NCBI RefSeq assembly: GCF_963676485.1 | Contig: NZ_OY781114.1 | Span: forward strand, 2,136,501 to 2,200,500 | Reading direction: 5' to 3' | DNA length: 64,000 nt | From: an uncultured Cohaesibacter sp. | GTDB taxonomy: Bacteria; Pseudomonadota; Alphaproteobacteria; Rhizobiales; Cohaesibacteraceae | In this document: positions 1-64,000 of the stretch, piece after piece | Layout: every line of letters begins with the position of its first letter | Numbering within the stretch: position 1 is the first letter of the stretch | Notes under the pieces: model-generated | Seen by the model: only the letters and a program-made list of their open reading frames with translations | Databases searched by the model: none | What the model was told of the DNA's origin: nothing | Translations under genes and position numbers: made by a program

Positions 1-796
1 GCAGACCGGAGATATAGAATTCGCCTTCCGGGCGAATATAGACGCCGGAAGTGTCTGCGATCAGCGGCATATTCGGATGCGGCTTCTTGTTGTCAATGAC
101 AAAGACGGTGCGTTTGCGCGGCTCGACCGGCAACGCGATATCTAGCATGGAAGAGACGTGACCGGCGGCGGCACCGGCGCAGTTGACGGCAGCGCCGCAG
201 GCGATGGTTTCGCCCGACTTGAGTTTGACTGCTGTTACCTTGTCGGCGCTTTTTTCCATGCCGACGACCTCGTCCTTGATGAATTCGGCTCCGGCTGCAA
301 TGGCACCCTTGCGCACCAGATCAAGGAACATGTGGGCGTCGAACCAGCCTTCGCCCCTGGCGCCATAGGTTCCGGCGGCGAGATCCTCGACATTGAGCCA
401 TGGGAACTTGTCTGCCATTTGAGCCGGGGTCATCCATTCAATGGGCGCGCCATTTTCAATTTGAATGCGATGGTTGTTTTCCAGAATAGGCAGGCCTTCT
501 TCGCTGGCGAGCAGAAGATAGCCGCCTTCATGATAGGCAATGTCAGCGTCTGGTCCGAAGCGGTCCTTCAATTCGTCAAAGAATTTAAGGCCGAATTTGG
601 AAAGGGCGATATTTTCCGGAGTGGAGAATTGCTGGCGGATCGAAGCCGCCGAAAGTGTGGTTGAGCTGTTGGCATAGGTGGGGTCTTTTTCGATCACAAT
701 GACAGAGCCTTCGAAGCCGAGATCCTTTTTCAGGAAATAGGCCACAGAAGCTCCCATGATTGCGCCACCAATAATGACGAGATCTGCCTGTTTCAT
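1..796 (-). CDS. FAD-dependent oxidoreductase (DAO family), 3' end cut by window edge
   Basis: The minus strand from the ATG at 794-796 reads open to the window edge, giving about 265 residues. The N-terminus has a dinucleotide-binding motif, VIIGGAIMGAS, at about residues 8-18. It is followed by an acidic residue in VIEKD, as expected at the end of the second strand of an FAD Rossmann fold. The layout fits the glycine/D-amino-acid oxidase or sarcosine/dimethylglycine dehydrogenase-like (DAO) family, which oxidises secondary or primary amines. The C-terminal part is missing, so the substrate cannot be assigned. It is divergent from the downstream lyase gene, with about 130 bp between them. 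Confidence 0.8.
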   Translation of the reverse strand, partial: MKQADLVIIGGAIMGASVAYFLKKDLGFEGSVIVIEKDPTYANSSTTLSAASIRQQFSTPENIALSKFGLKFFDELKDRFGPDADIAYHEGGYLLLASEEGLPILENNHRIQIENGAPIEWMTPAQMADKFPWLNVEDLAAGTYGARGEGWFDAHMFLDLVRKGAIAAGAEFIKDEVVGMEKSADKVTAVKLKSGETIACGAAVNCAGAAAGHVSSMLDIALPVEPRKRTVFVIDNKKPHPNMPLIADTSGVYIRPEGEFYISGL

Positions 797-927
797 TTGC
801 TGTTCCGCTTTTCTTCTAGTCTTCCTTTAGGTGGAAGGTTGGCCTAAGGAAGGGGATGGCTAGGTGCGCGTTTGTGTTTTAAGTTGTCGCGCGCCAGCAT
901 ATTGCCTCAAAGATTGGAGAAATTTCA

Positions 928-1815
928 ATGTCTTTCAGCCCGCGCCGAACAGCCCTGTACATGCCCGGATCGAATGCCCGTGCTCTTGAAAAAGCCCGCA
1001 GCCTTGATGTGGATGTGCTGCTGCTGGATCTGGAAGATGCGGTCGCCATCGATATGAAGGAAGTGGCCCGCAAACAGGTGTGTGAAGCAGTCAAGGCGGG
1101 GGGCTTCGGGCACCGCGAAGTGGTGATCCGTATCAATGGTCTGGAAACCCAGTGGGGGGCGGATGATCTGGCCGCTGTGATCGAGGCAAAGCCGGATGCG
1201 ATCCTTGTGCCCAAGGTCAATTGTGCTGAAGATGTCTATATGGTGGGGCGCAAGATGAATGATGCCGGCGCCGAACAGGAGATCAAGATCTGGGCCATGA
1301 TGGAAACGCCGCAGGGGATGCTGCGGGCGTTGGAAATTGCCGAGGCAACGAAGGAGTATCATGGCCGTCGCCTGAACTGTTTTGTTTTGGGAACCAATGA
1401 CTTGGTGAAGGAAACCCGCGTTGCCATGGTGCCCGGACGAGCCCCGGTCTATGGTTGGCTGATGAATTGTCAGGCCGCAGCCAGAAGCTTTGATCTGGAT
1501 ATCATCGACGGGGTGTTCAACAATTTCAACGATACGGACGGCTTCGTTGCCGAGTGTGAACAGGGCAAGGAAATGGGCATGGATGGCAAGACGCTGATCC
1601 ATCCCAAGCAGATCGCTGATTGCAACCGCATTTTCTCGCCGGACGCCGACGCCGTGGCATGGGCGCGCAAGGTGATCGAGGCTTTCGATGCGCCGGAGAA
1701 TCAGTCAAAGAATGTCATGACGATTGACGGCAAAATGGTCGAGAGACTGCATGCGGAAATGGCGCGCCGTCTGGTGGATATTGCCGAAGCCATTGCGGCG
1801 CGGGATGAGGAATAG
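928..1815 (+). CDS. HpcH/HpaI-family CoA-ester lyase (CitE/malyl-CoA lyase or malyl-CoA thioesterase type)
   Basis: 295 residues of the CitE/HpcH TIM-barrel family. Visible motifs are YMPGSN at 11-16, DLEDAV at 34-39, RINGLET at 68-74, METPQG at 125-130 and GTNDL at 155-159. E126 and D158 are the likely Mg2+ ligands. The family cleaves or hydrolyses malyl-CoA, beta-methylmalyl-CoA or citramalyl-CoA. The N-terminus, with a short lead into YMPGS, looks closer to the Mcl2 (malyl-CoA thioesterase) or CitE-like branch than to Mcl1, but this is an impression. The mesaconyl-CoA hydratase gene 1.9 kb downstream supports a role in glyoxylate/C4-C5 acyl-CoA chemistry such as the ethylmalonyl-CoA pathway. 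The next gene starts 2 bp after its stop. Confidence 0.85.
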   Translation: MSFSPRRTALYMPGSNARALEKARSLDVDVLLLDLEDAVAIDMKEVARKQVCEAVKAGGFGHREVVIRINGLETQWGADDLAAVIEAKPDAILVPKVNCAEDVYMVGRKMNDAGAEQEIKIWAMMETPQGMLRALEIAEATKEYHGRRLNCFVLGTNDLVKETRVAMVPGRAPVYGWLMNCQAAARSFDLDIIDGVFNNFNDTDGFVAECEQGKEMGMDGKTLIHPKQIADCNRIFSPDADAVAWARKVIEAFDAPENQSKNVMTIDGKMVERLHAEMARRLVDIAEAIAARDEE

Positions 1816-1817
1816 TC

Positions 1818-2036
1818 ATGAACGAAAAACAAAGAGTATACCGGTTTCTCACAGGCGTGGATGATGCCAACTTCTGTCACCGGGTTACAGAGGCGCTCTC
1901 CAAGGGCTGGGAGCTGCATGGCTCCCCCAGCTATGCCTATGATGCCGAGGCACGGGTGATGAAATGTGGGCAGGCGGTGACCAAGCTGGTCGAACCGTTT
2001 GACTATAGCCGGGACGTGGTTCTGGGCGCGCTGTAA
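1818..2036 (+). CDS. DUF1737 small protein
   Basis: 72 residues, starting 2 bp after the stop of the CoA-ester lyase, so almost certainly co-transcribed and perhaps translationally coupled. The central GWELHGSPSYAYD segment is typical of DUF1737, a small domain of unknown function. There is no signal peptide or membrane segment. The tight link to the lyase may mean an accessory role, but nothing in the sequence shows it. Confidence 0.75.
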   Translation: MNEKQRVYRFLTGVDDANFCHRVTEALSKGWELHGSPSYAYDAEARVMKCGQAVTKLVEPFDYSRDVVLGAL

Positions 2037-2091
2037 TCAGGTCGCGTTTGATTGATAGTCTTCTGGTCAAAGAGCCAAGGGAACAGCCTCA

Positions 2092-2625
2092 TTATTGAGG
2101 CTGTATCTTTTTGCGCATTGTATAATCCGTGATTTCAAAGCCGAGGGATTGATAAAGGGCAAAGGCTCTCTCGTTGAAGGCAAAAACATGCAAGCCGATG
2201 GACGCAAGCCCCATCTTTGCGACTTCCGCTTCCAAAGCCTTCATGGCAGCGCGGCCATATCCCTTGCCGCGTTCTGCATCATCAATCTCGATATCATAGA
2301 TGAAGGCGCTTTTCTGATTGAATTGGGTTTGTACGGCAATCCAGATTGCGCCGATGCTTGCGCCTTTTTCATCTTTGATCTTGAAAAGATGGTTGTCCTT
2401 GGTTTGCAAACCGTCCGCAAGGGCGCTTTGCATACTGGATTGCGCAAAGGCGCGGGCTGCCTCCAGTGTGCAGCCAAAGCTCTTCTGCTTGTCCTTGGCA
2501 TATTCTTCCGTGCAATGATCAAACCAGCTTTGGAAATCGGCCTTGGCAAAGGGGACAAGGGTTACGGATGGCTTTGCGGCGGCATCGGGTGCCATCGGCT
2601 CTGTCGGTGTCTCGGAGTGGGTCAT
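2092..2625 (-). CDS. GNAT family N-acetyltransferase
   Basis: About 177 residues from the ATG at 2623-2625. Longer in-frame starts exist (ATG at 2658, TTG at 2700), and none has a convincing ribosome binding site, so the start is uncertain. The acetyl-CoA binding region is clear: DIEIDDAERGKGYGRAAMKALE carries the R/Q-x-x-G-x-G/A loop (RGKGYG). It is followed by the family's usual C-terminal pattern HVFAFNERAFALYQSLGF. The substrate is unknown. The gene sits alone between plus-strand operons and is convergent with the lyase/DUF1737 pair. Confidence 0.85.
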   Translation of the reverse strand: MTHSETPTEPMAPDAAAKPSVTLVPFAKADFQSWFDHCTEEYAKDKQKSFGCTLEAARAFAQSSMQSALADGLQTKDNHLFKIKDEKGASIGAIWIAVQTQFNQKSAFIYDIEIDDAERGKGYGRAAMKALEAEVAKMGLASIGLHVFAFNERAFALYQSLGFEITDYTMRKKIQPQ

Positions 2626-2814
2626 GTTGGGTCTCTGATTCGTTCGGTTTTGCTGCATAGTAGGAAATACGAAGATCGATTGATATGGCAGCAGCGGCAA
2701 AGGGCGCGGTTTCTCCGGTCTTGATTCAGAAAAGTTGAGTTAAAAACTCTTGAATTCTCTCATTTGCTTCCGATATGGTTCAGATATTTCAAAAACAGAT
2801 TGAGTGATGACAGT

Positions 2815-3597
2815 ATGACTTCAGAAAACAGCAATGCCCCGACCCTTGAGCGCGTGCACCACGAGTTGAAAAGGCGGGATCTGGAAGTAAAGAGTGTTGA
2901 GCGACTGACGCCCTCAATGATCCGGGTTATTCTGATCGGCGAAGACTTGGCGGACTTTACCAGTCTGGCGGCCGATGATCACATGAAGCTGTTTGTGCCG
3001 GATGCCAGCGGCATGATGGTGATGCGCGATTATACGCCGCGGGCCTATGACAATGATGCGCGGACATTGATGGTCGATTTTGCTGTGCATGACGCCGGAC
3101 CGGCGACGGCCTGGGCTCTGTCTGCAAAGCCGGGAGATCGTCTGCAGGTCGGTGGCCCGCGCGGGTCCGCTGTCCTCAAGGGGGATATTGCACGCTATGT
3201 GCTGATTGCGGATGAAACGGGCTTGCCTGCGCTGGGGCGCTGGGTGGAAGAGTTGGGCGCAGATGTTGAGGTAGAAGCTTTTGCAGCCGTTCCCGGTGCT
3301 GCGGATGAACAGGATTTCCAGAGCGATGCCAAGCTGACGATGCATTGGATTCATCGCTCCGATAAAGAGGCTGCCCGCCCCGAACCGTTCCTCAATGCTG
3401 TTAAAACCGTTTCCTGTGGTGAGGGGACTTATATATGGATTGCGGCTGAAGCGCGTGTTGCCAAGGCGATTCGAAGCTTCTTCCTTGAAGAGCGGAAGCA
3501 TCCGTTGCAATGGATGAAAGCTGCAGGATATTGGGTGCATGGTCAGGCGGACAGTTCTGAGAAATCCATCGGAGGTTCCTCGGCCAAACCTGCCTGA
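2815..3597 (+). CDS. Siderophore-interacting protein (FAD/NAD(P)H ferric-siderophore reductase family)
   Basis: 260 residues from ATG 2815; an upstream in-frame TTG at 2764 is less likely. The N-terminal half is an FAD-binding barrel with RDYTPRAY at 71-78, the FAD-contacting R-x-Y-T motif. VHDAGPATAWA follows at 91-101 and GGPRGS at 113-118. The C-terminal half is the NAD(P)H domain, beginning with ADETGLPAL at 132-140, the usual signature of the SIP family. Such proteins reduce ferric siderophores in the cytoplasm to release iron. No siderophore transport or biosynthesis genes lie nearby, so its specific substrate is not shown. Confidence 0.85.
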   Translation: MTSENSNAPTLERVHHELKRRDLEVKSVERLTPSMIRVILIGEDLADFTSLAADDHMKLFVPDASGMMVMRDYTPRAYDNDARTLMVDFAVHDAGPATAWALSAKPGDRLQVGGPRGSAVLKGDIARYVLIADETGLPALGRWVEELGADVEVEAFAAVPGAADEQDFQSDAKLTMHWIHRSDKEAARPEPFLNAVKTVSCGEGTYIWIAAEARVAKAIRSFFLEERKHPLQWMKAAGYWVHGQADSSEKSIGGSSAKPA

Positions 3598-3626
3598 ACT
3601 ATTCGCTTGTTGATGAGTGGATGCAT

Positions 3627-3656
3627 AAGGGGTGCCGGAGGCGGTATCCCTTTTTG
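3627..3656 (+). terminator. Intrinsic terminator after the siderophore-interacting gene
   Basis: An 11-bp stem (3627-3637 with 3642-3652, GU pairs allowed) closes a 4-nt loop and is followed by TTTTTG. It lies 30 bp after the stop codon at 3597. Confidence 0.75.
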
Positions 3657-3755
3657 TTTATTCGCCTTTCCTCCAAATGACAGCTTTGTTGCGGTGCAAT
3701 ATATTGCCTGCACAGTCTGCCGCTCTGCTGGGGTGGTGTGTAAGGGGAGGGGACG

Positions 3756-4805
3756 ATGAGCAAGACCAATTCTGGCAACTTTTTTGAAGATTTTTCAGTC
3801 GGTCAAGTTATCCGGCATGCAACGCCGCGCACGGTGACCGAGGGCGATGCCTCGCTTTATACCGCGCTCTACGGTTCTCGTTTTGCGGTGCAGAGTTCAG
3901 ACGCCTTTGCGCAGTCCATCGGCTATGAAACAGCGCCTCTGGACGATTTGTTGGTCTTTCACATTGTCTTTGGCAAAACCGTACCGGACATTTCTCTGAA
4001 TGCGGTGGCCAATCTGGGCTATGCAGGCTGCCGGTTTCTTGTGCCGGTGTTTCCCGGAGACAGCCTGACGGCGACCTCCGAGGTGATTGGCCTGAAGGAA
4101 AATTCAAACGGCAAGACCGGCGTCGTCTATGTGCGCTCCTTCGGGGTCAATCAGCATGGTGACACTGTGCTGGACTATGTCCGCTGGGTCATGGTGCGCA
4201 AGAAAGACCCATCCACGCCAACCGGCCATGACATGGTGCCTTCGCTGCCTGCTGCGCTGGCCCCCGACGCATTGGGGGATGCTGTCCCCATTCTCGATGT
4301 GGAGGGGTTCGATACCGACCTGTCCGGTGCTCTTTACAAGTGGGGGGACTATGAGGTGGGCGAAAAAATCGATCATGTGGATGGCATGACTGTCGAGGAA
4401 GCCGAGCATCAGATGGCGACGCGCCTTTATCAGAATACGGCCAAGGTGCATTTCAACCAGTTTACAGAAGGCAAGGGGCGATTCGGGCGCAGACTCATTT
4501 ATGGTGGGCACGTCATTTCGCTCGCCCGTGCTTTGTCTTTCAATGGTTTCTCCAATGCTTTCCATGTTGCTGCGATCAATGGCGGTCGTCATGTCGCGCC
4601 TTTATTTGCGGGAGAAACCGTATTTGCCTGGTCGGAGATTGTTGATAAGGCCGAGCTGCCCGCGCGCGATGATGTGGGCGCATTGAGGGTGCGTCTTTAT
4701 GCAACAAAAGATGCGCCATGCAGTGCCTATCCGGGGGAATTTGAGGCCGGTTATGAACCATCTGTTATCCTGGACATGGATCTGTGGTTGGTGCTTCCGC
4801 GCTGA
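3756..4805 (+). CDS. mch: Mesaconyl-CoA hydratase (MaoC-type double hotdog)
   Basis: 349 residues, the length of mesaconyl-CoA hydratase (beta-methylmalyl-CoA dehydratase), which interconverts mesaconyl-CoA and beta-methylmalyl-CoA in the ethylmalonyl-CoA pathway. Two MaoC-like hotdog halves are visible. The N-terminal one starts at FFEDFSVGQVIRH with TVTEGDASLYTALYG. The C-terminal one starts at about residue 195 (YEVGEKIDHVDG) and contains the HQMATRLYQNTAKVH and LIYGGHVISLARAL segments. The ATG at 3756 follows GGGGAGGGG. It shares the region with a CitE-type lyase and sdhCDAB, an arrangement seen in other Hyphomicrobiales. Confidence 0.85.
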   Translation: MSKTNSGNFFEDFSVGQVIRHATPRTVTEGDASLYTALYGSRFAVQSSDAFAQSIGYETAPLDDLLVFHIVFGKTVPDISLNAVANLGYAGCRFLVPVFPGDSLTATSEVIGLKENSNGKTGVVYVRSFGVNQHGDTVLDYVRWVMVRKKDPSTPTGHDMVPSLPAALAPDALGDAVPILDVEGFDTDLSGALYKWGDYEVGEKIDHVDGMTVEEAEHQMATRLYQNTAKVHFNQFTEGKGRFGRRLIYGGHVISLARALSFNGFSNAFHVAAINGGRHVAPLFAGETVFAWSEIVDKAELPARDDVGALRVRLYATKDAPCSAYPGEFEAGYEPSVILDMDLWLVLPR

Positions 4806-5254
4806 ACATGATACAAGAATGCGAGCCGGTTTGGTTCGGCGTGCCCTTATGAGCAGCCTGTCCACCGGAATCAAGAGGAGGGAAAGACGCTGGGATTCTG
4901 CCTTGAGAGTGCTCTTGGATGTGTCTTGATGTGTCTTTTTATAAATGTCTTGTGGCTAGTGAGCCAAAAGTCGGGAGGATTTGCGAAATATCATATATCA
5001 TCCCCATTATTGCAATTAAGTTTCGTCACGTCCGCTAAGATACTGCTTACTTGATCTTAATCTTGATCGAGATAATGGCATTCTTGTTCAAATGTGATGC
5101 TGTCCGTTAGGCGTAGTTTGGACAAAATTCATCGAATTAGCGGGTTGGTCGCTTTGACCAGATCCAGAAATCTCGCTATGACAACAGACATGCAGACCAA
5201 AACCTGGTTATTTTTTACGTAATACGTAAGTGTCAGCTGTCGAGGACCGAAAAT
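4806..5254. other. 449-bp gap between mch and sdhC: probable sdh promoter and leader
   Basis: No convincing gene is visible. The middle (about 4930-5110) is AT-rich. The only clear structure is the palindrome at 5215-5229, 25 bp before sdhC. No clear -35/-10 pair was found by eye. Confidence 0.5.
5215..5229. promoter_or_regulatory. Palindrome TTACGTA-A-TACGTAA upstream of sdhC
   Basis: A perfect 7-bp inverted repeat with a single central base lies 25 bp before the sdhC ATG, preceded by a run of T. Its TTACGT core recurs in the paired sites before mdh. It is a plausible operator for sdh; the protein that binds it is unknown. Confidence 0.5.
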
Positions 5255-5659
5255 ATGACAGACGTCGACCTGAAGGGTAAACGCCCTACATCTCCCCATG
5301 TCCAAAACTCTGCCTACAAGATCACCCTGTCGATGGCGACTTCCATTAGCCATCGTGTAACCGGGGTTGGTGCTTATGTCGGCATGTTCTTTTTGGCGTA
5401 TTGGCTGATTGCTCTGGCAATCGGGCCTGAAGCTTTTGAAACCGCGCAGACCCTCTGGGGCTCCATTCTGGGGCGCTTTGTGTTGTTCTGCCTAACCTGG
5501 TCACTCATGCATCACATGCTTGGTGGTATTCGTCACTTCCTGTGGGATATCCCTGTGATGATGGAGAAGCCCCAGATTGAATTCCTTTATCGCGCAACCA
5601 TCCTGGGCGGCTTTCTTCTGACTGTCGTTATCTGGATCATCGGTTACGCCGTAATGTGA
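5255..5659 (+). CDS. sdhC: Succinate dehydrogenase cytochrome b556 subunit
   Basis: 134 residues with three membrane helices, one of the two anchor subunits of complex II. The signature SHRVTG at 32-37 and the H-rich segment LMHHMLGGIRHFLWD (about 84-98) are present, and the latter should include a haem b ligand. First gene of sdhCDAB; sdhD follows after 16 bp. Succinate oxidation feeds electrons to ubiquinone in the inner membrane. Confidence 0.95.
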   Translation: MTDVDLKGKRPTSPHVQNSAYKITLSMATSISHRVTGVGAYVGMFFLAYWLIALAIGPEAFETAQTLWGSILGRFVLFCLTWSLMHHMLGGIRHFLWDIPVMMEKPQIEFLYRATILGGFLLTVVIWIIGYAVM

Positions 5660-5675
5660 GGACGGGGAGAGAAAA

Positions 5676-6050
5676 ATGAAAACATCTACCAAAATCATTC
5701 GTGGCCTTGGTGAAACCCATCACGGCACGGAACATCACTGGATGATGCGCCTTACGGCTCTTGCTCTGGTTTTCCTCACCATCGGTTTCGTTATTTTTGT
5801 AATGGCCGCTGCTGGATCTGACTATGAGCAGGCCAAAGCGCTTGTGGGTCATCCGATTGTCGCGATTTTCCTTTTGTTGGTTATCGCCGTTTCCGGATAT
5901 CACGCCTATCTGGGCGCGATCACCATTCCGGAAGACTATTTCCAGAATCAACTTTATCGCACGCTGTCCAAGATTCTGAACAGCTTCGCGGCTATCGTCG
6001 TCTGTGCCGCCCTTTTCTTCGCGGTGCTTAAAGTGGCATTTGGAGGGTAA
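5676..6050 (+). CDS. sdhD: Succinate dehydrogenase hydrophobic membrane anchor subunit
   Basis: 124 residues with three predicted membrane helices, at about 24-47, 57-80 and 100-121. HHWMMRLTAL near residue 20 and GYHAYLG near residue 74 match the conserved W..xR.TA and haem-histidine regions of SdhD. The start follows a GGGGAGAG ribosome binding site. It pairs with SdhC to bind haem b and ubiquinone. sdhA begins 6 bp after its stop. Confidence 0.93.
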   Translation: MKTSTKIIRGLGETHHGTEHHWMMRLTALALVFLTIGFVIFVMAAAGSDYEQAKALVGHPIVAIFLLLVIAVSGYHAYLGAITIPEDYFQNQLYRTLSKILNSFAAIVVCAALFFAVLKVAFGG

Positions 6051-6056
6051 GATCAG

Positions 6057-7904
6057 ATGGCCAATACTTACAATATCAATGGTCGTGCCTACGAAGTTCA
6101 CGACCACTATCATGACGTTGTTGTTTTGGGGGCTGGCGGCGCTGGTCTGCGCGCAACTCTCGGCATGGCCGAGCAGGGTCTGCGCACAGCTTGTGTGACC
6201 AAGGTTTTCCCAACCCGTTCGCATACAGTTGCCGCACAGGGCGGTATCGCAGCCTCTCTTGAGAATATGGGGCCTGACAGCTGGCAGTGGCATATGTATG
6301 ACACCGTCAAGGGCTCTGACTGGCTCGGTGATACCGATGCCATGGAATATCTTGCGCGTGAAGCTCCGGCTGCGGTTTACGAACTGGAGCATTATGGCGT
6401 TCCGTTCTCGCGTACCGAAGAAGGCAAGATCTATCAGCGTCCGTTCGGTGGCCACATGCAGAACTATGGTGAAGGGCCTGCTGTGCAGCGCACCTGCGCT
6501 GCTGCTGACCGTACCGGTCACGCGATCCTGCATACGCTCTATGGTCAGTCCATCCGCAACAAGGCTGAGTTCTATATCGAATATTTCGGTCTTGACCTGC
6601 TGATGAACGAAGATGGTACCTGTGAAGGTCTGGTTGCCTGGAATCTTGACGACGGCACCATCCATCGCTTCAACGCCAAAATGGTTGTTCTGGCAACGGG
6701 TGGCTATGGTCGTTGCTACTTCTCTGCAACCTCTGCCCACACCATTACCGGTGACGGCAACGCCATGATCGCCCGTGCAGGCCTGCCGCTACAGGATATG
6801 GAATTCGTTCAGTTCCATCCGACCGGCATTTATGGCGCTGGCTGCCTGATCACCGAAGGTGTTCGTGGTGAAGGTGGCTATCTGGTGAACTCCGAAGGCG
6901 AGCGCTTCATGGAACGCTATGCTCCGAGCGCCAAGGACCTGGCGTCCCGTGACGTGGTGTCCCGCTGCATGACCATTGAAATTCGCGAAGGTCGTGGTGT
7001 TGGCCCGAACAAGGATCATATCTTCCTGCATCTTGATCACCTTGATCCGGACATGTTGGCAGAGCGTCTGCCGGGTATTTCCGAATCAGCTGAAATCTTT
7101 GCCGGTGTTGACGTGACCAAGGAACCTATTCCGGTTCTGCCGACCGTTCACTACAATATGGGCGGCATTCCGACCAACTATTGGGGTGAAGTGCTCAACC
7201 CGACCAAAGATGATCCGAACGCAGTTGCTCCGGGTCTTATGGCCGTTGGTGAAGCCGCCTGTGCTTCGGTTCATGGTGCCAACCGCCTCGGTTCCAACTC
7301 GCTCATCGACCTTGTGGTCTTTGGCCGTGCTGCTGCCATCAAGGCTGGCAAGGTTATTGACCGTGAAGCGCCGATGCCAACGCCGAATCAGGCTTGCTTC
7401 GACAAGATCATGGCCAACTTCGACATGGTCCGTCATGCAAATGGTTCTCAGACCACTGCTCAGTTGCGTCTGAAGATGCAGAAGAGCATGCAGAACAATG
7501 CTGCGGTCTTCCGTACTCAGGAAACGCTGGAGCAGGGCTGCAAGGAAATGGCAGCTCTTTGGGGCGAGATGAGTGAAATGAAAGTGACCGACCGGTCGCT
7601 GATCTGGAACTCCGATCTCATGGAATCCCTTGAGCTTCAGAATCTGATGATCAACGCCCTTCCAACGGTTGTTGGCGCTGAAGCCCGTAAGGAAAGCCGC
7701 GGTGCACACGCTCGTGAAGACTATAAAGATGGTCCTCTGGGTGGTCGTGACGACGAAAACTGGCGTAAGCATACGCTGGCATGGATAGCTGAAAATGGCG
7801 ATGTCAAACTTGACTATCGTCCGGTTATTCTCGATCCGCTCACTTCTCAGGAAGAAGGTGGTATCGACCTTGCCAAGATCGCGCCGAAAGCTCGCGTCTA
7901 CTAA
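6057..7904 (+). CDS. sdhA: Succinate dehydrogenase flavoprotein subunit
   Basis: 615 residues, full length for SdhA. The FAD-binding GAGGAG is at 25-30, and the histidine that carries the covalent FAD is H56 in [10 protein letters not shown]. The substrate-binding region [15 protein letters not shown] and the C-terminal [11 protein letters not shown] motif are present. It oxidises succinate to fumarate on the cytoplasmic face. It lies 6 bp after sdhD, while sdhB follows after a longer 103-bp gap. Confidence 0.97.
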
Positions 7905-8007
7905 TGTCTTTCAAGTCGGGCAGCATGACGTTGCCCGGCCTTTTCGAAATTAAAGCCCGAGCTCGCCTTGATGCGATAAGGGCGCGACCCGAATACGGAG
8001 CGAAAAG
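7905..8007. other. sdhA-sdhB spacer
   Basis: A 103-bp gap inside the sdh operon, longer than the other spacers in it. It contains only the sdhB ribosome binding site (GGAG near 7998). No terminator-like hairpin was found. Confidence 0.4.
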
Positions 8008-8790
8008 ATGGTTGAACTTGCGCTGCCGAAAAATTCACGGATTAAAGAAGGCAAGACTTGGCCAAAGCCTGAAGGTGCGACCAACTTGACCGAATTCCGC
8101 GTTTATCGTTGGAATCCTGATGACGGCAAAAACCCCCAGATCGACACTTATTATGTTGATCGTGACGACTGTGGTCCAATGGTTCTCGATGGGCTGCTCT
8201 ACATTAAAGACAATATCGATGCGACACTGACGTTGCGCCGTTCTTGCCGTGAAGGCATCTGCGGTTCCTGCGCCATGAACATCGACGGGGCAAACAATCT
8301 CGCCTGTACCTTTGGTATGGACGAATGCAAGTCCAAGTCTGTGAATGTGTATCCGCTGCCGCATATGAAAGTGGTCAAGGACCTTGTTCCCGACCTCAAT
8401 AATTTCTATGCCCAGCATGCGTCTATTGAGCCTTATCTGAAAACCGATACTCCGGCTCCGGACACTGAATGGCTGCAGTCTCATGAAGATCGTCAGAAGC
8501 TTGACGGCCTTTATGAATGTATCCTTTGTGCCTGCTGCTCGACCTCCTGCCCATCCTACTGGTGGAATGGTGATCGTTACATCGGCCCATCGGCTCTTCT
8601 GCAGGCTTATCGCTGGATCATTGATAGCCGTGACGAATATACCGGCGAACGTCTGGATCAGCTTGATCATGCCTTCGGTGCCTATCGTTGTCACACGATC
8701 ATGAACTGCACCAAGGTTTGCCCGAAAGGCCTGAACCCGGCCAAGGCAATCGCCGAAATCAAGCGTATGCTGCTTGAGCGTGCTGTTTAG
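8008..8790 (+). CDS. sdhB: Succinate dehydrogenase iron-sulfur subunit
   Basis: 260 residues. The N-terminal ferredoxin-like domain carries the 2Fe-2S cysteines C80, C85, C88 and C100. The C-terminal domain carries C171, C174, C177 and C181 in [11 protein letters not shown], then C228, C234 and C238 (NCTKVCPKG), for the 4Fe-4S and 3Fe-4S clusters. The start is fixed by a GGAG seven bases before ATG 8008. It wires the flavin of SdhA to quinone at SdhCD. Confidence 0.97.
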
Positions 8791-8836
8791 TATCGTTCGC
8801 GATTTCTGGCTTTGAGCCAGAAGCAATGTGAATCAG

Positions 8837-8879
8837 AACCGCCCTCCAGAGTGATCTGGTGGGCGGTTTTCTATTTTTT
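8837..8879 (+). terminator. Intrinsic terminator of the sdh operon
   Basis: AACCGCCC (8837-8844) pairs with GGGCGGTT (8861-8868), with an inner CCAGA/TCTGG stem, and is followed by TTCTATTTTTT. It lies 47 bp after the sdhB stop. Confidence 0.9.
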
Positions 8880-9159
8880 GGTCCGAATGATTTTGAGCAA
8901 AAATGTCCAGTTGTGGATGACCTTGAATGTGGCGACAATGCGGGATTATTGTTTTTAGTTTGTTGAAATATATGAGAAAATCGTAATCTTGACATGCAAC
9001 CTGACAATGGCCATCTAAGAGCTGACATTATCAATCAAACAGAATTCCTGATTTCCGGCTTGCTTCGGGGGAGTGAATGACAATTTTGCGGAATTGTCAC
9101 GGAGTTGTCGGAAAGATTGTTTAGTTGGCAGCCTGTGCGTTGGCAGAACGGAGGGTTTC
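8880..9159. other. Non-coding stretch before the LMW-phosphatase-like gene
   Basis: About 280 bp without a convincing gene. It is AT-rich at 8940-8990 and contains TTGACA at 8989-8994 as a possible -35 box, but no good -10 at the right spacing. A GGAGG ribosome binding site ends it. Confidence 0.35.
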
Positions 9160-9615
9160 ATGCTGCAAACGAATATCCTGTTCCTTGATGAAACGAACAA
9201 TGATCGGAGCATCATGGCTGAAGCCTATTTCAATCGGGGGCTCAACAATGCGGTGCGCGCGTTCAGCGCAGGATTTGCGCCTGCGGAAAGATTGGACAGA
9301 TACGTGTTCGACGTGCTCAGAGAGAATGGCATAGCGCCCGAGGATTATTGCCCAAAGCCGGTCGATATCTTCTTGCAGGCCTACTCGCCACGTATTGATC
9401 TCGTTGTCGGATTTGAACCTGCAAGTGGGGCCTATAAACGCCCGATCTTTCCTTGCAATCCTCCGGCCACTTATCTTAACGTGCTGGCCTCCCATGATCG
9501 GGAGCAACTGCCAGGCCATCGTCGAAGAACAGTAAGAGAGACCTATGCGGACCTGCGCCTTGCCATCGATCGGGCTATTGCAACGGGCTTGTTGCCCGGC
9601 TCCATGGCTGCTTGA
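9160..9615 (+). CDS. Low-molecular-weight phosphatase/arsenate reductase-fold protein lacking the catalytic cysteine
   Basis: 151 residues from ATG 9160, chosen because GAGGG lies just upstream; a longer frame from 9073 has no such site. The N-terminus ILFLDETNNDRSIMAEAYFNRG matches the P-loop of LMW protein tyrosine phosphatases and ArsC (LFL-C-x5-R-S-x-MAE). D10 sits where the nucleophilic cysteine should be, while R16 and S17 are kept. Later family features remain: FSAG, VLRENGI, the LDLVV-like strand and the PIFPCNPP segment. It should therefore be inactive as a phosphatase or reductase of this type and may be a binding or regulatory pseudoenzyme. Confidence 0.7.
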   Translation: MLQTNILFLDETNNDRSIMAEAYFNRGLNNAVRAFSAGFAPAERLDRYVFDVLRENGIAPEDYCPKPVDIFLQAYSPRIDLVVGFEPASGAYKRPIFPCNPPATYLNVLASHDREQLPGHRRRTVRETYADLRLAIDRAIATGLLPGSMAA

Positions 9616-9796
9616 TGGAAGACTATGCCTTTCAGGCCGGGGTCATCACCGGGTCCGGTCTGCTAAAACTGCATGACAGCTCGTGTAAAAAGGCTGACAT
9701 AAGTAATAAAATGCTACTGATTGGCATTTGCTTTTCTGCGTTTGCGGCTAAACATTGAAGCGGTTCAATGATTTGTGCTAACACAGGGAAAATACT

Positions 9797-9812
9797 AACC
9801 GATAGAACCGAT
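9797..9812. repeat. Tandem AACCGAT repeat upstream of fba
   Basis: AACCGAT occurs twice, at 9797-9803 and 9806-9812, two bases apart and about 100 bp before the fba start. It may be a pair of regulator half-sites. No function can be read from it. Confidence 0.35.
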
Positions 9813-9910
9813 ATCGCTTCCTTCTTTGCTATTTTCTGGACGTTGGAGAAGGAATGTTTTATTTGACTATTGAGAATTAATTTAGTCTCGAAACTTTAAG
9901 GGAGATCAGC

Positions 9911-10993
9911 GTGAGCGGAATCAAATTGAGCCCGGGCGTCATCACCGGCGAAGAGTATTTGCAGCTTCTTGATGCTTGCAAAGAAGGTGGATATGCTCTG
10001 CCTGCCGTCAACGTTACCGGCACCAACAGTCTCAATGCGGTAATGGAAGCCGCTGCCAAAGCAAACTCCGATATCATCATTCAGATGTCGAATGGCGGCG
10101 CACAGTTCTTCGCTGGTCAGGGCGCTCCTGATGCGATGCGCGCGCGCGTTCTGGGATCTGTTTCCATTGCGCAGCATGTGCATCTGTTGGCAAAAGAATA
10201 TGGCATCTGTGCCGTTCTTCATACCGACCACTGCAACAAGAAACTGCTGCCATGGGTCGACGGTCTGTTGGACGAAGGTGAAAAATACTACAAGGCGAAC
10301 GGTCGTCCGCTTTACACCTCCCATATGATCGACCTGTCCGAAGAATCTCTGGAAGACAACGTTGCCATCAGCGCCAAATATCTGGAACGCATGGCTCCGA
10401 TGGGCATGAGCCTTGAAATCGAGCTGGGCGTCACCGGTGGTGAAGAAGACGGCATTGGTAAAGAGCTGGAAGAAGGCGATGCAGCCGATCCTCGTCTCTA
10501 TACTCAGCCTGAAGACGTGCTTTATGCCTATGATATCCTTTCCAAGATTGGTCACTTCACCGTGGCTGCATCCTTTGGTAACGTGCATGGCGTTTATGCT
10601 CCGGGCAACGTCAAGCTGCGTCCGGAAATCCTGAAGCATTCTCAGGAACTGGTTGCCAAGGAACGTAATCTGGCTGACAAGCCTTTGAGCCTCGTGTTCC
10701 ATGGCGGGTCTGGCTCTCCGAAAGCCCAGATTTCCGAAGCTGTGTCCTATGGCGTGTTCAAGATGAACATCGACACCGACATCCAGTTTGCCTTTGCTGA
10801 AGCTGTGGGTGCGAAAGTCGATGAGAATCCGGTTGCCTTCAAGCATCAGGTTGATCCGAAAGACGGCACTCCATACAAGAAATTCTACGATCCGCGCAAA
10901 TGGCTGCGTGCAGGCGAACAGGGCATGATTGCCCGCCTCGAAGAAGCCATGAAGGATCTGGGCTCTGCTGGTCGTTCTGTCGCTTCCAAGTGA
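9911..10993 (+). CDS. fbaA: Class II fructose-bisphosphate aldolase
   Basis: 360 residues, close to E. coli FbaA (359). GTG start at 9911 after AAGGGAGA. The zinc/active-site segment LHTDHC at 103-108 (D106, H107) is present, as are NVHGVYAPGNVKL and VFHGGSGS with the further metal-binding histidines. It cleaves fructose-1,6-bisphosphate to DHAP and glyceraldehyde-3-phosphate, or runs in reverse for gluconeogenesis, which would suit growth on C2-C4 compounds. Single gene with its own terminator. Confidence 0.95.
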   Translation: MSGIKLSPGVITGEEYLQLLDACKEGGYALPAVNVTGTNSLNAVMEAAAKANSDIIIQMSNGGAQFFAGQGAPDAMRARVLGSVSIAQHVHLLAKEYGICAVLHTDHCNKKLLPWVDGLLDEGEKYYKANGRPLYTSHMIDLSEESLEDNVAISAKYLERMAPMGMSLEIELGVTGGEEDGIGKELEEGDAADPRLYTQPEDVLYAYDILSKIGHFTVAASFGNVHGVYAPGNVKLRPEILKHSQELVAKERNLADKPLSLVFHGGSGSPKAQISEAVSYGVFKMNIDTDIQFAFAEAVGAKVDENPVAFKHQVDPKDGTPYKKFYDPRKWLRAGEQGMIARLEEAMKDLGSAGRSVASK

Positions 10994-11020
10994 TAGGCGA
11001 GCATTGTTGCTCTCTGAACA

Positions 11021-11055
11021 AGGCCCTCCGGGAGTTTTCCCGGAGGGCCTTTTTA
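11021..11055 (+). terminator. Intrinsic terminator of fbaA
   Basis: AGGCCCTCCGGG and its complement TCCCGGAGGGCCT form a strong stem at 11021-11050 and are followed by TTTTT. It lies 28 bp after the stop codon. Confidence 0.95.
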
Positions 11056-11299
11056 TGTCGGCCTTTCAGCCCTCATAAGGCTTGTCTTTGGCTGTGGTCC
11101 TGTGAATTGGACTTATGGAACGAAGGCTTTGGCAAAAAGCTTTTGTCTTTGCCACATTTCCCTGTTATCCGTTGGTGCATATCGGATATTTGCCCCTGCA
11201 AATCACTGATTCTTGCCATTTTGGGCTGGTTGGGCGTGATTTGCTTTCATGCAAGTCGAGCATGTTGCTATTCTACTCTTTGAGGTGTCGGAGCTGATT
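11056..11299. other. Gap between fbaA terminator and the first Inh lipoprotein
   Basis: About 240 bp without a convincing gene. It contains an inverted repeat, TGGCAAA (11130-11136) with TTTGCCA (11148-11154), of unknown role. The promoter of the next gene must lie here but was not recognised. Confidence 0.35.
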
Positions 11300-11947
11300 G
11301 TGAAAAATTCTGGAACACTCATGATCATGCCTGTCGTTGCCTTGGTTTTGGGGGGCTGTGCGGTCTCTTCCGGTGGTCTTTCTTCAAACCACACTTCAGT
11401 GCAACAGGCCGCAAGAACCCCGGTTGGTGGGCCGATTGCCTTGCCCGCAGACGGACGTGTTGATCTGGCTATGGCTGCCTCGACAGACAAATTCTCCAAA
11501 CCGAATGAGGAAACACTGGGTGTCGCAGAGCCTGAGGCGGCATTTGATGCCGTTGATGCCGAATTTCGGCAGGCCTATGCCGAGGCTTCGCAGAATTTCA
11601 TACCTGCTGGTACCACGCATGCAGAGTTAAAGCCCTTTGTTGGTCGTTGGAAGTTGCAGCCCAAAGGCTCAAGGGAGAAATTGCGACAGCTAGGGGCTTC
11701 TTTGGGACTTTCGCAGAGTTGTGAGCTCGTTCTTGAAGATACGCGCGGTGGGTATGGCTATAAGGCGTCCGGGAGTTCGGCTTGTCCGACGAACCTGTTC
11801 ATGCTGGATAGCTGGGTCGCCTTTGATGATCGTCTCGTCTTGCGTGACCATATGGGGGACGATATTGTGAAGTTGCGGTCTGATGGAAACGGTGTCTGGG
11901 TCGGTGTGAATAAACAAGGCAATATGCTGGTTCTGAAGAAATCTTGA
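11300..11947 (+). CDS. AprI/Inh-type lipoprotein (protease-inhibitor fold), long form
   Basis: 215 residues from GTG 11300, with GGAG at 11290-11293. This start gives a 19-residue lipoprotein signal ending in the lipobox LGGC with C20 as the lipidation site. A low-complexity linker of about 90 residues follows. The C-terminal domain (FVGRWKL, then SCELVLED, SACPTNLFMLDSWVAFDD and the closing GVWVG) fits the AprI/Inh beta-barrel seen in metalloprotease inhibitors and in Brucella Omp19. It probably sits at the outer membrane facing the periplasm. A second, shorter member follows. Confidence 0.7.
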   Translation: MKNSGTLMIMPVVALVLGGCAVSSGGLSSNHTSVQQAARTPVGGPIALPADGRVDLAMAASTDKFSKPNEETLGVAEPEAAFDAVDAEFRQAYAEASQNFIPAGTTHAELKPFVGRWKLQPKGSREKLRQLGASLGLSQSCELVLEDTRGGYGYKASGSSACPTNLFMLDSWVAFDDRLVLRDHMGDDIVKLRSDGNGVWVGVNKQGNMLVLKKS

Positions 11948-12044
11948 CCCGTTTCTTCTTGAAATTAACGGATCTTTCAGTTGGTCCTTGAATATTTACC
12001 AATAAGAATCAAAACTCTTATTTGTGTGATGTAAGGAGAGTGGT

Positions 12045-12635
12045 ATGATTCGCTATTCCGCGCTTTTGTGTGCCGGTTTGCTGCTGACAGCTTGTTCATC
12101 CGCTGGTTTTGACCGGTTTGGGGGCAATAACGCATCCTCGTTGAATCCAGCTCCGACATCGCCTGTCGAGAGTCAGGCGCTTGGAACCCTTATTCCCAAT
12201 GACCAATATCCGAACCAGTCCTATTCGACGGCTCAACAATCAGGGCAGCCGATCAACAATGCGATGGGGGCGGAAGCCGAGCTTGCTCCGCCGGTTCAGA
12301 ATAATATGTCTGCTCTATCCCAACCAGTGCCTTCTTCGGCCCGCGCTCTCAAGCGAACCGATTTGCTGGGCGCCTGGACGCTGACGTCCGGGGCTGAGCA
12401 GTGTAAGCTGAATATCAATCTGACCAATTGGACAGGCGGCTATCGAGCATCTTCACGTGGCTGTCGCTCTGCTGATCTACAGAGGATAAACGCCTGGCGC
12501 CTTGATGGTGAGAAGCTGGTTGTCTTCCTGGCAGAAGACGGATCTACCATTCTGGCGCGCTTCCATTCAAATGCGCCGGGGCAGTTTTCCGGCAAGGCTA
12601 CGATGGATGGGCGCACGTTGTCTTTCGCTCGCTGA
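12045..12635 (+). CDS. Omp19-like AprI/Inh-domain outer membrane lipoprotein
   Basis: 196 residues. The lipoprotein signal ends in LLTAC with C17 as the lipidated residue. A proline/serine/glutamine-rich linker (about 20-105) precedes an AprI/Inh domain: LLGAWTLTSGAEQCKLN, GYRASSRGC, INAWRLDGEKLVVF and the closing LSFAR. The size and pattern resemble Brucella Omp19, which inhibits proteases. The ribosome binding site AAGGAGAG precedes ATG 12045. It is separated from the larger paralogue by 97 bp and could be expressed independently. Confidence 0.75.
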   Translation: MIRYSALLCAGLLLTACSSAGFDRFGGNNASSLNPAPTSPVESQALGTLIPNDQYPNQSYSTAQQSGQPINNAMGAEAELAPPVQNNMSALSQPVPSSARALKRTDLLGAWTLTSGAEQCKLNINLTNWTGGYRASSRGCRSADLQRINAWRLDGEKLVVFLAEDGSTILARFHSNAPGQFSGKATMDGRTLSFAR

Positions 12636-12673
12636 ATTGGGCAGTTTATTCAAGGGTGATCGCGTATTCGGGA

Positions 12674-12698
12674 GAGCATGAAGCTGGTCTTTATGCTC
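12674..12698 (+). terminator. Hairpin after the Omp19-like gene (possible terminator)
   Basis: GAGCATGAAG (12674-12683) pairs with CTTTATGCTC (12689-12698) around a 5-nt loop, with one GU pair. The following tract is only TTCATCAGTCTT, so termination efficiency is doubtful. From here to zapE (12930) no gene is supported. Confidence 0.45.
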
Positions 12699-12930
12699 TT
12701 CATCAGTCTTAGGGATCATTTCCTTACGCCATCATTTCCCCTAAAGCAGGACCATTCTTTTTCGTGTTTTCCCCGTGTCTTGTCGCAAAGCTGGGCATAC
12801 GGGTGAGGGTGTCGCTGTTCGCCTCTTTTGTGTGCTCGTCCTGTCGAAGGGTTGAGGCCATGAGGGCAGAGCATGGGCGGTACAAGCATATTTAGGGCAT
12901 CTCTATGCCGGAGCATGACGAGGCAAGCAA

Positions 12931-14076
12931 TTGAATAGTGAACTGGGCGGCATTTCGGTATCGGATCTGTATGACAGCAAGGTGCGGCACGGCGATATAG
13001 AGGGCGATGCGGATCAAAGGGCGCTGGCGGTTCGCTTCGACCAATTGCTTGAAAAGGTGAGCGAAAAGCGACTCTCTCGAAAAACCTCTTCTCTTGGCTG
13101 GCTGTTTGCCAAGCGTCAACCTGTAGAGCCGGTTAGGGGGCTCTATATCTGGGGCGAGGTTGGTCGTGGCAAGACCATGATCATGGATCTGTTTTTCGAG
13201 GTGGCTCCGGTCAAGCGCAAGGGTCGGTATCATTTCCATGAATTCATGCGTAACATGCATGCCCGGATCAAGCAGGCGCGTGCGGATATCGCCAGCGGCA
13301 AGATCAAGGGCGATGATCCGATCAAGCCCGTGGCAGATGCTTTGAGCCAGGAAGTGCGGCTGTTGTGCTTTGACGAATTCAGCGTAACCGACATTGCGGA
13401 TGCGATGCTTTTAGGGCGGCTCTTCTCCCGACTATTCGCAGATGGTGTGGTCGTTGTTGCCACGTCCAATGTCGATCCGGACCTGCTCTATAAGGACGGG
13501 CTGAACCGGCAATTGTTCCTACCGTTCATTGCGCTTCTAAAAGAGCGTTGCGAGGTGGTTCGGCTGTCTTCGCGGACGGATTTCCGGATGGAAAAGCTGG
13601 GCGGTCAGCCGGTTTATCTTTACCCGAAAAATGAAGAAACCGGCGCGCGTTTCCAGTCTATGTGGGAGACGGTGATCGAGGCACCTCGTGCACCGAGCGA
13701 TGCGGTGGAAAATCAGGGGCGCAGCATTTCTGTGCCTGAAGCCTGTCATGGCATGGCCCGTTTTTCTTTCGAAGATCTCTGTGCTCGTCCTTTGGGCGCA
13801 TCGGACTATCTGCGTTTATGTGAGGTCTATCATACGATCTTTATCGACGGTATTCCGCTCTTTGAGCGGTCCATGCGCAATGAGGCCAAGCGGTTTATCA
13901 TCCTGATCGATACTCTTTATGACAACCATGTGCGCGTCATCGCTCTGGCCCATGTCTCGCAGTTCGATCTGGGCCAGAATCTGGATGGAACAGAGGCCTT
14001 CGAATTTGATCGCACAGCGTCCCGTCTCACAGAAATGCAATCAGATGAATATCTGGAAGATTGCTCAAGGTTATAA
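12931..14076 (+). CDS. zapE: ZapE/AFG1-type cell division ATPase
   Basis: 381 residues of the ZapE (AFG1) P-loop ATPase family, which in E. coli acts on FtsZ at the constricting ring. Walker A GEVGRGKT is at 75-82 and Walker B LLCFDEF at 144-150, with the family's HFHEFM segment at 101-106 and TSNVDPDLLYKDGLNRQLFLPFI after it. The start appears to be TTG 12931, with GAGG at 12920-12923. No in-frame ATG occurs before the Walker A motif. It lies upstream of mdh, as in many Hyphomicrobiales. Confidence 0.9.
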   Translation: MNSELGGISVSDLYDSKVRHGDIEGDADQRALAVRFDQLLEKVSEKRLSRKTSSLGWLFAKRQPVEPVRGLYIWGEVGRGKTMIMDLFFEVAPVKRKGRYHFHEFMRNMHARIKQARADIASGKIKGDDPIKPVADALSQEVRLLCFDEFSVTDIADAMLLGRLFSRLFADGVVVVATSNVDPDLLYKDGLNRQLFLPFIALLKERCEVVRLSSRTDFRMEKLGGQPVYLYPKNEETGARFQSMWETVIEAPRAPSDAVENQGRSISVPEACHGMARFSFEDLCARPLGASDYLRLCEVYHTIFIDGIPLFERSMRNEAKRFIILIDTLYDNHVRVIALAHVSQFDLGQNLDGTEAFEFDRTASRLTEMQSDEYLEDCSRL

Positions 14077-15188
<1,112 letters not shown>

Positions 15189-15211
15189 GTAAGATTGGCG
15201 ATTGAGATCCC

Positions 15212-15288
15212 CCCTCTTGAGACGGCTTGAACAATCGAGAGGGATTGATACCGGGTATTCCTGCGCTCCTGGCTTACGGCTCAGGAAT
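15212..15288. other. Two hairpins in the mdh-sucC spacer
   Basis: CCCTCTTGA (15212-15220) pairs with TCGAGAGGG (15235-15243), and ATTCCTG (15257-15263) with CAGGAAT (15282-15288). Neither is followed by a good U tract. They may be attenuators or mRNA-stabilising structures that set mdh apart from suc expression. The rest of the 262-bp gap (15189-15450) holds no gene. Confidence 0.4.
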
Positions 15289-15450
15289 ATTTCGGCCTAA
15301 ATTTTTGCATCACTTCCAAGCGTGAAACGGTCCATGGGGATGGATCGGTAAGCAGGCGGAAGTGGTGCATTAATACCACAAGCAAAGACCAGTCTGGTGG
15401 CGCTTGCTCACGGTGCGCATCAGGCCGATCCAAAGATTAGGGGAGATCCC

Positions 15451-16647
15451 ATGAATATTCATGAGTATCAGGCGAAGGCCTTGCTTAAGGAATATGGTGC
15501 ACCCGTCGCTGACGGTTTGCCCATCTTTTCCGCTGATGAAGCAGGTGCTGCTGCAGATAAACTGGGCGGTCCGCTCTGGGTGGTTAAGTCCCAGATCCAT
15601 GCGGGCGGTCGCGGTAAAGGCAAATTCAAAGAAGAATCCGCTGGCGAAAAAGGCGGTGTTCGGCTCGCTTTCTCAAAAGAGGACGTCATTGAGTTCGTCG
15701 GACAGATGCTGGGGGCAACCCTGGTAACGAACCAGACCGGTGAAGCCGGTAAGCAGGTCAATCGCATCTATCTGGAAGATGGTGCCGATATCGACCGCGA
15801 ACTCTATCTTTCTATCCTGGTCGACCGGACAACCGGTTGTGTCGCTTTCGTGGTTTCGACCGAAGGCGGTATGGATATCGAAGCTGTGGCTGAGGAGACG
15901 CCGGACAAGATTCTGACCGTGCCGATCGATCCGAGTGCTGGCGTGACGGCGGATAATGCAATCGCGCTGTGCAATGCGTTGAAGCTGGAAGGCTCTGCGC
16001 GCGACGATGGCATGCATCTTTTCCCCATCCTCTACAAGGCCTTTGTCGAGAAGGATATGTCCCTTCTTGAGATCAATCCGCTGATCGTTATGGAAAACCA
16101 GCGCCTGCGTGTGTTGGATGCCAAGGTGTCGTTCGATGGCAACGCGCTGTTCCGTCATCCCGATGTGATGGCCCTGCGGGACAAGACCGAAGAAGACGCC
16201 AAGGAAATTGAAGCCTCCAAGTATGATCTTGCCTATGTGGCGCTTGATGGCAACATCGGCTGCATGGTGAATGGCGCTGGCCTTGCCATGGCAACGATGG
16301 ACATCATCAAGCTTTACGGTGCGGAACCGGCCAACTTCCTTGATGTTGGTGGTGGAGCCAGCGTTGAGAAGGTGACCGCTGCCTTCAAGATCATTACCTC
16401 AGATCCGAATGTGAAGGGTATTCTGGTCAATATCTTTGGCGGGATCATGCGTTGTGACGTGATCGCCCAAGGTGTGTTGACCGCTGTTCAGGAAGTCGGG
16501 CTTGAAGTGCCCCTCGTGGTGCGACTGGAAGGCACGCGCGTTGAAGAAGGCAAGAAGCTGATCGCCGAAAGCGATCTCAATGTCATTCCTGCTGATGATC
16601 TCAACGATGCCGCTCAGAAAATCGTCGCAGCTGTGAAGGGGGCCTAA
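15451..16647 (+). CDS. sucC: Succinyl-CoA ligase (ADP-forming) beta subunit
   Basis: 398 residues from ATG 15451, with GGGGAGA just upstream; this start gives the family's usual [12 protein letters not shown]. An ATP-grasp domain comes first, with [13 protein letters not shown]. The C-terminal CoA-ligase flavodoxin-like domain has [18 protein letters not shown] and [13 protein letters not shown]. With SucD it makes ATP/GTP and succinate from succinyl-CoA. sucD starts 4 bp after its stop. Confidence 0.97.
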
Positions 16648-16651
16648 TTCG

Positions 16652-17563
16652 ATGTCCATTCTTGTCAACAAAGATACCAAAATCATCGTGCAGGGGCTGA
16701 CCGGTAAAACCGGTACGTTTCACACCGAGCAGGCTCTCAATTACTTCGGCACGAAAATGGTGGCGGGCGTTCATCCCAAGAAGGGCGGTGAAACCTGGTC
16801 TTCCGGTGTTGAATGCGCTGCCGAGTTGCCGATCTTTACCAATGTGAAGGAAGCCAAGGACGCGACCGGTGCAACCGCGTCGGTGATCTATGTGCCGCCT
16901 GCAGGGGCCGCCGCTGCGATTGTCGAGGCCATCGATGCCGGTGTTGAATTCATTACCTGCATCACCGAGGGTATTCCGGTGGTGGATATGGTGAAGGTTA
17001 AACGGCGCCTTGAAGATTCCAATTCACGCCTGCTTGGCCCGAACTGCCCCGGTGTCCTGACCCCTGAAGAGTGCAAAATCGGTATTATGCCCGGCTCCAT
17101 CTTCAAGAAAGGCTCGGTTGGTATTGTATCTCGCTCTGGTACTCTTACGTATGAAGCAGTGTTCCAGACGACGAATGAGGGCCTGGGCCAGACCACAGCC
17201 GTCGGTATTGGCGGTGATCCGGTCAAAGGCACTGAATTTATCGATGTGCTGGATCTGTTCCTTGATGATCCGGAAACGGAATCCATCATCATGATTGGTG
17301 AAATCGGTGGATCCGCTGAAGAGGACGCTGCCGAATGGCTCAAGGAGCAGGCTGCGAAAGGGCGCAAAAAACCAATGGTCGGTTTCATTGCCGGCCGCAC
17401 GGCTCCTCCCGGCCGGACAATGGGGCACGCAGGTGCCGTGATTTCCGGCGGAAAAGGCGGGGCTGAAGATAAAATTGCTGCGATGGAAAGCGCAGGGATT
17501 CGCGTTTCACCTTCTCCGGCAAGTCTCGGTACCACTTTGGTTGACTTGCTCAAAGGTAAGTAA
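16652..17563 (+). CDS. sucD: Succinyl-CoA ligase alpha subunit
   Basis: 303 residues. The CoA-binding Rossmann domain begins with [17 protein letters not shown] at 11-27. The phosphorylated histidine is H259 in [10 protein letters not shown]. It is the usual alpha partner of SucC, 4 bp downstream of sucC. A dyad lies between it and sucA. Confidence 0.97.
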
Positions 17564-17582
17564 AAGCGCGACATTAAGTTAT

Positions 17583-17617
17583 TGCCACGAGATAGGTATT
17601 GTACTTAGCTCGTGGCA
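17583..17617. other. Hairpin between sucD and sucA
   Basis: TGCCACGAG (17583-17591) pairs perfectly with CTCGTGGCA (17609-17617) around a 17-nt loop, in the 122-bp sucD-sucA spacer. No U tract follows, so it is more likely an RNA-processing, attenuation or binding site than a terminator. Confidence 0.4.
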
Positions 17618-17685
17618 GCAAATCAGTTCAGCAATGGTGCTGGACCCGAAAAAAGAGACCGAACGAAGGTTCGGCGGTGGTGGCG

Positions 17686-20673
17686 ATGGCACGTCAGGAC
17701 GCAAATGAAGCGTTTGCGTTATCTTCCTTCCTCTATGGAGGTAACGCGTCTTATATCGAAGATCTTTATGCCCGTTTTCAGAAAGATCCGACATCTGTAG
17801 AAGAAGAGTGGCGAGTCTTCTTCAAGGATTTGCAGGATGACAGCGGCGATATTGCCGCGAATGCGCGCGGCGCATCCTGGAAGCGAGACGACTGGCCTCC
17901 GACAGCCAATGGTGAGTTGGTATCAGCATTGGCTGGTGGCGATTTCGTCGTTGATGAGAAAAAGCTGGGCGACAAGCTGAAAAGCAAGGCGCAGGGTCAG
18001 GGTGTGGAACTGACCGATGCTGCCGTTCAGCAGGCAACGCGCGATTCCGTGCGTGCCCTCATGATGATCCGTGCCTATCGCATGCGCGGTCACTTGCATG
18101 CAGAGCTTGATCCGCTCAATCTGGCAGACGCCAAGGATCATGAAGAGCTGCATCCTTCCTCCTACGGCTTTACCGAAGCTGATTATTCCCGCAAGATTTT
18201 CATCGACCATGTTCTGGGGCTCGAATTTGCCACGATCCCGGAAATGCTCGAAATTCTGCGCCGTACCTATTGTTCTACCCTTGGTGTGGAATTCATGCAT
18301 ATTTCCGATCCGGCTGAGAAATCCTGGATTCAGGAACGCATCGAGGGTCCGGACAAGCAGATTGCCTTTACCGAAAATGGCAAGAAGGCCATTCTCTACA
18401 AGCTGGTGGAAGCGGAAGGCTTCGAGAAATTCCTCGACGTTAAATATACAGGCACCAAGCGTTTCGGCCTTGATGGTGGCGAGTCGCTCATTCCTGCGCT
18501 TGAACAGATCATCAAGCGCGGTGGTGCCATGGGCGTCAAGCAGATCGTGTTCGGCATGGCCCACCGTGGCCGGCTCAATGTTCTTAGTCAGGTGATGGGC
18601 AAACCGCATCGCGCCATCTTCCACGAATTCAAGGGCGGCTCTATCACGCCGGATAACGTGGAAGGCTCTGGTGACGTGAAATATCACCTTGGTGCGTCTT
18701 CTGACCGGTCATTTGATGACAATAATGTGCATCTGTCGCTTACGGCGAACCCGTCTCACCTTGAAATCGTGAACCCGGTTGTTCTGGGCAAGGCGCGTGC
18801 CAAGCAGGATCAGATTTCTGCAGACAATGGCAAATTCATCGAAACCACGGAAGTGGATCGTACATCGGTGTTGCCACTACTCATTCATGGCGATGCTGCC
18901 TTTGCCGGGCAGGGTGTTGTGGCCGAGTGCTTTGGACTGTCTGGCCTCAGAGGGCATCGGACCGGCGGCTCGATCCATTTCATCATCAACAACCAGATCG
19001 GCTTTACGACCTATCCGCGTTTCTCGCGTTCGTCGCCCTATCCGTCTGATCTGGCCAAGATGATCGAAGCGCCGATCTTCCACTGTAACGGGGACGATCC
19101 TGAGTCGGTTGTGTTCGCAGCCAAGATCGCAACGGAATTCCGGCAGCTGTTTGGCAAACCGGTCGTGATCGACATGTTCTGCTATCGTCGCTTCGGTCAT
19201 AACGAAGGCGATGAGCCGGCCTTTACCCAGCCGCTGATGTATAAAAAGATCCGCAAGCATCCAACCAGCCTGCAGCGTTATGCAGACCAGTTGATTGCTG
19301 AAGGGGTTATCACGCCGGACGATTTCGAGCAGATGCGTGCTGACGTGCGCAAAATGCTTGAAGAAGAGTTCGAGGCCGGTCAGAGCTTCTCGCCGAACAA
19401 GGCGGACTGGTTCGATGGCAAATGGTCCGGTCTGACGACCGCCAGCGCTGAAGATGATCGCCGCTCGGGCAATACCGGTGTTGCTGTTGAAGAATTAAGG
19501 GAAATCGGCGAAAAGCTGACAACCGTTCCTGAAGGCTTCAATGTTCATCGTACGGTTCAACGCTTCCTCAACAACCGGGCCAAGATGATGGAAACTGGTG
19601 AGGGGATTGATTGGGCAACTGCAGAATCTCTGGCCTTCGGCTCTCTGGTTCGCGAAGGCTATCCTGTGCGCTTGTCCGGTCAGGACAGTGAGCGCGGTAC
19701 ATTCTCCCAGCGTCATACGGTTCTGTATGATCAGCAGGATGAAAGCCGCTATATTCCGCTCAACCATGTTGGCAAAGGCCAGAACCGCTATGAGGTCATC
19801 AACTCGATGCTCTCGGAAGAAGCTGTTCTTGGCTTCGAGTATGGGTATTCTCTGGCCGAACCAAGTGGATTGACCATGTGGGAAGCCCAGTTTGGCGACT
19901 TTGCCAACGGCGCTCAGGTGGTGTTTGACCAGTTCCTGTCTTCTGCAGAGCGCAAATGGCTGCGTGCATCCGGTCTGGTTGTTCTGTTGCCTCATGGCTA
20001 TGAAGGGCAGGGGCCGGAGCATAGTTCCGCCCGTCTTGAACGCTATCTCCAGTCTTGCGCCGAAGATAACATTCAGGTGGCCAACTGCACCACGCCGGCC
20101 AACTATTTTCATATTCTGCGCCGTCAGGTAAGACGTAGCTTCCGTAAGCCTTTGATCCTGATGACACCCAAAAGCCTGCTGCGCCACAAGCGTGCCGTTT
20201 CCAATCTGGCCGAGCTTGGTGCTGGCAGCACATTCCATCGTGTGCTCTGGGATGATGCGGAGATCCGTCCAAATCAGGAAATCAAGCTGGTATCGGATGA
20301 CAAGATCCGTCGTGTCATTCTGTGCACCGGTAAGGTTTATTATGATCTCTATGAAGAGCGTGAAAAACGCGGCTTGAATGATGTCTATCTGATGCGCGTC
20401 GAGCAGCTCTATCCATTCCCGGCGAAGACCCTGATCAAGGAACTCGGGCGCTTCAAGCAGGCCGATATGGTCTGGTGTCAGGAAGAGCCGAAGAACCAGG
20501 GCTCATGGACCTTCATCGAGCCTTATATGGAATGGGTTCTCAACCAGATTGATGCGAGTGTCAAACGGCCGGCCTATGTAGGGCGTCCGGCATCCGCAGC
20601 GACAGCTACCGGTCTGATGAGCAGGCATTTGAACCAGCTCAAGGCCTTTCTTGATGATGCGTTTGCCGAGTAA
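17686..20673 (+). CDS. sucA: 2-oxoglutarate dehydrogenase E1 component
   Basis: 995 residues from ATG 17686. An upstream in-frame start at 17599 runs through the sucD-sucA hairpin and is rejected. The N-terminal helix carries the family pattern FLYGGNASYIEDLYARFQ. The ThDP domain has FGMAHRGRLNVL, and the E1 signatures HGDAAFAGQGVVAEC and HNEGDEPAFTQP follow. The C-terminal transketolase-like domain has LPHGYEGQGPEHSSARLERYLQ. It decarboxylates 2-oxoglutarate and passes succinyl to the lipoyl group of SucB. Confidence 0.96.
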   Translation: MARQDANEAFALSSFLYGGNASYIEDLYARFQKDPTSVEEEWRVFFKDLQDDSGDIAANARGASWKRDDWPPTANGELVSALAGGDFVVDEKKLGDKLKSKAQGQGVELTDAAVQQATRDSVRALMMIRAYRMRGHLHAELDPLNLADAKDHEELHPSSYGFTEADYSRKIFIDHVLGLEFATIPEMLEILRRTYCSTLGVEFMHISDPAEKSWIQERIEGPDKQIAFTENGKKAILYKLVEAEGFEKFLDVKYTGTKRFGLDGGESLIPALEQIIKRGGAMGVKQIVFGMAHRGRLNVLSQVMGKPHRAIFHEFKGGSITPDNVEGSGDVKYHLGASSDRSFDDNNVHLSLTANPSHLEIVNPVVLGKARAKQDQISADNGKFIETTEVDRTSVLPLLIHGDAAFAGQGVVAECFGLSGLRGHRTGGSIHFIINNQIGFTTYPRFSRSSPYPSDLAKMIEAPIFHCNGDDPESVVFAAKIATEFRQLFGKPVVIDMFCYRRFGHNEGDEPAFTQPLMYKKIRKHPTSLQRYADQLIAEGVITPDDFEQMRADVRKMLEEEFEAGQSFSPNKADWFDGKWSGLTTASAEDDRRSGNTGVAVEELREIGEKLTTVPEGFNVHRTVQRFLNNRAKMMETGEGIDWATAESLAFGSLVREGYPVRLSGQDSERGTFSQRHTVLYDQQDESRYIPLNHVGKGQNRYEVINSMLSEEAVLGFEYGYSLAEPSGLTMWEAQFGDFANGAQVVFDQFLSSAERKWLRASGLVVLLPHGYEGQGPEHSSARLERYLQSCAEDNIQVANCTTPANYFHILRRQVRRSFRKPLILMTPKSLLRHKRAVSNLAELGAGSTFHRVLWDDAEIRPNQEIKLVSDDKIRRVILCTGKVYYDLYEEREKRGLNDVYLMRVEQLYPFPAKTLIKELGRFKQADMVWCQEEPKNQGSWTFIEPYMEWVLNQIDASVKRPAYVGRPASAATATGLMSRHLNQLKAFLDDAFAE

Positions 20674-20708
20674 CGGCTGAACCAAATAAATAAGTGTGAG
20701 AAAACCAA

Positions 20709-21938
20709 ATGGCTACGGAAATCAAAGTCCCTACACTGGGCGAATCTGTGACCGAAGCAACGATCGGTCAATGGTTCAAGGCAACTGGTGATGCGGTTCA
20801 AGCCGATGAGCCGCTCGTAGAACTTGAAACCGACAAGGTGACCATCGAGGTGCCTGCGCCGGTTTCCGGTACCATGGGCGATATTGTTGCTCCGGAAGGG
20901 GAGACCGTTGAAGTTGGCGCGCTGCTGGCGATGCTGCTTGAAGGGGAAGGCGCAGCTGCGGCTCCGGCTCCCAAGAAAGAAGAAGCCAAGAAAGAGCCTG
21001 CCGCTGCGGCTGCTCCTGCGGCTTCAAGCGCTGCGCCGACCTCCATGCCTCCGGCTCCGAGCGCTGCCAAGATGATGACAGAGCAGAAGGTTGATCCGGC
21101 GTCCGTTTCCGGCACCGGTGTGCGCGGTCAGGTGCTCAAGGGCGATGTGATCAATGCGATTGCTGGTGGTGTAATCGCTCCTGCCGGTTCTGCGCCTCAG
21201 CCTGCGGCAAAGCGTCCGGCTTCTGCGCCAGACGATGCTGCCCGTGAAGAACGCGTCCGTATGACCAAGCTGCGTCAGACCATCGCGCGCCGCTTGAAGG
21301 ATGCTCAGAACACGGCCGCCATGCTGACCACATTCAACGATGTGGACATGTCTGCCGTCATGGGTATGCGCAAGCAGTATAAGGATCTGTTCGAGAAGAA
21401 ACACGGTGTTCGCCTCGGCTTCATGGGCTTCTTTGCCAAGGCGATCTGTAAGGCTCTGGAAGAAATTCCTGCCGTCAATGCAGAAATTGATGGCACGGAT
21501 CTGGTCTACAAGCATTTTGTTCATCTCGGGGTTGCCGTGGGCTCTCCGCGCGGTCTGGTGGTCCCTGTTTTGCGAGATGCCGATCAGAAATCGCTCTCCG
21601 AGATCGAAAAGGAAATTTCAGACTTTGGGCGCCGTGCCCGCGATGGCCAGCTGACCATTGAGGAAATGCAGGGTGGTACCTTCACTGTTTCCAACGGCGG
21701 TGTTTATGGGTCCATGATGTCCACGCCGATCCTCAATGCGCCGCAGTCCGGTATTCTGGGCATGCATCGCATCGAAGAACGCCCTGTGGTGCGCAATGGC
21801 GAGATTGTTATCCGTCCGATGATGTATCTGGCATTGTCCTATGATCACCGCGTTGTGGATGGCAAGGAAGCCGTGACTTTCCTTGTGCGCATCAAGGAAA
21901 GCCTTGAAGATCCTCAGCGTCTGGTTATGGATATCTGA
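20709..21938 (+). CDS. sucB: Dihydrolipoyllysine succinyltransferase (E2 of 2-oxoglutarate dehydrogenase)
   Basis: 409 residues with one lipoyl domain; the lipoylated lysine is K43 in ETDKVTIE. An Ala/Pro/Lys-rich linker (about 80-110) leads to the peripheral subunit-binding domain at about 115-150 ([11 protein letters not shown]). The C-terminal acyltransferase domain carries [11 protein letters not shown] with the catalytic H and D. It follows sucA by 35 bp and forms the core of the 2-oxoglutarate dehydrogenase complex. Confidence 0.97.
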
Positions 21939-22040
21939 TTTGACAATTTAGGAAACGGGGCCAGTGTGCCCCGTTTTTGATATTTGAGTTTGGTTTTTGC
22001 CAACGCTCCATCAATCCAGCATTCTTCAGGAGTGAATGAA

Positions 22041-23441
22041 ATGTCTTATGATATGGTCGTGATCGGTACCGGCCCTGGCGGATATGTTTGCGCGATTCGT
22101 GCCGCGCAATTGGGCATGAAGGTGGCTGTGGTCGAAAAGCGCAGCACACATGGTGGTACATGCCTGAATGTCGGCTGTATCCCTTCCAAAGCCCTGCTGC
22201 ATGCCTCGGAGTTGTTTGAAGAAGCTGGCCATGATTTTGCCAATATGGGTATCAAGGTCGGCAAGCCGTCTCTCGATTTGAACGCTATGATGGGCCACAA
22301 GCAAGCCGTGATTGATGGCAATGTTGGCGGTGTCGATTTCCTGTTCAAGAAAAACAAGATCGATGTTTTCCATGGCGCAGGCAAGATCCTTGCTGCGGGC
22401 AAAGTGGAAGTCACGCCGGAAGCCGGTGATGTACAAACCTTGGAATCCAAGGCCATCGTGATTGCAACCGGTTCTGATGTTGCGCCGCTGCCGGGTGTCG
22501 AGATTGACGAAAAGCATGTCGTCTCCTCCACTGGCGCGTTGGAACTGGACAAGGTTCCGGGCAAGTTGATCGTGGTCGGGGCTGGCGTTATCGGTCTGGA
22601 GCTTGGTTCTGTCTGGCGTCGGCTTGGTTCGGACGTCACTGTGGTGGAGTTTCTTGATCGCATCCTGCCGGGTATGGATGGCGAAGTGGTCAAGAATGCC
22701 CAGCGCATCTTCAAGAAACAGGGCTTTGATTTCAAGCTGGGCACCAAGGTGACCGGTGTTGAAAAGCACAAGAAGGGCGTCAAGGTAACCCTTGAGCCAG
22801 CCAAGGGCGGGGATGCTTCGGAACTTGAAGCCGACATCGTTCTGGTGGCAATCGGGCGCCGTCCTTATACCGAAGGCTTGGGCCTTGAAGAAGTGGGCGT
22901 TGTTTTGGATGAGCGTGGCCGCGTTGCAACCGACGGGCATTTCAAGACCAATGTGGACGGCATTTACGCCATTGGTGATGTGATCGCCGGACCGATGCTT
23001 GCCCATAAGGCTGAAGATGATGGCGTTGCGCTGGCTGAAACCTTGGCCGGACAGGCCGGGCATGTGGACTATAATCTTGTTCCGGGCGTTGTTTATACGA
23101 TGCCGGAGATTGCCGTTCTCGGCCAGACCGAAGAGCAGCTCAAGGAAGCCGGTATCGCCTATAATGTCGGCAAGTTCCCCTTCACGGCCAACGGACGCGC
23201 CAAGGCACAGCGCCATACGGACGGTTTCGTCAAGATTTTGGCAGACAAGACCTCCGACAAGGTTCTGGGCGTGCATATGATCGGTGCCGGTGTCGGCGAA
23301 ATGATCCACGAAGCCTCTGTTCTGATGGCCTTCTCAGGATCGGCTGAAGATCTGGCTCGCACCATTCATGCGCATCCGACCCTGTCCGAAGCTGTCAAGG
23401 AAGCCGCATTGGCGGTTGATAAACGCCCGATCCATATGTGA
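22041..23441 (+). CDS. lpd: Dihydrolipoyl dehydrogenase (E3)
   Basis: 466 residues from ATG 22041, which has CAGGAG upstream; an in-frame start at 21984 is less likely. The FAD motif GTGPGGY is at 9-15 and the redox disulfide is C41/C46 in GGTCLNVGCIPSK. The NAD domain has VVGAGVIGLELGSV, and the C-terminal active-site segment is HAHPTLSEAVKEAA. It reoxidises the lipoyl group of SucB. Last gene of the cluster, with a strong terminator 40 bp after it. Confidence 0.96.
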   Translation: MSYDMVVIGTGPGGYVCAIRAAQLGMKVAVVEKRSTHGGTCLNVGCIPSKALLHASELFEEAGHDFANMGIKVGKPSLDLNAMMGHKQAVIDGNVGGVDFLFKKNKIDVFHGAGKILAAGKVEVTPEAGDVQTLESKAIVIATGSDVAPLPGVEIDEKHVVSSTGALELDKVPGKLIVVGAGVIGLELGSVWRRLGSDVTVVEFLDRILPGMDGEVVKNAQRIFKKQGFDFKLGTKVTGVEKHKKGVKVTLEPAKGGDASELEADIVLVAIGRRPYTEGLGLEEVGVVLDERGRVATDGHFKTNVDGIYAIGDVIAGPMLAHKAEDDGVALAETLAGQAGHVDYNLVPGVVYTMPEIAVLGQTEEQLKEAGIAYNVGKFPFTANGRAKAQRHTDGFVKILADKTSDKVLGVHMIGAGVGEMIHEASVLMAFSGSAEDLARTIHAHPTLSEAVKEAALAVDKRPIHM

Positions 23442-23480
23442 TCGCCCGGCCAAAGCCGTAGACATAATTCATAAAATCAC

Positions 23481-23514
23481 AAAAAGGCCGCTCTGAATCA
23501 GGGCGGCCTTTTTG
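23481..23514. terminator. Bidirectional terminator between lpd and the secreted-protein gene
   Basis: AAAAAGGCCGC at 23481-23491 pairs with GCGGCCTTTTT at 23503-23513. The A/T tracts on both sides allow it to work for lpd on the plus strand and for the convergent minus-strand gene at 23564. Confidence 0.9.
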
Positions 23515-23563
23515 TTGATCCAAGATATGAGAATCTTTGCGCATCTTGCGCGAACCCGACTCA

Positions 23564-23974
23564 CTATTTGCGCCAGAGAACAAATGAGCGCGTGGTATTG
23601 GATTTACGCGAATCATGGAAATCGTCATAGACAGTGGCATCCATGCGTTTGCCATTGATGGACACGGTGACTGTGCGCCTTGCGAAAAAGGTATTGTAGC
23701 TGACCGTCAGGCTGGTCGAACTGCTTTGATGGGCAATAGAGCGCCCCCATGTGCAATCGCGCGGTGCGCATGCGGTATAGGCCTTCACCTGGATATGGGG
23801 AACGGTGCGTGTGTTGCAGATTTCCTTGATCTCGAGTTTGGTGAGATCATAGCGATGACCGGCAAATGGATTTTCCCAAGTCCCAAGGGTTTGTGTATCG
23901 ACACATTCACCAGCCTGAGCAAAGCTCGAAGCGAATAGACTCAGTAAAAATACTAAAGCGGCGCGATATACCAT
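23564..23974 (-). CDS. Small secreted protein of unknown function
   Basis: 136 residues starting at ATG 23974 behind a repeated GGAGGAGGAG ribosome binding site. A signal peptide is clear, with probable cleavage after AQA at 19-21. The mature part has four cysteines (C24, C53, C69, C74), fitting two disulfides, and a TACAPRDCTWGR segment. No known family was recognised with confidence. It should be periplasmic or secreted. It stands alone between lpd and xerC. Confidence 0.7.
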   Translation of the reverse strand: MVYRAALVFLLSLFASSFAQAGECVDTQTLGTWENPFAGHRYDLTKLEIKEICNTRTVPHIQVKAYTACAPRDCTWGRSIAHQSSSTSLTVSYNTFFARRTVTVSINGKRMDATVYDDFHDSRKSNTTRSFVLWRK

Positions 23975-24209
23975 TTGGCTCCTCCTCCGATATATCGTTT
24001 GATTGCCAAAACAGGTAGTTACTCCACTTTGAGTAACGCCTTTTGTAAAGTATAGACCAAATGTGTTACGTCGATATTAAGAAAAATAATAGAAAATTAA
24101 TTCTAAGTCGTATTTGATTTGTTGAATTTGAGTTTATCTACTGTGGTCATTGTATGAAAGAGCATTGCAATTTTGACTGGCGGAATATTGTTTTACTAGG
24201 ATTGATGCA

Positions 24210-25208
24210 TTAGGAACGCGGATGCGCCTTTTGATAGATTTGCATCAGCTCCGACATTTCCACCTCAGTATAGGCTTGCGTCGTTGAAAGGCTGGCATGG
24301 CCGAGCAGCTCCTGAATGGTTCGCAGGTCGCCGCCGTTGGCCAATAGATGCGTGGCAAAGGAATGGCGAAGGGCGTGCGGTGTGGCGCTGTCTGGCAGGC
24401 CAAGCGCTCCTCGCATGGAGGCGATGGTTTTTTGCACGATGCGCGGGTTGAGAACGCCTCCGCGTACGCCTCTGAAAAGGGCTTCATCGGATTCCAACTC
24501 GAAGGGGCAAAGGGAGATATAGTGTTGCAGAGCAGATTGCACGACGGGCAACACCGGTAGCCTTCGTTGTTTGCCACCCTTGCCCGTTATGGTCATGGCG
24601 TCCTGCCCGGGCAGCGGTGCGGTGCTTGGCGTTAGCGACAGAGCCTCTGAAATGCGAAGACCAACAGCATAGAGCAGAAGCATGATGGCGCTGTCTCGGG
24701 CGGTTACCCATGGTTCGTCCGAGAGTGACTGGTTCGGATCCACCAGCTGGCTTGCCTTTTCTGCGCTGAGAGGTTTGGGTAGTGAGCGGGAATATTTGGG
24801 CGTCTGGATGGCTTTGAATGGCGCGCTGGAAGCCAGCCCCCGCTCTTCCAGATAACTGACAAAAGAACGGATGCCAGCCATGCTACGTGCCAACGAGCGT
24901 GAGCCTGTGCCCTGCCGCCGCCGCTCGGCCATATAGGCGCGGACATCCGCTGGCCTCAGGCCAGGAAAATGCGGCAGGTCCGAGACTTCACCCATATGCC
25001 GGGTGAGGAAGGAAAAAAACTGATCCAGATCACGATCATAGGCTTCAAGCGTTGCGGGCGAGAGGCGACGTTCGCTTCCAAGGCTCTTGAGCCAACGTGC
25101 TTGATTCTGGCGCAAGGCAGGGGTTGCGATGATGAGTGGTGCATCGCTGTTGACCTGTTTTCTGGTCTGCTTTTTGACCTGATCTCTTGGCATGGCGCAG
25201 TGTCTCAT
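24210..25208 (-). CDS. xerC: Tyrosine recombinase XerC
   Basis: Up to 332 residues; the start may be the ATG at 25208 or 25193. An N-terminal SAM-like core-binding domain (TLEAYDRDLDQFFSFL, RSMAGIRSFVSYLEERG) precedes the catalytic domain. The full catalytic set is visible: R185 in VGLRISEAL, K210 in TGKGGKQRRLP, H278 and R281 in HALRHSFATHLL, H304 in LLGHAS, and Y313. With XerD it resolves chromosome dimers at dif. Conserved housekeeping genes flank it and nothing suggests a mobile element here. Confidence 0.9.
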   Translation of the reverse strand: MRHCAMPRDQVKKQTRKQVNSDAPLIIATPALRQNQARWLKSLGSERRLSPATLEAYDRDLDQFFSFLTRHMGEVSDLPHFPGLRPADVRAYMAERRRQGTGSRSLARSMAGIRSFVSYLEERGLASSAPFKAIQTPKYSRSLPKPLSAEKASQLVDPNQSLSDEPWVTARDSAIMLLLYAVGLRISEALSLTPSTAPLPGQDAMTITGKGGKQRRLPVLPVVQSALQHYISLCPFELESDEALFRGVRGGVLNPRIVQKTIASMRGALGLPDSATPHALRHSFATHLLANGGDLRTIQELLGHASLSTTQAYTEVEMSELMQIYQKAHPRS

Positions 25209-25257
25209 TCTGTCTGGCCCGAAGCGAAAGAGGCATCAGGCACGGCGCAGCGAGAAT

Positions 25258-25295
25258 CAAAAATCCCCGGTGCTGGTGGTCTCAGCATCGGGGAT
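25258..25295 (-). terminator. Intrinsic terminator of the transaldolase gene
   Basis: On the minus strand ATCCCCGATGCTG and CAGCACCGGGGAT form a 13-bp stem (one GU) followed by TTTTTG. It lies 54 bp after the transaldolase stop. Confidence 0.92.
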
Positions 25296-25348
25296 AAAAT
25301 TTACGCAAGCTTTAAGGCAGATTTGGGTCCGCCTTCATCCACTGTTGA

Positions 25349-26002
25349 TTACAGGATGGACTGACCGGTGGTTGCCCAGTCTTTCATGAAGGCTTCGATG
25401 CCTTTGTCGGTCAGGGCATGGTTTGCAAGACCCTTGATCACTGCTGGCGGAATGGTTGCCACATCGGCACCAGCAAGCGCACATTCCTTGACATGGTTGG
25501 CATTGCGGATAGACGCTGCCAGAATTTCGGTTTCGAAACCGTAATTGTCATAGATGGTGCGGATGTCTTCAATCAGTTCCATGCCGTCGATGTTCAGATC
25601 ATCAAGACGACCGATGAACGGGGAAATGAAGGTAGCGCCAGCTTTTGCTGCCAGAAGGGCCTGGTTCGCCGAGAAGCACAGGGTTACGTTGACCATGTGG
25701 CCTTCGTCGGTCAGGGCTTTACAGGTTTTCAGACCGTCGATGGTCAGGGGAACCTTGATGGCAATGTTGTTGGCGATCTTGAGAAGCTCTTTGGCTTCTG
25801 CCAGCATCTGGGTGGTTTCCAGAGCTGTAACTTCAGCAGAAACCGGACCGTCAGTGATTTCGCAGATCTCTGCAATGACTTCTTTGAAGTCGCGCCCGGA
25901 TTTCACGATCAGGGATGGGTTTGTGGTAACACCGTCGATCAGGCCTGTAGACGCCAGTTCGCGGATATCTTTGGTTTCGGCAGTATCGACGAAGAATTTC
26001 AT
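25349..26002 (-). CDS. tal: Transaldolase (TalC/fructose-6-phosphate aldolase-like, short form)
   Basis: 217 residues from ATG 26002, which begins MKFFVDTAE as in this subfamily; a longer frame from 26098 is not needed. The Schiff-base lysine is K83 in [17 protein letters not shown] at 26-32 and the later [10 protein letters not shown] are also typical. It belongs to the short TalC/FSA-type transaldolases, used in the pentose phosphate pathway by bacteria that lack the long TalB. It is divergent from priA, so both promoters lie in 26003-26166. Confidence 0.9.
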
Positions 26003-26166
26003 TGTCTTTCGTGCTCCGTTTCCGTTAGCCATGCATGCGCGACTACCAGATTGGAAATCGCGGGCGGGGTACGATATGTTCAATAAACCATAGTACACGG
26101 ATCGTCAGCCCACCTCTAAGGCGAAATCAATTTATTTGCTTCCTTCGTAAAGGAAAAGGGATCATC

Positions 26167-28383
26167 TTGTCGTCAAAGCGTCAAATTGTGTCAGTTCTCG
26201 TCCCGGTTTATGTGGATAGTTGCTACAGCTATCGGGTCCCTGCCGATTCGCCTTCTTTGTTTGGCGAGCAAGAGGGGGCGGGATTTGCAGAAGGGCTTGA
26301 GCCCGGACAGCTGGTCAGGGTGCCTCTCGGTCCACGGTCTGTGCTGGGTGTGGTGTGGGATGACCCGAGCGAATTCTCCGATGAAGCGCGGCTAAAGGAT
26401 ATTCAGGAGGTTTATCACGGGGTTCGGCTGTCTGAAGATTTCCGCAAATTCGTTGACTGGATTGCACAATATACGCTGGCCCAGCGAGGCATGGTGCTGC
26501 GCATGGTTTTGCGCGGGGAGGATGCGCTGTTGCCGCCAAAGCCGGTTTCTGCGCTGAGATTAACGGGGGATGCACCCGAGCGCATGACCAAGGCGCGGGC
26601 GCGGGTTCTGGAAACCATGGAGAATGGGCTTGCAGAAACCAAGGCTGCCATCGCGGAGCGGGCCGGTGTGTCGGCATCAGTGGTCGACGGGTTGGTCAAG
26701 AGCGGGACGCTTTCTCAATGCCTGTTACCGCCCCCGGCCCTGATGGAGCTGCCGCAGGCCGATTTTGCGCCGCCCGCCTTGTCCGACCTTCAGGCTGAAG
26801 CGGCCGAAGAGATTCGCAAGATTGTTGAAGCGCAGGCCTTCGAAGTCATCCTGCTGGACGGGGTGACCGGCTCGGGCAAGACCGAGGTCTATTTCGAGGC
26901 TGTTGCAGAGGCTCTCAGGCAGGGGAAGCAGATCCTGATTCTTGTGCCGGAAATTGCCCTCACGGATGCATTTTTGCACCGGTTTGAAAGCCGATTCGGT
27001 GTGCGTCCGGGGGAATGGCACTCCGGACAGGCGCAGCGTTACAAGAATCTGGTTTGGCGCGGGGTTGCCACTGGCGAAGTGCAGGTCGTGGTAGGGGCAC
27101 GGTCTTCCCTGATGCTGCCTTTTCGTGATCTGGGGCTTATCGTGGTCGATGAAGAGCATGATGGGGCCTACAAGCAGGAGGACCGTGTCATTTATAATGC
27201 GCGGGACATGTCGGTGGTGCGCGGTCATCTTTCCGGCTTTCCCGTGATTCTGGCCAGCGCTACACCTTCGGTGGAGAGCCGAAACAATGCTGATCAGGGG
27301 CGCTACAAGCATATTTGTTTGCCCAGCCGCTATGGCGGACAGTCGATGCCGGATATTTCCTTGATCGACATGCGTGTCAATCCGCCAGAGAAAGGCAGCT
27401 GGCTGTCTCCGATTCTGATTGATGCGGTCAATGAAACCATCGAGGCGGGGCAGCAAAGCCTGTTGTTCCTCAACCGCCGCGGCTATGCGCCGCTGACCTT
27501 GTGCCGCACCTGCGGGCATCGCTTCCAATGTCCCAACTGTTCCACATGGCTGGTGGAGCATCGCTTCCGCAAGCAGCTGGTCTGTCATCATTGCGGCCAT
27601 TCAGAGCCCGTGCCGCCCGCTTGCCCGCAATGTGGTGACGAGCATAGCCTTGTGGCATGTGGGCCTGGTGTCGAGCGGATTGCCGAAGAGGCGGCAAGCC
27701 GGTGGCCGGATCACAAGATTGTTATTCTCTCCAGCGATCTCATTCACGGGGTGCAACAATTGCGGGCCGAGCTTGATCTGATCGCCTCCGGAGAGGCGGA
27801 CATTGTTATCGGCACACAGCTGGTTGCCAAGGGGCATAACTTTCCTGCAATGACGTTGGTCGGGGTGATCGACGCCGACCTGGGGCTAGCGCACGGCGAT
27901 CTCAGGGCCGGTGAAAAGGTTTTCCAGACATTGGCACAAGTAACAGGGCGGGCCGGTCGTGTGCAGGGGCAGGGGCGTGGCCTGCTGCAGAGCTATGTGC
28001 CTGATCATCCTGTTATTGCTGCGCTTGCGAAAGGCGAGCGGGAAGAGTTTTACACATATGAGTTGGACCAACGTCGCAAGGCCGCTATGCCGCCTTTCGG
28101 GCGATTGGCCGCCGTGATTCTGTCTTCCGAGCATCGCGAGGCCGCTTTAGCCTATGGTCGCGAGATGGTCAGGGCCGTGCCTCACGAAGAGGGCGTGCGG
28201 GTTCTGGGCCCTGCTGAAGCGCCGATTTCCGTGCTTCGCGGGCGTTTCCGCTTTAGACTTTTGGTTATGGCTCCACGCTCGTTTCCGCTGTCGCAATGGC
28301 TGCGCCGGTGGCTTGCACAAAGCCCTAAAATCGCAGGATCTTTACGTATTCAGATTGACGTGGATCCGGTTTCTTTCGTGTAA
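26167..28383 (+). CDS. priA: Primosomal protein N' (replication restart helicase PriA)
   Basis: 738 residues from TTG 26167, with AAGGGA five bases upstream; the frame stays open further upstream to 26035 but overlaps the divergent promoter region. Walker A is GVTGSGKTEVYFE and the DEAH-type box is VVDEEHDGAYKQ. Eight cysteines in CRTC, CPNC, CHHC and CPQC pairs bind two zinc ions in the insertion typical of PriA. The helicase C domain has GRAGRVQGQGRG. It restarts stalled replication forks. It precedes the atp operon, as is common in Hyphomicrobiales. Confidence 0.93.
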   Translation: MSSKRQIVSVLVPVYVDSCYSYRVPADSPSLFGEQEGAGFAEGLEPGQLVRVPLGPRSVLGVVWDDPSEFSDEARLKDIQEVYHGVRLSEDFRKFVDWIAQYTLAQRGMVLRMVLRGEDALLPPKPVSALRLTGDAPERMTKARARVLETMENGLAETKAAIAERAGVSASVVDGLVKSGTLSQCLLPPPALMELPQADFAPPALSDLQAEAAEEIRKIVEAQAFEVILLDGVTGSGKTEVYFEAVAEALRQGKQILILVPEIALTDAFLHRFESRFGVRPGEWHSGQAQRYKNLVWRGVATGEVQVVVGARSSLMLPFRDLGLIVVDEEHDGAYKQEDRVIYNARDMSVVRGHLSGFPVILASATPSVESRNNADQGRYKHICLPSRYGGQSMPDISLIDMRVNPPEKGSWLSPILIDAVNETIEAGQQSLLFLNRRGYAPLTLCRTCGHRFQCPNCSTWLVEHRFRKQLVCHHCGHSEPVPPACPQCGDEHSLVACGPGVERIAEEAASRWPDHKIVILSSDLIHGVQQLRAELDLIASGEADIVIGTQLVAKGHNFPAMTLVGVIDADLGLAHGDLRAGEKVFQTLAQVTGRAGRVQGQGRGLLQSYVPDHPVIAALAKGEREEFYTYELDQRRKAAMPPFGRLAAVILSSEHREAALAYGREMVRAVPHEEGVRVLGPAEAPISVLRGRFRFRLLVMAPRSFPLSQWLRRWLAQSPKIAGSLRIQIDVDPVSFV

Positions 28384-28419
28384 TCTTTTTGCTTATGCGA
28401 AGGGATGAAACTGTGTAGA

Positions 28420-28437
28420 ACAGGCTCATAAGCCTGT
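28420..28437 (+). terminator. Short hairpin after priA
   Basis: ACAGGCT (28420-28426) and AGCCTGT (28431-28437) form a 7-bp stem with a CATA loop, followed by ATTTG. It is a weak terminator candidate. The rest of the 235-bp priA-atpH gap must contain the atp promoter, which was not recognised. Confidence 0.45.
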
Positions 28438-28618
28438 ATTTGCGGTACGATTTACGACTTATGGCTTTAACCGCAATGTTGCGCATGCTCATTCCATGTG
28501 CTAGACGAGCTAGCGGTTTCAGGGATTTATATCCCCGGACAGATGAGACAGACTTCCAGGGAAGATAAGGGCTTTTATTGGCTCATGTTTTCGCATTATG
28601 GTTGGGAGTATTCTCCTA

Positions 28619-29197
28619 ATGTCAGAGAGCGACCAAGTGACAGATACAAATTCAGAAGTTTCAGGAGTGGCCGAACGTTACGCTCGCGCGTTGTTCGATC
28701 TTGCTCTCGAAGAAAAGGCAATCGATGCGGTGGAAGCTGATCTTGCACGCATTGAGGCCATCATGGATGAAAGTGAAGATTTCATGCGGCTTGTTGAAAG
28801 CCCTGTCTTTACTGCTGACGAGCAACTCTCGGCTGTTTCAGCGCTTTTGGACAAGGTCGGCATGTCCGGCACTGTCGGAAACTTTGTTCGTGTCGTTGCT
28901 CAAAATCGCCGGCTGTTCTCTCTGCCGGGAATTATTAAAGCTTTTCGCAAAATTCTTTCCATCCATCGTGGTGAGCAGGTGGCAGAAGTCACGTCTGCTC
29001 AGCCTCTGGGCGATGACGACTTGACCGCGCTCAAAGCGTCGCTCAAGGAGGCATTGGGTAAGGATATTGCAATTCATGCCAAGGTCGATGCAGATATTCT
29101 GGGCGGCCTTGTTGTAAAAGTAGGCTCGCGGATGATTGACTCATCTGTGCGCACTAAACTCAACTCGCTCAAGATTGCACTGAAAGAGGTCGGCTGA
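28619..29197 (+). CDS. atpH: ATP synthase F1 delta subunit
   Basis: 192 residues from ATG 28619; another ATG seven codons upstream (28598) is possible. [18 protein letters not shown] near the N-terminus and [20 protein letters not shown] near the C-terminus are typical of the delta/OSCP family. It connects F1 to the peripheral stalk. First gene of atpHAGDC. The F0 genes are not in the window, as expected for alphaproteobacteria where F0 and F1 are separate operons. Confidence 0.95.
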
Positions 29198-30726
29198 TGG
29201 ATATTCGGGCCGCGGAAATTTCCGCAATCCTCAAAGAGCAGATCAAAAACTTCGGCACAGACGCTCATGTCTCCGAAGTTGGTCAGGTTCTGTCTGTTGG
29301 TGACGGTATCGCCCGCATCTATGGTCTGGATAATGTCCAGGCCGGTGAGATGGTGGAATTCCCTGGTGGAATGCGCGGTATGGCGCTCAACCTTGAAATG
29401 GACAATGTCGGCGTCGTGTTGTTTGGCGATGACCGCGGCGTTAAGGAAGGCGATGTGGTCAAAAGGACCGGCGCCATCGTTGACGTACCTGTCGGCAGGG
29501 GCCTTCTGGGCCGTGTCGTTGATCCGCTTGGTAACCCAATTGATGGTAAAGGCCCTATCGAGGCCGACGAACGCCGTCGTGTGGACGTGAAAGCGCCGGG
29601 CATTATCCCGCGTAAATCCGTTCATGAACCAATGCAGACGGGCCTGAAGGCCGTGGACGCATTGATCCCGATCGGTCGCGGACAGCGCGAACTGATCATT
29701 GGTGACCGTCAGACCGGTAAAACCGCGATTGCTCTTGACGCTATCCTGAACCAGAAGTCGATCAATGCTTCTGGTGAGGAAAGCGAAAAGCTCTATTGCG
29801 TTTATGTTGCTATCGGTCAGAAGCGCTCCACCGTTGCCCAGTTCGTGAAAACGCTGGAAGAAAACGGTGCGCTGGAATATTCCATCATCGTGGCTGCTAC
29901 GGCTTCCGATCCTGCTCCAATGCAGTATCTGGCTCCGTTTGCCGGTTGCGCCATGGGTGAATTTTTCCGTGACAACGGTATGCATTCGCTTCTGGTTTAT
30001 GATGACCTGACCAAGCAGGCTGTGGCTTATCGCCAGATGTCCCTGCTTCTTCGTCGTCCTCCAGGGCGTGAAGCTTATCCAGGTGACGTGTTCTATCTGC
30101 ACTCTCGTCTGCTGGAACGCGCCGCGAAGCTGAACGAAGACAATGGCTCTGGCTCCATGACCGCTCTGCCGGTTATTGAAACCCAGGCAAACGACGTGTC
30201 CGCGTTCATTCCGACCAACGTGATTTCCATTACCGATGGTCAGATCTTCCTGGAAACCGATTTGTTCTATCAGGGTGTTCGTCCTGCTGTGAACGTTGGT
30301 CTGTCCGTATCCCGCGTGGGATCGTCGGCTCAGATCAAGGCCATGAAACAGGTTGCCGGCCCGATTAAGGGTGAATTGGCGCAGTATCGTGAAATGGCCG
30401 CGTTTGCGCAGTTTGGGTCCGATCTTGATGCTACCACCCAGCGTTTGCTGAATCGTGGTGCCCGTTTGACCGAACTTTTGAAACAGCCCCAGTTCTCACC
30501 TCTTCGGGTGGAAGAACAGGTCGCTGTGATCTATGCCGGTGTGAACGGTTATCTGGATACCATTGACGTTAGCCAGGTTCGCTCGTTCGAAGAAGGTCTG
30601 CTTTCCGTGATGCGCAATGAGCACAAAGACGTGCTTGAAGCCATTCGCGAGAAGAAGGCTCTCGATGACGAAATTACATCTAAACTGAAGGCGGCGGTCG
30701 ACGGTTTCGCAAAGAATTTTGCGTAA
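29197..30726 (+). CDS. atpA: ATP synthase F1 alpha subunit
   Basis: 509 residues. The ATG overlaps the last base of the atpH stop codon (TGATG). The nucleotide-binding P-loop GDRQTGKT lies near residue 170, and the family signature [21 protein letters not shown] is intact. It is the non-catalytic nucleotide-binding subunit of F1. Confidence 0.98.
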
Positions 30727-30756
30727 CTTCCGGCTGACGGGGAACGGAGGCTAATT

Positions 30757-33098
<2,342 letters not shown>

Positions 33099-33136
33099 GC
33101 GGTCTCTTCCCGGCGGAGAAGGAGTAGGTACTCATC

Positions 33137-33541
33137 ATGGCTGAAGCTTTTGGTTTTGAACTTGTGTCTCCCGAGAGACTGGTTCTTTCCGAATCCTGTG
33201 TCTCTGTTCTAGTACCGGGTACAGACGGTTACTTCACGGTTCTCAACAACCACGCACCTGTCATTTCCACGATTGCTCCGGGTATTCTCGAAGCAGAACT
33301 GGAAGATGGTAGCAAACGCGATATCTATGTTCGCGGTGGTTTTGCCGATGTCAACGATACGGGTCTGAAGATCCTTGTCGAACAGGCGCTTCCCGTTGAA
33401 GAACTGGACCATGAAAAAATGGCCCAGCTGATCAAGGATGCCGAAGAGGATGTTGCCGACGCGGAGACCGACGATCAGCGGAACGAAGCGGCTTTGCGCC
33501 TTGCTCGTTTGCAGAAGATTCAGATTGCTGTAGCGCAGTAA
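33137..33541 (+). CDS. atpC: ATP synthase F1 epsilon subunit
   Basis: 134 residues with the N-terminal beta sandwich (FELVSPERLVLSE, VPGTDGYFTVLNNHAPVIS) and two C-terminal helices. It regulates and couples the rotor. Last gene of the atp operon, followed by a terminator. Confidence 0.96.
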   Translation: MAEAFGFELVSPERLVLSESCVSVLVPGTDGYFTVLNNHAPVISTIAPGILEAELEDGSKRDIYVRGGFADVNDTGLKILVEQALPVEELDHEKMAQLIKDAEEDVADAETDDQRNEAALRLARLQKIQIAVAQ

Positions 33542-33565
33542 TTGAACAAGACATTTTAGATCATG

Positions 33566-33598
33566 AAGCTGCGAGTGGTATCATTCGCAGCTTTTTTT
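33566..33598 (+). terminator. Intrinsic terminator of the atp operon
   Basis: AAGCTGCGA (33566-33574) pairs with TCGCAGCTT (33585-33593), followed by a run of T. Confidence 0.93.
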
Positions 33599-33904
33599 AT
33601 GTCCAATACTTGTGGTCTATAAGTATTTATAACATTGATAATTTTATCAATAGTATTTGATGATGGTTGCTAAATTGGCCTTTCTTGAAAATTATATTGT
33701 GGAGTAAAATTACCAATAGTTATGTACATTTTTGTGCAATTATCTGAATTTGTTGATGAATCTGCTTAAACTTGAGGTGGAGTGGCCTCGGTGTGACAAT
33801 TCTGGTCCTGCTGATTTAAAGCTGCGTTAACCCCCAAAACCAATCCTGAAGCAGGGTGGAGAGTGTTGTACAACACGCCGAGGCGTTGCTTGAGGAAGTA
33901 AAAG
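33599..33904. other. AT-rich gap before the first chemoreceptor gene
   Basis: About 300 bp with no gene. It contains a 7-bp dyad, ATTGATA (33634-33640) with TATCAAT (33645-33651), that may be an operator. GAGGAAG precedes the ATG at 33905. Confidence 0.4.
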
Positions 33905-35995
33905 ATGACGATAAGTGGAGAAATCATCGACCGTGTGGGGGAGCAAAATCCGGAGGAGGACCACAAGACCAGTAAACTGATGAATTGGCTAAGGCACCTT
34001 AAAATAGGTCATCGGATATTTATTGGCTTTCTGGTTGTGATCGCGGTTTTGAACGGGGCGTCTTTCTATGCCGGCCAGGCACTGAACAAGCTTGATACGA
34101 GCTTTGAAAAATACGGCGATTTTGCCGACGACTCCATTATTGCAACAGAGCTGCAAACGCAGCTGGTCGAATTGCAATTGTCAGCCCGCGAATATCTGGC
34201 TCAACCAACCAAGAAAAATGTAAACCGTTTCAAACAGCGCTATGCTGACCTGCACAAGTTGCTGCTTACGGCGCATGACGAAATTCAAGATGCGCGACGC
34301 GTTGAATTGTTGAACTCGATTGACCTGAATGTCGAAGACTATGACATCGGCTTCGATACGCTCGTTGCGCTGACGAACAAGCGCAATGAGCTTGCCAACA
34401 AGACGCTTGCTGAAATTTCTGATGACATCGATACGAAGATTGATGCGATTGGTGACAAGATCGCAAATTCTCTGGATCTTGGCTTAAATATTTATGCCGT
34501 CACTATTCGCGAAAGCATGCTGCGTGCTCGGATAAAGGTGATGAAATTCATGGATGACGACAAGGATGACACCTTGGCGTCGGCTTTTGCGCATCTTGAC
34601 GATTTGGGGGCCGCGATTAGGAAAATCCGCGGAGCAACCGTGAATGAAGATCTGAAGACCGCTCTCATTCGTCTGTCGTCGCGCGTTGATGACTATAAAA
34701 GCATGATGGCGTCTTTGCAGAATACCATTGATGAACGCAATATTGTGCGCGAGCAAACATTGGACAATCGTGCGACCGAAATCTTGACCGCTTCCAGGGA
34801 AATTGTTTCGACTGTTTCATCCGATAGCAATGCGGTTGAAGGCGCCGTCAAATCCAGTTTCAAAAGCACCAACAAGATGCTGATTCTGGCAACGATTGTC
34901 TCTGTTCTGGTCGGGATTGGCTGTGCCTTGCTGATTTCTCGCGGCATCACGAAACCTCTGTTGGCCATCACAGCTGCCATGAAGCAATTGGCATCCGGCA
35001 AGCTGGATCTGGAAGTGCCGGGTAGTGAGCGGGGCGACGAGATCGGCGAAATGTCCACCGCTCTGGAGGTGTTCAAGCAAAATGCCTTGCGGACAAAAGA
35101 GTTGGAGTTGACACAGGAAGAAAATCACCGGCGCGCAGAAATAGAGAAGCGCGCAATGATGAGCAAAATGGCCGATGACTTTAACGAGCATATCGGTGCT
35201 ATCATTGATACCGTATCCAATGCATCCGAAGAGCTCAGTTCGAATGCACAAGCTATGGCTGATGTGTCCGAGCAGACTGAAAAGCAGATTTCTGAAGTTT
35301 CTGCGGCCTCGGCGCAAACATCTAGCAATGTTCAGACTGTTGCAACCGCGACCGAAGAAATGACCAGTACGATTGGTGAGATCAGTTTGCAGGTTCAACA
35401 GGCGTCTGGCTCGGCTCGGGATGCTGTAACCAAGGTGGATTCCACCAACCAGATGATGGAGATGCTTGCGCATAACTCCCACAAGATTGGTGAAGTGGTC
35501 GAGATGATTTCAAAGATCGCGGAACAAACCAATCTTCTTGCTCTGAACGCGACAATCGAGTCCGCCCGCGCCGGGGAAGCTGGCAAGGGGTTCGCTGTTG
35601 TTGCTGGCGAAGTAAAGGCGCTTGCAGGGCAAACCGCGAAGGCAACAGAAGAGATTGCCTTGCAGATCAATGAAATACAGACAGCGACTGAAAAAGCGTC
35701 CTTGTCGATGCGTGATGTCAGTCAGGTCATCCAAAAGCTCGATGAATTCAGCGCATCAATCGCTTCTGCCATGGATCAGCAGAATTCGGCCACGAGTGAA
35801 ATTTCAAGCAGTATTCATCAGGCCGCACAAGGGACGGAGATTGTAGACACCAGCATCACATCCGTTTCCAAAGCGTCGCAGGAAGCATCGCAAGCTTCAG
35901 GGCACGTTATGGTTGCGGCGCGTGAGCTTTCGAAACAGTCGGATTTTCTGAAGTCAGAAGTGCAGAGCTTTATCGCTCATGTGCGCGAGGGATAG
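33905..35995 (+). CDS. Methyl-accepting chemotaxis protein with HBM-like sensor
   Basis: 696 residues. A first membrane helix at about 38-58 and a second at about 318-340 enclose a helical ligand-binding region of about 260 residues. Its length and [16 protein letters not shown] pattern suggest an HBM (helical bimodular) sensor. HAMP follows at about 340-395, then a long signalling coiled coil with the hairpin tip [21 protein letters not shown] near residues 539-559. There is no CheR-binding pentapeptide at the C-terminus. The ligand is unknown; HBM receptors of known function sense small organic acids or amines. Confidence 0.88.
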
Positions 35996-36020
35996 TCCTT
36001 TCCGACAGGCTTATACGAGT

Positions 36021-36049
36021 AAGGCCGCACATGCCCTGTGCGGCCTTTT
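36021..36049 (+). terminator. Intrinsic terminator after the first chemoreceptor
   Basis: AAGGCCGCAC (36021-36030) pairs with GTGCGGCCTT (36038-36047), followed by TTC. It lies 26 bp after the stop. Confidence 0.88.
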
Positions 36050-36370
36050 CTATAGTATATATGAATGAGTGGACGTAAAGTATTTTCTATATATGGGTTT
36101 ATAGATACTTGTAATTACTATTTAAATAGAATTTGAGCAGAATTTTTGGACATTATGGTTTTGTACTATAATGTATTATTGTAGACAGAATAGTTCAGAA
36201 TTATTTTTTAACACTTTATCAATGGAAATTAACGTTTATATTCAAATTGTTAATTTCATTCATCTCCCCATTGAGGAAATTTAACCAATTGTTAACCACG
36301 GTCAACAAGTCTTGAGGTTGTTTTCTGAATCAATTCATCTTGGAAGTGTGTGTTCTGGGGAGAACCAAGC
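36050..36370. other. AT-rich gap between the two chemoreceptor genes
   Basis: About 320 bp, very AT-rich at 36050-36290, without a gene. It presumably carries the promoter of the second receptor. GGGGAG precedes the ATG at 36371. Confidence 0.4.
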
Positions 36371-38479
36371 ATGTCAATACAATCAACTGAGGGTGGTACT
36401 TCTCTTGTTAGTGCTCCGTTGGATGCTCCGGGCTCTTCGCAAAAGAGATCTTTCTCTGTCTTTCGAAATTTCAAGATCGGAACCCGGATCTATCTGGGGT
36501 TTGCGATCGTTCTTTGCCTTCTGGCAGGGCTGACTATCTATGGGAATTCGAAGCTCACAGGTCTGGAAGGACGCATCATATTCTATGGTGACAAGGCTGG
36601 GGATGCGCTTCTGCTTTCGGATATGCAACGCGCGGTGACAGAGGTTCAGTTGGCTGCGCGCGAGTATGTGGGCACCTCTTCGCCAGCCAGGGCAGAAGAG
36701 GCGGAGAAAGAGTTCAAGGCCCGGTTTGATGTCATCCTCAATTTGATGGTGGACGCGCGCGATGAATTGCAGCAGCCGGATCGTTTGGCTTTGCTCAACA
36801 AGATCGACGGCAGCCTTGGGGCCTATAAGGAAGGGTTCGTTGATATCACGCGGCTGAAGGAAGAAGCTTATCATCAGCTGCATGACATTCTCGCGCCTAC
36901 TGGCGACATCATCACAGGTGCTTTGCATGATATTCATGCGGGAGCCTACACCAGCAACCAGCTGCCCTTGCTGAACAAGGTTGGAGACGCGCAGGAAAGC
37001 ATGCTGCTTGCCCGGCTTGCGGTTGTGAAGTTTTCGTCCGAAGGAGATCGGGAAGACAAAGGCAAGGTGACCCAACATCTGGCAGAGCTGGAAAATAAGC
37101 TCGTTCAAATGCGCGGGGCGATCGTGGGCGACCAGAACCAGTTCAAGCTGGAGCTGGCGGTCAAGAATGTGCAGCTTTACGAAATGTCGTTCCGGAAGAT
37201 GGTTGAGGCAATCGAAGAAAGCAAGCGCATCAGGGTTGAGACTCTGGATGATGGCGCTTCCGAGATTATGGCTGCTGCCAAAGCCATTACGGTTTCCGCC
37301 AAGGCCGAAGAAGAAAGCACTCAACAGGAGGTCAACAAGCAGATAAGCGATTTCCACTTTATGCTGCTGAGCGTTGGTGCTGCTGCCTTGATCGCCGGCA
37401 TCATGAGCGCATTCTTCATCGCACGGGGCATTACCAAGCCGATGCTCTTGCTCACGGCAACCATGGGGCGTCTGGCGCATGACGATCTCGGGGTTGAAGT
37501 GCCTGGCGTTGAACGCGGCGACGAGCTTGGCAAGATGGCGGCGGCTGTGGAGGTTTTCAAACAGAATGCGATCAGAGCGCGTGAATTGGAGGCCGAACAG
37601 GAAGAGCAGAAGCGTCGCACAGAACAAGAAAAGCGCCAGATGATGCTTGCCATGGCGGATGACTTCGATGCCCATGTGGGCAGTATTGTTCAAACCGTCT
37701 CCGCAGCGTCTACCGAGCTCAATGCCAGTGCCAAGTCCATGTCTGATGTGTCTGCACGGACAGCCAAACAGGTCACGGATGCTTCGGCGGCGTCCCAGCA
37801 AACCTCGGGCAATGTCCAGACCGTTGCCTCGGCAACCGAGGAGATGACCAGCACGATTGGTGAAATCAGCGAGCAGGTGCTTCAGGCTTCCAAATGTGCG
37901 CGGGATGCTGCAGGCAAGGTGACCCATACCACCGCCCAGATGGCAACGCTGGCCGAGACGTCATCCAAGATTGGCAAGGTCGTGGAAATGATTTCGTCCA
38001 TTGCCGAGCAGACCAATCTTCTGGCGCTTAACGCAACGATCGAATCGGCGAGAGCCGGGGAAGCGGGCAAGGGCTTTGCTGTCGTGGCTGGTGAGGTGAA
38101 GGCGCTTGCCGGGCAAACAGCCAAGGCAACCGATGAGATTGCAAAACAGATTGACGAGATCCAGACCGCTTCACGGGATGCTTCTAACTCCATGGATGAA
38201 GTCTCGCATGTGATTCAGAGTCTGGATGAGATTTCGGCTGCGATCGCTTCGGCTATGGAAGAACAGAATGCTGCGACCAAGGAAATTTCGGGCAGCGTCT
38301 TTCATGCCGCCCAGGGCACCGAGGTTGTCAGTGAGAATATTCAGCATGTTTCCAATGCCTCACAAGAGGCAGCGGCCGCATCCGCTCAGGTTATGGGAGC
38401 TGCGGAAGAACTGAATAAACAGTCAGCACTGCTCAAGGCTGAAGTCGACAAGTTCATGGAGCAGGTGCGCAATGCTTGA
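36371..38479 (+). CDS. Methyl-accepting chemotaxis protein with HBM-like sensor, paralogue
   Basis: 702 residues from ATG 36371; an in-frame GTG seven codons upstream lacks a ribosome binding site. The layout is the same as in the preceding receptor: TM1 at about 45-65, a helical sensor with [18 protein letters not shown]2 near 330-352, then HAMP and a signalling domain whose hairpin tip is nearly identical. The sensor halves have diverged much more than the signalling halves. The pair therefore looks like a tandem duplication with different ligands. Confidence 0.88.
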
Positions 38480-38524
38480 TTGGTGAGCGAGCAACGATAA
38501 AAAAAGTCCCCCACATTGATGACT

Positions 38525-38556
38525 ATGAGGCTACGTCGCGTAGCCTCATTTTTTAT
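38525..38556 (+). terminator. Intrinsic terminator after the second chemoreceptor
   Basis: ATGAGGCTACG (38525-38535) pairs with CGTAGCCTCAT (38539-38549) around a 3-nt loop, followed by TTTTTT. The A tract on the other side could also serve the convergent rppH. Confidence 0.92.
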
Positions 38557-38592
38557 GGGGAGCCTGTTGCTTTTGGTCCAGTTGTTTTTAGC

Positions 38593-39099
38593 TCAGTCGG
38601 CCAGATCGGCGAAGGCCTTCACGACATCCAGATAGACAGCTCGCTTGAAGGGCACGATGAGGTCTGGTGTTTTGGCAAGAGAGTCCCAGCGCCAGCCTTC
38701 GAATTCCTGTGGGTGCTTGCCCTCAGCAGGATTGATGACGTCAATTTCGGACTCATCTCCTTCGAAGCGAAAGGCGAACCATCTTTGTCTCTGGCCTTTA
38801 TATTTGCCGATTTTTCCTTTTTTCACGACATAATCGGGAAAGTCATACTGGAGCCACTCAGGCGCCTCCCTGATGAGGGATACCGACTTGATGGAGGTTT
38901 CCTCATAAAGTTCACGGATGGCCGCCTCAAGGGGCTCCTCGCCCTTGTCGATGCCACCTTGAGGCATCTGCCAGGTATAGCTGTTGTTTTCCAGTTCGGA
39001 CGCGCCGTAGCGGTTGCCGATCCAAACCTTGTTGTCGGCGTTGAACAGGCAGATGCCCACGCAATCGCGGTAGGGCAGGGTATCTTTATGGGCCATCAT
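38593..39099 (-). CDS. rppH: RNA pyrophosphohydrolase (Nudix)
   Basis: 168 residues. The Nudix box is at about 48-68 (GGIDKGEEPLEAAIRELYEE). The QRQRWFAFRFEGDESEI segment matches the RppH/IalA group of alphaproteobacteria. It removes pyrophosphate from 5' ends of RNA, which starts mRNA decay. It starts 7 bp after the preceding gene on the same strand; ATG 39099 or 39096 may be used. Confidence 0.92.
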   Translation of the reverse strand: MMAHKDTLPYRDCVGICLFNADNKVWIGNRYGASELENNSYTWQMPQGGIDKGEEPLEAAIRELYEETSIKSVSLIREAPEWLQYDFPDYVVKKGKIGKYKGQRQRWFAFRFEGDESEIDVINPAEGKHPQEFEGWRWDSLAKTPDLIVPFKRAVYLDVVKAFADLAD

Positions 39100-39106
39100 A
39101 GATGCC

Positions 39107-40222
39107 TTATTGCTTCAGAAGTGTGGTGACGGGCACCAGTGCGAAACCGCGCTGCCGCAGGGACTGGGTCCAGTCGGAAATGGATCTGATCGAGGTGGGG
39201 AAAGCCGAGGCGACACCAAGCGCCGAGCCGCTCTCCTGCGCGATGGACTCAAGCTGGACAAGGCGTGTCTCAATATCCGAGGGGCGGCCCCGGAAGTCGA
39301 TTACGAGATCGGAACGCAGATTGGGGATGCTCATCTTGCTGGCAATCGTGTTGAGGTGACTGCGGCCGGATGAGCCATTCTCAACATAGAGGAGGCCCTT
39401 GTTTTTCAGCTCGGTCATGAATTCGGAACCGGCCAACTCATCGGAGGCAAAGCGGGCGCCCATATAGTTGATGACCCCAACATATTGATCAAACCGTTCC
39501 AGCACCCAATTGAGATTGGCCTTGTTCGCTTCGGCGTTGGCCGAGGTGAGGAGGGTGTGCGGACCGGGGTCATTGTTGGGATAGTCAAAAGGTTCCATGG
39601 GAACCTGCACCAGCAACTCATGGCCCTGGCTGCGTGCTTTGCGTGTCCAGCGGGCAAGGCTGTTGCCGTAGGGTGCGAAGGCCAGGGTTACGTCCGGCGG
39701 CAGCAAGGCCAGAGCTTCTTCGGTTGTGGTTTGAGAGAGGCCAAGGCCGTCCACGATGATGGCGATTTTGGGTAGACCGGCAATGGCATCGGTGTTGACC
39801 GGGCGTGCGAAGGCCTTAAAGGGGACCGTGCTTGCGGTTGCGGCGGCCGAATTCAGGCTGGGGTCGGCAGGGTCGAGCACGCGGATCTCATCGGTGCTGT
39901 TCGTGCTTTGAGGCATGGCTTCAGCCAGCTCTGGTGAGCGCGCCGCCTGTTGGTCGGGGAGTGTGGTTTCCGGTATGCCCGGCTTGATGCTGGGGCGAAT
40001 GCCGGCAACGCCGACGCGGGAATCAGACCCGATGGAGGCGTTGAGGTCCACTTCGCTGGTCGGCAATCCGCCATCGGGATTGTCTGCCAGCATGATGACG
40101 GACGCGAGGCCAAGCAAAACCAGCGCCAGCAACCCGAAGGAGCCGAACATGAACAGCCGGCTTATCCCGGATGGGTCGCTTTGATTCTGGCCCAGAGGCT
40201 TACTCAGATCACTCGCCGCCAT
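39107..40222 (-). CDS. Divergent polysaccharide deacetylase family protein
   Basis: 371 residues from ATG 40222, which has GAGGAG upstream. A single membrane helix lies at about 28-48, so the rest is periplasmic. A Pro/Ser-rich linker leads to the C-terminal catalytic-fold domain (IAIIVDGLGLSQTTTEEALALLP, LLVQVPMEPFDYPNNDPGPHTLL). This is the divergent polysaccharide deacetylase (YibQ/DUF610) family, usually encoded next to envC and ctpA. A role in cell-wall metabolism is suggested only by that context. Confidence 0.85.
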   Translation of the reverse strand: MAASDLSKPLGQNQSDPSGISRLFMFGSFGLLALVLLGLASVIMLADNPDGGLPTSEVDLNASIGSDSRVGVAGIRPSIKPGIPETTLPDQQAARSPELAEAMPQSTNSTDEIRVLDPADPSLNSAAATASTVPFKAFARPVNTDAIAGLPKIAIIVDGLGLSQTTTEEALALLPPDVTLAFAPYGNSLARWTRKARSQGHELLVQVPMEPFDYPNNDPGPHTLLTSANAEANKANLNWVLERFDQYVGVINYMGARFASDELAGSEFMTELKNKGLLYVENGSSGRSHLNTIASKMSIPNLRSDLVIDFRGRPSDIETRLVQLESIAQESGSALGVASAFPTSIRSISDWTQSLRQRGFALVPVTTLLKQ

Positions 40223-40281
40223 GATCCGTCTCCTCAAAAGAGGGTTAAGGTGGGCTTTTTAGGCCCACCCTTGATAGTGCT

Positions 40282-41667
40282 TTATTCAGTTTCCCCTTTG
40301 GGAGGGAATGCGTCATTGGTGATTTCACCGCGCATCAGCTCAAGAGCGAACTGAAGCTGGGTGTCTTTTTCCGCATCGACAGGCACATAGGATGGAGAAT
40401 AGGCTTCCTTCTCATCCTTTGCTTCTTCCCCTTTGCCGTCTTCTGCCAGAAGAGCGTCGGTTGCTGTTTCGCTTTCGCCTTCAGCTTCCAAATGCCCCTT
40501 CAGTGTGGCTTCCGTCGTCGTTGTCTGCGGGAACTTGTCCTTGAGATCATCGGGCAGTTCCTGCTTGACGAAAATGTCAGGCACGATGCCCTTGGCCTGA
40601 ATGGAGGTTCCAGACGGAGTGTAATAACGTGCCGTGGTCAGGCGAATTGCGCCATTGTTGCTCAGAGGGATGATGGTCTGAACCGATCCCTTGCCGAATG
40701 ATTTGGAGCCGACGAGTGTGGCCCGGTGATGATCGGCCAGAGCCCCGGCAACAATCTCGGATGCGGAGGCTGAGCCACCATTGATGAGCACGATAAGCGG
40801 ATGCCCCTTGGCCAGATCGCCCGCACGGGAATAGTAGCGTTTGACTTCTTCCTTGTTGCGACCACGCGTCGAGACGATTTCGCCCTGATCAAGGAAGGTG
40901 TCGGCCACGGCGATGGACTGATCGAGTTGCCCGCCCGGGTTGGACCGCAGGTCAAGAATGTAACCCTTGATCTTGTCTTCGCCGATTTCTTCTTCGAGTT
41001 TCTCGATGGCATCCGTCAAACCGGCAAAAGCCTGTCCGTTGAACTGGGTGATACGGATATAGCCAACATCGCCCTGTGCCTTGAACTTGACCGAGGTCAG
41101 CTTGATGATCTCGCGTGTGATCTCAACTTCGATCGGTTTTTCGACATTTTCGCGTACGATCGTCAGCTTGATTTTGGTGCCGACTTTGCCGCGCATCTTA
41201 TCGACAGCTTCGCTGAGGGTCATGCCGCGCACGGGTTGACCATCCAGATGGGTGATATAGTCATCCGCCAGAATGCCCGCAGCATGCGCCGGGGTGTCAT
41301 CCATAGGGGAGATAACCTTGACGACGCCTTTGTCCATGGTCACCTGAATGCCAAGTCCGCCGAATTCGCCTTGCGTTTCAACGGTCATGTCTTCAAAGCT
41401 GTCCGGGGACATGTAGCTTGAATGCGGATCAAGAGAGGTCAGCATTCCGTTTAGGGCTGAAGCGATCAGCTTGTCATCGTCGGGAATTTCGACATATTCG
41501 CGCCGTACGCGTTCGAATACATCACCAAACAGATTGAGTTGGCGATAGGTGTCCGAACTTGCGGCGTTGGCTGTTCCTGTCGCCTCCCAAGAGGCAACTG
41601 AAAGGGTCGCGACCAGACCTGCTCCCATGAGAGCGCCGATTAGCAATAGTGAAAGTTTCCGGATCAT
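40282..41667 (-). CDS. ctpA: Carboxyl-terminal processing protease (S41)
   Basis: 461 residues from ATG 41667, whose ATG overlaps the stop codon of envC (ATGA), so the two are translationally coupled. An N-terminal signal/anchor ends near residue 36. A PDZ domain covers about 95-180 (GEFGGLGIQV, DDTPAHAAGI), and the S41 protease carries the probable Ser301-Lys326 dyad in GGSASASEIVAG and SFGKGSVQ. It acts in the periplasm, in related bacteria on peptidoglycan hydrolases. The C-terminus (about 385-461) is acidic and repetitive. Confidence 0.93.
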   Translation of the reverse strand: MIRKLSLLLIGALMGAGLVATLSVASWEATGTANAASSDTYRQLNLFGDVFERVRREYVEIPDDDKLIASALNGMLTSLDPHSSYMSPDSFEDMTVETQGEFGGLGIQVTMDKGVVKVISPMDDTPAHAAGILADDYITHLDGQPVRGMTLSEAVDKMRGKVGTKIKLTIVRENVEKPIEVEITREIIKLTSVKFKAQGDVGYIRITQFNGQAFAGLTDAIEKLEEEIGEDKIKGYILDLRSNPGGQLDQSIAVADTFLDQGEIVSTRGRNKEEVKRYYSRAGDLAKGHPLIVLINGGSASASEIVAGALADHHRATLVGSKSFGKGSVQTIIPLSNNGAIRLTTARYYTPSGTSIQAKGIVPDIFVKQELPDDLKDKFPQTTTTEATLKGHLEAEGESETATDALLAEDGKGEEAKDEKEAYSPSYVPVDAEKDTQLQFALELMRGEITNDAFPPKGETE

Positions 41668-43160
41668 CCGTCTGCCTTTTCCTTCAAATCTGCTGTCCAC
41701 CATGGTGAAGGATCGATCGCAACACCATCTTTTCTGAATTCAATATATAAAACTGGCCGTGAGGCGCTTGCATCCAAAAGATCACTGGAAGCCAGTCTCG
41801 TCTGCTGCATCTTTCCTACAGGTTCATTGGCCAAAACAAAACTCCCAACTTCGGGATATACTTCGTCCATTCCTGACAGAACGATATGGTAGCCGCCTCC
41901 GGCATTGATAATCAAGAGTTTCCCGAATGACCGGAAGGGGCCTGCATAGACAATCCAACCATCTGCCGGGCTGGAGACCTGCGCACCAATGCGTGTCGCA
42001 ACGGACATGCCCTTGGTTTGGCCTCCAAATCCATCATTATTGCCATAGGTTTTTATAATTGCACCATTGGCAGGTAAATGCATAAGGCCTTTCATCTTAA
42101 CAAAAGGTATGGCAGGAGAAAGGCGAGCGGCATCTTTTAATGCGGCTATCTTCTGCTTTTTTGTTTCAATTTCCTGCTGAAGGGCTCTTTTCTCGGCTTC
42201 TTTCGCTTCCTTGACGGCAATGCGGGCTGCTTCGATTTCCTGCTCCATGCCATTTATGAGCTGTTCAAGCGTGCGTGCTTTTGCTGCCAGTTCGGATGTT
42301 TTCTGCTGCTCCTGCTCTGCCGCTTGCGCCGTGGTTGCTTCTTGTGTCTTCTTTTTCTCGATCAGCAGGGCGAGGCGTTCATTTTCCTCTTGCAGGCTGG
42401 CCAGGCTGGATTGCAGCGCGTCCTTTTCCTGTTCGATATCTTTTTGCAATCGGATCATTTCTGCCAACTGGGTCGCCAGGGCGTTGGCCTCCACCCGGAT
42501 TTCGGGAACCAGGGTGGAAAGCAGGATGGCCGAGCGCACAGCATCCAGTGCTTCATTGGGGCGAATGACAAGAGCCGGTGGCGGGTTCCTGCCAATTCTT
42601 TGCAGGGCGGCAAGGATCTCGGAGAGTGAATCCCGCTCCTCTGCCAGAGAAACTTTCAGCTCGGTCTGGTCTTCAAACAACACTCTCAGCCGGTCTTCCC
42701 GCTGTGAAATGGAGCTCTCCAGATTGGAAATGCGCTTCCCGGTGGCGATCATATCGCTCTGGATGGTTTGGCGATCCGACTTCAGCTGATCAATTTCCGC
42801 GCCTAGTTCTTCTTGTCTCTTTTGGGAAACCGCAATGCTGGATTCCAGCTGGGCGAGGGCTTCCTCCTGCTCCTTGCGCGCCTTCAGGCGTGCTTTCAGG
42901 GCCCGCTCTGCTTGCAGTTCGGCTTCGGTTTTCTGGGGAGACTGGGTGGCGGACGGCTCCGCGTCTGCTGCGGGTGCAGGGATATTGGCGGGTGCTTCGG
43001 GGGCCGGTATAGGAAGCGGTTGGGTATTTTGAGCCTGCCCTGCCTTTGGCATCAAGGCGAGCATTGTGGCAGCCGCAAAAGCAAGGCCGATGAACGACCT
43101 TGTGCATGACTTTGTCCTCAGAGTGGGTTTGCTTGCCTTTTTGTCTCGCACCCGAATCAC
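41664..43160 (-). CDS. envC: EnvC-like murein hydrolase activator (degenerate LytM)
   Basis: 498 residues. A signal peptide ends near AQA (41-43), then a Pro/Ala linker, then a coiled coil from about 80 to 345 rich in Glu, Gln and Ala. The C-terminal LytM/M23 domain (about 370-490) has GQTKGMSVATRIGAQV in place of the zinc-binding HxGxD region, as in E. coli EnvC. It should therefore activate amidases rather than cut peptidoglycan itself. The overlap with ctpA fits joint control of septal peptidoglycan splitting. Confidence 0.9.
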   Translation of the reverse strand: MIRVRDKKASKPTLRTKSCTRSFIGLAFAAATMLALMPKAGQAQNTQPLPIPAPEAPANIPAPAADAEPSATQSPQKTEAELQAERALKARLKARKEQEEALAQLESSIAVSQKRQEELGAEIDQLKSDRQTIQSDMIATGKRISNLESSISQREDRLRVLFEDQTELKVSLAEERDSLSEILAALQRIGRNPPPALVIRPNEALDAVRSAILLSTLVPEIRVEANALATQLAEMIRLQKDIEQEKDALQSSLASLQEENERLALLIEKKKTQEATTAQAAEQEQQKTSELAAKARTLEQLINGMEQEIEAARIAVKEAKEAEKRALQQEIETKKQKIAALKDAARLSPAIPFVKMKGLMHLPANGAIIKTYGNNDGFGGQTKGMSVATRIGAQVSSPADGWIVYAGPFRSFGKLLIINAGGGYHIVLSGMDEVYPEVGSFVLANEPVGKMQQTRLASSDLLDASASRPVLYIEFRKDGVAIDPSPWWTADLKEKADG

Positions 43161-43271
43161 CTGTTGCGCCGATTTGTCAGCAATTTAGTGCATGCCCTTG
43201 ACGGGTGGAATCGTCTATGCGTGAAAAGGCTGCAATTATCGACCTTTTGTGACGACTTTTGGACGGACAGG

Positions 43272-43754
43272 TCAGCTGCGATGATAAGGATGGCCCGAGA
43301 GAATGGTCATGGCGCGGTATATCTGCTCGGAAAGAAGAATACGTGCGATCTGGTGGGGCCATGTCATGGCGCCAAGCGCAAGCTTTGCATGGGAGGCGCC
43401 AAGCAGTTGCTGGCCATGTCCATCAGGACCACCAAGGCAAAAGGCCATGGCTGGTGTCCCCTGATTGCGTTCCCTGTCTATCAGCTTGGCAAAGTCTTCG
43501 CTGGACATGTTCTTGCCATGCTCATCCAGTGCGACGATGAAGGTGCCAGTTGGCAGGGCTGAGAGGGTCTGCTCGGCCTCTTGTGCCTTGCGCTCTGCTG
43601 TATTGCGGGCGCGGCTTTCGGTAAACTCGAGAATGTCGGGACCATTGAGGCCGAGATTCCGGCCAGCCTTCTGGGCCCGGTCCTGATAGCGCGCAACGAG
43701 ATCCGTTTCGGGGCCAGCCTTTTGCCGCCCGATAGCGCTGATTATAAGCTTCAT
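43272..43754 (-). CDS. rlmH: 23S rRNA pseudouridine(1915) N3-methyltransferase RlmH
   Basis: 160 residues from the second of two adjacent ATGs (43754), which is better spaced from AGAGG. The SPOUT-fold SAM knot is visible in CLGGPDGHGQ and the C-terminal LALGAMTWPHQIARILLSEQIYRA. It methylates pseudouridine 1915 of 23S rRNA in the assembled ribosome. It lies between rsfS and envC in the same direction. Confidence 0.95.
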   Translation of the reverse strand: MKLIISAIGRQKAGPETDLVARYQDRAQKAGRNLGLNGPDILEFTESRARNTAERKAQEAEQTLSALPTGTFIVALDEHGKNMSSEDFAKLIDRERNQGTPAMAFCLGGPDGHGQQLLGASHAKLALGAMTWPHQIARILLSEQIYRAMTILSGHPYHRS

Positions 43755-43837
43755 CATCCTCTTTCCGGCTGGTCTCTCAAAGATATCTGGCCGATTTGGA
43801 CATCGGTCAGATCAAGAGACCAGTCTGTCAGACGGGA

Positions 43838-44227
43838 TTATAGATCTTCGTCTGCGTCCGCGGCCCACATCTTTTCGATGTTGTAGAATTCGCGCACTTC
43901 CGGACGGAAGATGTGAACGATCACGTCGCCGGTGTCGATCAGGACCCAATCGCAGTTGGGCAGACCTTCCACATTGGCGCTGCCAAAGCCGTTATCCTTG
44001 AGGTCTCGGAGGAGACGATCAGAAACGGCACCGACATGTCTGTGGGAGCGACCGGACGTGATGACCATATAGTCGGCAAGAGCGGACTTGCCGCGTAGAT
44101 CAATTGACAGAATGTCTTCGGCCTTGGCTTCGTCAAGGCTCGAAAGAATTACTGCGAGCGCCTGCTCAGGGTCCTTACGACCCGAAACGAGGCGGATGGG
44201 AGATGGACCTTCTGGCATGATCTCCAT
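43838..44227 (-). CDS. rsfS: Ribosomal silencing factor RsfS
   Basis: 129 residues (start 44227; ATG 44218 is an alternative). The RsfS/Iojap fold is shown by ILSIDLRGKSALADYMVITSGRSHRHV, ANVEGLPNCDWVLIDTGDVIVHIF and FYNIEKMW. It binds L14 and blocks subunit joining under starvation. Its place between nadD and rlmH is conserved. The 170-bp gap to nadD (44228-44397) contains no recognised feature. Confidence 0.95.
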   Translation of the reverse strand: MEIMPEGPSPIRLVSGRKDPEQALAVILSSLDEAKAEDILSIDLRGKSALADYMVITSGRSHRHVGAVSDRLLRDLKDNGFGSANVEGLPNCDWVLIDTGDVIVHIFRPEVREFYNIEKMWAADADEDL

Positions 44228-44397
44228 TTGTGCTGCGGTGGACAGGAATATACCTCTTGAATCAAACTGCAGACAGTTTCTATCCCGTTCATCAGCCGAT
44301 CAGGGCAATGAACGGACATGGACAGGGCAAAGACTGATCAAGGATCGATTCTTCACCCCATAAGAATAAGTCATGCTATGTGACATTTTCAAGGCTC

Positions 44398-45033
44398 TTA
44401 CGCGTCATGCGTGCCTTGGACTTTCGTGCTTTGCCTTAGTGCGGTGGAAGACAATTCCGAACGAGGACCATAAATGAAGGTCCAGACCGGACATTGCGTT
44501 GTCGCGAGAGTTGCTTCTTTGCAAGAAGGAAGCCGCGCCCATGCAAAGTTCCGCGCTGCCAGTGCGTTAAGCGGTGAGAGACTGTAGCCGGGACGGTCTA
44601 TAATGGCAACAGGGATTCTGTTGAAAATATCCTCCCAGCGCTGCCATTTGTGAAACTGCTTAAGATTATCAGCCCCCATAAGCCAAACCAGATGCGCCCC
44701 CTTTGTGCGTGTGCCCAACCAGTCCAGCGTTTCGGCGGTGAAATGGGTTCCGGCCTTGGCTTCAACCCCAGTGACATCAATCCGGGGATGGTCCATAAGG
44801 TGTGCCGTATCTCTCAGTCTTGTCTCAAGAGGCGGCAGTTCCTTTATATCTTTCAAAGGATTGCCTGGCGTGACAAGACACCAGATGCGATCCAGCTGCA
44901 GGCGTTTGAGGGCCGTGAGGGCCACATGTCTGTGGCCTTCATGGGCTGGATTGAAGCTGCCTCCATAAAGGCCGATACGCATGCCCGGAGCGACGAGCGG
45001 CAGATCGTGAGGGTAAATGCGGGATCGTGTCAT
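44398..45033 (-). CDS. nadD: Nicotinate-nucleotide adenylyltransferase
   Basis: 211 residues from 45033; the ATG at residue 18 (44982) is close to the conserved core and could be the start. The nucleotidyltransferase motif is GGSFNPAHEGH (24-34) and the second motif is SSTALR near the C-terminus. It makes deamido-NAD from nicotinate mononucleotide and ATP. It follows proA by 66 bp. Confidence 0.94.
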   Translation of the reverse strand: MTRSRIYPHDLPLVAPGMRIGLYGGSFNPAHEGHRHVALTALKRLQLDRIWCLVTPGNPLKDIKELPPLETRLRDTAHLMDHPRIDVTGVEAKAGTHFTAETLDWLGTRTKGAHLVWLMGADNLKQFHKWQRWEDIFNRIPVAIIDRPGYSLSPLNALAARNFAWARLPSCKEATLATTQCPVWTFIYGPRSELSSTALRQSTKVQGTHDA

Positions 45034-45099
45034 CGCGTCAGCCGACTGGAAAAGAGGGATGGAGCAGAGTGCAAGTTCCGTGTGGATGAGATGTTGAAA

Positions 45100-46374
45100 T
45101 CAGGGCCGGATCTGTCCTGATCCATGCACTCGATATTTGAAACTGGTCAATTGCTCCAGCCCAACCGGCCCGCGCGCATGCATGCGGCCCGTTGCGATGC
45201 CGATTTCGGCCCCCATGCCGAACTCGCCGCCATCGGCAAACTGGGTGGAGGCATTGTGCATAACGATGGCGCTGTCCACTTCCTTGAGGAATTTGTCGGC
45301 AACAAGGCCATTTTCCGTGATGATGCTCTCGGTGTGGTGTGAGCTGTAGTTGGCAATGTGATTGATGGCGGCATCGACTCCATCGACGATTTTTGCCGAG
45401 ATGATGGCGTCGAGATATTCCGTTGACCAATCCTCTTCGCTGGCCAGCTCTGCAGCAGGTAGAAGGGTTTTTATCTCATCGGTACCGCGCACCACGCACC
45501 CTGCCTGACTGAGTGTTTGCAACACATCCTTGCCAATGGTATCCGCAATGGAGCGATCGATCAGCAATGTTTCCGCGGCACCGCAAATGCCGGTGCGGCG
45601 CATCTTGGCGTTGAGCGTGATGGTTCGGGCTTTTTCCGGCTCGGCTTCCTTGTCGATATAGATGTGGCAAATGCCTTCCAGATGGGAGAAGACGGGTACG
45701 CGTGCTTCCGCTTGCACACGACCAACCAGTCCTTTGCCGCCGCGAGGAACAAGTACATCGAGATTGCCATTCAGCCCTTTGAGCATTTCGCCAACAGCGG
45801 CCCTGTCGGTGGTGGGCACGATCTGGATGCAATCGGCAGGCAATCCGGCGCTTTCAAGCCCTTTGGCCAGACAGGCATGAATGGCGCGGGAGGAATGGTA
45901 GCTGTCCGAGCCGCCGCGCAGGATAGAGGCGTTGCCAGCCTTCAGGCAGAGCGCTCCGGCATCGGCCGTGACATTGGGGCGGCTTTCAAAAATGACGCCG
46001 ATGACGCCGAGCGGTGTACGCACGCGCTCGATATGCAAGCCATTTGGGCGATCCCAGTCGGTGATGATGGTCCCGACAGGATCGGGCAGGGCAACAATGG
46101 CATCAAGGCCCGAAGCGATGGCTTCGATGCGTTCGGCGTCAAGGGTCAGGCGATCAAGGAAGGCCTTTGTCATGCCCTCTTCTTTGCCCTTGGCAATATC
46201 TTTGGCGTTGGCTTCCAGAATGGCAGGCATATCGGCGCGCATGGTGGCGGCTGCCTGACTGAGCGCTGCATTCTTCTGTTCCGTCGGGGCATTGGCCAGA
46301 TGGCGCGCCGCCTTGCGAGCCTTGGCTCCCAGCGCGTTCATGATTTCGGTAACAGTCCCTGTCATATCATTCAT
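45100..46374 (-). CDS. proA: Gamma-glutamyl phosphate reductase
   Basis: 424 residues. The catalytic cysteine is in [11 protein letters not shown], and [31 protein letters not shown] and RGPVGLEQL are all typical. It is the second enzyme of proline synthesis, reducing glutamyl phosphate to the semialdehyde. It lies downstream of proB with a 127-bp gap. Confidence 0.97.
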
Positions 46375-46501
46375 GGCGTGTCCCCCTTCGGGAAAGTGAC
46401 TTTATAACTGCGGATATAGGTGTTTAGCAGAGGCCGGGCAAGCTATCTTTGCCGCGCAGGCTTCAGGCTGTCTTTGGCTGCGGCGATTGGAAAACTGCGC
46501 T

Positions 46502-47653
46502 TCAGGCATGATCGGCATGATCCCCGTGATCTCCATGGTCTGATCCGCTCAAGACCATATCATCCCGATGGATAAGTTCAGCCCTGCCATCATAGCCCAG
46601 AATATCAGCGATCTGCGAGGATTTGCAGCCCCTGATCTGGTCAGCCTCGGAACGGTCATAGGCCACAAGGCCGCGTGCGATCTCAAGACCGGTGGAATCC
46701 AGAATGATCAGGGCGTCGCCCTTGGCGAAATCCCCTTCCAGATGGGTTACACCGGCAGGAAGCAGGCTTTTGCCACACATCAGAGCATGCACGGCGCCCT
46801 CATCCAGCGTGATGGTGCCGTGGGGTTCCAGATTGCCATTGATCCAGCGCTTGCGCTGGGTGATCGGGTTGGATTTGGGTTCAAACCAGCTGTGTTTTGC
46901 ACCATTCATGATCGCCTTGAGCGGATTATAGTCGCTGCCGTTGGCAATGATCATGGCTGTGCCGGCATTCACGGCGATCTTGGCTGCCGCGATTTTCGTG
47001 GTCATACCGCCTTTGGCAAGGGCCGATCCGGCGCTGCCAGCCATGGCTTCGATTTCTGGCGTGATATGCTCAATCACCGGAATGTGCTTGGCGCTGGGGT
47101 CTTTGGCGGGCGGGGCGGTGTAGAGACCGTCTATGTCTGATAGCAGGATGAGGCAATCGGCGCTGATCATGGTGGCAACACGGGCCGCGAGGCGGTCATT
47201 GTCGCCAAACTTGATTTCCGTGGTAGCAACCGTGTCATTCTCGTTGATGATTGGCACGGCGCCCAGCTTGAGCATGGTGGCCAGCGTTGCGCGGGCATTG
47301 AGATAGCGGCGGCGCTCCTCGGTGTCGCTAAGAGTCAGCAAGACCTGTCCCGTTGTCAGGTCCACCTTGTGCAGCGCATCGGCATAGGCTTCGCCCAGGG
47401 CAATCTGGCCGATTGCGGCTGCGGCCTGGCTTTCATGCAGCCTGAGTTTGCCTTTGGGCAACGCGACCTTGCGTCGCCCAAGCGCAATGGCTCCAGAGGA
47501 AACGATGATGATCTCCTTGCCCAGCTCATAAAGCATGGCGATGTCATCAATCAGGGTTTGCAGCCAGGCGGCACGCAGCCGACCTGTTTTTGCGTCTACA
47601 AGAGTTGCCGATCCGATTTTGACGACAATTCTCTTTTGATCCTCGAGTCTCAC
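46502..47653 (-). CDS. proB: Glutamate 5-kinase
   Basis: 383 residues with an amino-acid kinase domain ([10 protein letters not shown] at the N-terminus, [25 protein letters not shown]) and a C-terminal PUA domain. It phosphorylates glutamate as the first step to proline. An unusual short tail, [12 protein letters not shown], rich in His and Asp, follows the PUA domain. Confidence 0.97.
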
Positions 47654-47713
47654 TTGGAAGTCCGTCTCTGAAAGGCCCGAGAGGTCAGGCCGACGTTGCA
47701 GGTCACAGGGTCC

Positions 47714-47749
47714 AAGCCGTCAGGCGTCTGCATTCACGCGTGACGGCTT
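47714..47749. other. Long hairpin between obgE and proB
   Basis: AAGCCGTCA (47714-47722) pairs with TGACGGCTT (47741-47749), with an inner GCGT/ACGC stem. Both flanking genes run on the minus strand, where no U tract follows the stem. It may therefore attenuate or process the obgE-proB transcript rather than end it. Confidence 0.45.
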
Positions 47750-47766
47750 TTCAAAGCGCTTGGGCT

Positions 47767-49052
<1,286 letters not shown>

Positions 49053-49105
49053 CCTTTCTTTTGTGGGGTGCGACCTGTTTTGACCTTACAACAGGGGAGG
49101 TCTTT

Positions 49106-49660
49106 TCAGGCACTGCCTATCTGCAGGAACCGTTCGGAGGTCAGCTGCATAATGATTTCGGGTGCATTCTCGCCACGGGCTAGGCTGTAGCCTGTATCGC
49201 GGCGGACTTCCTCAAATCCCAGATTGCGCAGGAGATTGATCGAACGCGGATTGTCTTCAAAAGCCGCCGCGCACATTTTTTCGGTCGGCTCAAGTGGCAG
49301 ATACCAGTCAAGCAGACGGCGCACGGCCTCCTTCATGAAGCCTTTGCCCCAATAGGCTGTCGCAAGCCAGTAGCCTATGGTGGGTGCAAAGATTCCGACG
49401 TCGCGTTCGCTGGATGCCTTGATCCCAACGACTCCCATCAGGGTGTCGTCTTTGGTGATGGCCATATTGATCCCGACGACCCCTTTGTCCTGCTTTTCCA
49501 ACCATTCATTGGCGGCATTTTCAGGATAGGGATGGGGCAACACTGCCAAATATTTCGCAACCTCGAAGTCCTGACAATATTTTACAAGGTCTGGTGCATC
49601 GCTTGGGCGCAGAGGGCGCAAGACAAGCCGGTCACTCGCCAGATCAGGTATTCTCATCAT
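49106..49660 (-). CDS. RimJ/RimL-type GNAT N-acetyltransferase
   Basis: 184 residues. The N-terminal RLVLRPLRPSDAPDLVKYCQD and central GYWLATAYWGKGFMKEAVRRLLDW are typical of the RimJ/RimL acetyltransferases. The C-terminal segment is FEDNPRSINLLRNLGF. Its start codon overlaps the stop of the preceding GNAT gene (ATGATG at 49655-49660), so the two are coupled. The target is unknown; it could be a ribosomal protein or another amine. Confidence 0.88.
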   Translation of the reverse strand: MMRIPDLASDRLVLRPLRPSDAPDLVKYCQDFEVAKYLAVLPHPYPENAANEWLEKQDKGVVGINMAITKDDTLMGVVGIKASSERDVGIFAPTIGYWLATAYWGKGFMKEAVRRLLDWYLPLEPTEKMCAAAFEDNPRSINLLRNLGFEEVRRDTGYSLARGENAPEIIMQLTSERFLQIGSA

Positions 49661-50337
49661 GCCGCTCCTTTCAGGCTAAATGCTTTTGGCCCGCTGTTTG
49701 GGCCAAAGGACCATGCGTTTGCCTGGCCCATTCCGGACCAGTTGCGCAGGGCATACCAGACACCTCTGTCGAGGCGGTAGCGGTCGATCGGGATCATGCC
49801 GTTATAATGCTGGGAATGAGCCATACCGGTGCCGCTATATTGAAAACCGCATTTCTCGACAATGCGTCGAGAGCTGCCACACGAAACCCTGCACCGCGCG
49901 ATCAGCGCTTCGAGGGTTGGTTGATTGATGTTCGGGTTCGAAAATGCAAAGTCTGCCACAGCCTGAATGGCTCGTGTGGCATAGCCGTGCTGCCATTGGT
50001 CGCGATTGATCATCACGCTGATTTCGGCCTGCTTTCGGTTTTCTTCAAGAAGCAGGCAAATCACGCCGATCATGGAGCCTTTCATATCGGTGATGATGAA
50101 AGGGAACTCCGTTGGGTCTGTTTTTTCCGTCTGATTAAGGAACCAGGAGTCCGCCCCCTTGGCGGAAACCGGCAGCCAGTTGCTGCAAAGGTTCTTTGTC
50201 ATGGCCGGCGTATTTGCCAGAGCGACCAGCACATCCAGATCTGCACGAGCTGGGTGGCGCAACAGGAAAGGTTTGCTTTCCGAACCCTCTCTACAGTCAG
50301 GTTCGGTCTGCTGCAAGCTTTCGTCTATTTCCAACAT
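49657..50337 (-). CDS. GNAT N-acetyltransferase, second member of a coupled pair
   Basis: 226 residues from ATG 50337, which has AGGAGGG six bases upstream. A longer frame from 50475 crosses the rpmA terminator and is rejected. The acetyl-CoA region is WQHGYATRAIQAVADFAF and the C-terminal part has SSRRIVEKCGFQYSGTG. It is transcribed between rpmA and the second GNAT, beyond a terminator. Confidence 0.85.
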   Translation of the reverse strand: MLEIDESLQQTEPDCREGSESKPFLLRHPARADLDVLVALANTPAMTKNLCSNWLPVSAKGADSWFLNQTEKTDPTEFPFIITDMKGSMIGVICLLLEENRKQAEISVMINRDQWQHGYATRAIQAVADFAFSNPNINQPTLEALIARCRVSCGSSRRIVEKCGFQYSGTGMAHSQHYNGMIPIDRYRLDRGVWYALRNWSGMGQANAWSFGPNSGPKAFSLKGAA

Positions 50338-50370
50338 TTTGTCCCTCCTAAGGGCTTGGGTAAGGTCAAA

Positions 50371-50404
50371 AGAAAAAGGGAAGATGGTGTCCCATCTTCC
50401 CTTT
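50371..50404 (-). terminator. Intrinsic terminator after rplU-rpmA
   Basis: On the minus strand GGGAAGATGG pairs with CCATCTTCCC (50378-50401), flanked by AAA and followed by TTTTTCTTTT. It lies about 95 bp after the rpmA stop and 34 bp before the GNAT start. Confidence 0.93.
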
Positions 50405-50498
50405 AAATCTTTTGCCTCTTTAGCCCTTTTCAGGAGGGAGGCTTTACGATTTGCCGGGGTCTGGGACACCGGCAAATCGAATTATGTTCATGCCAGTG

Positions 50499-50768
50499 TT
50501 ATTCAGCCGCTTCCGCCATCGGGTTCACGGACACGTAAGTTCGGCCATTGGACTTGGTCTTGAACTCTACGTTTCCTTCGGTGGTCGCAAAAATGGTGTG
50601 ATCTTTGCCCATACCGACATTGTTGCCCGGATGCCACTTGGTGCCGCGCTGACGAATAATAATGTTGCCTGCGATGACTAGTTCACCGCCAAATTTTTTC
50701 ACGCCCAGACGGCGGCCGGCTGTATCGCGACCGTTACGGGATGAACCACCTGCTTTTTTATGTGCCAT
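50499..50768 (-). CDS. rpmA: 50S ribosomal protein L27
   Basis: 89 residues starting [18 protein letters not shown], the canonical L27 N-terminus that reaches the peptidyl transferase centre. [23 protein letters not shown] is intact. It lies 23 bp downstream of rplU. Confidence 0.98.
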
Positions 50769-50791
50769 TTTGGTGTCTCCTGGTCTCTATC

Positions 50792-51403
50792 TTATTTCTC
50801 GGCTGCAAGAGCAGCGGCCTGCTCGATCCAGTTATCACGTTCGAAGCGGCCTTTTGCACTCAGGGCTTCTTCGGCTTTGTCGATGTCTTCAGCAGTGAAG
50901 GCAGCAATCTGAGCGTATGTGGTGATGCCCAGATCATTCAGTTTGCCTTCCATGACCTTGCCGAGACCTTTCAGTTTCTTCAGGTCGTCTTTGTCGCCTT
51001 CTGCTGCAGCGGCAACCGGAGCAGCTTCTGCCGGTGCGGCTTCAGCTTTTGCAGGGGTTGCTTTCTTGGCTGCTTTCGCAGGAGCTTTACCGCCGGTCAG
51101 GATCTCGGAGATCTTGACGGTGGTGAAATACTGGCGATGGCCATTGCGGCGACGTGAGTTCTGACGACGACGTTTCTTGAAGATGATGATCTTGCGGCCG
51201 CGGCCCTGATCAACAATCTCTGCTGCTACGGAGGCGCCTGCAACAAGAGGGGCACCTACTTCAGCTTCGCCTTCGCCGCCAACCAGCATAACGCTGTCAA
51301 AAACAACCGTTTCGCCAGCTTCGCCTTCGAGCTTTTCGACCTTGATTACATCTTCGGGGGAAACAGTGTACTGCTTACCACCGGTTTTGATGACTGCGAA
51401 CAT
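50792..51403 (-). CDS. rplU: 50S ribosomal protein L21 with C-terminal extension
   Basis: 203 residues, about twice the length of E. coli L21. The first 102 residues are the L21 domain ([40 protein letters not shown]). An Ala/Lys/Pro-rich linker follows, then a helix-hairpin-helix-like domain ([19 protein letters not shown]) at about 138-203. Such extensions occur in alphaproteobacterial L21; their role is not established. A good promoter lies about 170 bp upstream. Confidence 0.96.
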
Positions 51404-51717
51404 TTTTTTCTCCGTTCAGTCCAGGCTCCGGGATTTTACAATCGGCGGGTCTGTCTTTTTTCAGTCAGTTAACAGGAAGCTTGTTTGGCTAATAAAATCA
51501 AATATTTGTTGATTTAATCACAGACAAGCAAAAGGGCGCGGATTCGCGTCCACGCCTAGAGTTCTTGCGCAATATACTTGGAAAGGCATCAGAGTCAAGA
51601 AAAAGCTGCGGTTTTTGCTTTGCCATGCGCCGCTTTAATGCCGACCTTGAATGTCGGTCTATCGGCTCCCACATCCGTGTCGTATCATAAATGCTTTTTA
51701 AGAAGGGATGAATTTTG
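51404..51717. other. Divergent intergenic region between rplU and the MAPEG gene
   Basis: About 314 bp without a gene. It contains the rplU-rpmA promoter (51571-51598, minus) and a leader of about 160 nt for rplU, long enough for an autoregulatory structure, though none was recognised. Confidence 0.45.
51571..51598 (-). promoter_or_regulatory. Sigma-70-type promoter for rplU-rpmA
   Basis: On the minus strand TTGACT (51598-51593) and TATATT (51576-51571) are separated by 16 bp, a close match to the -35/-10 consensus. The predicted start is near 51563. Confidence 0.7.
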
Positions 51718-52152
51718 ATGCCGGAAGGAATTTCCCCATTCGCCAGCTATGCAATGGCTTTGGCGGCGGTTTATGCATTGCTCGTGATGGTTTTTGTACA
51801 GTCACTGGTCGCTGCTGTGGCTCATCGGGCGCAAAAATCTTATGTGCCCGGTGTTGTAGATGAGGCCTTGGGGCCTGAATCCTTTGTCTTTCGAAGCCAT
51901 AGGACCTTCATGAACTCCATCGAAAATGTGCCCTTCATGCTTGGCCTCATTCTCCTGGCCGTGATGACCGGTTTTGATGCCTGGTGGCTCTCGCTTTTAA
52001 GCTGGGTTTATGTTGGTGGCCGGTTGGCGCATATGATCACTTATTACCTTGTGGCAACGCGCAAAAATCCGAGTTTGCGCAGCTACTTCTTCATTCTCGC
52101 TATTCTGGCCCAACTTCTTCTCATGGTCATGCTGGGAGTATCCTGGCTTTAG
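51718..52152 (+). CDS. MAPEG family membrane protein
   Basis: 144 residues from ATG 51718. Four hydrophobic segments are visible, at about 10-32, 65-85, 88-105 and 120-143. The ALGPESFVFRSHRTFMNSIENVP segment between the first two fits the MAPEG fold (microsomal glutathione transferase-like). The N-x-x-E and R residues there usually bind glutathione. The substrate is unknown. It is the last gene before the tRNA-Ser. Confidence 0.8.
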   Translation: MPEGISPFASYAMALAAVYALLVMVFVQSLVAAVAHRAQKSYVPGVVDEALGPESFVFRSHRTFMNSIENVPFMLGLILLAVMTGFDAWWLSLLSWVYVGGRLAHMITYYLVATRKNPSLRSYFFILAILAQLLLMVMLGVSWL

Positions 52153-52320
52153 TCGCTAGTTTTTCAAGTTCACCAACAGGGGCTCAGAGCCCCAATTGGC
52201 GAATTTTCAGGGAATTGTTCAGGATGCTCTCCTCTCCTTTGTCGGTCTCTTGTGCGTGAGTGGGGATTTTTTCGTTTGGAGCCTTGAGCTTGATTGCCTG
52301 GATGTGTATGGTCCGGCCAC

Positions 52321-52358
52321 CTTTTTGAGCCATATTGGACCACACAATGCTCAAAAAG
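52321..52358. repeat. Perfect 10-nt inverted repeat just before tRNA-Ser
   Basis: CTTTTTGAGC (52321-52330) and GCTCAAAAAG (52349-52358) are exact complements, 6 bp before the tRNA gene. No U tract follows the structure on either strand, so a simple terminator is not convincing. It may be linked to the tRNA promoter, tRNA processing or recombination at this site. Confidence 0.5.
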
Positions 52359-52364
52359 TGTTGC

Positions 52365-52454
52365 GGAGAGGTGCCGGAGTGGTCGAACGGGGCGGTCTCG
52401 AAAACCGTTGATCGCGCAAGCGTTCCGAGGGTTCGAATCCCTCTCTCTCCGCCA
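52365..52454 (+). tRNA. tRNA-Ser (anticodon CGA)
   Basis: 90 nt with CCA encoded. A 7-bp acceptor stem GGAGAGG/TCTCTCC includes a terminal G-U. The anticodon stem GCGGT/ACCGT holds the loop CTCGAAA with anticodon CGA (codon UCG). The long variable arm and the T arm GGGTTCGAATCCC are typical of tRNA-Ser. It marks the boundary between core genes and the accessory region. Confidence 0.95.
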
Positions 52455-52546
52455 TGCATTTTTATAAAATATTGAAAATAAAAGATTTTTCAGAAAAAGA
52501 AAGATTTCTTCCCCCAATTCTTCCCCTTCCTTGATGCAGTTCTGAC

Positions 52547-54031
52547 CTATTTGTACCAACTTGATAATGGTTCGGCAGAATGTTTGGCAATGTATTCTCT
52601 AAACTCTTTTTCTCCCATTTTTTCATGACGGGCATCATAAGTTGACGGATCTTGATTGTAGGGAGAACTGGTACTGAATATTACGAAGGATCCTCTAAGG
52701 AATCTGCTAACAGGTCTGGCGCTTTTGGGAAGTGGTTCATTGAGGTCACCTGCATACTCCCAGAGGCCGTATTCCCGATAGTCTCCGGGGTGCAGCTCCG
52801 TAAGAGCCTCGCTATAGGCGTCGGGCTCAATATCACAGATTCCAGTGGGTTCCACCGATTTGGCTTCCAATCGTATGTAACTCCATTGAGGAGAAAAATT
52901 AAAGGACTCGAAAGTGAGTTTGAGTGGCTTCAATATGTAAGCAAGATCGGCATAAATAACAATAAAGCCTTCTTCTCGAGCACGTTCGGCTCGAGTCAGT
53001 GTATTTCCACCGCCGCTAGGCAAGAACATATGATTAAGAGCACGGATTTTTCCAACTTCATTAAGAACCGCCAAAATGTCGTTTACATCTGTCCAAGTCG
53101 CTCTGGTGGGAGATGTTATTGGAAAAAGCCTATTGAGCAATTCGGACCATTCGCTTTTGTTGCGTCTTTGAAAACTCGCAACAATATCCAACCATTCTTT
53201 CAGCCTATGTGATACCTCAGGCATTGTCGGTCTTGTCGAGGGATCGTTTACAGTACAGTCAGCAATCAAATCGTCCAAAGTAGATAAGTAAAAGTCCCCT
53301 AGAAAGTTCTTTAGCCCTAGGTCGGAGTTTGCTACATAATGTCCGTCAAACCCAAGAAATTGCTTAGTTAAGGCAATCCAAAGAGTTTTTGAAAATGAGA
53401 AAACATCAGCCTTTTGACCGTCAGCTTGGCTTGCACGGCGACGCATTTCTGGAGCCATTGTAAACTTCGGTCCGACATCGCGTCTTTCAGGCGTAAGGGC
53501 GGCTTGTTCGGGATATTTGACCAAACCGAAGTCTGAGAAGCAAAGCCGACCATGCAGAGCGAGAATGTTCTCTGGCTTAATATCTCTGTGAGCAATACCA
53601 CGAGAATGCAGCTCAGATAGAGTATCGGCTAGTTTAACAAAGTGTTCTACTATTTCTTCAGGTGATTTCTTTTCAAGATATTCAATGCAAGGATCTGCCA
53701 AAGGCATAACGTACCAAGGCTTTCCTTCAGATAAGTCATCAGGGAAATGGTGGGCGACCATTGGAATTATACCCTGAATGTCTTTGTTGTCATCCAGTGC
53801 TCTAATTTCATTCCGAAATCGCTTATAGGAAATGCCTGTTAGTTCACGAAGAATTTTAACGGCAAAATCCTCATGCCCATCTTTGGAGGCTTTCCACACA
53901 TCCCCATTGCCTCCAGTGCCAATCTCTTTTTTCAAAGTGAAGTGTTTGGTTTTTGCCCCTGATTTGAGAGAGAGTCTGTGTTTTCGTTTACTCAACACCG
54001 GTTTCCCCTTCAAGCGGGCGTAGTGACCCAT
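52547..54031 (-). CDS. Hanks-type serine/threonine protein kinase
   Basis: 494 residues with an intact kinase domain at about 32-285: glycine loop GTGGNGDV (38-45), ATP lysine K59 in FAVKIL, helix-C glutamate E75, HRDIKPEN (148-155), DFG at 167-169 and an APE motif at 193-195. The remaining 200 residues form no domain I recognise, and there is no membrane segment. It lies 44 bp downstream of the Mrr-type gene on the same strand and is probably the last gene of the restriction cluster. Kinases in such islands can act in abortive infection, which is inference here. Confidence 0.85.
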   Translation of the reverse strand: MGHYARLKGKPVLSKRKHRLSLKSGAKTKHFTLKKEIGTGGNGDVWKASKDGHEDFAVKILRELTGISYKRFRNEIRALDDNKDIQGIIPMVAHHFPDDLSEGKPWYVMPLADPCIEYLEKKSPEEIVEHFVKLADTLSELHSRGIAHRDIKPENILALHGRLCFSDFGLVKYPEQAALTPERRDVGPKFTMAPEMRRRASQADGQKADVFSFSKTLWIALTKQFLGFDGHYVANSDLGLKNFLGDFYLSTLDDLIADCTVNDPSTRPTMPEVSHRLKEWLDIVASFQRRNKSEWSELLNRLFPITSPTRATWTDVNDILAVLNEVGKIRALNHMFLPSGGGNTLTRAERAREEGFIVIYADLAYILKPLKLTFESFNFSPQWSYIRLEAKSVEPTGICDIEPDAYSEALTELHPGDYREYGLWEYAGDLNEPLPKSARPVSRFLRGSFVIFSTSSPYNQDPSTYDARHEKMGEKEFREYIAKHSAEPLSSWYK

Positions 54032-54075
54032 AAAAAAAATTCTGGGGTTTTTCTCAAGATCAAAACCAACACAAA

Positions 54076-54987
54076 CTATATCCCATCAAACCAATCCAAG
54101 TTGATTTCCACGCTTTCGATCATCTTGGTTGAGACGCCCAATTCATATTGCTTGAGGAGGTCGCATAGGCGTTGGCCGTCGATGAGGTCGATGGCAATGG
54201 CTCCGTCTCTGGTTGCTTCATCTGACGCTTGGCTCGTAAAGGTTCCTGTCGTTATGAATAGGCCTTTGTCAGCGCGTCCTTGCATTGCACCGCGAAAATC
54301 TCTGATTTCTTTAGCCCCCACGCTACCCTTCCAGCGTTTGCATTGGAAATAGACTTGGAAAGACACGAGATTAACGCGCAACACCCCAACGCCATCAACA
54401 CCACCATCGCCCGTCTTTCCACGCACTTCGACTTTGACGAATCCTGCTTCCCGTAGCAATCTTTGAGAAAGGCGTTCGAACGCATCGGGTGTCATAGCCA
54501 GCGCCGTTGAAAGCAGTTTTGATTTCCAATCAGCTTTCTTGGCTTCTGCTTCAGAAATGTTGTTTTCTGAACCAATCAGTTCAACTGTTCGCTGCTTTTT
54601 CTCTAAGCGTTTCAGGCGCGCACGTTCCTTTTCCTCATTGTTGACCTGCCTATAGATTACTTTTGTTTCTGAAAGAGATGAAATTGCCTCACCTTTTTCG
54701 GTAAGTGCCCAAATACCTCGTGCTGAATTCTCGATTGCTCCGCCTCTTCGTAAATAGGTGCGCGCCCAGGACAGATAGTAGTTCACCCGTGTGCGAGGTT
54801 CATTACCAGTCATGGCGAAGGATTGTTCTTCTTCGCTCAAACCCTCGATTTCGATGATCTTTTCGTCGAGCTCATGGATTGTTGCCGAGCCGCCGATTAG
54901 CTTGAGGGCTTCGATAGTGGCAAGCATCATACCGGGAAGATCTGGCAGACCCTCGGCTTCGATTGTGAAACGGCGATCTTTCTTCAT
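54076..54987 (-). CDS. Mrr-type restriction endonuclease
   Basis: 303 residues from ATG 54987 (AAGGA upstream); a longer frame from 55053 overlaps the preceding gene. The N-terminal half resembles the Mrr winged-helix domain (RTRVNYYLSWARTYLRRGG, ARGIWALTEKGE). The C-terminal catalytic domain has FERLSQRLLREAGF, GDGGVDGVG and QCKRWKG, giving the D-x(n)-QxK variant of the PD-(D/E)XK site. It ends with GTFTSQASDEAT. Mrr enzymes cut modified DNA, but some partner with methylases. Its place in an operon with a type IIG enzyme leaves both options open. Confidence 0.85.
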   Translation of the reverse strand: MKKDRRFTIEAEGLPDLPGMMLATIEALKLIGGSATIHELDEKIIEIEGLSEEEQSFAMTGNEPRTRVNYYLSWARTYLRRGGAIENSARGIWALTEKGEAISSLSETKVIYRQVNNEEKERARLKRLEKKQRTVELIGSENNISEAEAKKADWKSKLLSTALAMTPDAFERLSQRLLREAGFVKVEVRGKTGDGGVDGVGVLRVNLVSFQVYFQCKRWKGSVGAKEIRDFRGAMQGRADKGLFITTGTFTSQASDEATRDGAIAIDLIDGQRLCDLLKQYELGVSTKMIESVEINLDWFDGI

Positions 54988-55033
54988 AATGAATCCTTCA
55001 ATCTTCTGGTCGTTGGCAGCGAGAAAATCTGCT

Positions 55034-55909
55034 TTACCCAACCCGCCGCGCATGCGCCATCGCGATCAATCCCCGGATCAAGTCTTTGTGGACGTTGATG
55101 TCTTTCTCGGTGAGACGAAGCCTGTAGTGGTTCCAGCGCGTATTATACTCAAGCGTATCGACACCTGCTTCATCTAGCATCGCGTCAATTTCTTCGCTTT
55201 TGGGGATTTTGGGTTCAAAATTGAGAAATTGCCGCTTCGGTCTGAATTGAACGAAGTTGTAGGCCCGCCCCAATTTTGAAAGGCCGATATAGAATTTGTT
55301 GTATTTGAGCTCGACTGCCGGATCTACTTCTTTGATCATCTCAAATAGTTGATCAACGAGTGAGAGAGTTTTCGGCGTGCCTTTTTCTCGCTCCCAATAA
55401 GCCCGATCTGTTGGAGCGCTTTCTGCATCTTCATCTTCATCGACCATTCCGCGCTCGAACTCGTCAAGGATCTTGCTAAAGACGAGCGTGATATGTTCGC
55501 CCACTTGATAGGCTTGCATTTGGATAGCGATGATGGGGATGGATCCATTAAAGAGTGAAATGACATTGAGAAAGCGGCTGGTAATGTCTTCGGCGACCAA
55601 CACCGCGCAATGCTCATATTGCGGATAGCGTTTGCGCTCTATATCCCAATATTCAATGCTGCGGATGATATGCGTCTCATCGGTGGAGCCAAGCTGAAGT
55701 TCTACCTCAAACCGTTTATAGCTGTCGGGGTCTTGCAGCAACAGATCCAGGCGACCGGCTCGTGGTTGGATGCGTTCTCTATCTCTCAGCACCAACTCGC
55801 CCAAGCCAAGAATAGACGGATCGTTGGCAATAATGTCTTGCACCCAATTCTCGGTATAGCTGGGATGGTTCTTCAAAGAGATGCGTTTCGGACGTGTGAA
55901 TTGGGTCAT
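55034..55909 (-). CDS. Restriction-associated PD-(D/E)XK-like protein
   Basis: 291 residues. The centre carries GRLDLLLQD (52-60) and FEVELQ (67-72), a PD-(D/E)XK-like arrangement with Q in place of the lysine. SIEYWDIERKRYPQYEH follows, a pattern I know from uncharacterised proteins found with restriction-modification genes. Its ATG overlaps the stop of the type IIG gene by 4 bp (ATGA), so the two are translationally coupled. It may be a nuclease, an inactive partner or a specificity helper. Confidence 0.6.
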   Translation of the reverse strand: MTQFTRPKRISLKNHPSYTENWVQDIIANDPSILGLGELVLRDRERIQPRAGRLDLLLQDPDSYKRFEVELQLGSTDETHIIRSIEYWDIERKRYPQYEHCAVLVAEDITSRFLNVISLFNGSIPIIAIQMQAYQVGEHITLVFSKILDEFERGMVDEDEDAESAPTDRAYWEREKGTPKTLSLVDQLFEMIKEVDPAVELKYNKFYIGLSKLGRAYNFVQFRPKRQFLNFEPKIPKSEEIDAMLDEAGVDTLEYNTRWNHYRLRLTEKDINVHKDLIRGLIAMAHARRVG

Positions 55910-58900
55910 GCGGCATATCTCCCATCGTCAGTGATTTGGGCCTGACCAAGGGCAGCAAGGCTGGCGAGGAGAGGCTCAACGGTTGTGGTGCGGGCTCGCT
56001 TGAAGCGGCGGGCGACCTGTTCCGGTGATGCTTCACCCAGCTCCTCAAGAGCCTCACGCACGGCGGCAAATTGGTCTGGTAGGGCCTTGGGCCATGGCGC
56101 CTTGTCCTTGGTCTCTGTAGACGCAACGTCCATCTTGGCTTGTTTGTCCGTTGCCTCAGTTTTGGTGCCATCAGGGTTCTGATAGTCAGGCCGCAACCAG
56201 CGGATATGGCCCGCAGCCTCCTCGGCAGCCCGTTCCTTGTTCAGGTCTACAAGGCGGAAGAGAATCTCTTCGTCTGTCAGGTCAACGGGCCAGCCATAAG
56301 CCTCAGCGACGGCCACATCGATCTGATCGTGAATGTCCTTAAGGATGCCGATCAAACCCTGATCATAGATGTCTTTGTCCTTGCCTTCGATGGACTCGCC
56401 TGCGCGCAATTTTTCCATCACATTATACATTTGTGTCAGGGTCAGCTTGGGATGGGCTTCCTGCTGCCTTTTGCGATGCGCGTCCAATTCCTCGCCGAGG
56501 CGGTCAAGGGTGGCGCGTTGGGCGTCAGTGGGATCGGGGAAGGGAAATTTGTTAAAACAGTCCGTGTGATTATATGTTGGATCGTTGCCCGCCCCAAGCC
56601 AGCCTCCAGCAGCTAAAGCGAAAATGGAATGGGTCTTGCTGCTTAGGACAGAGTACTGCCATTTATTTGGTAGAGTAATAACTACGATTTTACTCTCAGC
56701 AATTATTGTAGAAGGTAAAAAGGAAAACAACCTATGTTTTGCCGTTCGCGTGGTGGCGATTATATTAGAAATGCCGTTTGAAGATTTTCTGAGTTCCTCG
56801 TGTGTTCGACCATACCACCACCAATGTTTCTTTCTCCAAGGCTCTCTATTTTGATCACGCTCTGGTTTAACGGTATCTCTAACATGTTGATATATTTTGG
56901 GGTATTTACTTCTAACGTGTTCTACATCAAGTGGATACAAATCGATTGCAAAAAGACCACGAGAGCATTGTGCCAGATCTCTGCCATTCATGTATGGTCG
57001 TATAACTTTTTCCAACTCATTTTCAGCAGGAGCAATTAATAGATCCACTTCTTCCTTGGATACGATAAATCCTGAACCATGAAGCTTCATTCCCATGTGA
57101 GCTAAACCTTTATTGGATTGCAATGAATTACTCCCTAACACATCCGCTCCAATCCTTAGATTGCCAAAAATCTTGCCAATCTGATGATTAAAGGTAACCT
57201 CACGACCGCCTTCTTCACTTTCTTCTTTGCTCTCGGTTGCCACAGTCAATAAACGTCCGGTTCGGCTGCCCTTGGCGGCCACCGTCATGGCGATGCGCAC
57301 GGCGGCGCCATCCTTGCTGTCCACCCATGGATGATCGGGAATGGCAAAGAGCAGGGAAAGCGGTTTTTTCGGGTCGCCTAAATGCGGTTCCAGCACCCGG
57401 CAATTGAAGGTCTGACGCAAGCTGTTCGTGGTAATGAAGCCGAACCGGCGGCTTTCTATGCCTTTGGAGGCGTCATAGTCCCGCGCCCTCAAGGCTGCTT
57501 TTTCCCACCAGAACATGACAAGATCGGCACTTTGCGGCATCTTAGGATAGGCCTTCCAGAGCGCTTCTGTGTAGCCATCACCGAGATAATCGCGCAGGCG
57601 GCTCGCGCCAATAAACGGCGGATTCCCGACGATGAAATGTGCCTCTGGCCAGTTTGCCGGTTTCGGGTTTTTATAATCATAGACCTTGATGCGAGCGGTC
57701 GGGTCTGGCACTTCTTCGCCAGTGACAGGATGAGGCTTGGTTGTTATGCCATCCCACCGTGTGACCGGCTCCCCATTCTCATCAAGAGAGACCTCCTTAT
57801 CATCCCAATCCAGAACGGCATCGCGATTTTCGATATTCTGGAAATCTCGCAGGACTGGCTCTGTGGGCGAGGCGTCGCCATGGGTGCGAAAATGCCATTG
57901 CAGATAGCCGATCCAGAGCACCAGTTCAGCCACAGCCGCCGCCCAAGGATTAAGCTCAATGCCGAGGAATTGATGCGGGTCGACCGTATAGCCGGAGAGA
58001 CTCAAGGCGCCTTGCTGTTCGCCCAACTCTTCCAGTAGCGCCGTGACTTCCCCTTCAAGCCGTTTCATCATTTCCATGGCAACATAAAGGAAGTTGCCCG
58101 AACCACAGGCAGGGTCGAGAACCTTCACCTCGCAAAGCTTGCGATGGAACTCATGCACGGTTTGAAGGGCTTCCTTGTTTTTGCCATCCTCGGTCAGGCG
58201 CTGAACAGACGCTTTGACGCTGTCCCAATCCATGCGGAGCGGTTCAATGACGGTGGGAATGACCAATCTTTCGACATAAGCGCGCGGGGTGAAGTGAGCC
58301 CCCAGCTTGTGGCGTTCGCGTTTATTCAGGGCGCGTTCCAGGAGCGTGCCGAAGATGGCTGGTTCCACCTGTTTCCAGTCAGCCTCTGCTGCTTCTATCA
58401 GGAGAGCAAGTTGGTGATCGTTGATTGGGAGTGCTTCAGCATTTTTGAACAGGCCACCATTGAAGCGCTTGAGATCCTCCATCAGCACCCCGCAGAAGCC
58501 GCCTGTGTCCATGGTCTGCCAGAGATTGCTGAAAGCGGATTGAACCTTGTCCGGCTGGCTCTCTAGCCGCTTTAAGAGATCCGTGAAGCTGCGATTGGGT
58601 AGCAATTTGACGTCTTCGGCGAACATGGAGAAAAGGCAGCGCATAAGGAAGCTGGCCACCTTCTCACTATCATGGCCCTGAGCTTCAAAGCTCTTTCCGA
58701 GTTCTGCCAAATGGGACGCAATTGCACGGGTGACTTTGGCTGATTGAAGAGCCGGATTGAGTGAAAGCGGATTGGTCCATATCGTCCGCAGAAGATCGCG
58801 CGTTTCTTCTTTTCGTAGATCATCGATAGAAATGCGATATCGGTTGCCATCGGGGAACTGGGTATAGCCCTGACCAATGCCGGAGAAGTCCGCGTATATC

Positions 58901-59409
58901 TCAAATACATGCCCAACATCAGCAATGATCAAAAAGGGCGGCCATCCATCTTCCTTCGAAACAGCGCGGGCATAACGGTCTGCCTGCCCTCGCGCTTTGA
59001 GCATGGTATCGTCCCATTTTGCCGTGCCTCGCTGGCCGTGACCGAGACGCTCCTTGCTGGCTGATTGTTTCGCCAGAGCTTCAATGCCATCTTTTGGCTT
59101 TTCAGCGCGATTGCCGCCCTGCTTGGCTTCCAGAATGAAACAACCCTTGCGATAGAGATCGATCCGGCCTCTGTTATTGCTGCCCGTATGCGTGAAGGTG
59201 ACGGGGCGCTCGAACCGATAATCGTTGTTCTGGCCATCTTCCTTGGCAGGTTTGGGCCGCTCAACGCCCAATAGCTCGGTCAACTCGTTAGCAAAACTTT
59301 GGAAATTCGCCATTTCACTGCCACCTGACTCCTTCCAGCGTGTGATGAAGGCATCAACGTTGCTGAGAGCTAGATCGGAAGTGTTGGCAGGATCGGTTGG
59401 GGTATTCAC
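55906..59409 (-). CDS. Type IIG/MmeI-like restriction-modification enzyme
   Basis: 1167 residues combining nuclease and methyltransferase. Near the N-terminus D84, E94 and K96 (GRIDLYRKGCFILEAKQ) form a PD-(D/E)XK site, as in MmeI. The gamma-class methyltransferase domain has motif I DPACGSGNFLY at about 432-442 and motif IV GNPPF at about 593-597, suggesting N6-adenine methylation. A target-recognition region and a C-terminal helical region follow (DQIDVAVAEAYGWP). Such enzymes cut at a distance from their site and methylate one strand. It heads the minus-strand cluster of four. Confidence 0.85.
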   Translation of the reverse strand: MNTPTDPANTSDLALSNVDAFITRWKESGGSEMANFQSFANELTELLGVERPKPAKEDGQNNDYRFERPVTFTHTGSNNRGRIDLYRKGCFILEAKQGGNRAEKPKDGIEALAKQSASKERLGHGQRGTAKWDDTMLKARGQADRYARAVSKEDGWPPFLIIADVGHVFEIYADFSGIGQGYTQFPDGNRYRISIDDLRKEETRDLLRTIWTNPLSLNPALQSAKVTRAIASHLAELGKSFEAQGHDSEKVASFLMRCLFSMFAEDVKLLPNRSFTDLLKRLESQPDKVQSAFSNLWQTMDTGGFCGVLMEDLKRFNGGLFKNAEALPINDHQLALLIEAAEADWKQVEPAIFGTLLERALNKRERHKLGAHFTPRAYVERLVIPTVIEPLRMDWDSVKASVQRLTEDGKNKEALQTVHEFHRKLCEVKVLDPACGSGNFLYVAMEMMKRLEGEVTALLEELGEQQGALSLSGYTVDPHQFLGIELNPWAAAVAELVLWIGYLQWHFRTHGDASPTEPVLRDFQNIENRDAVLDWDDKEVSLDENGEPVTRWDGITTKPHPVTGEEVPDPTARIKVYDYKNPKPANWPEAHFIVGNPPFIGASRLRDYLGDGYTEALWKAYPKMPQSADLVMFWWEKAALRARDYDASKGIESRRFGFITTNSLRQTFNCRVLEPHLGDPKKPLSLLFAIPDHPWVDSKDGAAVRIAMTVAAKGSRTGRLLTVATESKEESEEGGREVTFNHQIGKIFGNLRIGADVLGSNSLQSNKGLAHMGMKLHGSGFIVSKEEVDLLIAPAENELEKVIRPYMNGRDLAQCSRGLFAIDLYPLDVEHVRSKYPKIYQHVRDTVKPERDQNREPWRKKHWWWYGRTHEELRKSSNGISNIIATTRTAKHRLFSFLPSTIIAESKIVVITLPNKWQYSVLSSKTHSIFALAAGGWLGAGNDPTYNHTDCFNKFPFPDPTDAQRATLDRLGEELDAHRKRQQEAHPKLTLTQMYNVMEKLRAGESIEGKDKDIYDQGLIGILKDIHDQIDVAVAEAYGWPVDLTDEEILFRLVDLNKERAAEEAAGHIRWLRPDYQNPDGTKTEATDKQAKMDVASTETKDKAPWPKALPDQFAAVREALEELGEASPEQVARRFKRARTTTVEPLLASLAALGQAQITDDGRYAA

Positions 59410-59605
59410 GGATATCGCTCACTTGATTAATTGGTCTTGCAAATCAATATGAGTGAACCATGCCCAACAGTCACGCGCAATTACTTGAATCGAGTTGTGT
59501 ACGAGTATTGTTTCTAGATTTGATTGTTGTCTGGTTGACAAGGCCTTGGGCCTCCAGCGATTGTTCAAGCCTGCATTCGTCCCAGCTAGGTCCAGTTGCG
59601 CTTAC

Positions 59606-59627
59606 AGTTACGATAACTGGAAATTAT
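59606..59627 (+). promoter_or_regulatory. Dyad element at the SHMT-like start, shared with the STAND gene
   Basis: AGTTACGATAACT, a 5-bp dyad around a 3-nt centre, is followed by GGAAATTAT and runs into the ATG at 59626. The same 22 bases with a single difference lie at 63318-63297 on the minus strand at the start of the STAND gene. TACGAT could also serve as a -10 box, which would give an almost leaderless mRNA. Confidence 0.7.
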
Positions 59628-60879
59628 GAGCTCTGCTGGCAAAAAACGGAAATACTACGATCGCTTTGAGAGCCTCTCTCCTGGACGGTTGGACGAAATC
59701 ATTGCTATGCAGCGCGGACTGATATCAAATCACCTTCACCTTATAGCCAGTGCCTGCTTTCCCTTTCCCTCGATACTTAAGGCGCAAGCGGAACCATCCA
59801 CTTTGCTTCCAGTGGAGGGAATGCCGGGAGAACGCTATCTACCAGGCGCTTCGGTGATGGATATTGTCGAGACAGAAGGGGAACGAATGCTACTTGATAT
59901 GTTCCCTGATTCAGAAGGATATCGCGCTTCTCTCCAACCGCACTCTGGGACACAGGCCAATCAGATTGTTTACAATGCAATTCTCTCTGAGAAGGACGAG
60001 GTCATTTGTCTTAAACCCGCAGATGGCGGGCATATTTCTCATACTGTTTTGATCTCTAGACGAAACAAGACTTATAACTTTGGCCTAACCGCCGAAGGGC
60101 ATATTGACTATGGTTTACTCGAGAAACGAGCACTCGAGCATCGTCCCAAACTAATTATCGTTGGAGGGAGCTCTTTGCCAAGGATGATCGACTTTGCCAA
60201 GTGCAAAGAGATTGCCCAAAAAGTTGGTGCGCTTCTGCATGCGGATATTTCGCATACATCTCCATTTATAATGGCAGGTTTGCATACCAATGCTCTGCCT
60301 TATTGTGATTTTGCAACCTTTAACATGGTGAAAAATCTTAGAGGGCCCAATTCAGGTACTGTGTTATATCGGGAGAACTTTCACGACGCCATTTGCAGGT
60401 CTATCTTTCCTGGAACACAAGGGGGAGCCAACGAACCTTGTCTACTCGCTAAATATGCGACACTCTGCGAATGGCAAAACCACAGCATCTCCTCTTTTGC
60501 GGACCGGATTGTTGCGATTTCGCAGCTTTTGGCACGCATTATGACAAGGCGTGGCATCAAGCTCGTCACTGATGGAACTGACAGTCATATTCTACTGCTG
60601 GATTTGAGGGAATATAAAGCAACAGGGGCTGAATTTGAAAAGCGCTTTGAAAGCCATCATGTCCTCTTAAACAAAAACCAAGTTCCTGGTGATCAACGCG
60701 GGCCAAGCGTCTCATCCGGCTTGCGGATAGGTGCAACTAATCTGGCCATCCTGGGTGTGAACCAAGAGGATCTCGAGCTACTGGGAAACTGGATATGTGA
60801 TGTTATTGAAGACAAAGCGGACTTATCCGATATAGTGAGCCAAATCCTGCAAAAGTACCCTCAACCAGCCTACTTTTGA
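59626..60879 (+). CDS. SHMT-like PLP enzyme, diverged (glycine hydroxymethyltransferase family)
   Basis: 417 residues aligned along their length with SHMT. PLP residues are kept: K236 in MVKNLRGP, D207 in HADISH, H136 in GGHISH and R367 in SSGLRIGA, and E64 matches E. coli GlyA E57. However P62 replaces Y55, L72 replaces Y65 and V235 replaces H228 next to the PLP lysine, and LIASENY becomes LIASACF. The fold and cofactor are therefore likely intact while the reaction or substrate probably differs from serine-glycine exchange with folate. It stands alone on the plus strand between the restriction cluster and a convergent STAND gene. Confidence 0.8.
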   Translation: MSSAGKKRKYYDRFESLSPGRLDEIIAMQRGLISNHLHLIASACFPFPSILKAQAEPSTLLPVEGMPGERYLPGASVMDIVETEGERMLLDMFPDSEGYRASLQPHSGTQANQIVYNAILSEKDEVICLKPADGGHISHTVLISRRNKTYNFGLTAEGHIDYGLLEKRALEHRPKLIIVGGSSLPRMIDFAKCKEIAQKVGALLHADISHTSPFIMAGLHTNALPYCDFATFNMVKNLRGPNSGTVLYRENFHDAICRSIFPGTQGGANEPCLLAKYATLCEWQNHSISSFADRIVAISQLLARIMTRRGIKLVTDGTDSHILLLDLREYKATGAEFEKRFESHHVLLNKNQVPGDQRGPSVSSGLRIGATNLAILGVNQEDLELLGNWICDVIEDKADLSDIVSQILQKYPQPAYF

Positions 60880-60885
60880 GCAAAT

Positions 60886-63297
60886 CTAGTATCGCCAATG
60901 TGGGGACAGGATATAGGGAACTCTCATTTCTGGACCCAATTTACTCGTCGAAAGAAACAATTCCAATCCAGCCAATTTGGGATTCAGAACCCGGGCCATG
61001 ATCTCGTCGGAAAATTGGACGTTCTTGCCGGAATCGAAGTGCACTGCCAATTCATTGGAGAACCAGCCGAGCGTTTCGATAAATCGAATATCCTTAGTTT
61101 TTTGAGCTTTATGATGGATCTTTAGACATGTCTGGCAAGCATTTTTGCCTGAAATTTTGCCAGTCAAAATAGCTAGGGCGAGGCCATTGTAATCAAACAT
61201 TAGGGCGTCCATTGCCAAAGTGCGCGGAGCATCATCTCTTGCCAATTTTAAGAACTCGGCAGCTTCAACGAAATCTTGTCTCATTAGAGCCAGAGCACTC
61301 AGATTGACAAGAGGTTGATAGATCTCACTGGACAATAGAGTCTGGAGACCGTCACACGCTTGCTTGAGATGCTTCTCTGCTTTAGAGGTTTGCCCCTGAA
61401 GCATCTCTACAATTGCGAGATTACTCAACGTCGTTGCAGTCCCGAAGTCACTTCCCAGCTTCTGAAAGCCAGAAACAGAAACTTGCAGCATTTCACTCGC
61501 CTCTGCTTGACAAAACAGATGGCCTGCGCTTCTCAAGATTGCGTATTCGAATTCAGAACAGGTTTCTCGTAGAGCCTTCGAATAGACTCTTTGCGCAATG
61601 TCTGTTGCTTCATCGTTTTTGTTTAGATTGATAAGGATGTTGAAGCTAACAAGATCTCGTTCAGGGCCACTTTTCGCTTCCTTTAAACTGTCTTGAGCGA
61701 TCTCGTACCGGAAAAGTTGAACCAGATACTTTGCTTCGTAAAGATTTGAGAGAGCACGATGTGCTTCGACTTTCTTACACTTTTCAGCAAGGATCAGGCC
61801 AAATCCAAAGAGCGCACATCGCTGAATGGCATTCAATAAAATAGCGATTGTTGACGAAGGGAGAATGTCTACGATGTCCCAACAAACGGTGTCACGGCCC
61901 AACGTTGAAAGATATGCAAACTGTTCCTGGTCCTGCTTGGTGTGAATAAAATTCACGATATGGGCCTGAATTTGGGGACTGGCTCTTACTTCACTTTCAT
62001 GAGTACTTCCTATCAGTCGATCGTAGAGCACATCCTCTTCGGCCAATTGCTTGCTTGCCAGGAGCCGAACAATTGATTGGACTATCTGTTCACGCAATTC
62101 CAGCTTTTCTTCTTCTGGCGTCAAATCAGTGACAACACTGGCGACTCTTTCATGCTCCACTCTAATCTTGTCATGGGTTTCTGAATTGAGAACAAGCAAT
62201 CCCATTGCCATCATATCATTGATGGCCCACGAAATCTGATTGGGATCAGCACCAAGATTTGCAGCTTTCAAAAGTTCTATAAGGTGAACTACTGATAAGC
62301 CGCCGAGTAGAATAACGATAGTCCGAAGAATGAACTGATCAAGCGGAGGAAGTGATCTCACTACATTTTCGTATGTTCCACTTTGAACGGCAAGCTCATC
62401 CCCCAGTTCAAACCTGTCACATATAAATTTGAGCTGAAACCAGATTGCCTTGAGGTTGCCTTCGCTGCGTCGGTAAAGGCTGTTGGCCAAACCTGTCGGA
62501 TCCTCATGATTTGGTAGCACTGTTTCTACAATGACTAGAGTGTCTGACTCTGAAACTTCCTTCAAAGCAATATCATGTGAAATGGCATTTGCAATCTGAG
62601 GCTGCCAATCTTGAGGGGTGTCATGATTGGTTCGCTCGAGGACGATTAGACGCAACTTTGCACCAGCCATTTCAAACGCCTGATCCAGTATTTCCAAGAC
62701 GCTTGATGGTAAAAATTGGATATTGTCGAGCGCTAAAACTACTGGGTGACTATGTGACAATTCAAGACAGTGCAAAAAAAGAGCCGCATCTCCCTGGATC
62801 GGTTTAGCCCTGGTCGGAAGTTTCACAGGCAGGATAGCTTTGACAAATGGGCCAGCTATCGGGATTTGTGCAACTAAGTCACGAAATACTCCGTAAAGAT
62901 AGCCAAGAAAGGACACGTTAAACAGCAGCTTTCTTTGCTTCAGTTTGGAAGCCATTTTTCTGGACAGACTAATAGGATGCTGTCGCGTCGCAGCGCTCTC
63001 TTTGCTGAGGAGCCTTCCCAGTTTCTCGATTATTCTTGATGCTTCGAGATCAGAAGGAGGCGTATCGAGGTATAGTGTTATAACGTCTCTGTTTGCTTGG
63101 GCAATCCGAACCAGCAGTTCCCGAGCAAAAAAACTCTTCCCAACTCCAGAAGTCCCGAGCAATTTAAGGACTCTTGATCGACTTGATCCACCAACATCGA
63201 GAAAAGAAATTGCTTCTTCCAGCTCCTGCTCTCTAAGGACAAAAGGCCAGCCATCTTCAGATCTAAAAAATCGTCCAGTTTCACCATCCACGATCAA
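60886..63297 (-). CDS. STAND-type ATPase with C-terminal helical repeats
   Basis: 803 residues. An AAA_16/NACHT-like ATPase region has Walker A GTSGVGKS at 48-55 and Walker B VVLALDN at 186-192, then RLIVLERTN as a sensor strand. A hydrophobic insert lies at about 131-158. The C-terminal half (about 530-770) is helical with TPR-like repeats (ATTLSNLAIVEMLQGQTSKAEKHLKQA). No DNA-binding helix-turn-helix is visible, so it does not look like a LuxR/MalT regulator. The start is TTG 63297, or GTG 63291. Its stop is 6 bp from the stop of the SHMT-like gene. The architecture fits sensor ATPases of defence systems. Confidence 0.7.
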   Translation of the reverse strand: MIVDGETGRFFRSEDGWPFVLREQELEEAISFLDVGGSSRSRVLKLLGTSGVGKSFFARELLVRIAQANRDVITLYLDTPPSDLEASRIIEKLGRLLSKESAATRQHPISLSRKMASKLKQRKLLFNVSFLGYLYGVFRDLVAQIPIAGPFVKAILPVKLPTRAKPIQGDAALFLHCLELSHSHPVVLALDNIQFLPSSVLEILDQAFEMAGAKLRLIVLERTNHDTPQDWQPQIANAISHDIALKEVSESDTLVIVETVLPNHEDPTGLANSLYRRSEGNLKAIWFQLKFICDRFELGDELAVQSGTYENVVRSLPPLDQFILRTIVILLGGLSVVHLIELLKAANLGADPNQISWAINDMMAMGLLVLNSETHDKIRVEHERVASVVTDLTPEEEKLELREQIVQSIVRLLASKQLAEEDVLYDRLIGSTHESEVRASPQIQAHIVNFIHTKQDQEQFAYLSTLGRDTVCWDIVDILPSSTIAILLNAIQRCALFGFGLILAEKCKKVEAHRALSNLYEAKYLVQLFRYEIAQDSLKEAKSGPERDLVSFNILINLNKNDEATDIAQRVYSKALRETCSEFEYAILRSAGHLFCQAEASEMLQVSVSGFQKLGSDFGTATTLSNLAIVEMLQGQTSKAEKHLKQACDGLQTLLSSEIYQPLVNLSALALMRQDFVEAAEFLKLARDDAPRTLAMDALMFDYNGLALAILTGKISGKNACQTCLKIHHKAQKTKDIRFIETLGWFSNELAVHFDSGKNVQFSDEIMARVLNPKLAGLELFLSTSKLGPEMRVPYILSPHWRY

Positions 63298-63318
63298 TAA
63301 TTTCCAGTTATCATAACT
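63297..63318 (-). promoter_or_regulatory. Dyad element at the STAND gene start, shared with the SHMT-like gene
   Basis: On the minus strand AGTTATGATAACT followed by GGAAATTAT directly precedes the TTG start of the STAND gene. It matches 21 of 22 bases of the element at 59606-59627. TATGAT inside it is one base from the -10 consensus. Confidence 0.7.
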
Positions 63319-63573
63319 ATTTCAGACAATGGCATCACTCTAGTTTCGCCTCGTTGAAACTACAACCAAAAATTAAGAATTCCCTCTAAAATAGAAATGT
63401 TCGTCCATTGAAGGTGTTTTTTCTGGATGGATATAAATGATTGTGTTTATTGGAAAATTTTTCAAAATTCGAACCAACTTCCTCCTGATTTGAAAGGTTG
63501 GCTTAGGAAGTGTCGTCTATTGGACATAGAAGAGTAAAAGCCAAGTTCGGAGGCTTGAGGGATATGTCCAAAA

Positions 63574-64000
63574 ATGAATTTTGAATTCGCGACCCATATT
63601 GAAGACTTCCTGGAGTTCTGCCGTACTCAACAGTACCTTAGTGACAATACGATTTTGAGCTACCGACAGGATCTGCGAGCGTTCGCCAAGTTTCTTGCTC
63701 GCACCGGGACGCAGCCGATACAGAGTGATTGCATTCTCGACTATATGAACGATCTGCGATCGCGACAGGCCTTGGCACCAGCCACGGTGCGTCGAAGAAT
63801 GGTTTGTTTGAAGAAATTCTTTAAGTGGGCGTCCAAGTCTGTACAGGATGGGCCAACACCTTTTGATGGGCTGGAGCTAGACCTCAAGGTGCCGAAAAGG
63901 CTTCCCAGACCTATTGACAGAGATACTCTCCGACAACTGTTCGTATCCGAACTAAGACATCTTCCGAGAGCTCAAAGTCGCACAGAAGCACTGGGCCATT
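63574..64000 (+). CDS. Tyrosine recombinase/integrase, N-terminal part (cut by window edge)
   Basis: The frame from ATG 63574 stays open to the window end (142 residues). An in-frame TGA 18 bases upstream fixes the region of the start. The N-terminus is the SAM-like core-binding domain of phage/XerD-type recombinases: FLEFCRTQQYLSDNTILSYRQDL, then ATVRRRMVCLKKFFKWA and PRPIDRDTLRQLF at the entry to the catalytic domain. The catalytic residues lie outside the window. It is divergent from the STAND gene (276-bp gap) and is the likely mobility gene of the island or of an element inside it. Confidence 0.8.
   Translation, partial: MNFEFATHIEDFLEFCRTQQYLSDNTILSYRQDLRAFAKFLARTGTQPIQSDCILDYMNDLRSRQALAPATVRRRMVCLKKFFKWASKSVQDGPTPFDGLELDLKVPKRLPRPIDRDTLRQLFVSELRHLPRAQSRTEALGH

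Follow-up and report, generated by a model that had tools for sequence, protein, structure and literature searches.

Inverted same-centre sites beside a XerC-like recombinase gene as putative ends of a mobile two-gene cassette in an uncultured Cohaesibacter sp.

Results

The window analysed here is a 64,000-nucleotide stretch of DNA from an uncultured Cohaesibacter sp., near the right end of which two convergent genes, coding for an SHMT-like PLP enzyme and a STAND-type ATPase, lie between two copies of a 22-bp element (Table 1). The neighbouring XerC-like recombinase gene runs past the window, and its stop codon falls inside the site that follows, at the start of a second cassette just right of the window, coding for a PLP aminotransferase-like protein and a pentapeptide-repeat protein; the recombinase gene sits between two convergent gene pairs. 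Two related copies of the element with a different centre, GGTAACGATAACTTGGAATTAT, flank this second pair. The original prediction that the two start-codon elements are nearly identical, and are a DNA signal rather than shared coding sequence, was right (21 of 22 bases are equal), and both gene starts were confirmed. No further match was found in the window with up to three mismatches (100 shuffles gave 0), and the pair was the first listed of 19 inverted repeats in a 9 kb region. That the element might be common genome-wide is contradicted by its dyad, AGTTA-N3-TAACT, of which the whole genome (5,079,296 bases) has no further copy; the same pattern read backwards as a control gave 11 matches per strand.

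Table 1. Features at the right end of the window
Feature	Position	Strand	Details
Element, left copy	59606-59627	+	reads AGTTACGATAACTGGAAATTAT
Putative left recombination site	59606..59634	+	outer arm AGTTACGATAA, 7-base centre CTGGAAA, inner arm TTATGAGCTCT
Cassette gene 1, SHMT-like PLP enzyme	59626..60879	+	417 aa; ATG start at 59626; Pfam SHMT 3e-78
Cassette gene 2, STAND-type AAA_16 ATPase with TPR-like repeats	60886..63297	-	803 aa; TTG start at 63297
Putative right recombination site	63290..63318	-	outer arm AGTTATGATAA, centre CTGGAAA, inner arm TTATTGATCGT
Element, right copy	63318-63297	-	reads AGTTATGATAACTGGAAATTAT
XerC-like tyrosine recombinase gene, 5' part	63574..64000	+	313 aa; continues past the window to L007:2015

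Functional roles have been ascribed to both the lysine and the LIASEN Glu of SHMT. In an alignment, the SHMT-like protein keeps the PLP lysine position and has Ala in place of the canonical LIASEN Glu; a homologue from Streptococcus salivarius, aligned by eye, has Ile at that position. The claimed two-gene unit is borne out by a S. salivarius plasmid, in which the same convergent pair lies beside a tyrosine recombinase gene, and this is the only record besides the window in which the pair was found. There the flanking sites keep the form ATAA-N7-TTAT, and the literal 22-mer is not conserved. Co-occurrence of the two genes thus stands on that one record, and against it is a close STAND homologue without an adjacent SHMT gene in one genome, G086. 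A STAND search of 297 genomes of the order (E <= 1e-20) returned only the window's own protein and this 421-aa copy, and nothing except the former was found in 385 genomes of the class (E <= 1e-15). Neither window protein matched any PADLOC family, those of the anti-phage STANDs (Avs and others) included; among 10 other cargo proteins only the SIR2-STAND of L104 was matched, weakly (Avs2, 3.7e-9).

Tyrosine recombinases share the catalytic set R-K-H-R-H-Y. The window recombinase matches Pfam Phage_integrase (6.6e-37), and R161, K185, H254, R257, H280 and Y289, which correspond to this set, are invariant in all 12 aligned recombinases. In a tyrosine-recombinase core site, a pair of inverted arms encloses a centre of 6-8 bases, and partner sites have the same centre; the ATAA/TTAT arms with their 7-base centre agree with this anatomy at the level of sequence. 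Many relatives of the window recombinase have inverted ATAA-N7-TTAT sites, between which lie two convergent ORFs, each beginning at the edge of a site. The block conserved within pairs of related loci is about 27-29 bases long, its equivalents in the window being the two putative sites of Table 1, the arm lengths of which were inferred from these loci. The right site is inverted relative to the left, and each contains the start codon of its gene.

With the centre fixed at 7 bases and its sequence left unrestricted, 51 of 80 recombinase loci had a site adjoining the recombinase gene (54 sites in total), and for 31 of the 54 an inverted partner with an identical 7-base centre was found; direct-orientation and reversed-centre controls both gave 0. 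Seven of the 80 records had also served in motif discovery, and without them 26 of 47 sites were partnered. Other centre lengths (3-6 and 8-11 bases) gave 18 adjacent sites, none of them partnered (0 of 1 at length 6). A motif-free comparison of recombinase flanks with the DNA outward of them gave a longest exact inverted match of at least 16 bases in 29 of the 80 loci, all 29 containing ATAA-N7-TTA. After removal of five duplicate loci (L058, L094, L095, L131 and L133), the centres agreed in 34 of 35 pairs, as against a shuffle mean of 5.3 and a best of 14 in 20,000 shuffles; the exception, L097, departs by one base. No same-centre pair in direct orientation was found. Counting against a reading as recombination sites are the 29 loci with no such adjacent site and the 23 of the 54 sites that had no partner, 16 of these 23 with at most 1,620 bases to the contig end.

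Among the 297 genomes of the order, the recombinase is present in 11 (E <= 1e-42) and the site pattern in 15, with 0 matches for the backwards control. Ten of the 11 recombinase-bearing genomes contain the exact pattern, eight of them as inverted pairs; G149 has a single unpaired site. Pattern matches in G125, G201 and G275, which have no recombinase match, were set aside as probable chance. In the 5' regions of 12 recombinase genes aligned out of 21 taken, no block beyond the site was common to all. A viral source of the element was also considered and rejected: the pattern occurs in four viral contigs, where it was taken as chance from the DNA context, and allowing up to one mismatch no second same-centre inverted copy of the dyad was found in these contexts. 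Of 40 viral relatives of the recombinase, only L138 (42%, 6e-67) scores like this family, and it has a site with two mismatches and no pair.

The element looked regulatory because it overlaps or adjoins start codons, and the original prediction took it as an operator, promoter or leaderless-start element shared by the SHMT-like and STAND genes. Such an element would end at both starts, as this one does, and bases resembling GGAA, GGGA or AGGA were noted by eye ahead of the start codon in the elements of many loci. A shared regulator would nevertheless leave unexplained why centres are equal within pairs and different between them, why same-centre pairs are inverted only, and why the sites track a recombinase gene that adjoins them. 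We therefore rejected this reading, which is extremely unlikely.

Two convergent ORFs fill 30 of 35 segments, with at most 62 bases uncovered, and 67 of 70 ORF starts lie within 26 bases of the first base of a site. The two-gene rule is broken in five segments (the second of L047, the second of L049, L097, L104 and L112). Paired genes are unrelated to each other, except in the second cassette of L049, and cargo families retain their partners across loci. That unrelated partner genes stay together across phyla suggests that both are needed. L007 and L067 are 52% identical in recombinase and 68% and 68% in cargo, whereas L007 and L048 are 76% identical in recombinase and only 23-24% in cargo, in short local matches; as judged from these identities, the histories of recombinase and cargo disagree.

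Five Streptococcus plasmids contain one site pair and a recombinase gene 96-100% identical in DNA, and yet carry three unrelated gene pairs, one of which is SHMT plus STAND. Identity over 60 bases falls from 97-100% outside the sites to 32-38% inside, and this change of content exactly at the element is a further argument against an operator. Likewise, in two genomes of the window's genus a 97% identical block extends from site to site, and the cassettes differ. Homologous recombination between flanks could be an alternative mover of cassettes among sister plasmids. The repeats might also be terminal inverted repeats of a transposon without its transposase, a reading consistent with inverted ends around a cargo of which the GC lies below that of the flank in 31 of 35 segments. 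We consider it very unlikely, as no transposase family was found among the cargo proteins scanned, repeat centres vary between loci yet match within a pair, different cassettes occupy the same place in sister plasmids, and the recombinase gene adjoins one repeat on its outside.

The same sites and recombinase could instead serve regulation: in an inversion switch (phase variation), as in the G segment of phage Mu, only the gene facing an outside promoter would be on, and inversion would trade enzyme for partner. Inverted sites with an adjoining recombinase gene are what such a switch requires, and homologous cassettes are found facing either way with respect to the recombinase gene (L078 versus L101; L067 versus L048 and L135; L112 versus L053 and L061; L198 versus L100, L115 and L128); the ATP-grasp gene is distal to it in L197 and L199 and proximal in L055, L130, L136 and L189. 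Against a switch, the two genes are generally unrelated partners kept across phyla, entire cassettes are replaced, and no strain was seen in both states. In a comparison of sister plasmids for an inverted isoform, three from Phaeobacter share one orientation; the members of the two same-cassette Streptococcus pairs are also alike; plasmid pairs from Rhizobium and R. denitrificans have no sites and are uninformative. On balance, a switch appears doubtful. Promoter and terminator scans of the surroundings of the window and Streptococcus cassettes were no better than shuffles. Extended -10-like sequences were seen by eye outside the Streptococcus sites.

Discussion

Because the centres agree within pairs, the sites are associated with a recombinase gene, the content is of two genes, and sister plasmids have different cassettes within one and the same site pair, the element is most likely a pair of recombinase cutting sites that mark cassette ends. 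We estimate a probability of about 0.86 that the elements are core sites of the neighbouring XerC-like recombinase and bound a mobile two-gene cassette, SHMT plus STAND being one such cassette. Weighing against this are that no strain was seen in both orientations, that some loci depart from the centre and two-gene rules, that promoter scans were no better than shuffles, that homologous recombination offers another way to move cassettes, and that SHMT plus STAND was found in only one further record. Each core site would comprise an outer arm of about 11 bases, the 7-base centre and an inner arm of about 9-11 bases. The neighbouring recombinase would catalyse recombination between the inverted sites, which in living cells would invert the cassette, while recombination with a cassette bearing matching sites may replace it. 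With two convergent genes leaving no room for cassette promoters, and with start codons on the inner margin of each site, expression would presumably come from whatever lies outside the sites.

A broader reading, to which we give somewhat better than an even chance, is that of a new class of mobile elements which spans phyla. Its docking station, made up of the recombinase gene and either one site pair or two that differ in centre, would capture and swap promoterless two-gene cassettes in a natural form of recombinase-mediated cassette exchange. Under this reading, each cassette would pair an enzyme of biosynthesis or modification (SHMT-like, aminotransferase-like, ATP-grasp ligase-like, spermidine synthase, glycosyl-, methyl-, prenyl- or carbamoyltransferase, or others) with a dedicated partner, in many cases a STAND ATPase, a pentapeptide-repeat protein or a membrane protein. 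The gene pairs, which would form a large and uncharacterised set, possibly serve defence or antagonism. If these readings are true, two-gene systems could be found by one rule, namely an inverted same-centre ATAA-N7-TTAT adjoining this XerC-like recombinase; the pool of pairs would span Alphaproteobacteria, Gammaproteobacteria, Campylobacterota, Bacillota and others, and both the spread and the togetherness of such pairs would be explained. Many enzyme-partner pairs, including SHMT-like plus STAND, would be open to direct functional testing, and the recombinases would be ones in which partner choice may be set by the 7-base centre.

No description of such a cassette system was found among the matches listed from open-licence PMC full texts, judged by titles and the starts of abstracts. 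In the phage Mu G segment, shufflons and invertons, a recombinase gene likewise adjoins a segment bounded by inverted sites; the present loci differ in that the paired genes are unrelated and that sister plasmids carry different segments. Cre/Flp recombinase-mediated cassette exchange is a laboratory method in which inverted matched sites allow cassettes to be swapped, and the present sites, also inverted and matched, would be a natural occurrence of it. Integrons are tyrosine recombinase platforms that reshuffle gene cassettes, with head-to-tail sites, attC sites that fold as single strands and a cassette array. The platform and cassettes would be shared with the present loci, where in contrast the sites are inverted, no direct same-centre pairs occur, and there are two convergent genes per cassette and one cassette per side, with no array; an integron-integrase subgroup is named in the excerpted text of PMC8138268. 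Another parallel is with dif modules, which are recombined by host XerC/XerD. Those of Acinetobacter plasmids (pdif sites) are, in the excerpted text of PMC13141974, likewise bounded by inversely oriented ATAA-spacer-TTAT sites, with inversion and excision reported where spacers are equal or differ by one base, and module exchange proposed via cointegrate formation and resolution. According to the same text, dif modules have a 6-base spacer and distinct XerC/XerD arms, whereas the cassettes described here have a 7-base centre (of the lengths 3-11 tried, only 7 gave partnered sites, 31 of them), their own recombinase gene beside the sites and a nearly fixed content of two convergent genes.

Results

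Inverted elements beside a recombinase

The original prediction took, as the simplest reading, a 22-base element shared by an SHMT-like gene and a STAND ATPase gene to be a common regulator or promoter site, and the two genes to be a candidate system. The element was found where it had been placed, as two inverted copies that are identical at 21 of 22 bases and bound the two convergent genes. The dyad within it, AGTTA-N3-TAACT, is present just twice in the 5.08 Mb genome, each time at this cassette, and the pattern read backwards gives 11 matches per strand; thus, the element is neither a chance repeat nor a common genomic motif. The observation is real and weightier than first stated. The regulatory interpretation is superseded by that of recombination sites, the elements forming inverted pairs of the same centre beside a recombinase. 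Herein, a site is ATAA-N7-TTAT, its centre is the seven middle bases, and the DNA between an inverted pair is a cassette or segment.

The stop codon of the recombinase falls within a third copy of the element, GGTAACGATAACTTGGAATTATCT, and a fourth, inverted copy lies 2.7 kb beyond the third. Between them are two convergent genes, coding for a PLP aminotransferase-like protein (a weak Pfam match, under the curated cut-off) and a pentapeptide-repeat protein (PPR), so that the order is site> SHMT> <STAND <site, recombinase>, site'> PLP> <PPR <site'.

Features of the window and of related recombinase or site loci (L-numbers; positions within the locus)
Feature	Position	Strand	Description
First site pair	59606-59627 / 63318-63297	+ / -	Centre CTGGAAA; around SHMT-like and STAND genes
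XerC-like tyrosine recombinase	starts at 63574	+	313 aa; full catalytic set present
Second site pair	right of the window		Centre CTTGGAA; around PLP aminotransferase-like and pentapeptide-repeat genes
Defence island next to the cassette	52547-59409	-	Single run of kinase, 291-aa protein, Mrr-type nuclease and MmeI-like type IIG restriction enzyme
L048, inverted repeat	8354-8397 / 10981-11024		Reaches 44 bases (97.7%) into both cassette genes
L049, shared residues	8551-10486		164 residues common to both convergent genes (99.4% identity)
L057, lone site	6260-6289		Outer flank also matches the distal site of L048 (29/30 bases)
L065, site-bounded cassette	16906-18689		About 6 kb from the locus recombinase
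L121, site-bounded cassette	8683-10274		About 8 kb from the locus recombinase

Relatives of the recombinase and the site

The recombinase was found in 11 of 297 genomes of the host's order (E <= 1e-42), and in 3 of 18 genomes of Cohaesibacter. The pattern GATAACTDGRAATTAY has matches in 15 of the 297 and its backwards control in none; these 15 include 10 of the 11 genomes with the recombinase, 8 of which have the exact sites as inverted pairs adjoining it (10 pairs). As to the other pattern genomes, in G086 a site separates a STAND gene from a more distant recombinase, in G149 the site stands alone, and the recombinase search gave no match in G125, G201 and G275. The G086 locus (L002/L008) runs recombinase, site and a short STAND gene of 421 aa without SHMT, with a GC content of 0.47 vs 0.65 in the surrounding stretch, and looks like a decayed cassette. 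In G149, where no recombinase matched at E <= 1e-42 or 1e-60, the lone site (L057) is possibly an empty or decayed docking site.

When genome contigs were scanned with 12 aligned recombinases, 287 relatives were obtained, the best 80 of which were taken on; these range over Roseobacters, Hyphomicrobiales, Oleiagrimonas, Tahibacter, Nitrospinia and Eremiobacterota. Related recombinases at L081-L083, L086-L093, L186, L187 and L191, mostly on Roseobacter replicons, have no adjacent site of the ATAA-N7-TTA type; the three that carry annotation are near HTH and ImmA/IrrE genes, one near Qat defence genes, perhaps reflecting a different use of the same recombinase family.

Agreement of centres within pairs

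In a survey of 94 sources that allowed only certain centres, the two 7-base centres were identical in 39 inverted pairs, unlike in 2 and one base apart in 1; among pairs in other orientations, 0 of 18 shared a centre. Removal of five duplicate loci left 34 same-centre pairs and L097 (one mismatch). Centres thus agree in 34 of 35 pairs, as compared with a mean of 5.3 and a maximum of 14 when centres were dealt at random (20,000 trials).

With any centre permitted, ATAA-N7-TTA adjoins the recombinase in 51 of the 80 loci and is missing from that position in 29. An inverted partner of identical centre was present for 31 of 54 adjacent sites (26 of 47 when the 7 records that also served in motif discovery are excluded), over 15 different centres, and no site had a direct or reversed-centre partner. 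At 16 of the 23 unpartnered sites, at most 1,620 bases of contig remained. Two controls point the same way: centre lengths of 3-6 and 8-11 gave 18 adjacent sites, none of them partnered, and a motif-free comparison of recombinase flanks with outward DNA gave an exact inverted match of at least 16 bases in 29 of 80 loci, every one including ATAA-N7-TTA.

Agreement within pairs exceeds that between pairs from about position -6 to +20 (34 pairs, full context), a span that divides into 11 bases of outer arm, 7 of centre and about 9-11 of inner arm. Core sites of tyrosine recombinases are about that size. The sole mismatch of the window pair, C/T, is in the outer arm, the part of the site that belongs to the flank. 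Where sites flank a recombinase on both sides, the centres differ in 7 of 7 cases (G000, G044, L048, L049, L064, L110 and L137), one site each in L110 and L137 being possibly a chance match; the recombinase gene itself would therefore be spared inversion. Judged from these sequence comparisons, the elements behave as recombination sites.

Different cassettes at one place

When the recombinase, STAND and SHMT were run by tblastn against plasmids, the SHMT/STAND combination was found in S. salivarius ICDC2, with SHMT-like (+), STAND-TPR (-) and recombinase (+) in the window's order. Four sister plasmids carry the recombinase at 96-100% DNA identity within the same flanks, and have other cassettes: a methyltransferase pair in SALI-10 and LAB813, and a polyprenyl-synthetase pair in NU10 and S. 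equinus. On both sides, identity is 97-100% across the 60 bases outside the sites; the sequences then match at every one of the first 25-28 site bases, and identity falls to 32-38% over the next 60. Likewise, L048 and L049, both from Cohaesibacter, have in common a 1,259-base block (97% identical) that ends at the sites, and their cassettes differ. In Methylobacterium, Paenibacillus and two Aliarcobacter plasmids, the gene pairs are bounded by sites that share the form and differ in the centre. The recombinase and its cargo have separate histories. Cassettes may sit at secondary places too, as in L065 and L121.

Cassette content

Two convergent ORFs fill 30 of the 35 segments with at most 62 bases uncovered, the exceptions being the second segments of L047 (three genes) and L049, and L097, L104 and L112. 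At each site, the longest ORF with a start no more than 200 bases away was taken; 67 of 70 start at most 26 bases from the first base of the site (both L097 ORFs are doubtful), which leaves no room for an internal promoter. Segment GC falls below that of the flanks in 31 cases, matches it in 1 and exceeds it in 3.

Gene families retain their partners across segments: the PLP-like with the pentapeptide protein (5/5), a methyltransferase with a 336-aa protein (4/4; by profile also in S. salivarius and, GNAT-like, in Aliarcobacter), a CDP-alcohol transferase with a 342-aa protein (2/2), and a 357-aa with a 553-aa protein (2/2). ATP-grasp ligase-like proteins occur in four segments, three times with one STAND family; in L047 the partner is an 853-aa protein whose sole match, to AAA_22, is weak. 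Glycosyltransferases occur in four, always with a large AAA_16-matching protein (two above the curated cut-off, two linked by BLAST). The idea of SHMT-like plus STAND as a two-gene system is retained in a broader form, as one kind of cassette.

The inverted repeat of L048 gives its two unrelated proteins a common N-terminus, MGMAEKGI. The shared residues of L049 look like the product of an inverted duplication of part of one gene into its partner.

The window SHMT-like protein lacks the canonical Glu and keeps the lysine position; by eye, the S. salivarius homologue also lacks this Glu. PADLOC models gave no match to the window SHMT-like or STAND proteins. A role of the cargo in defence or antagonism is possible, given the pattern of an enzyme with a STAND, pentapeptide or membrane partner and a SIR2-STAND partner with weak similarity to Avs2. 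The kinase of the neighbouring island is related to MAD6/PD-T4-6 models.

Discussion

We propose that the recombinase would bring together two sites whose centres match. Recombination between the two inverted sites of a cassette would invert it, and that between an incoming and a resident cassette would yield a joint molecule, whose resolution would exchange them. Exchange by joint molecule and resolution has been proposed for dif modules (PMC13141974). Since each gene starts on the inner side of its site, outside promoters would read whichever gene arrives. Homologous cassettes face either way with respect to the recombinase, as would be the case were their orientation unconstrained in evolution; no strain with both orientations was seen among the sister plasmids compared (three Phaeobacter plasmids and two same-cassette Streptococcus pairs).

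In chemistry and logic, these cassettes are like dif modules and integrons. Nonetheless, they differ from each in a defining feature that was tested, namely the 6-base spacer of dif modules and the direct orientation of integron sites.
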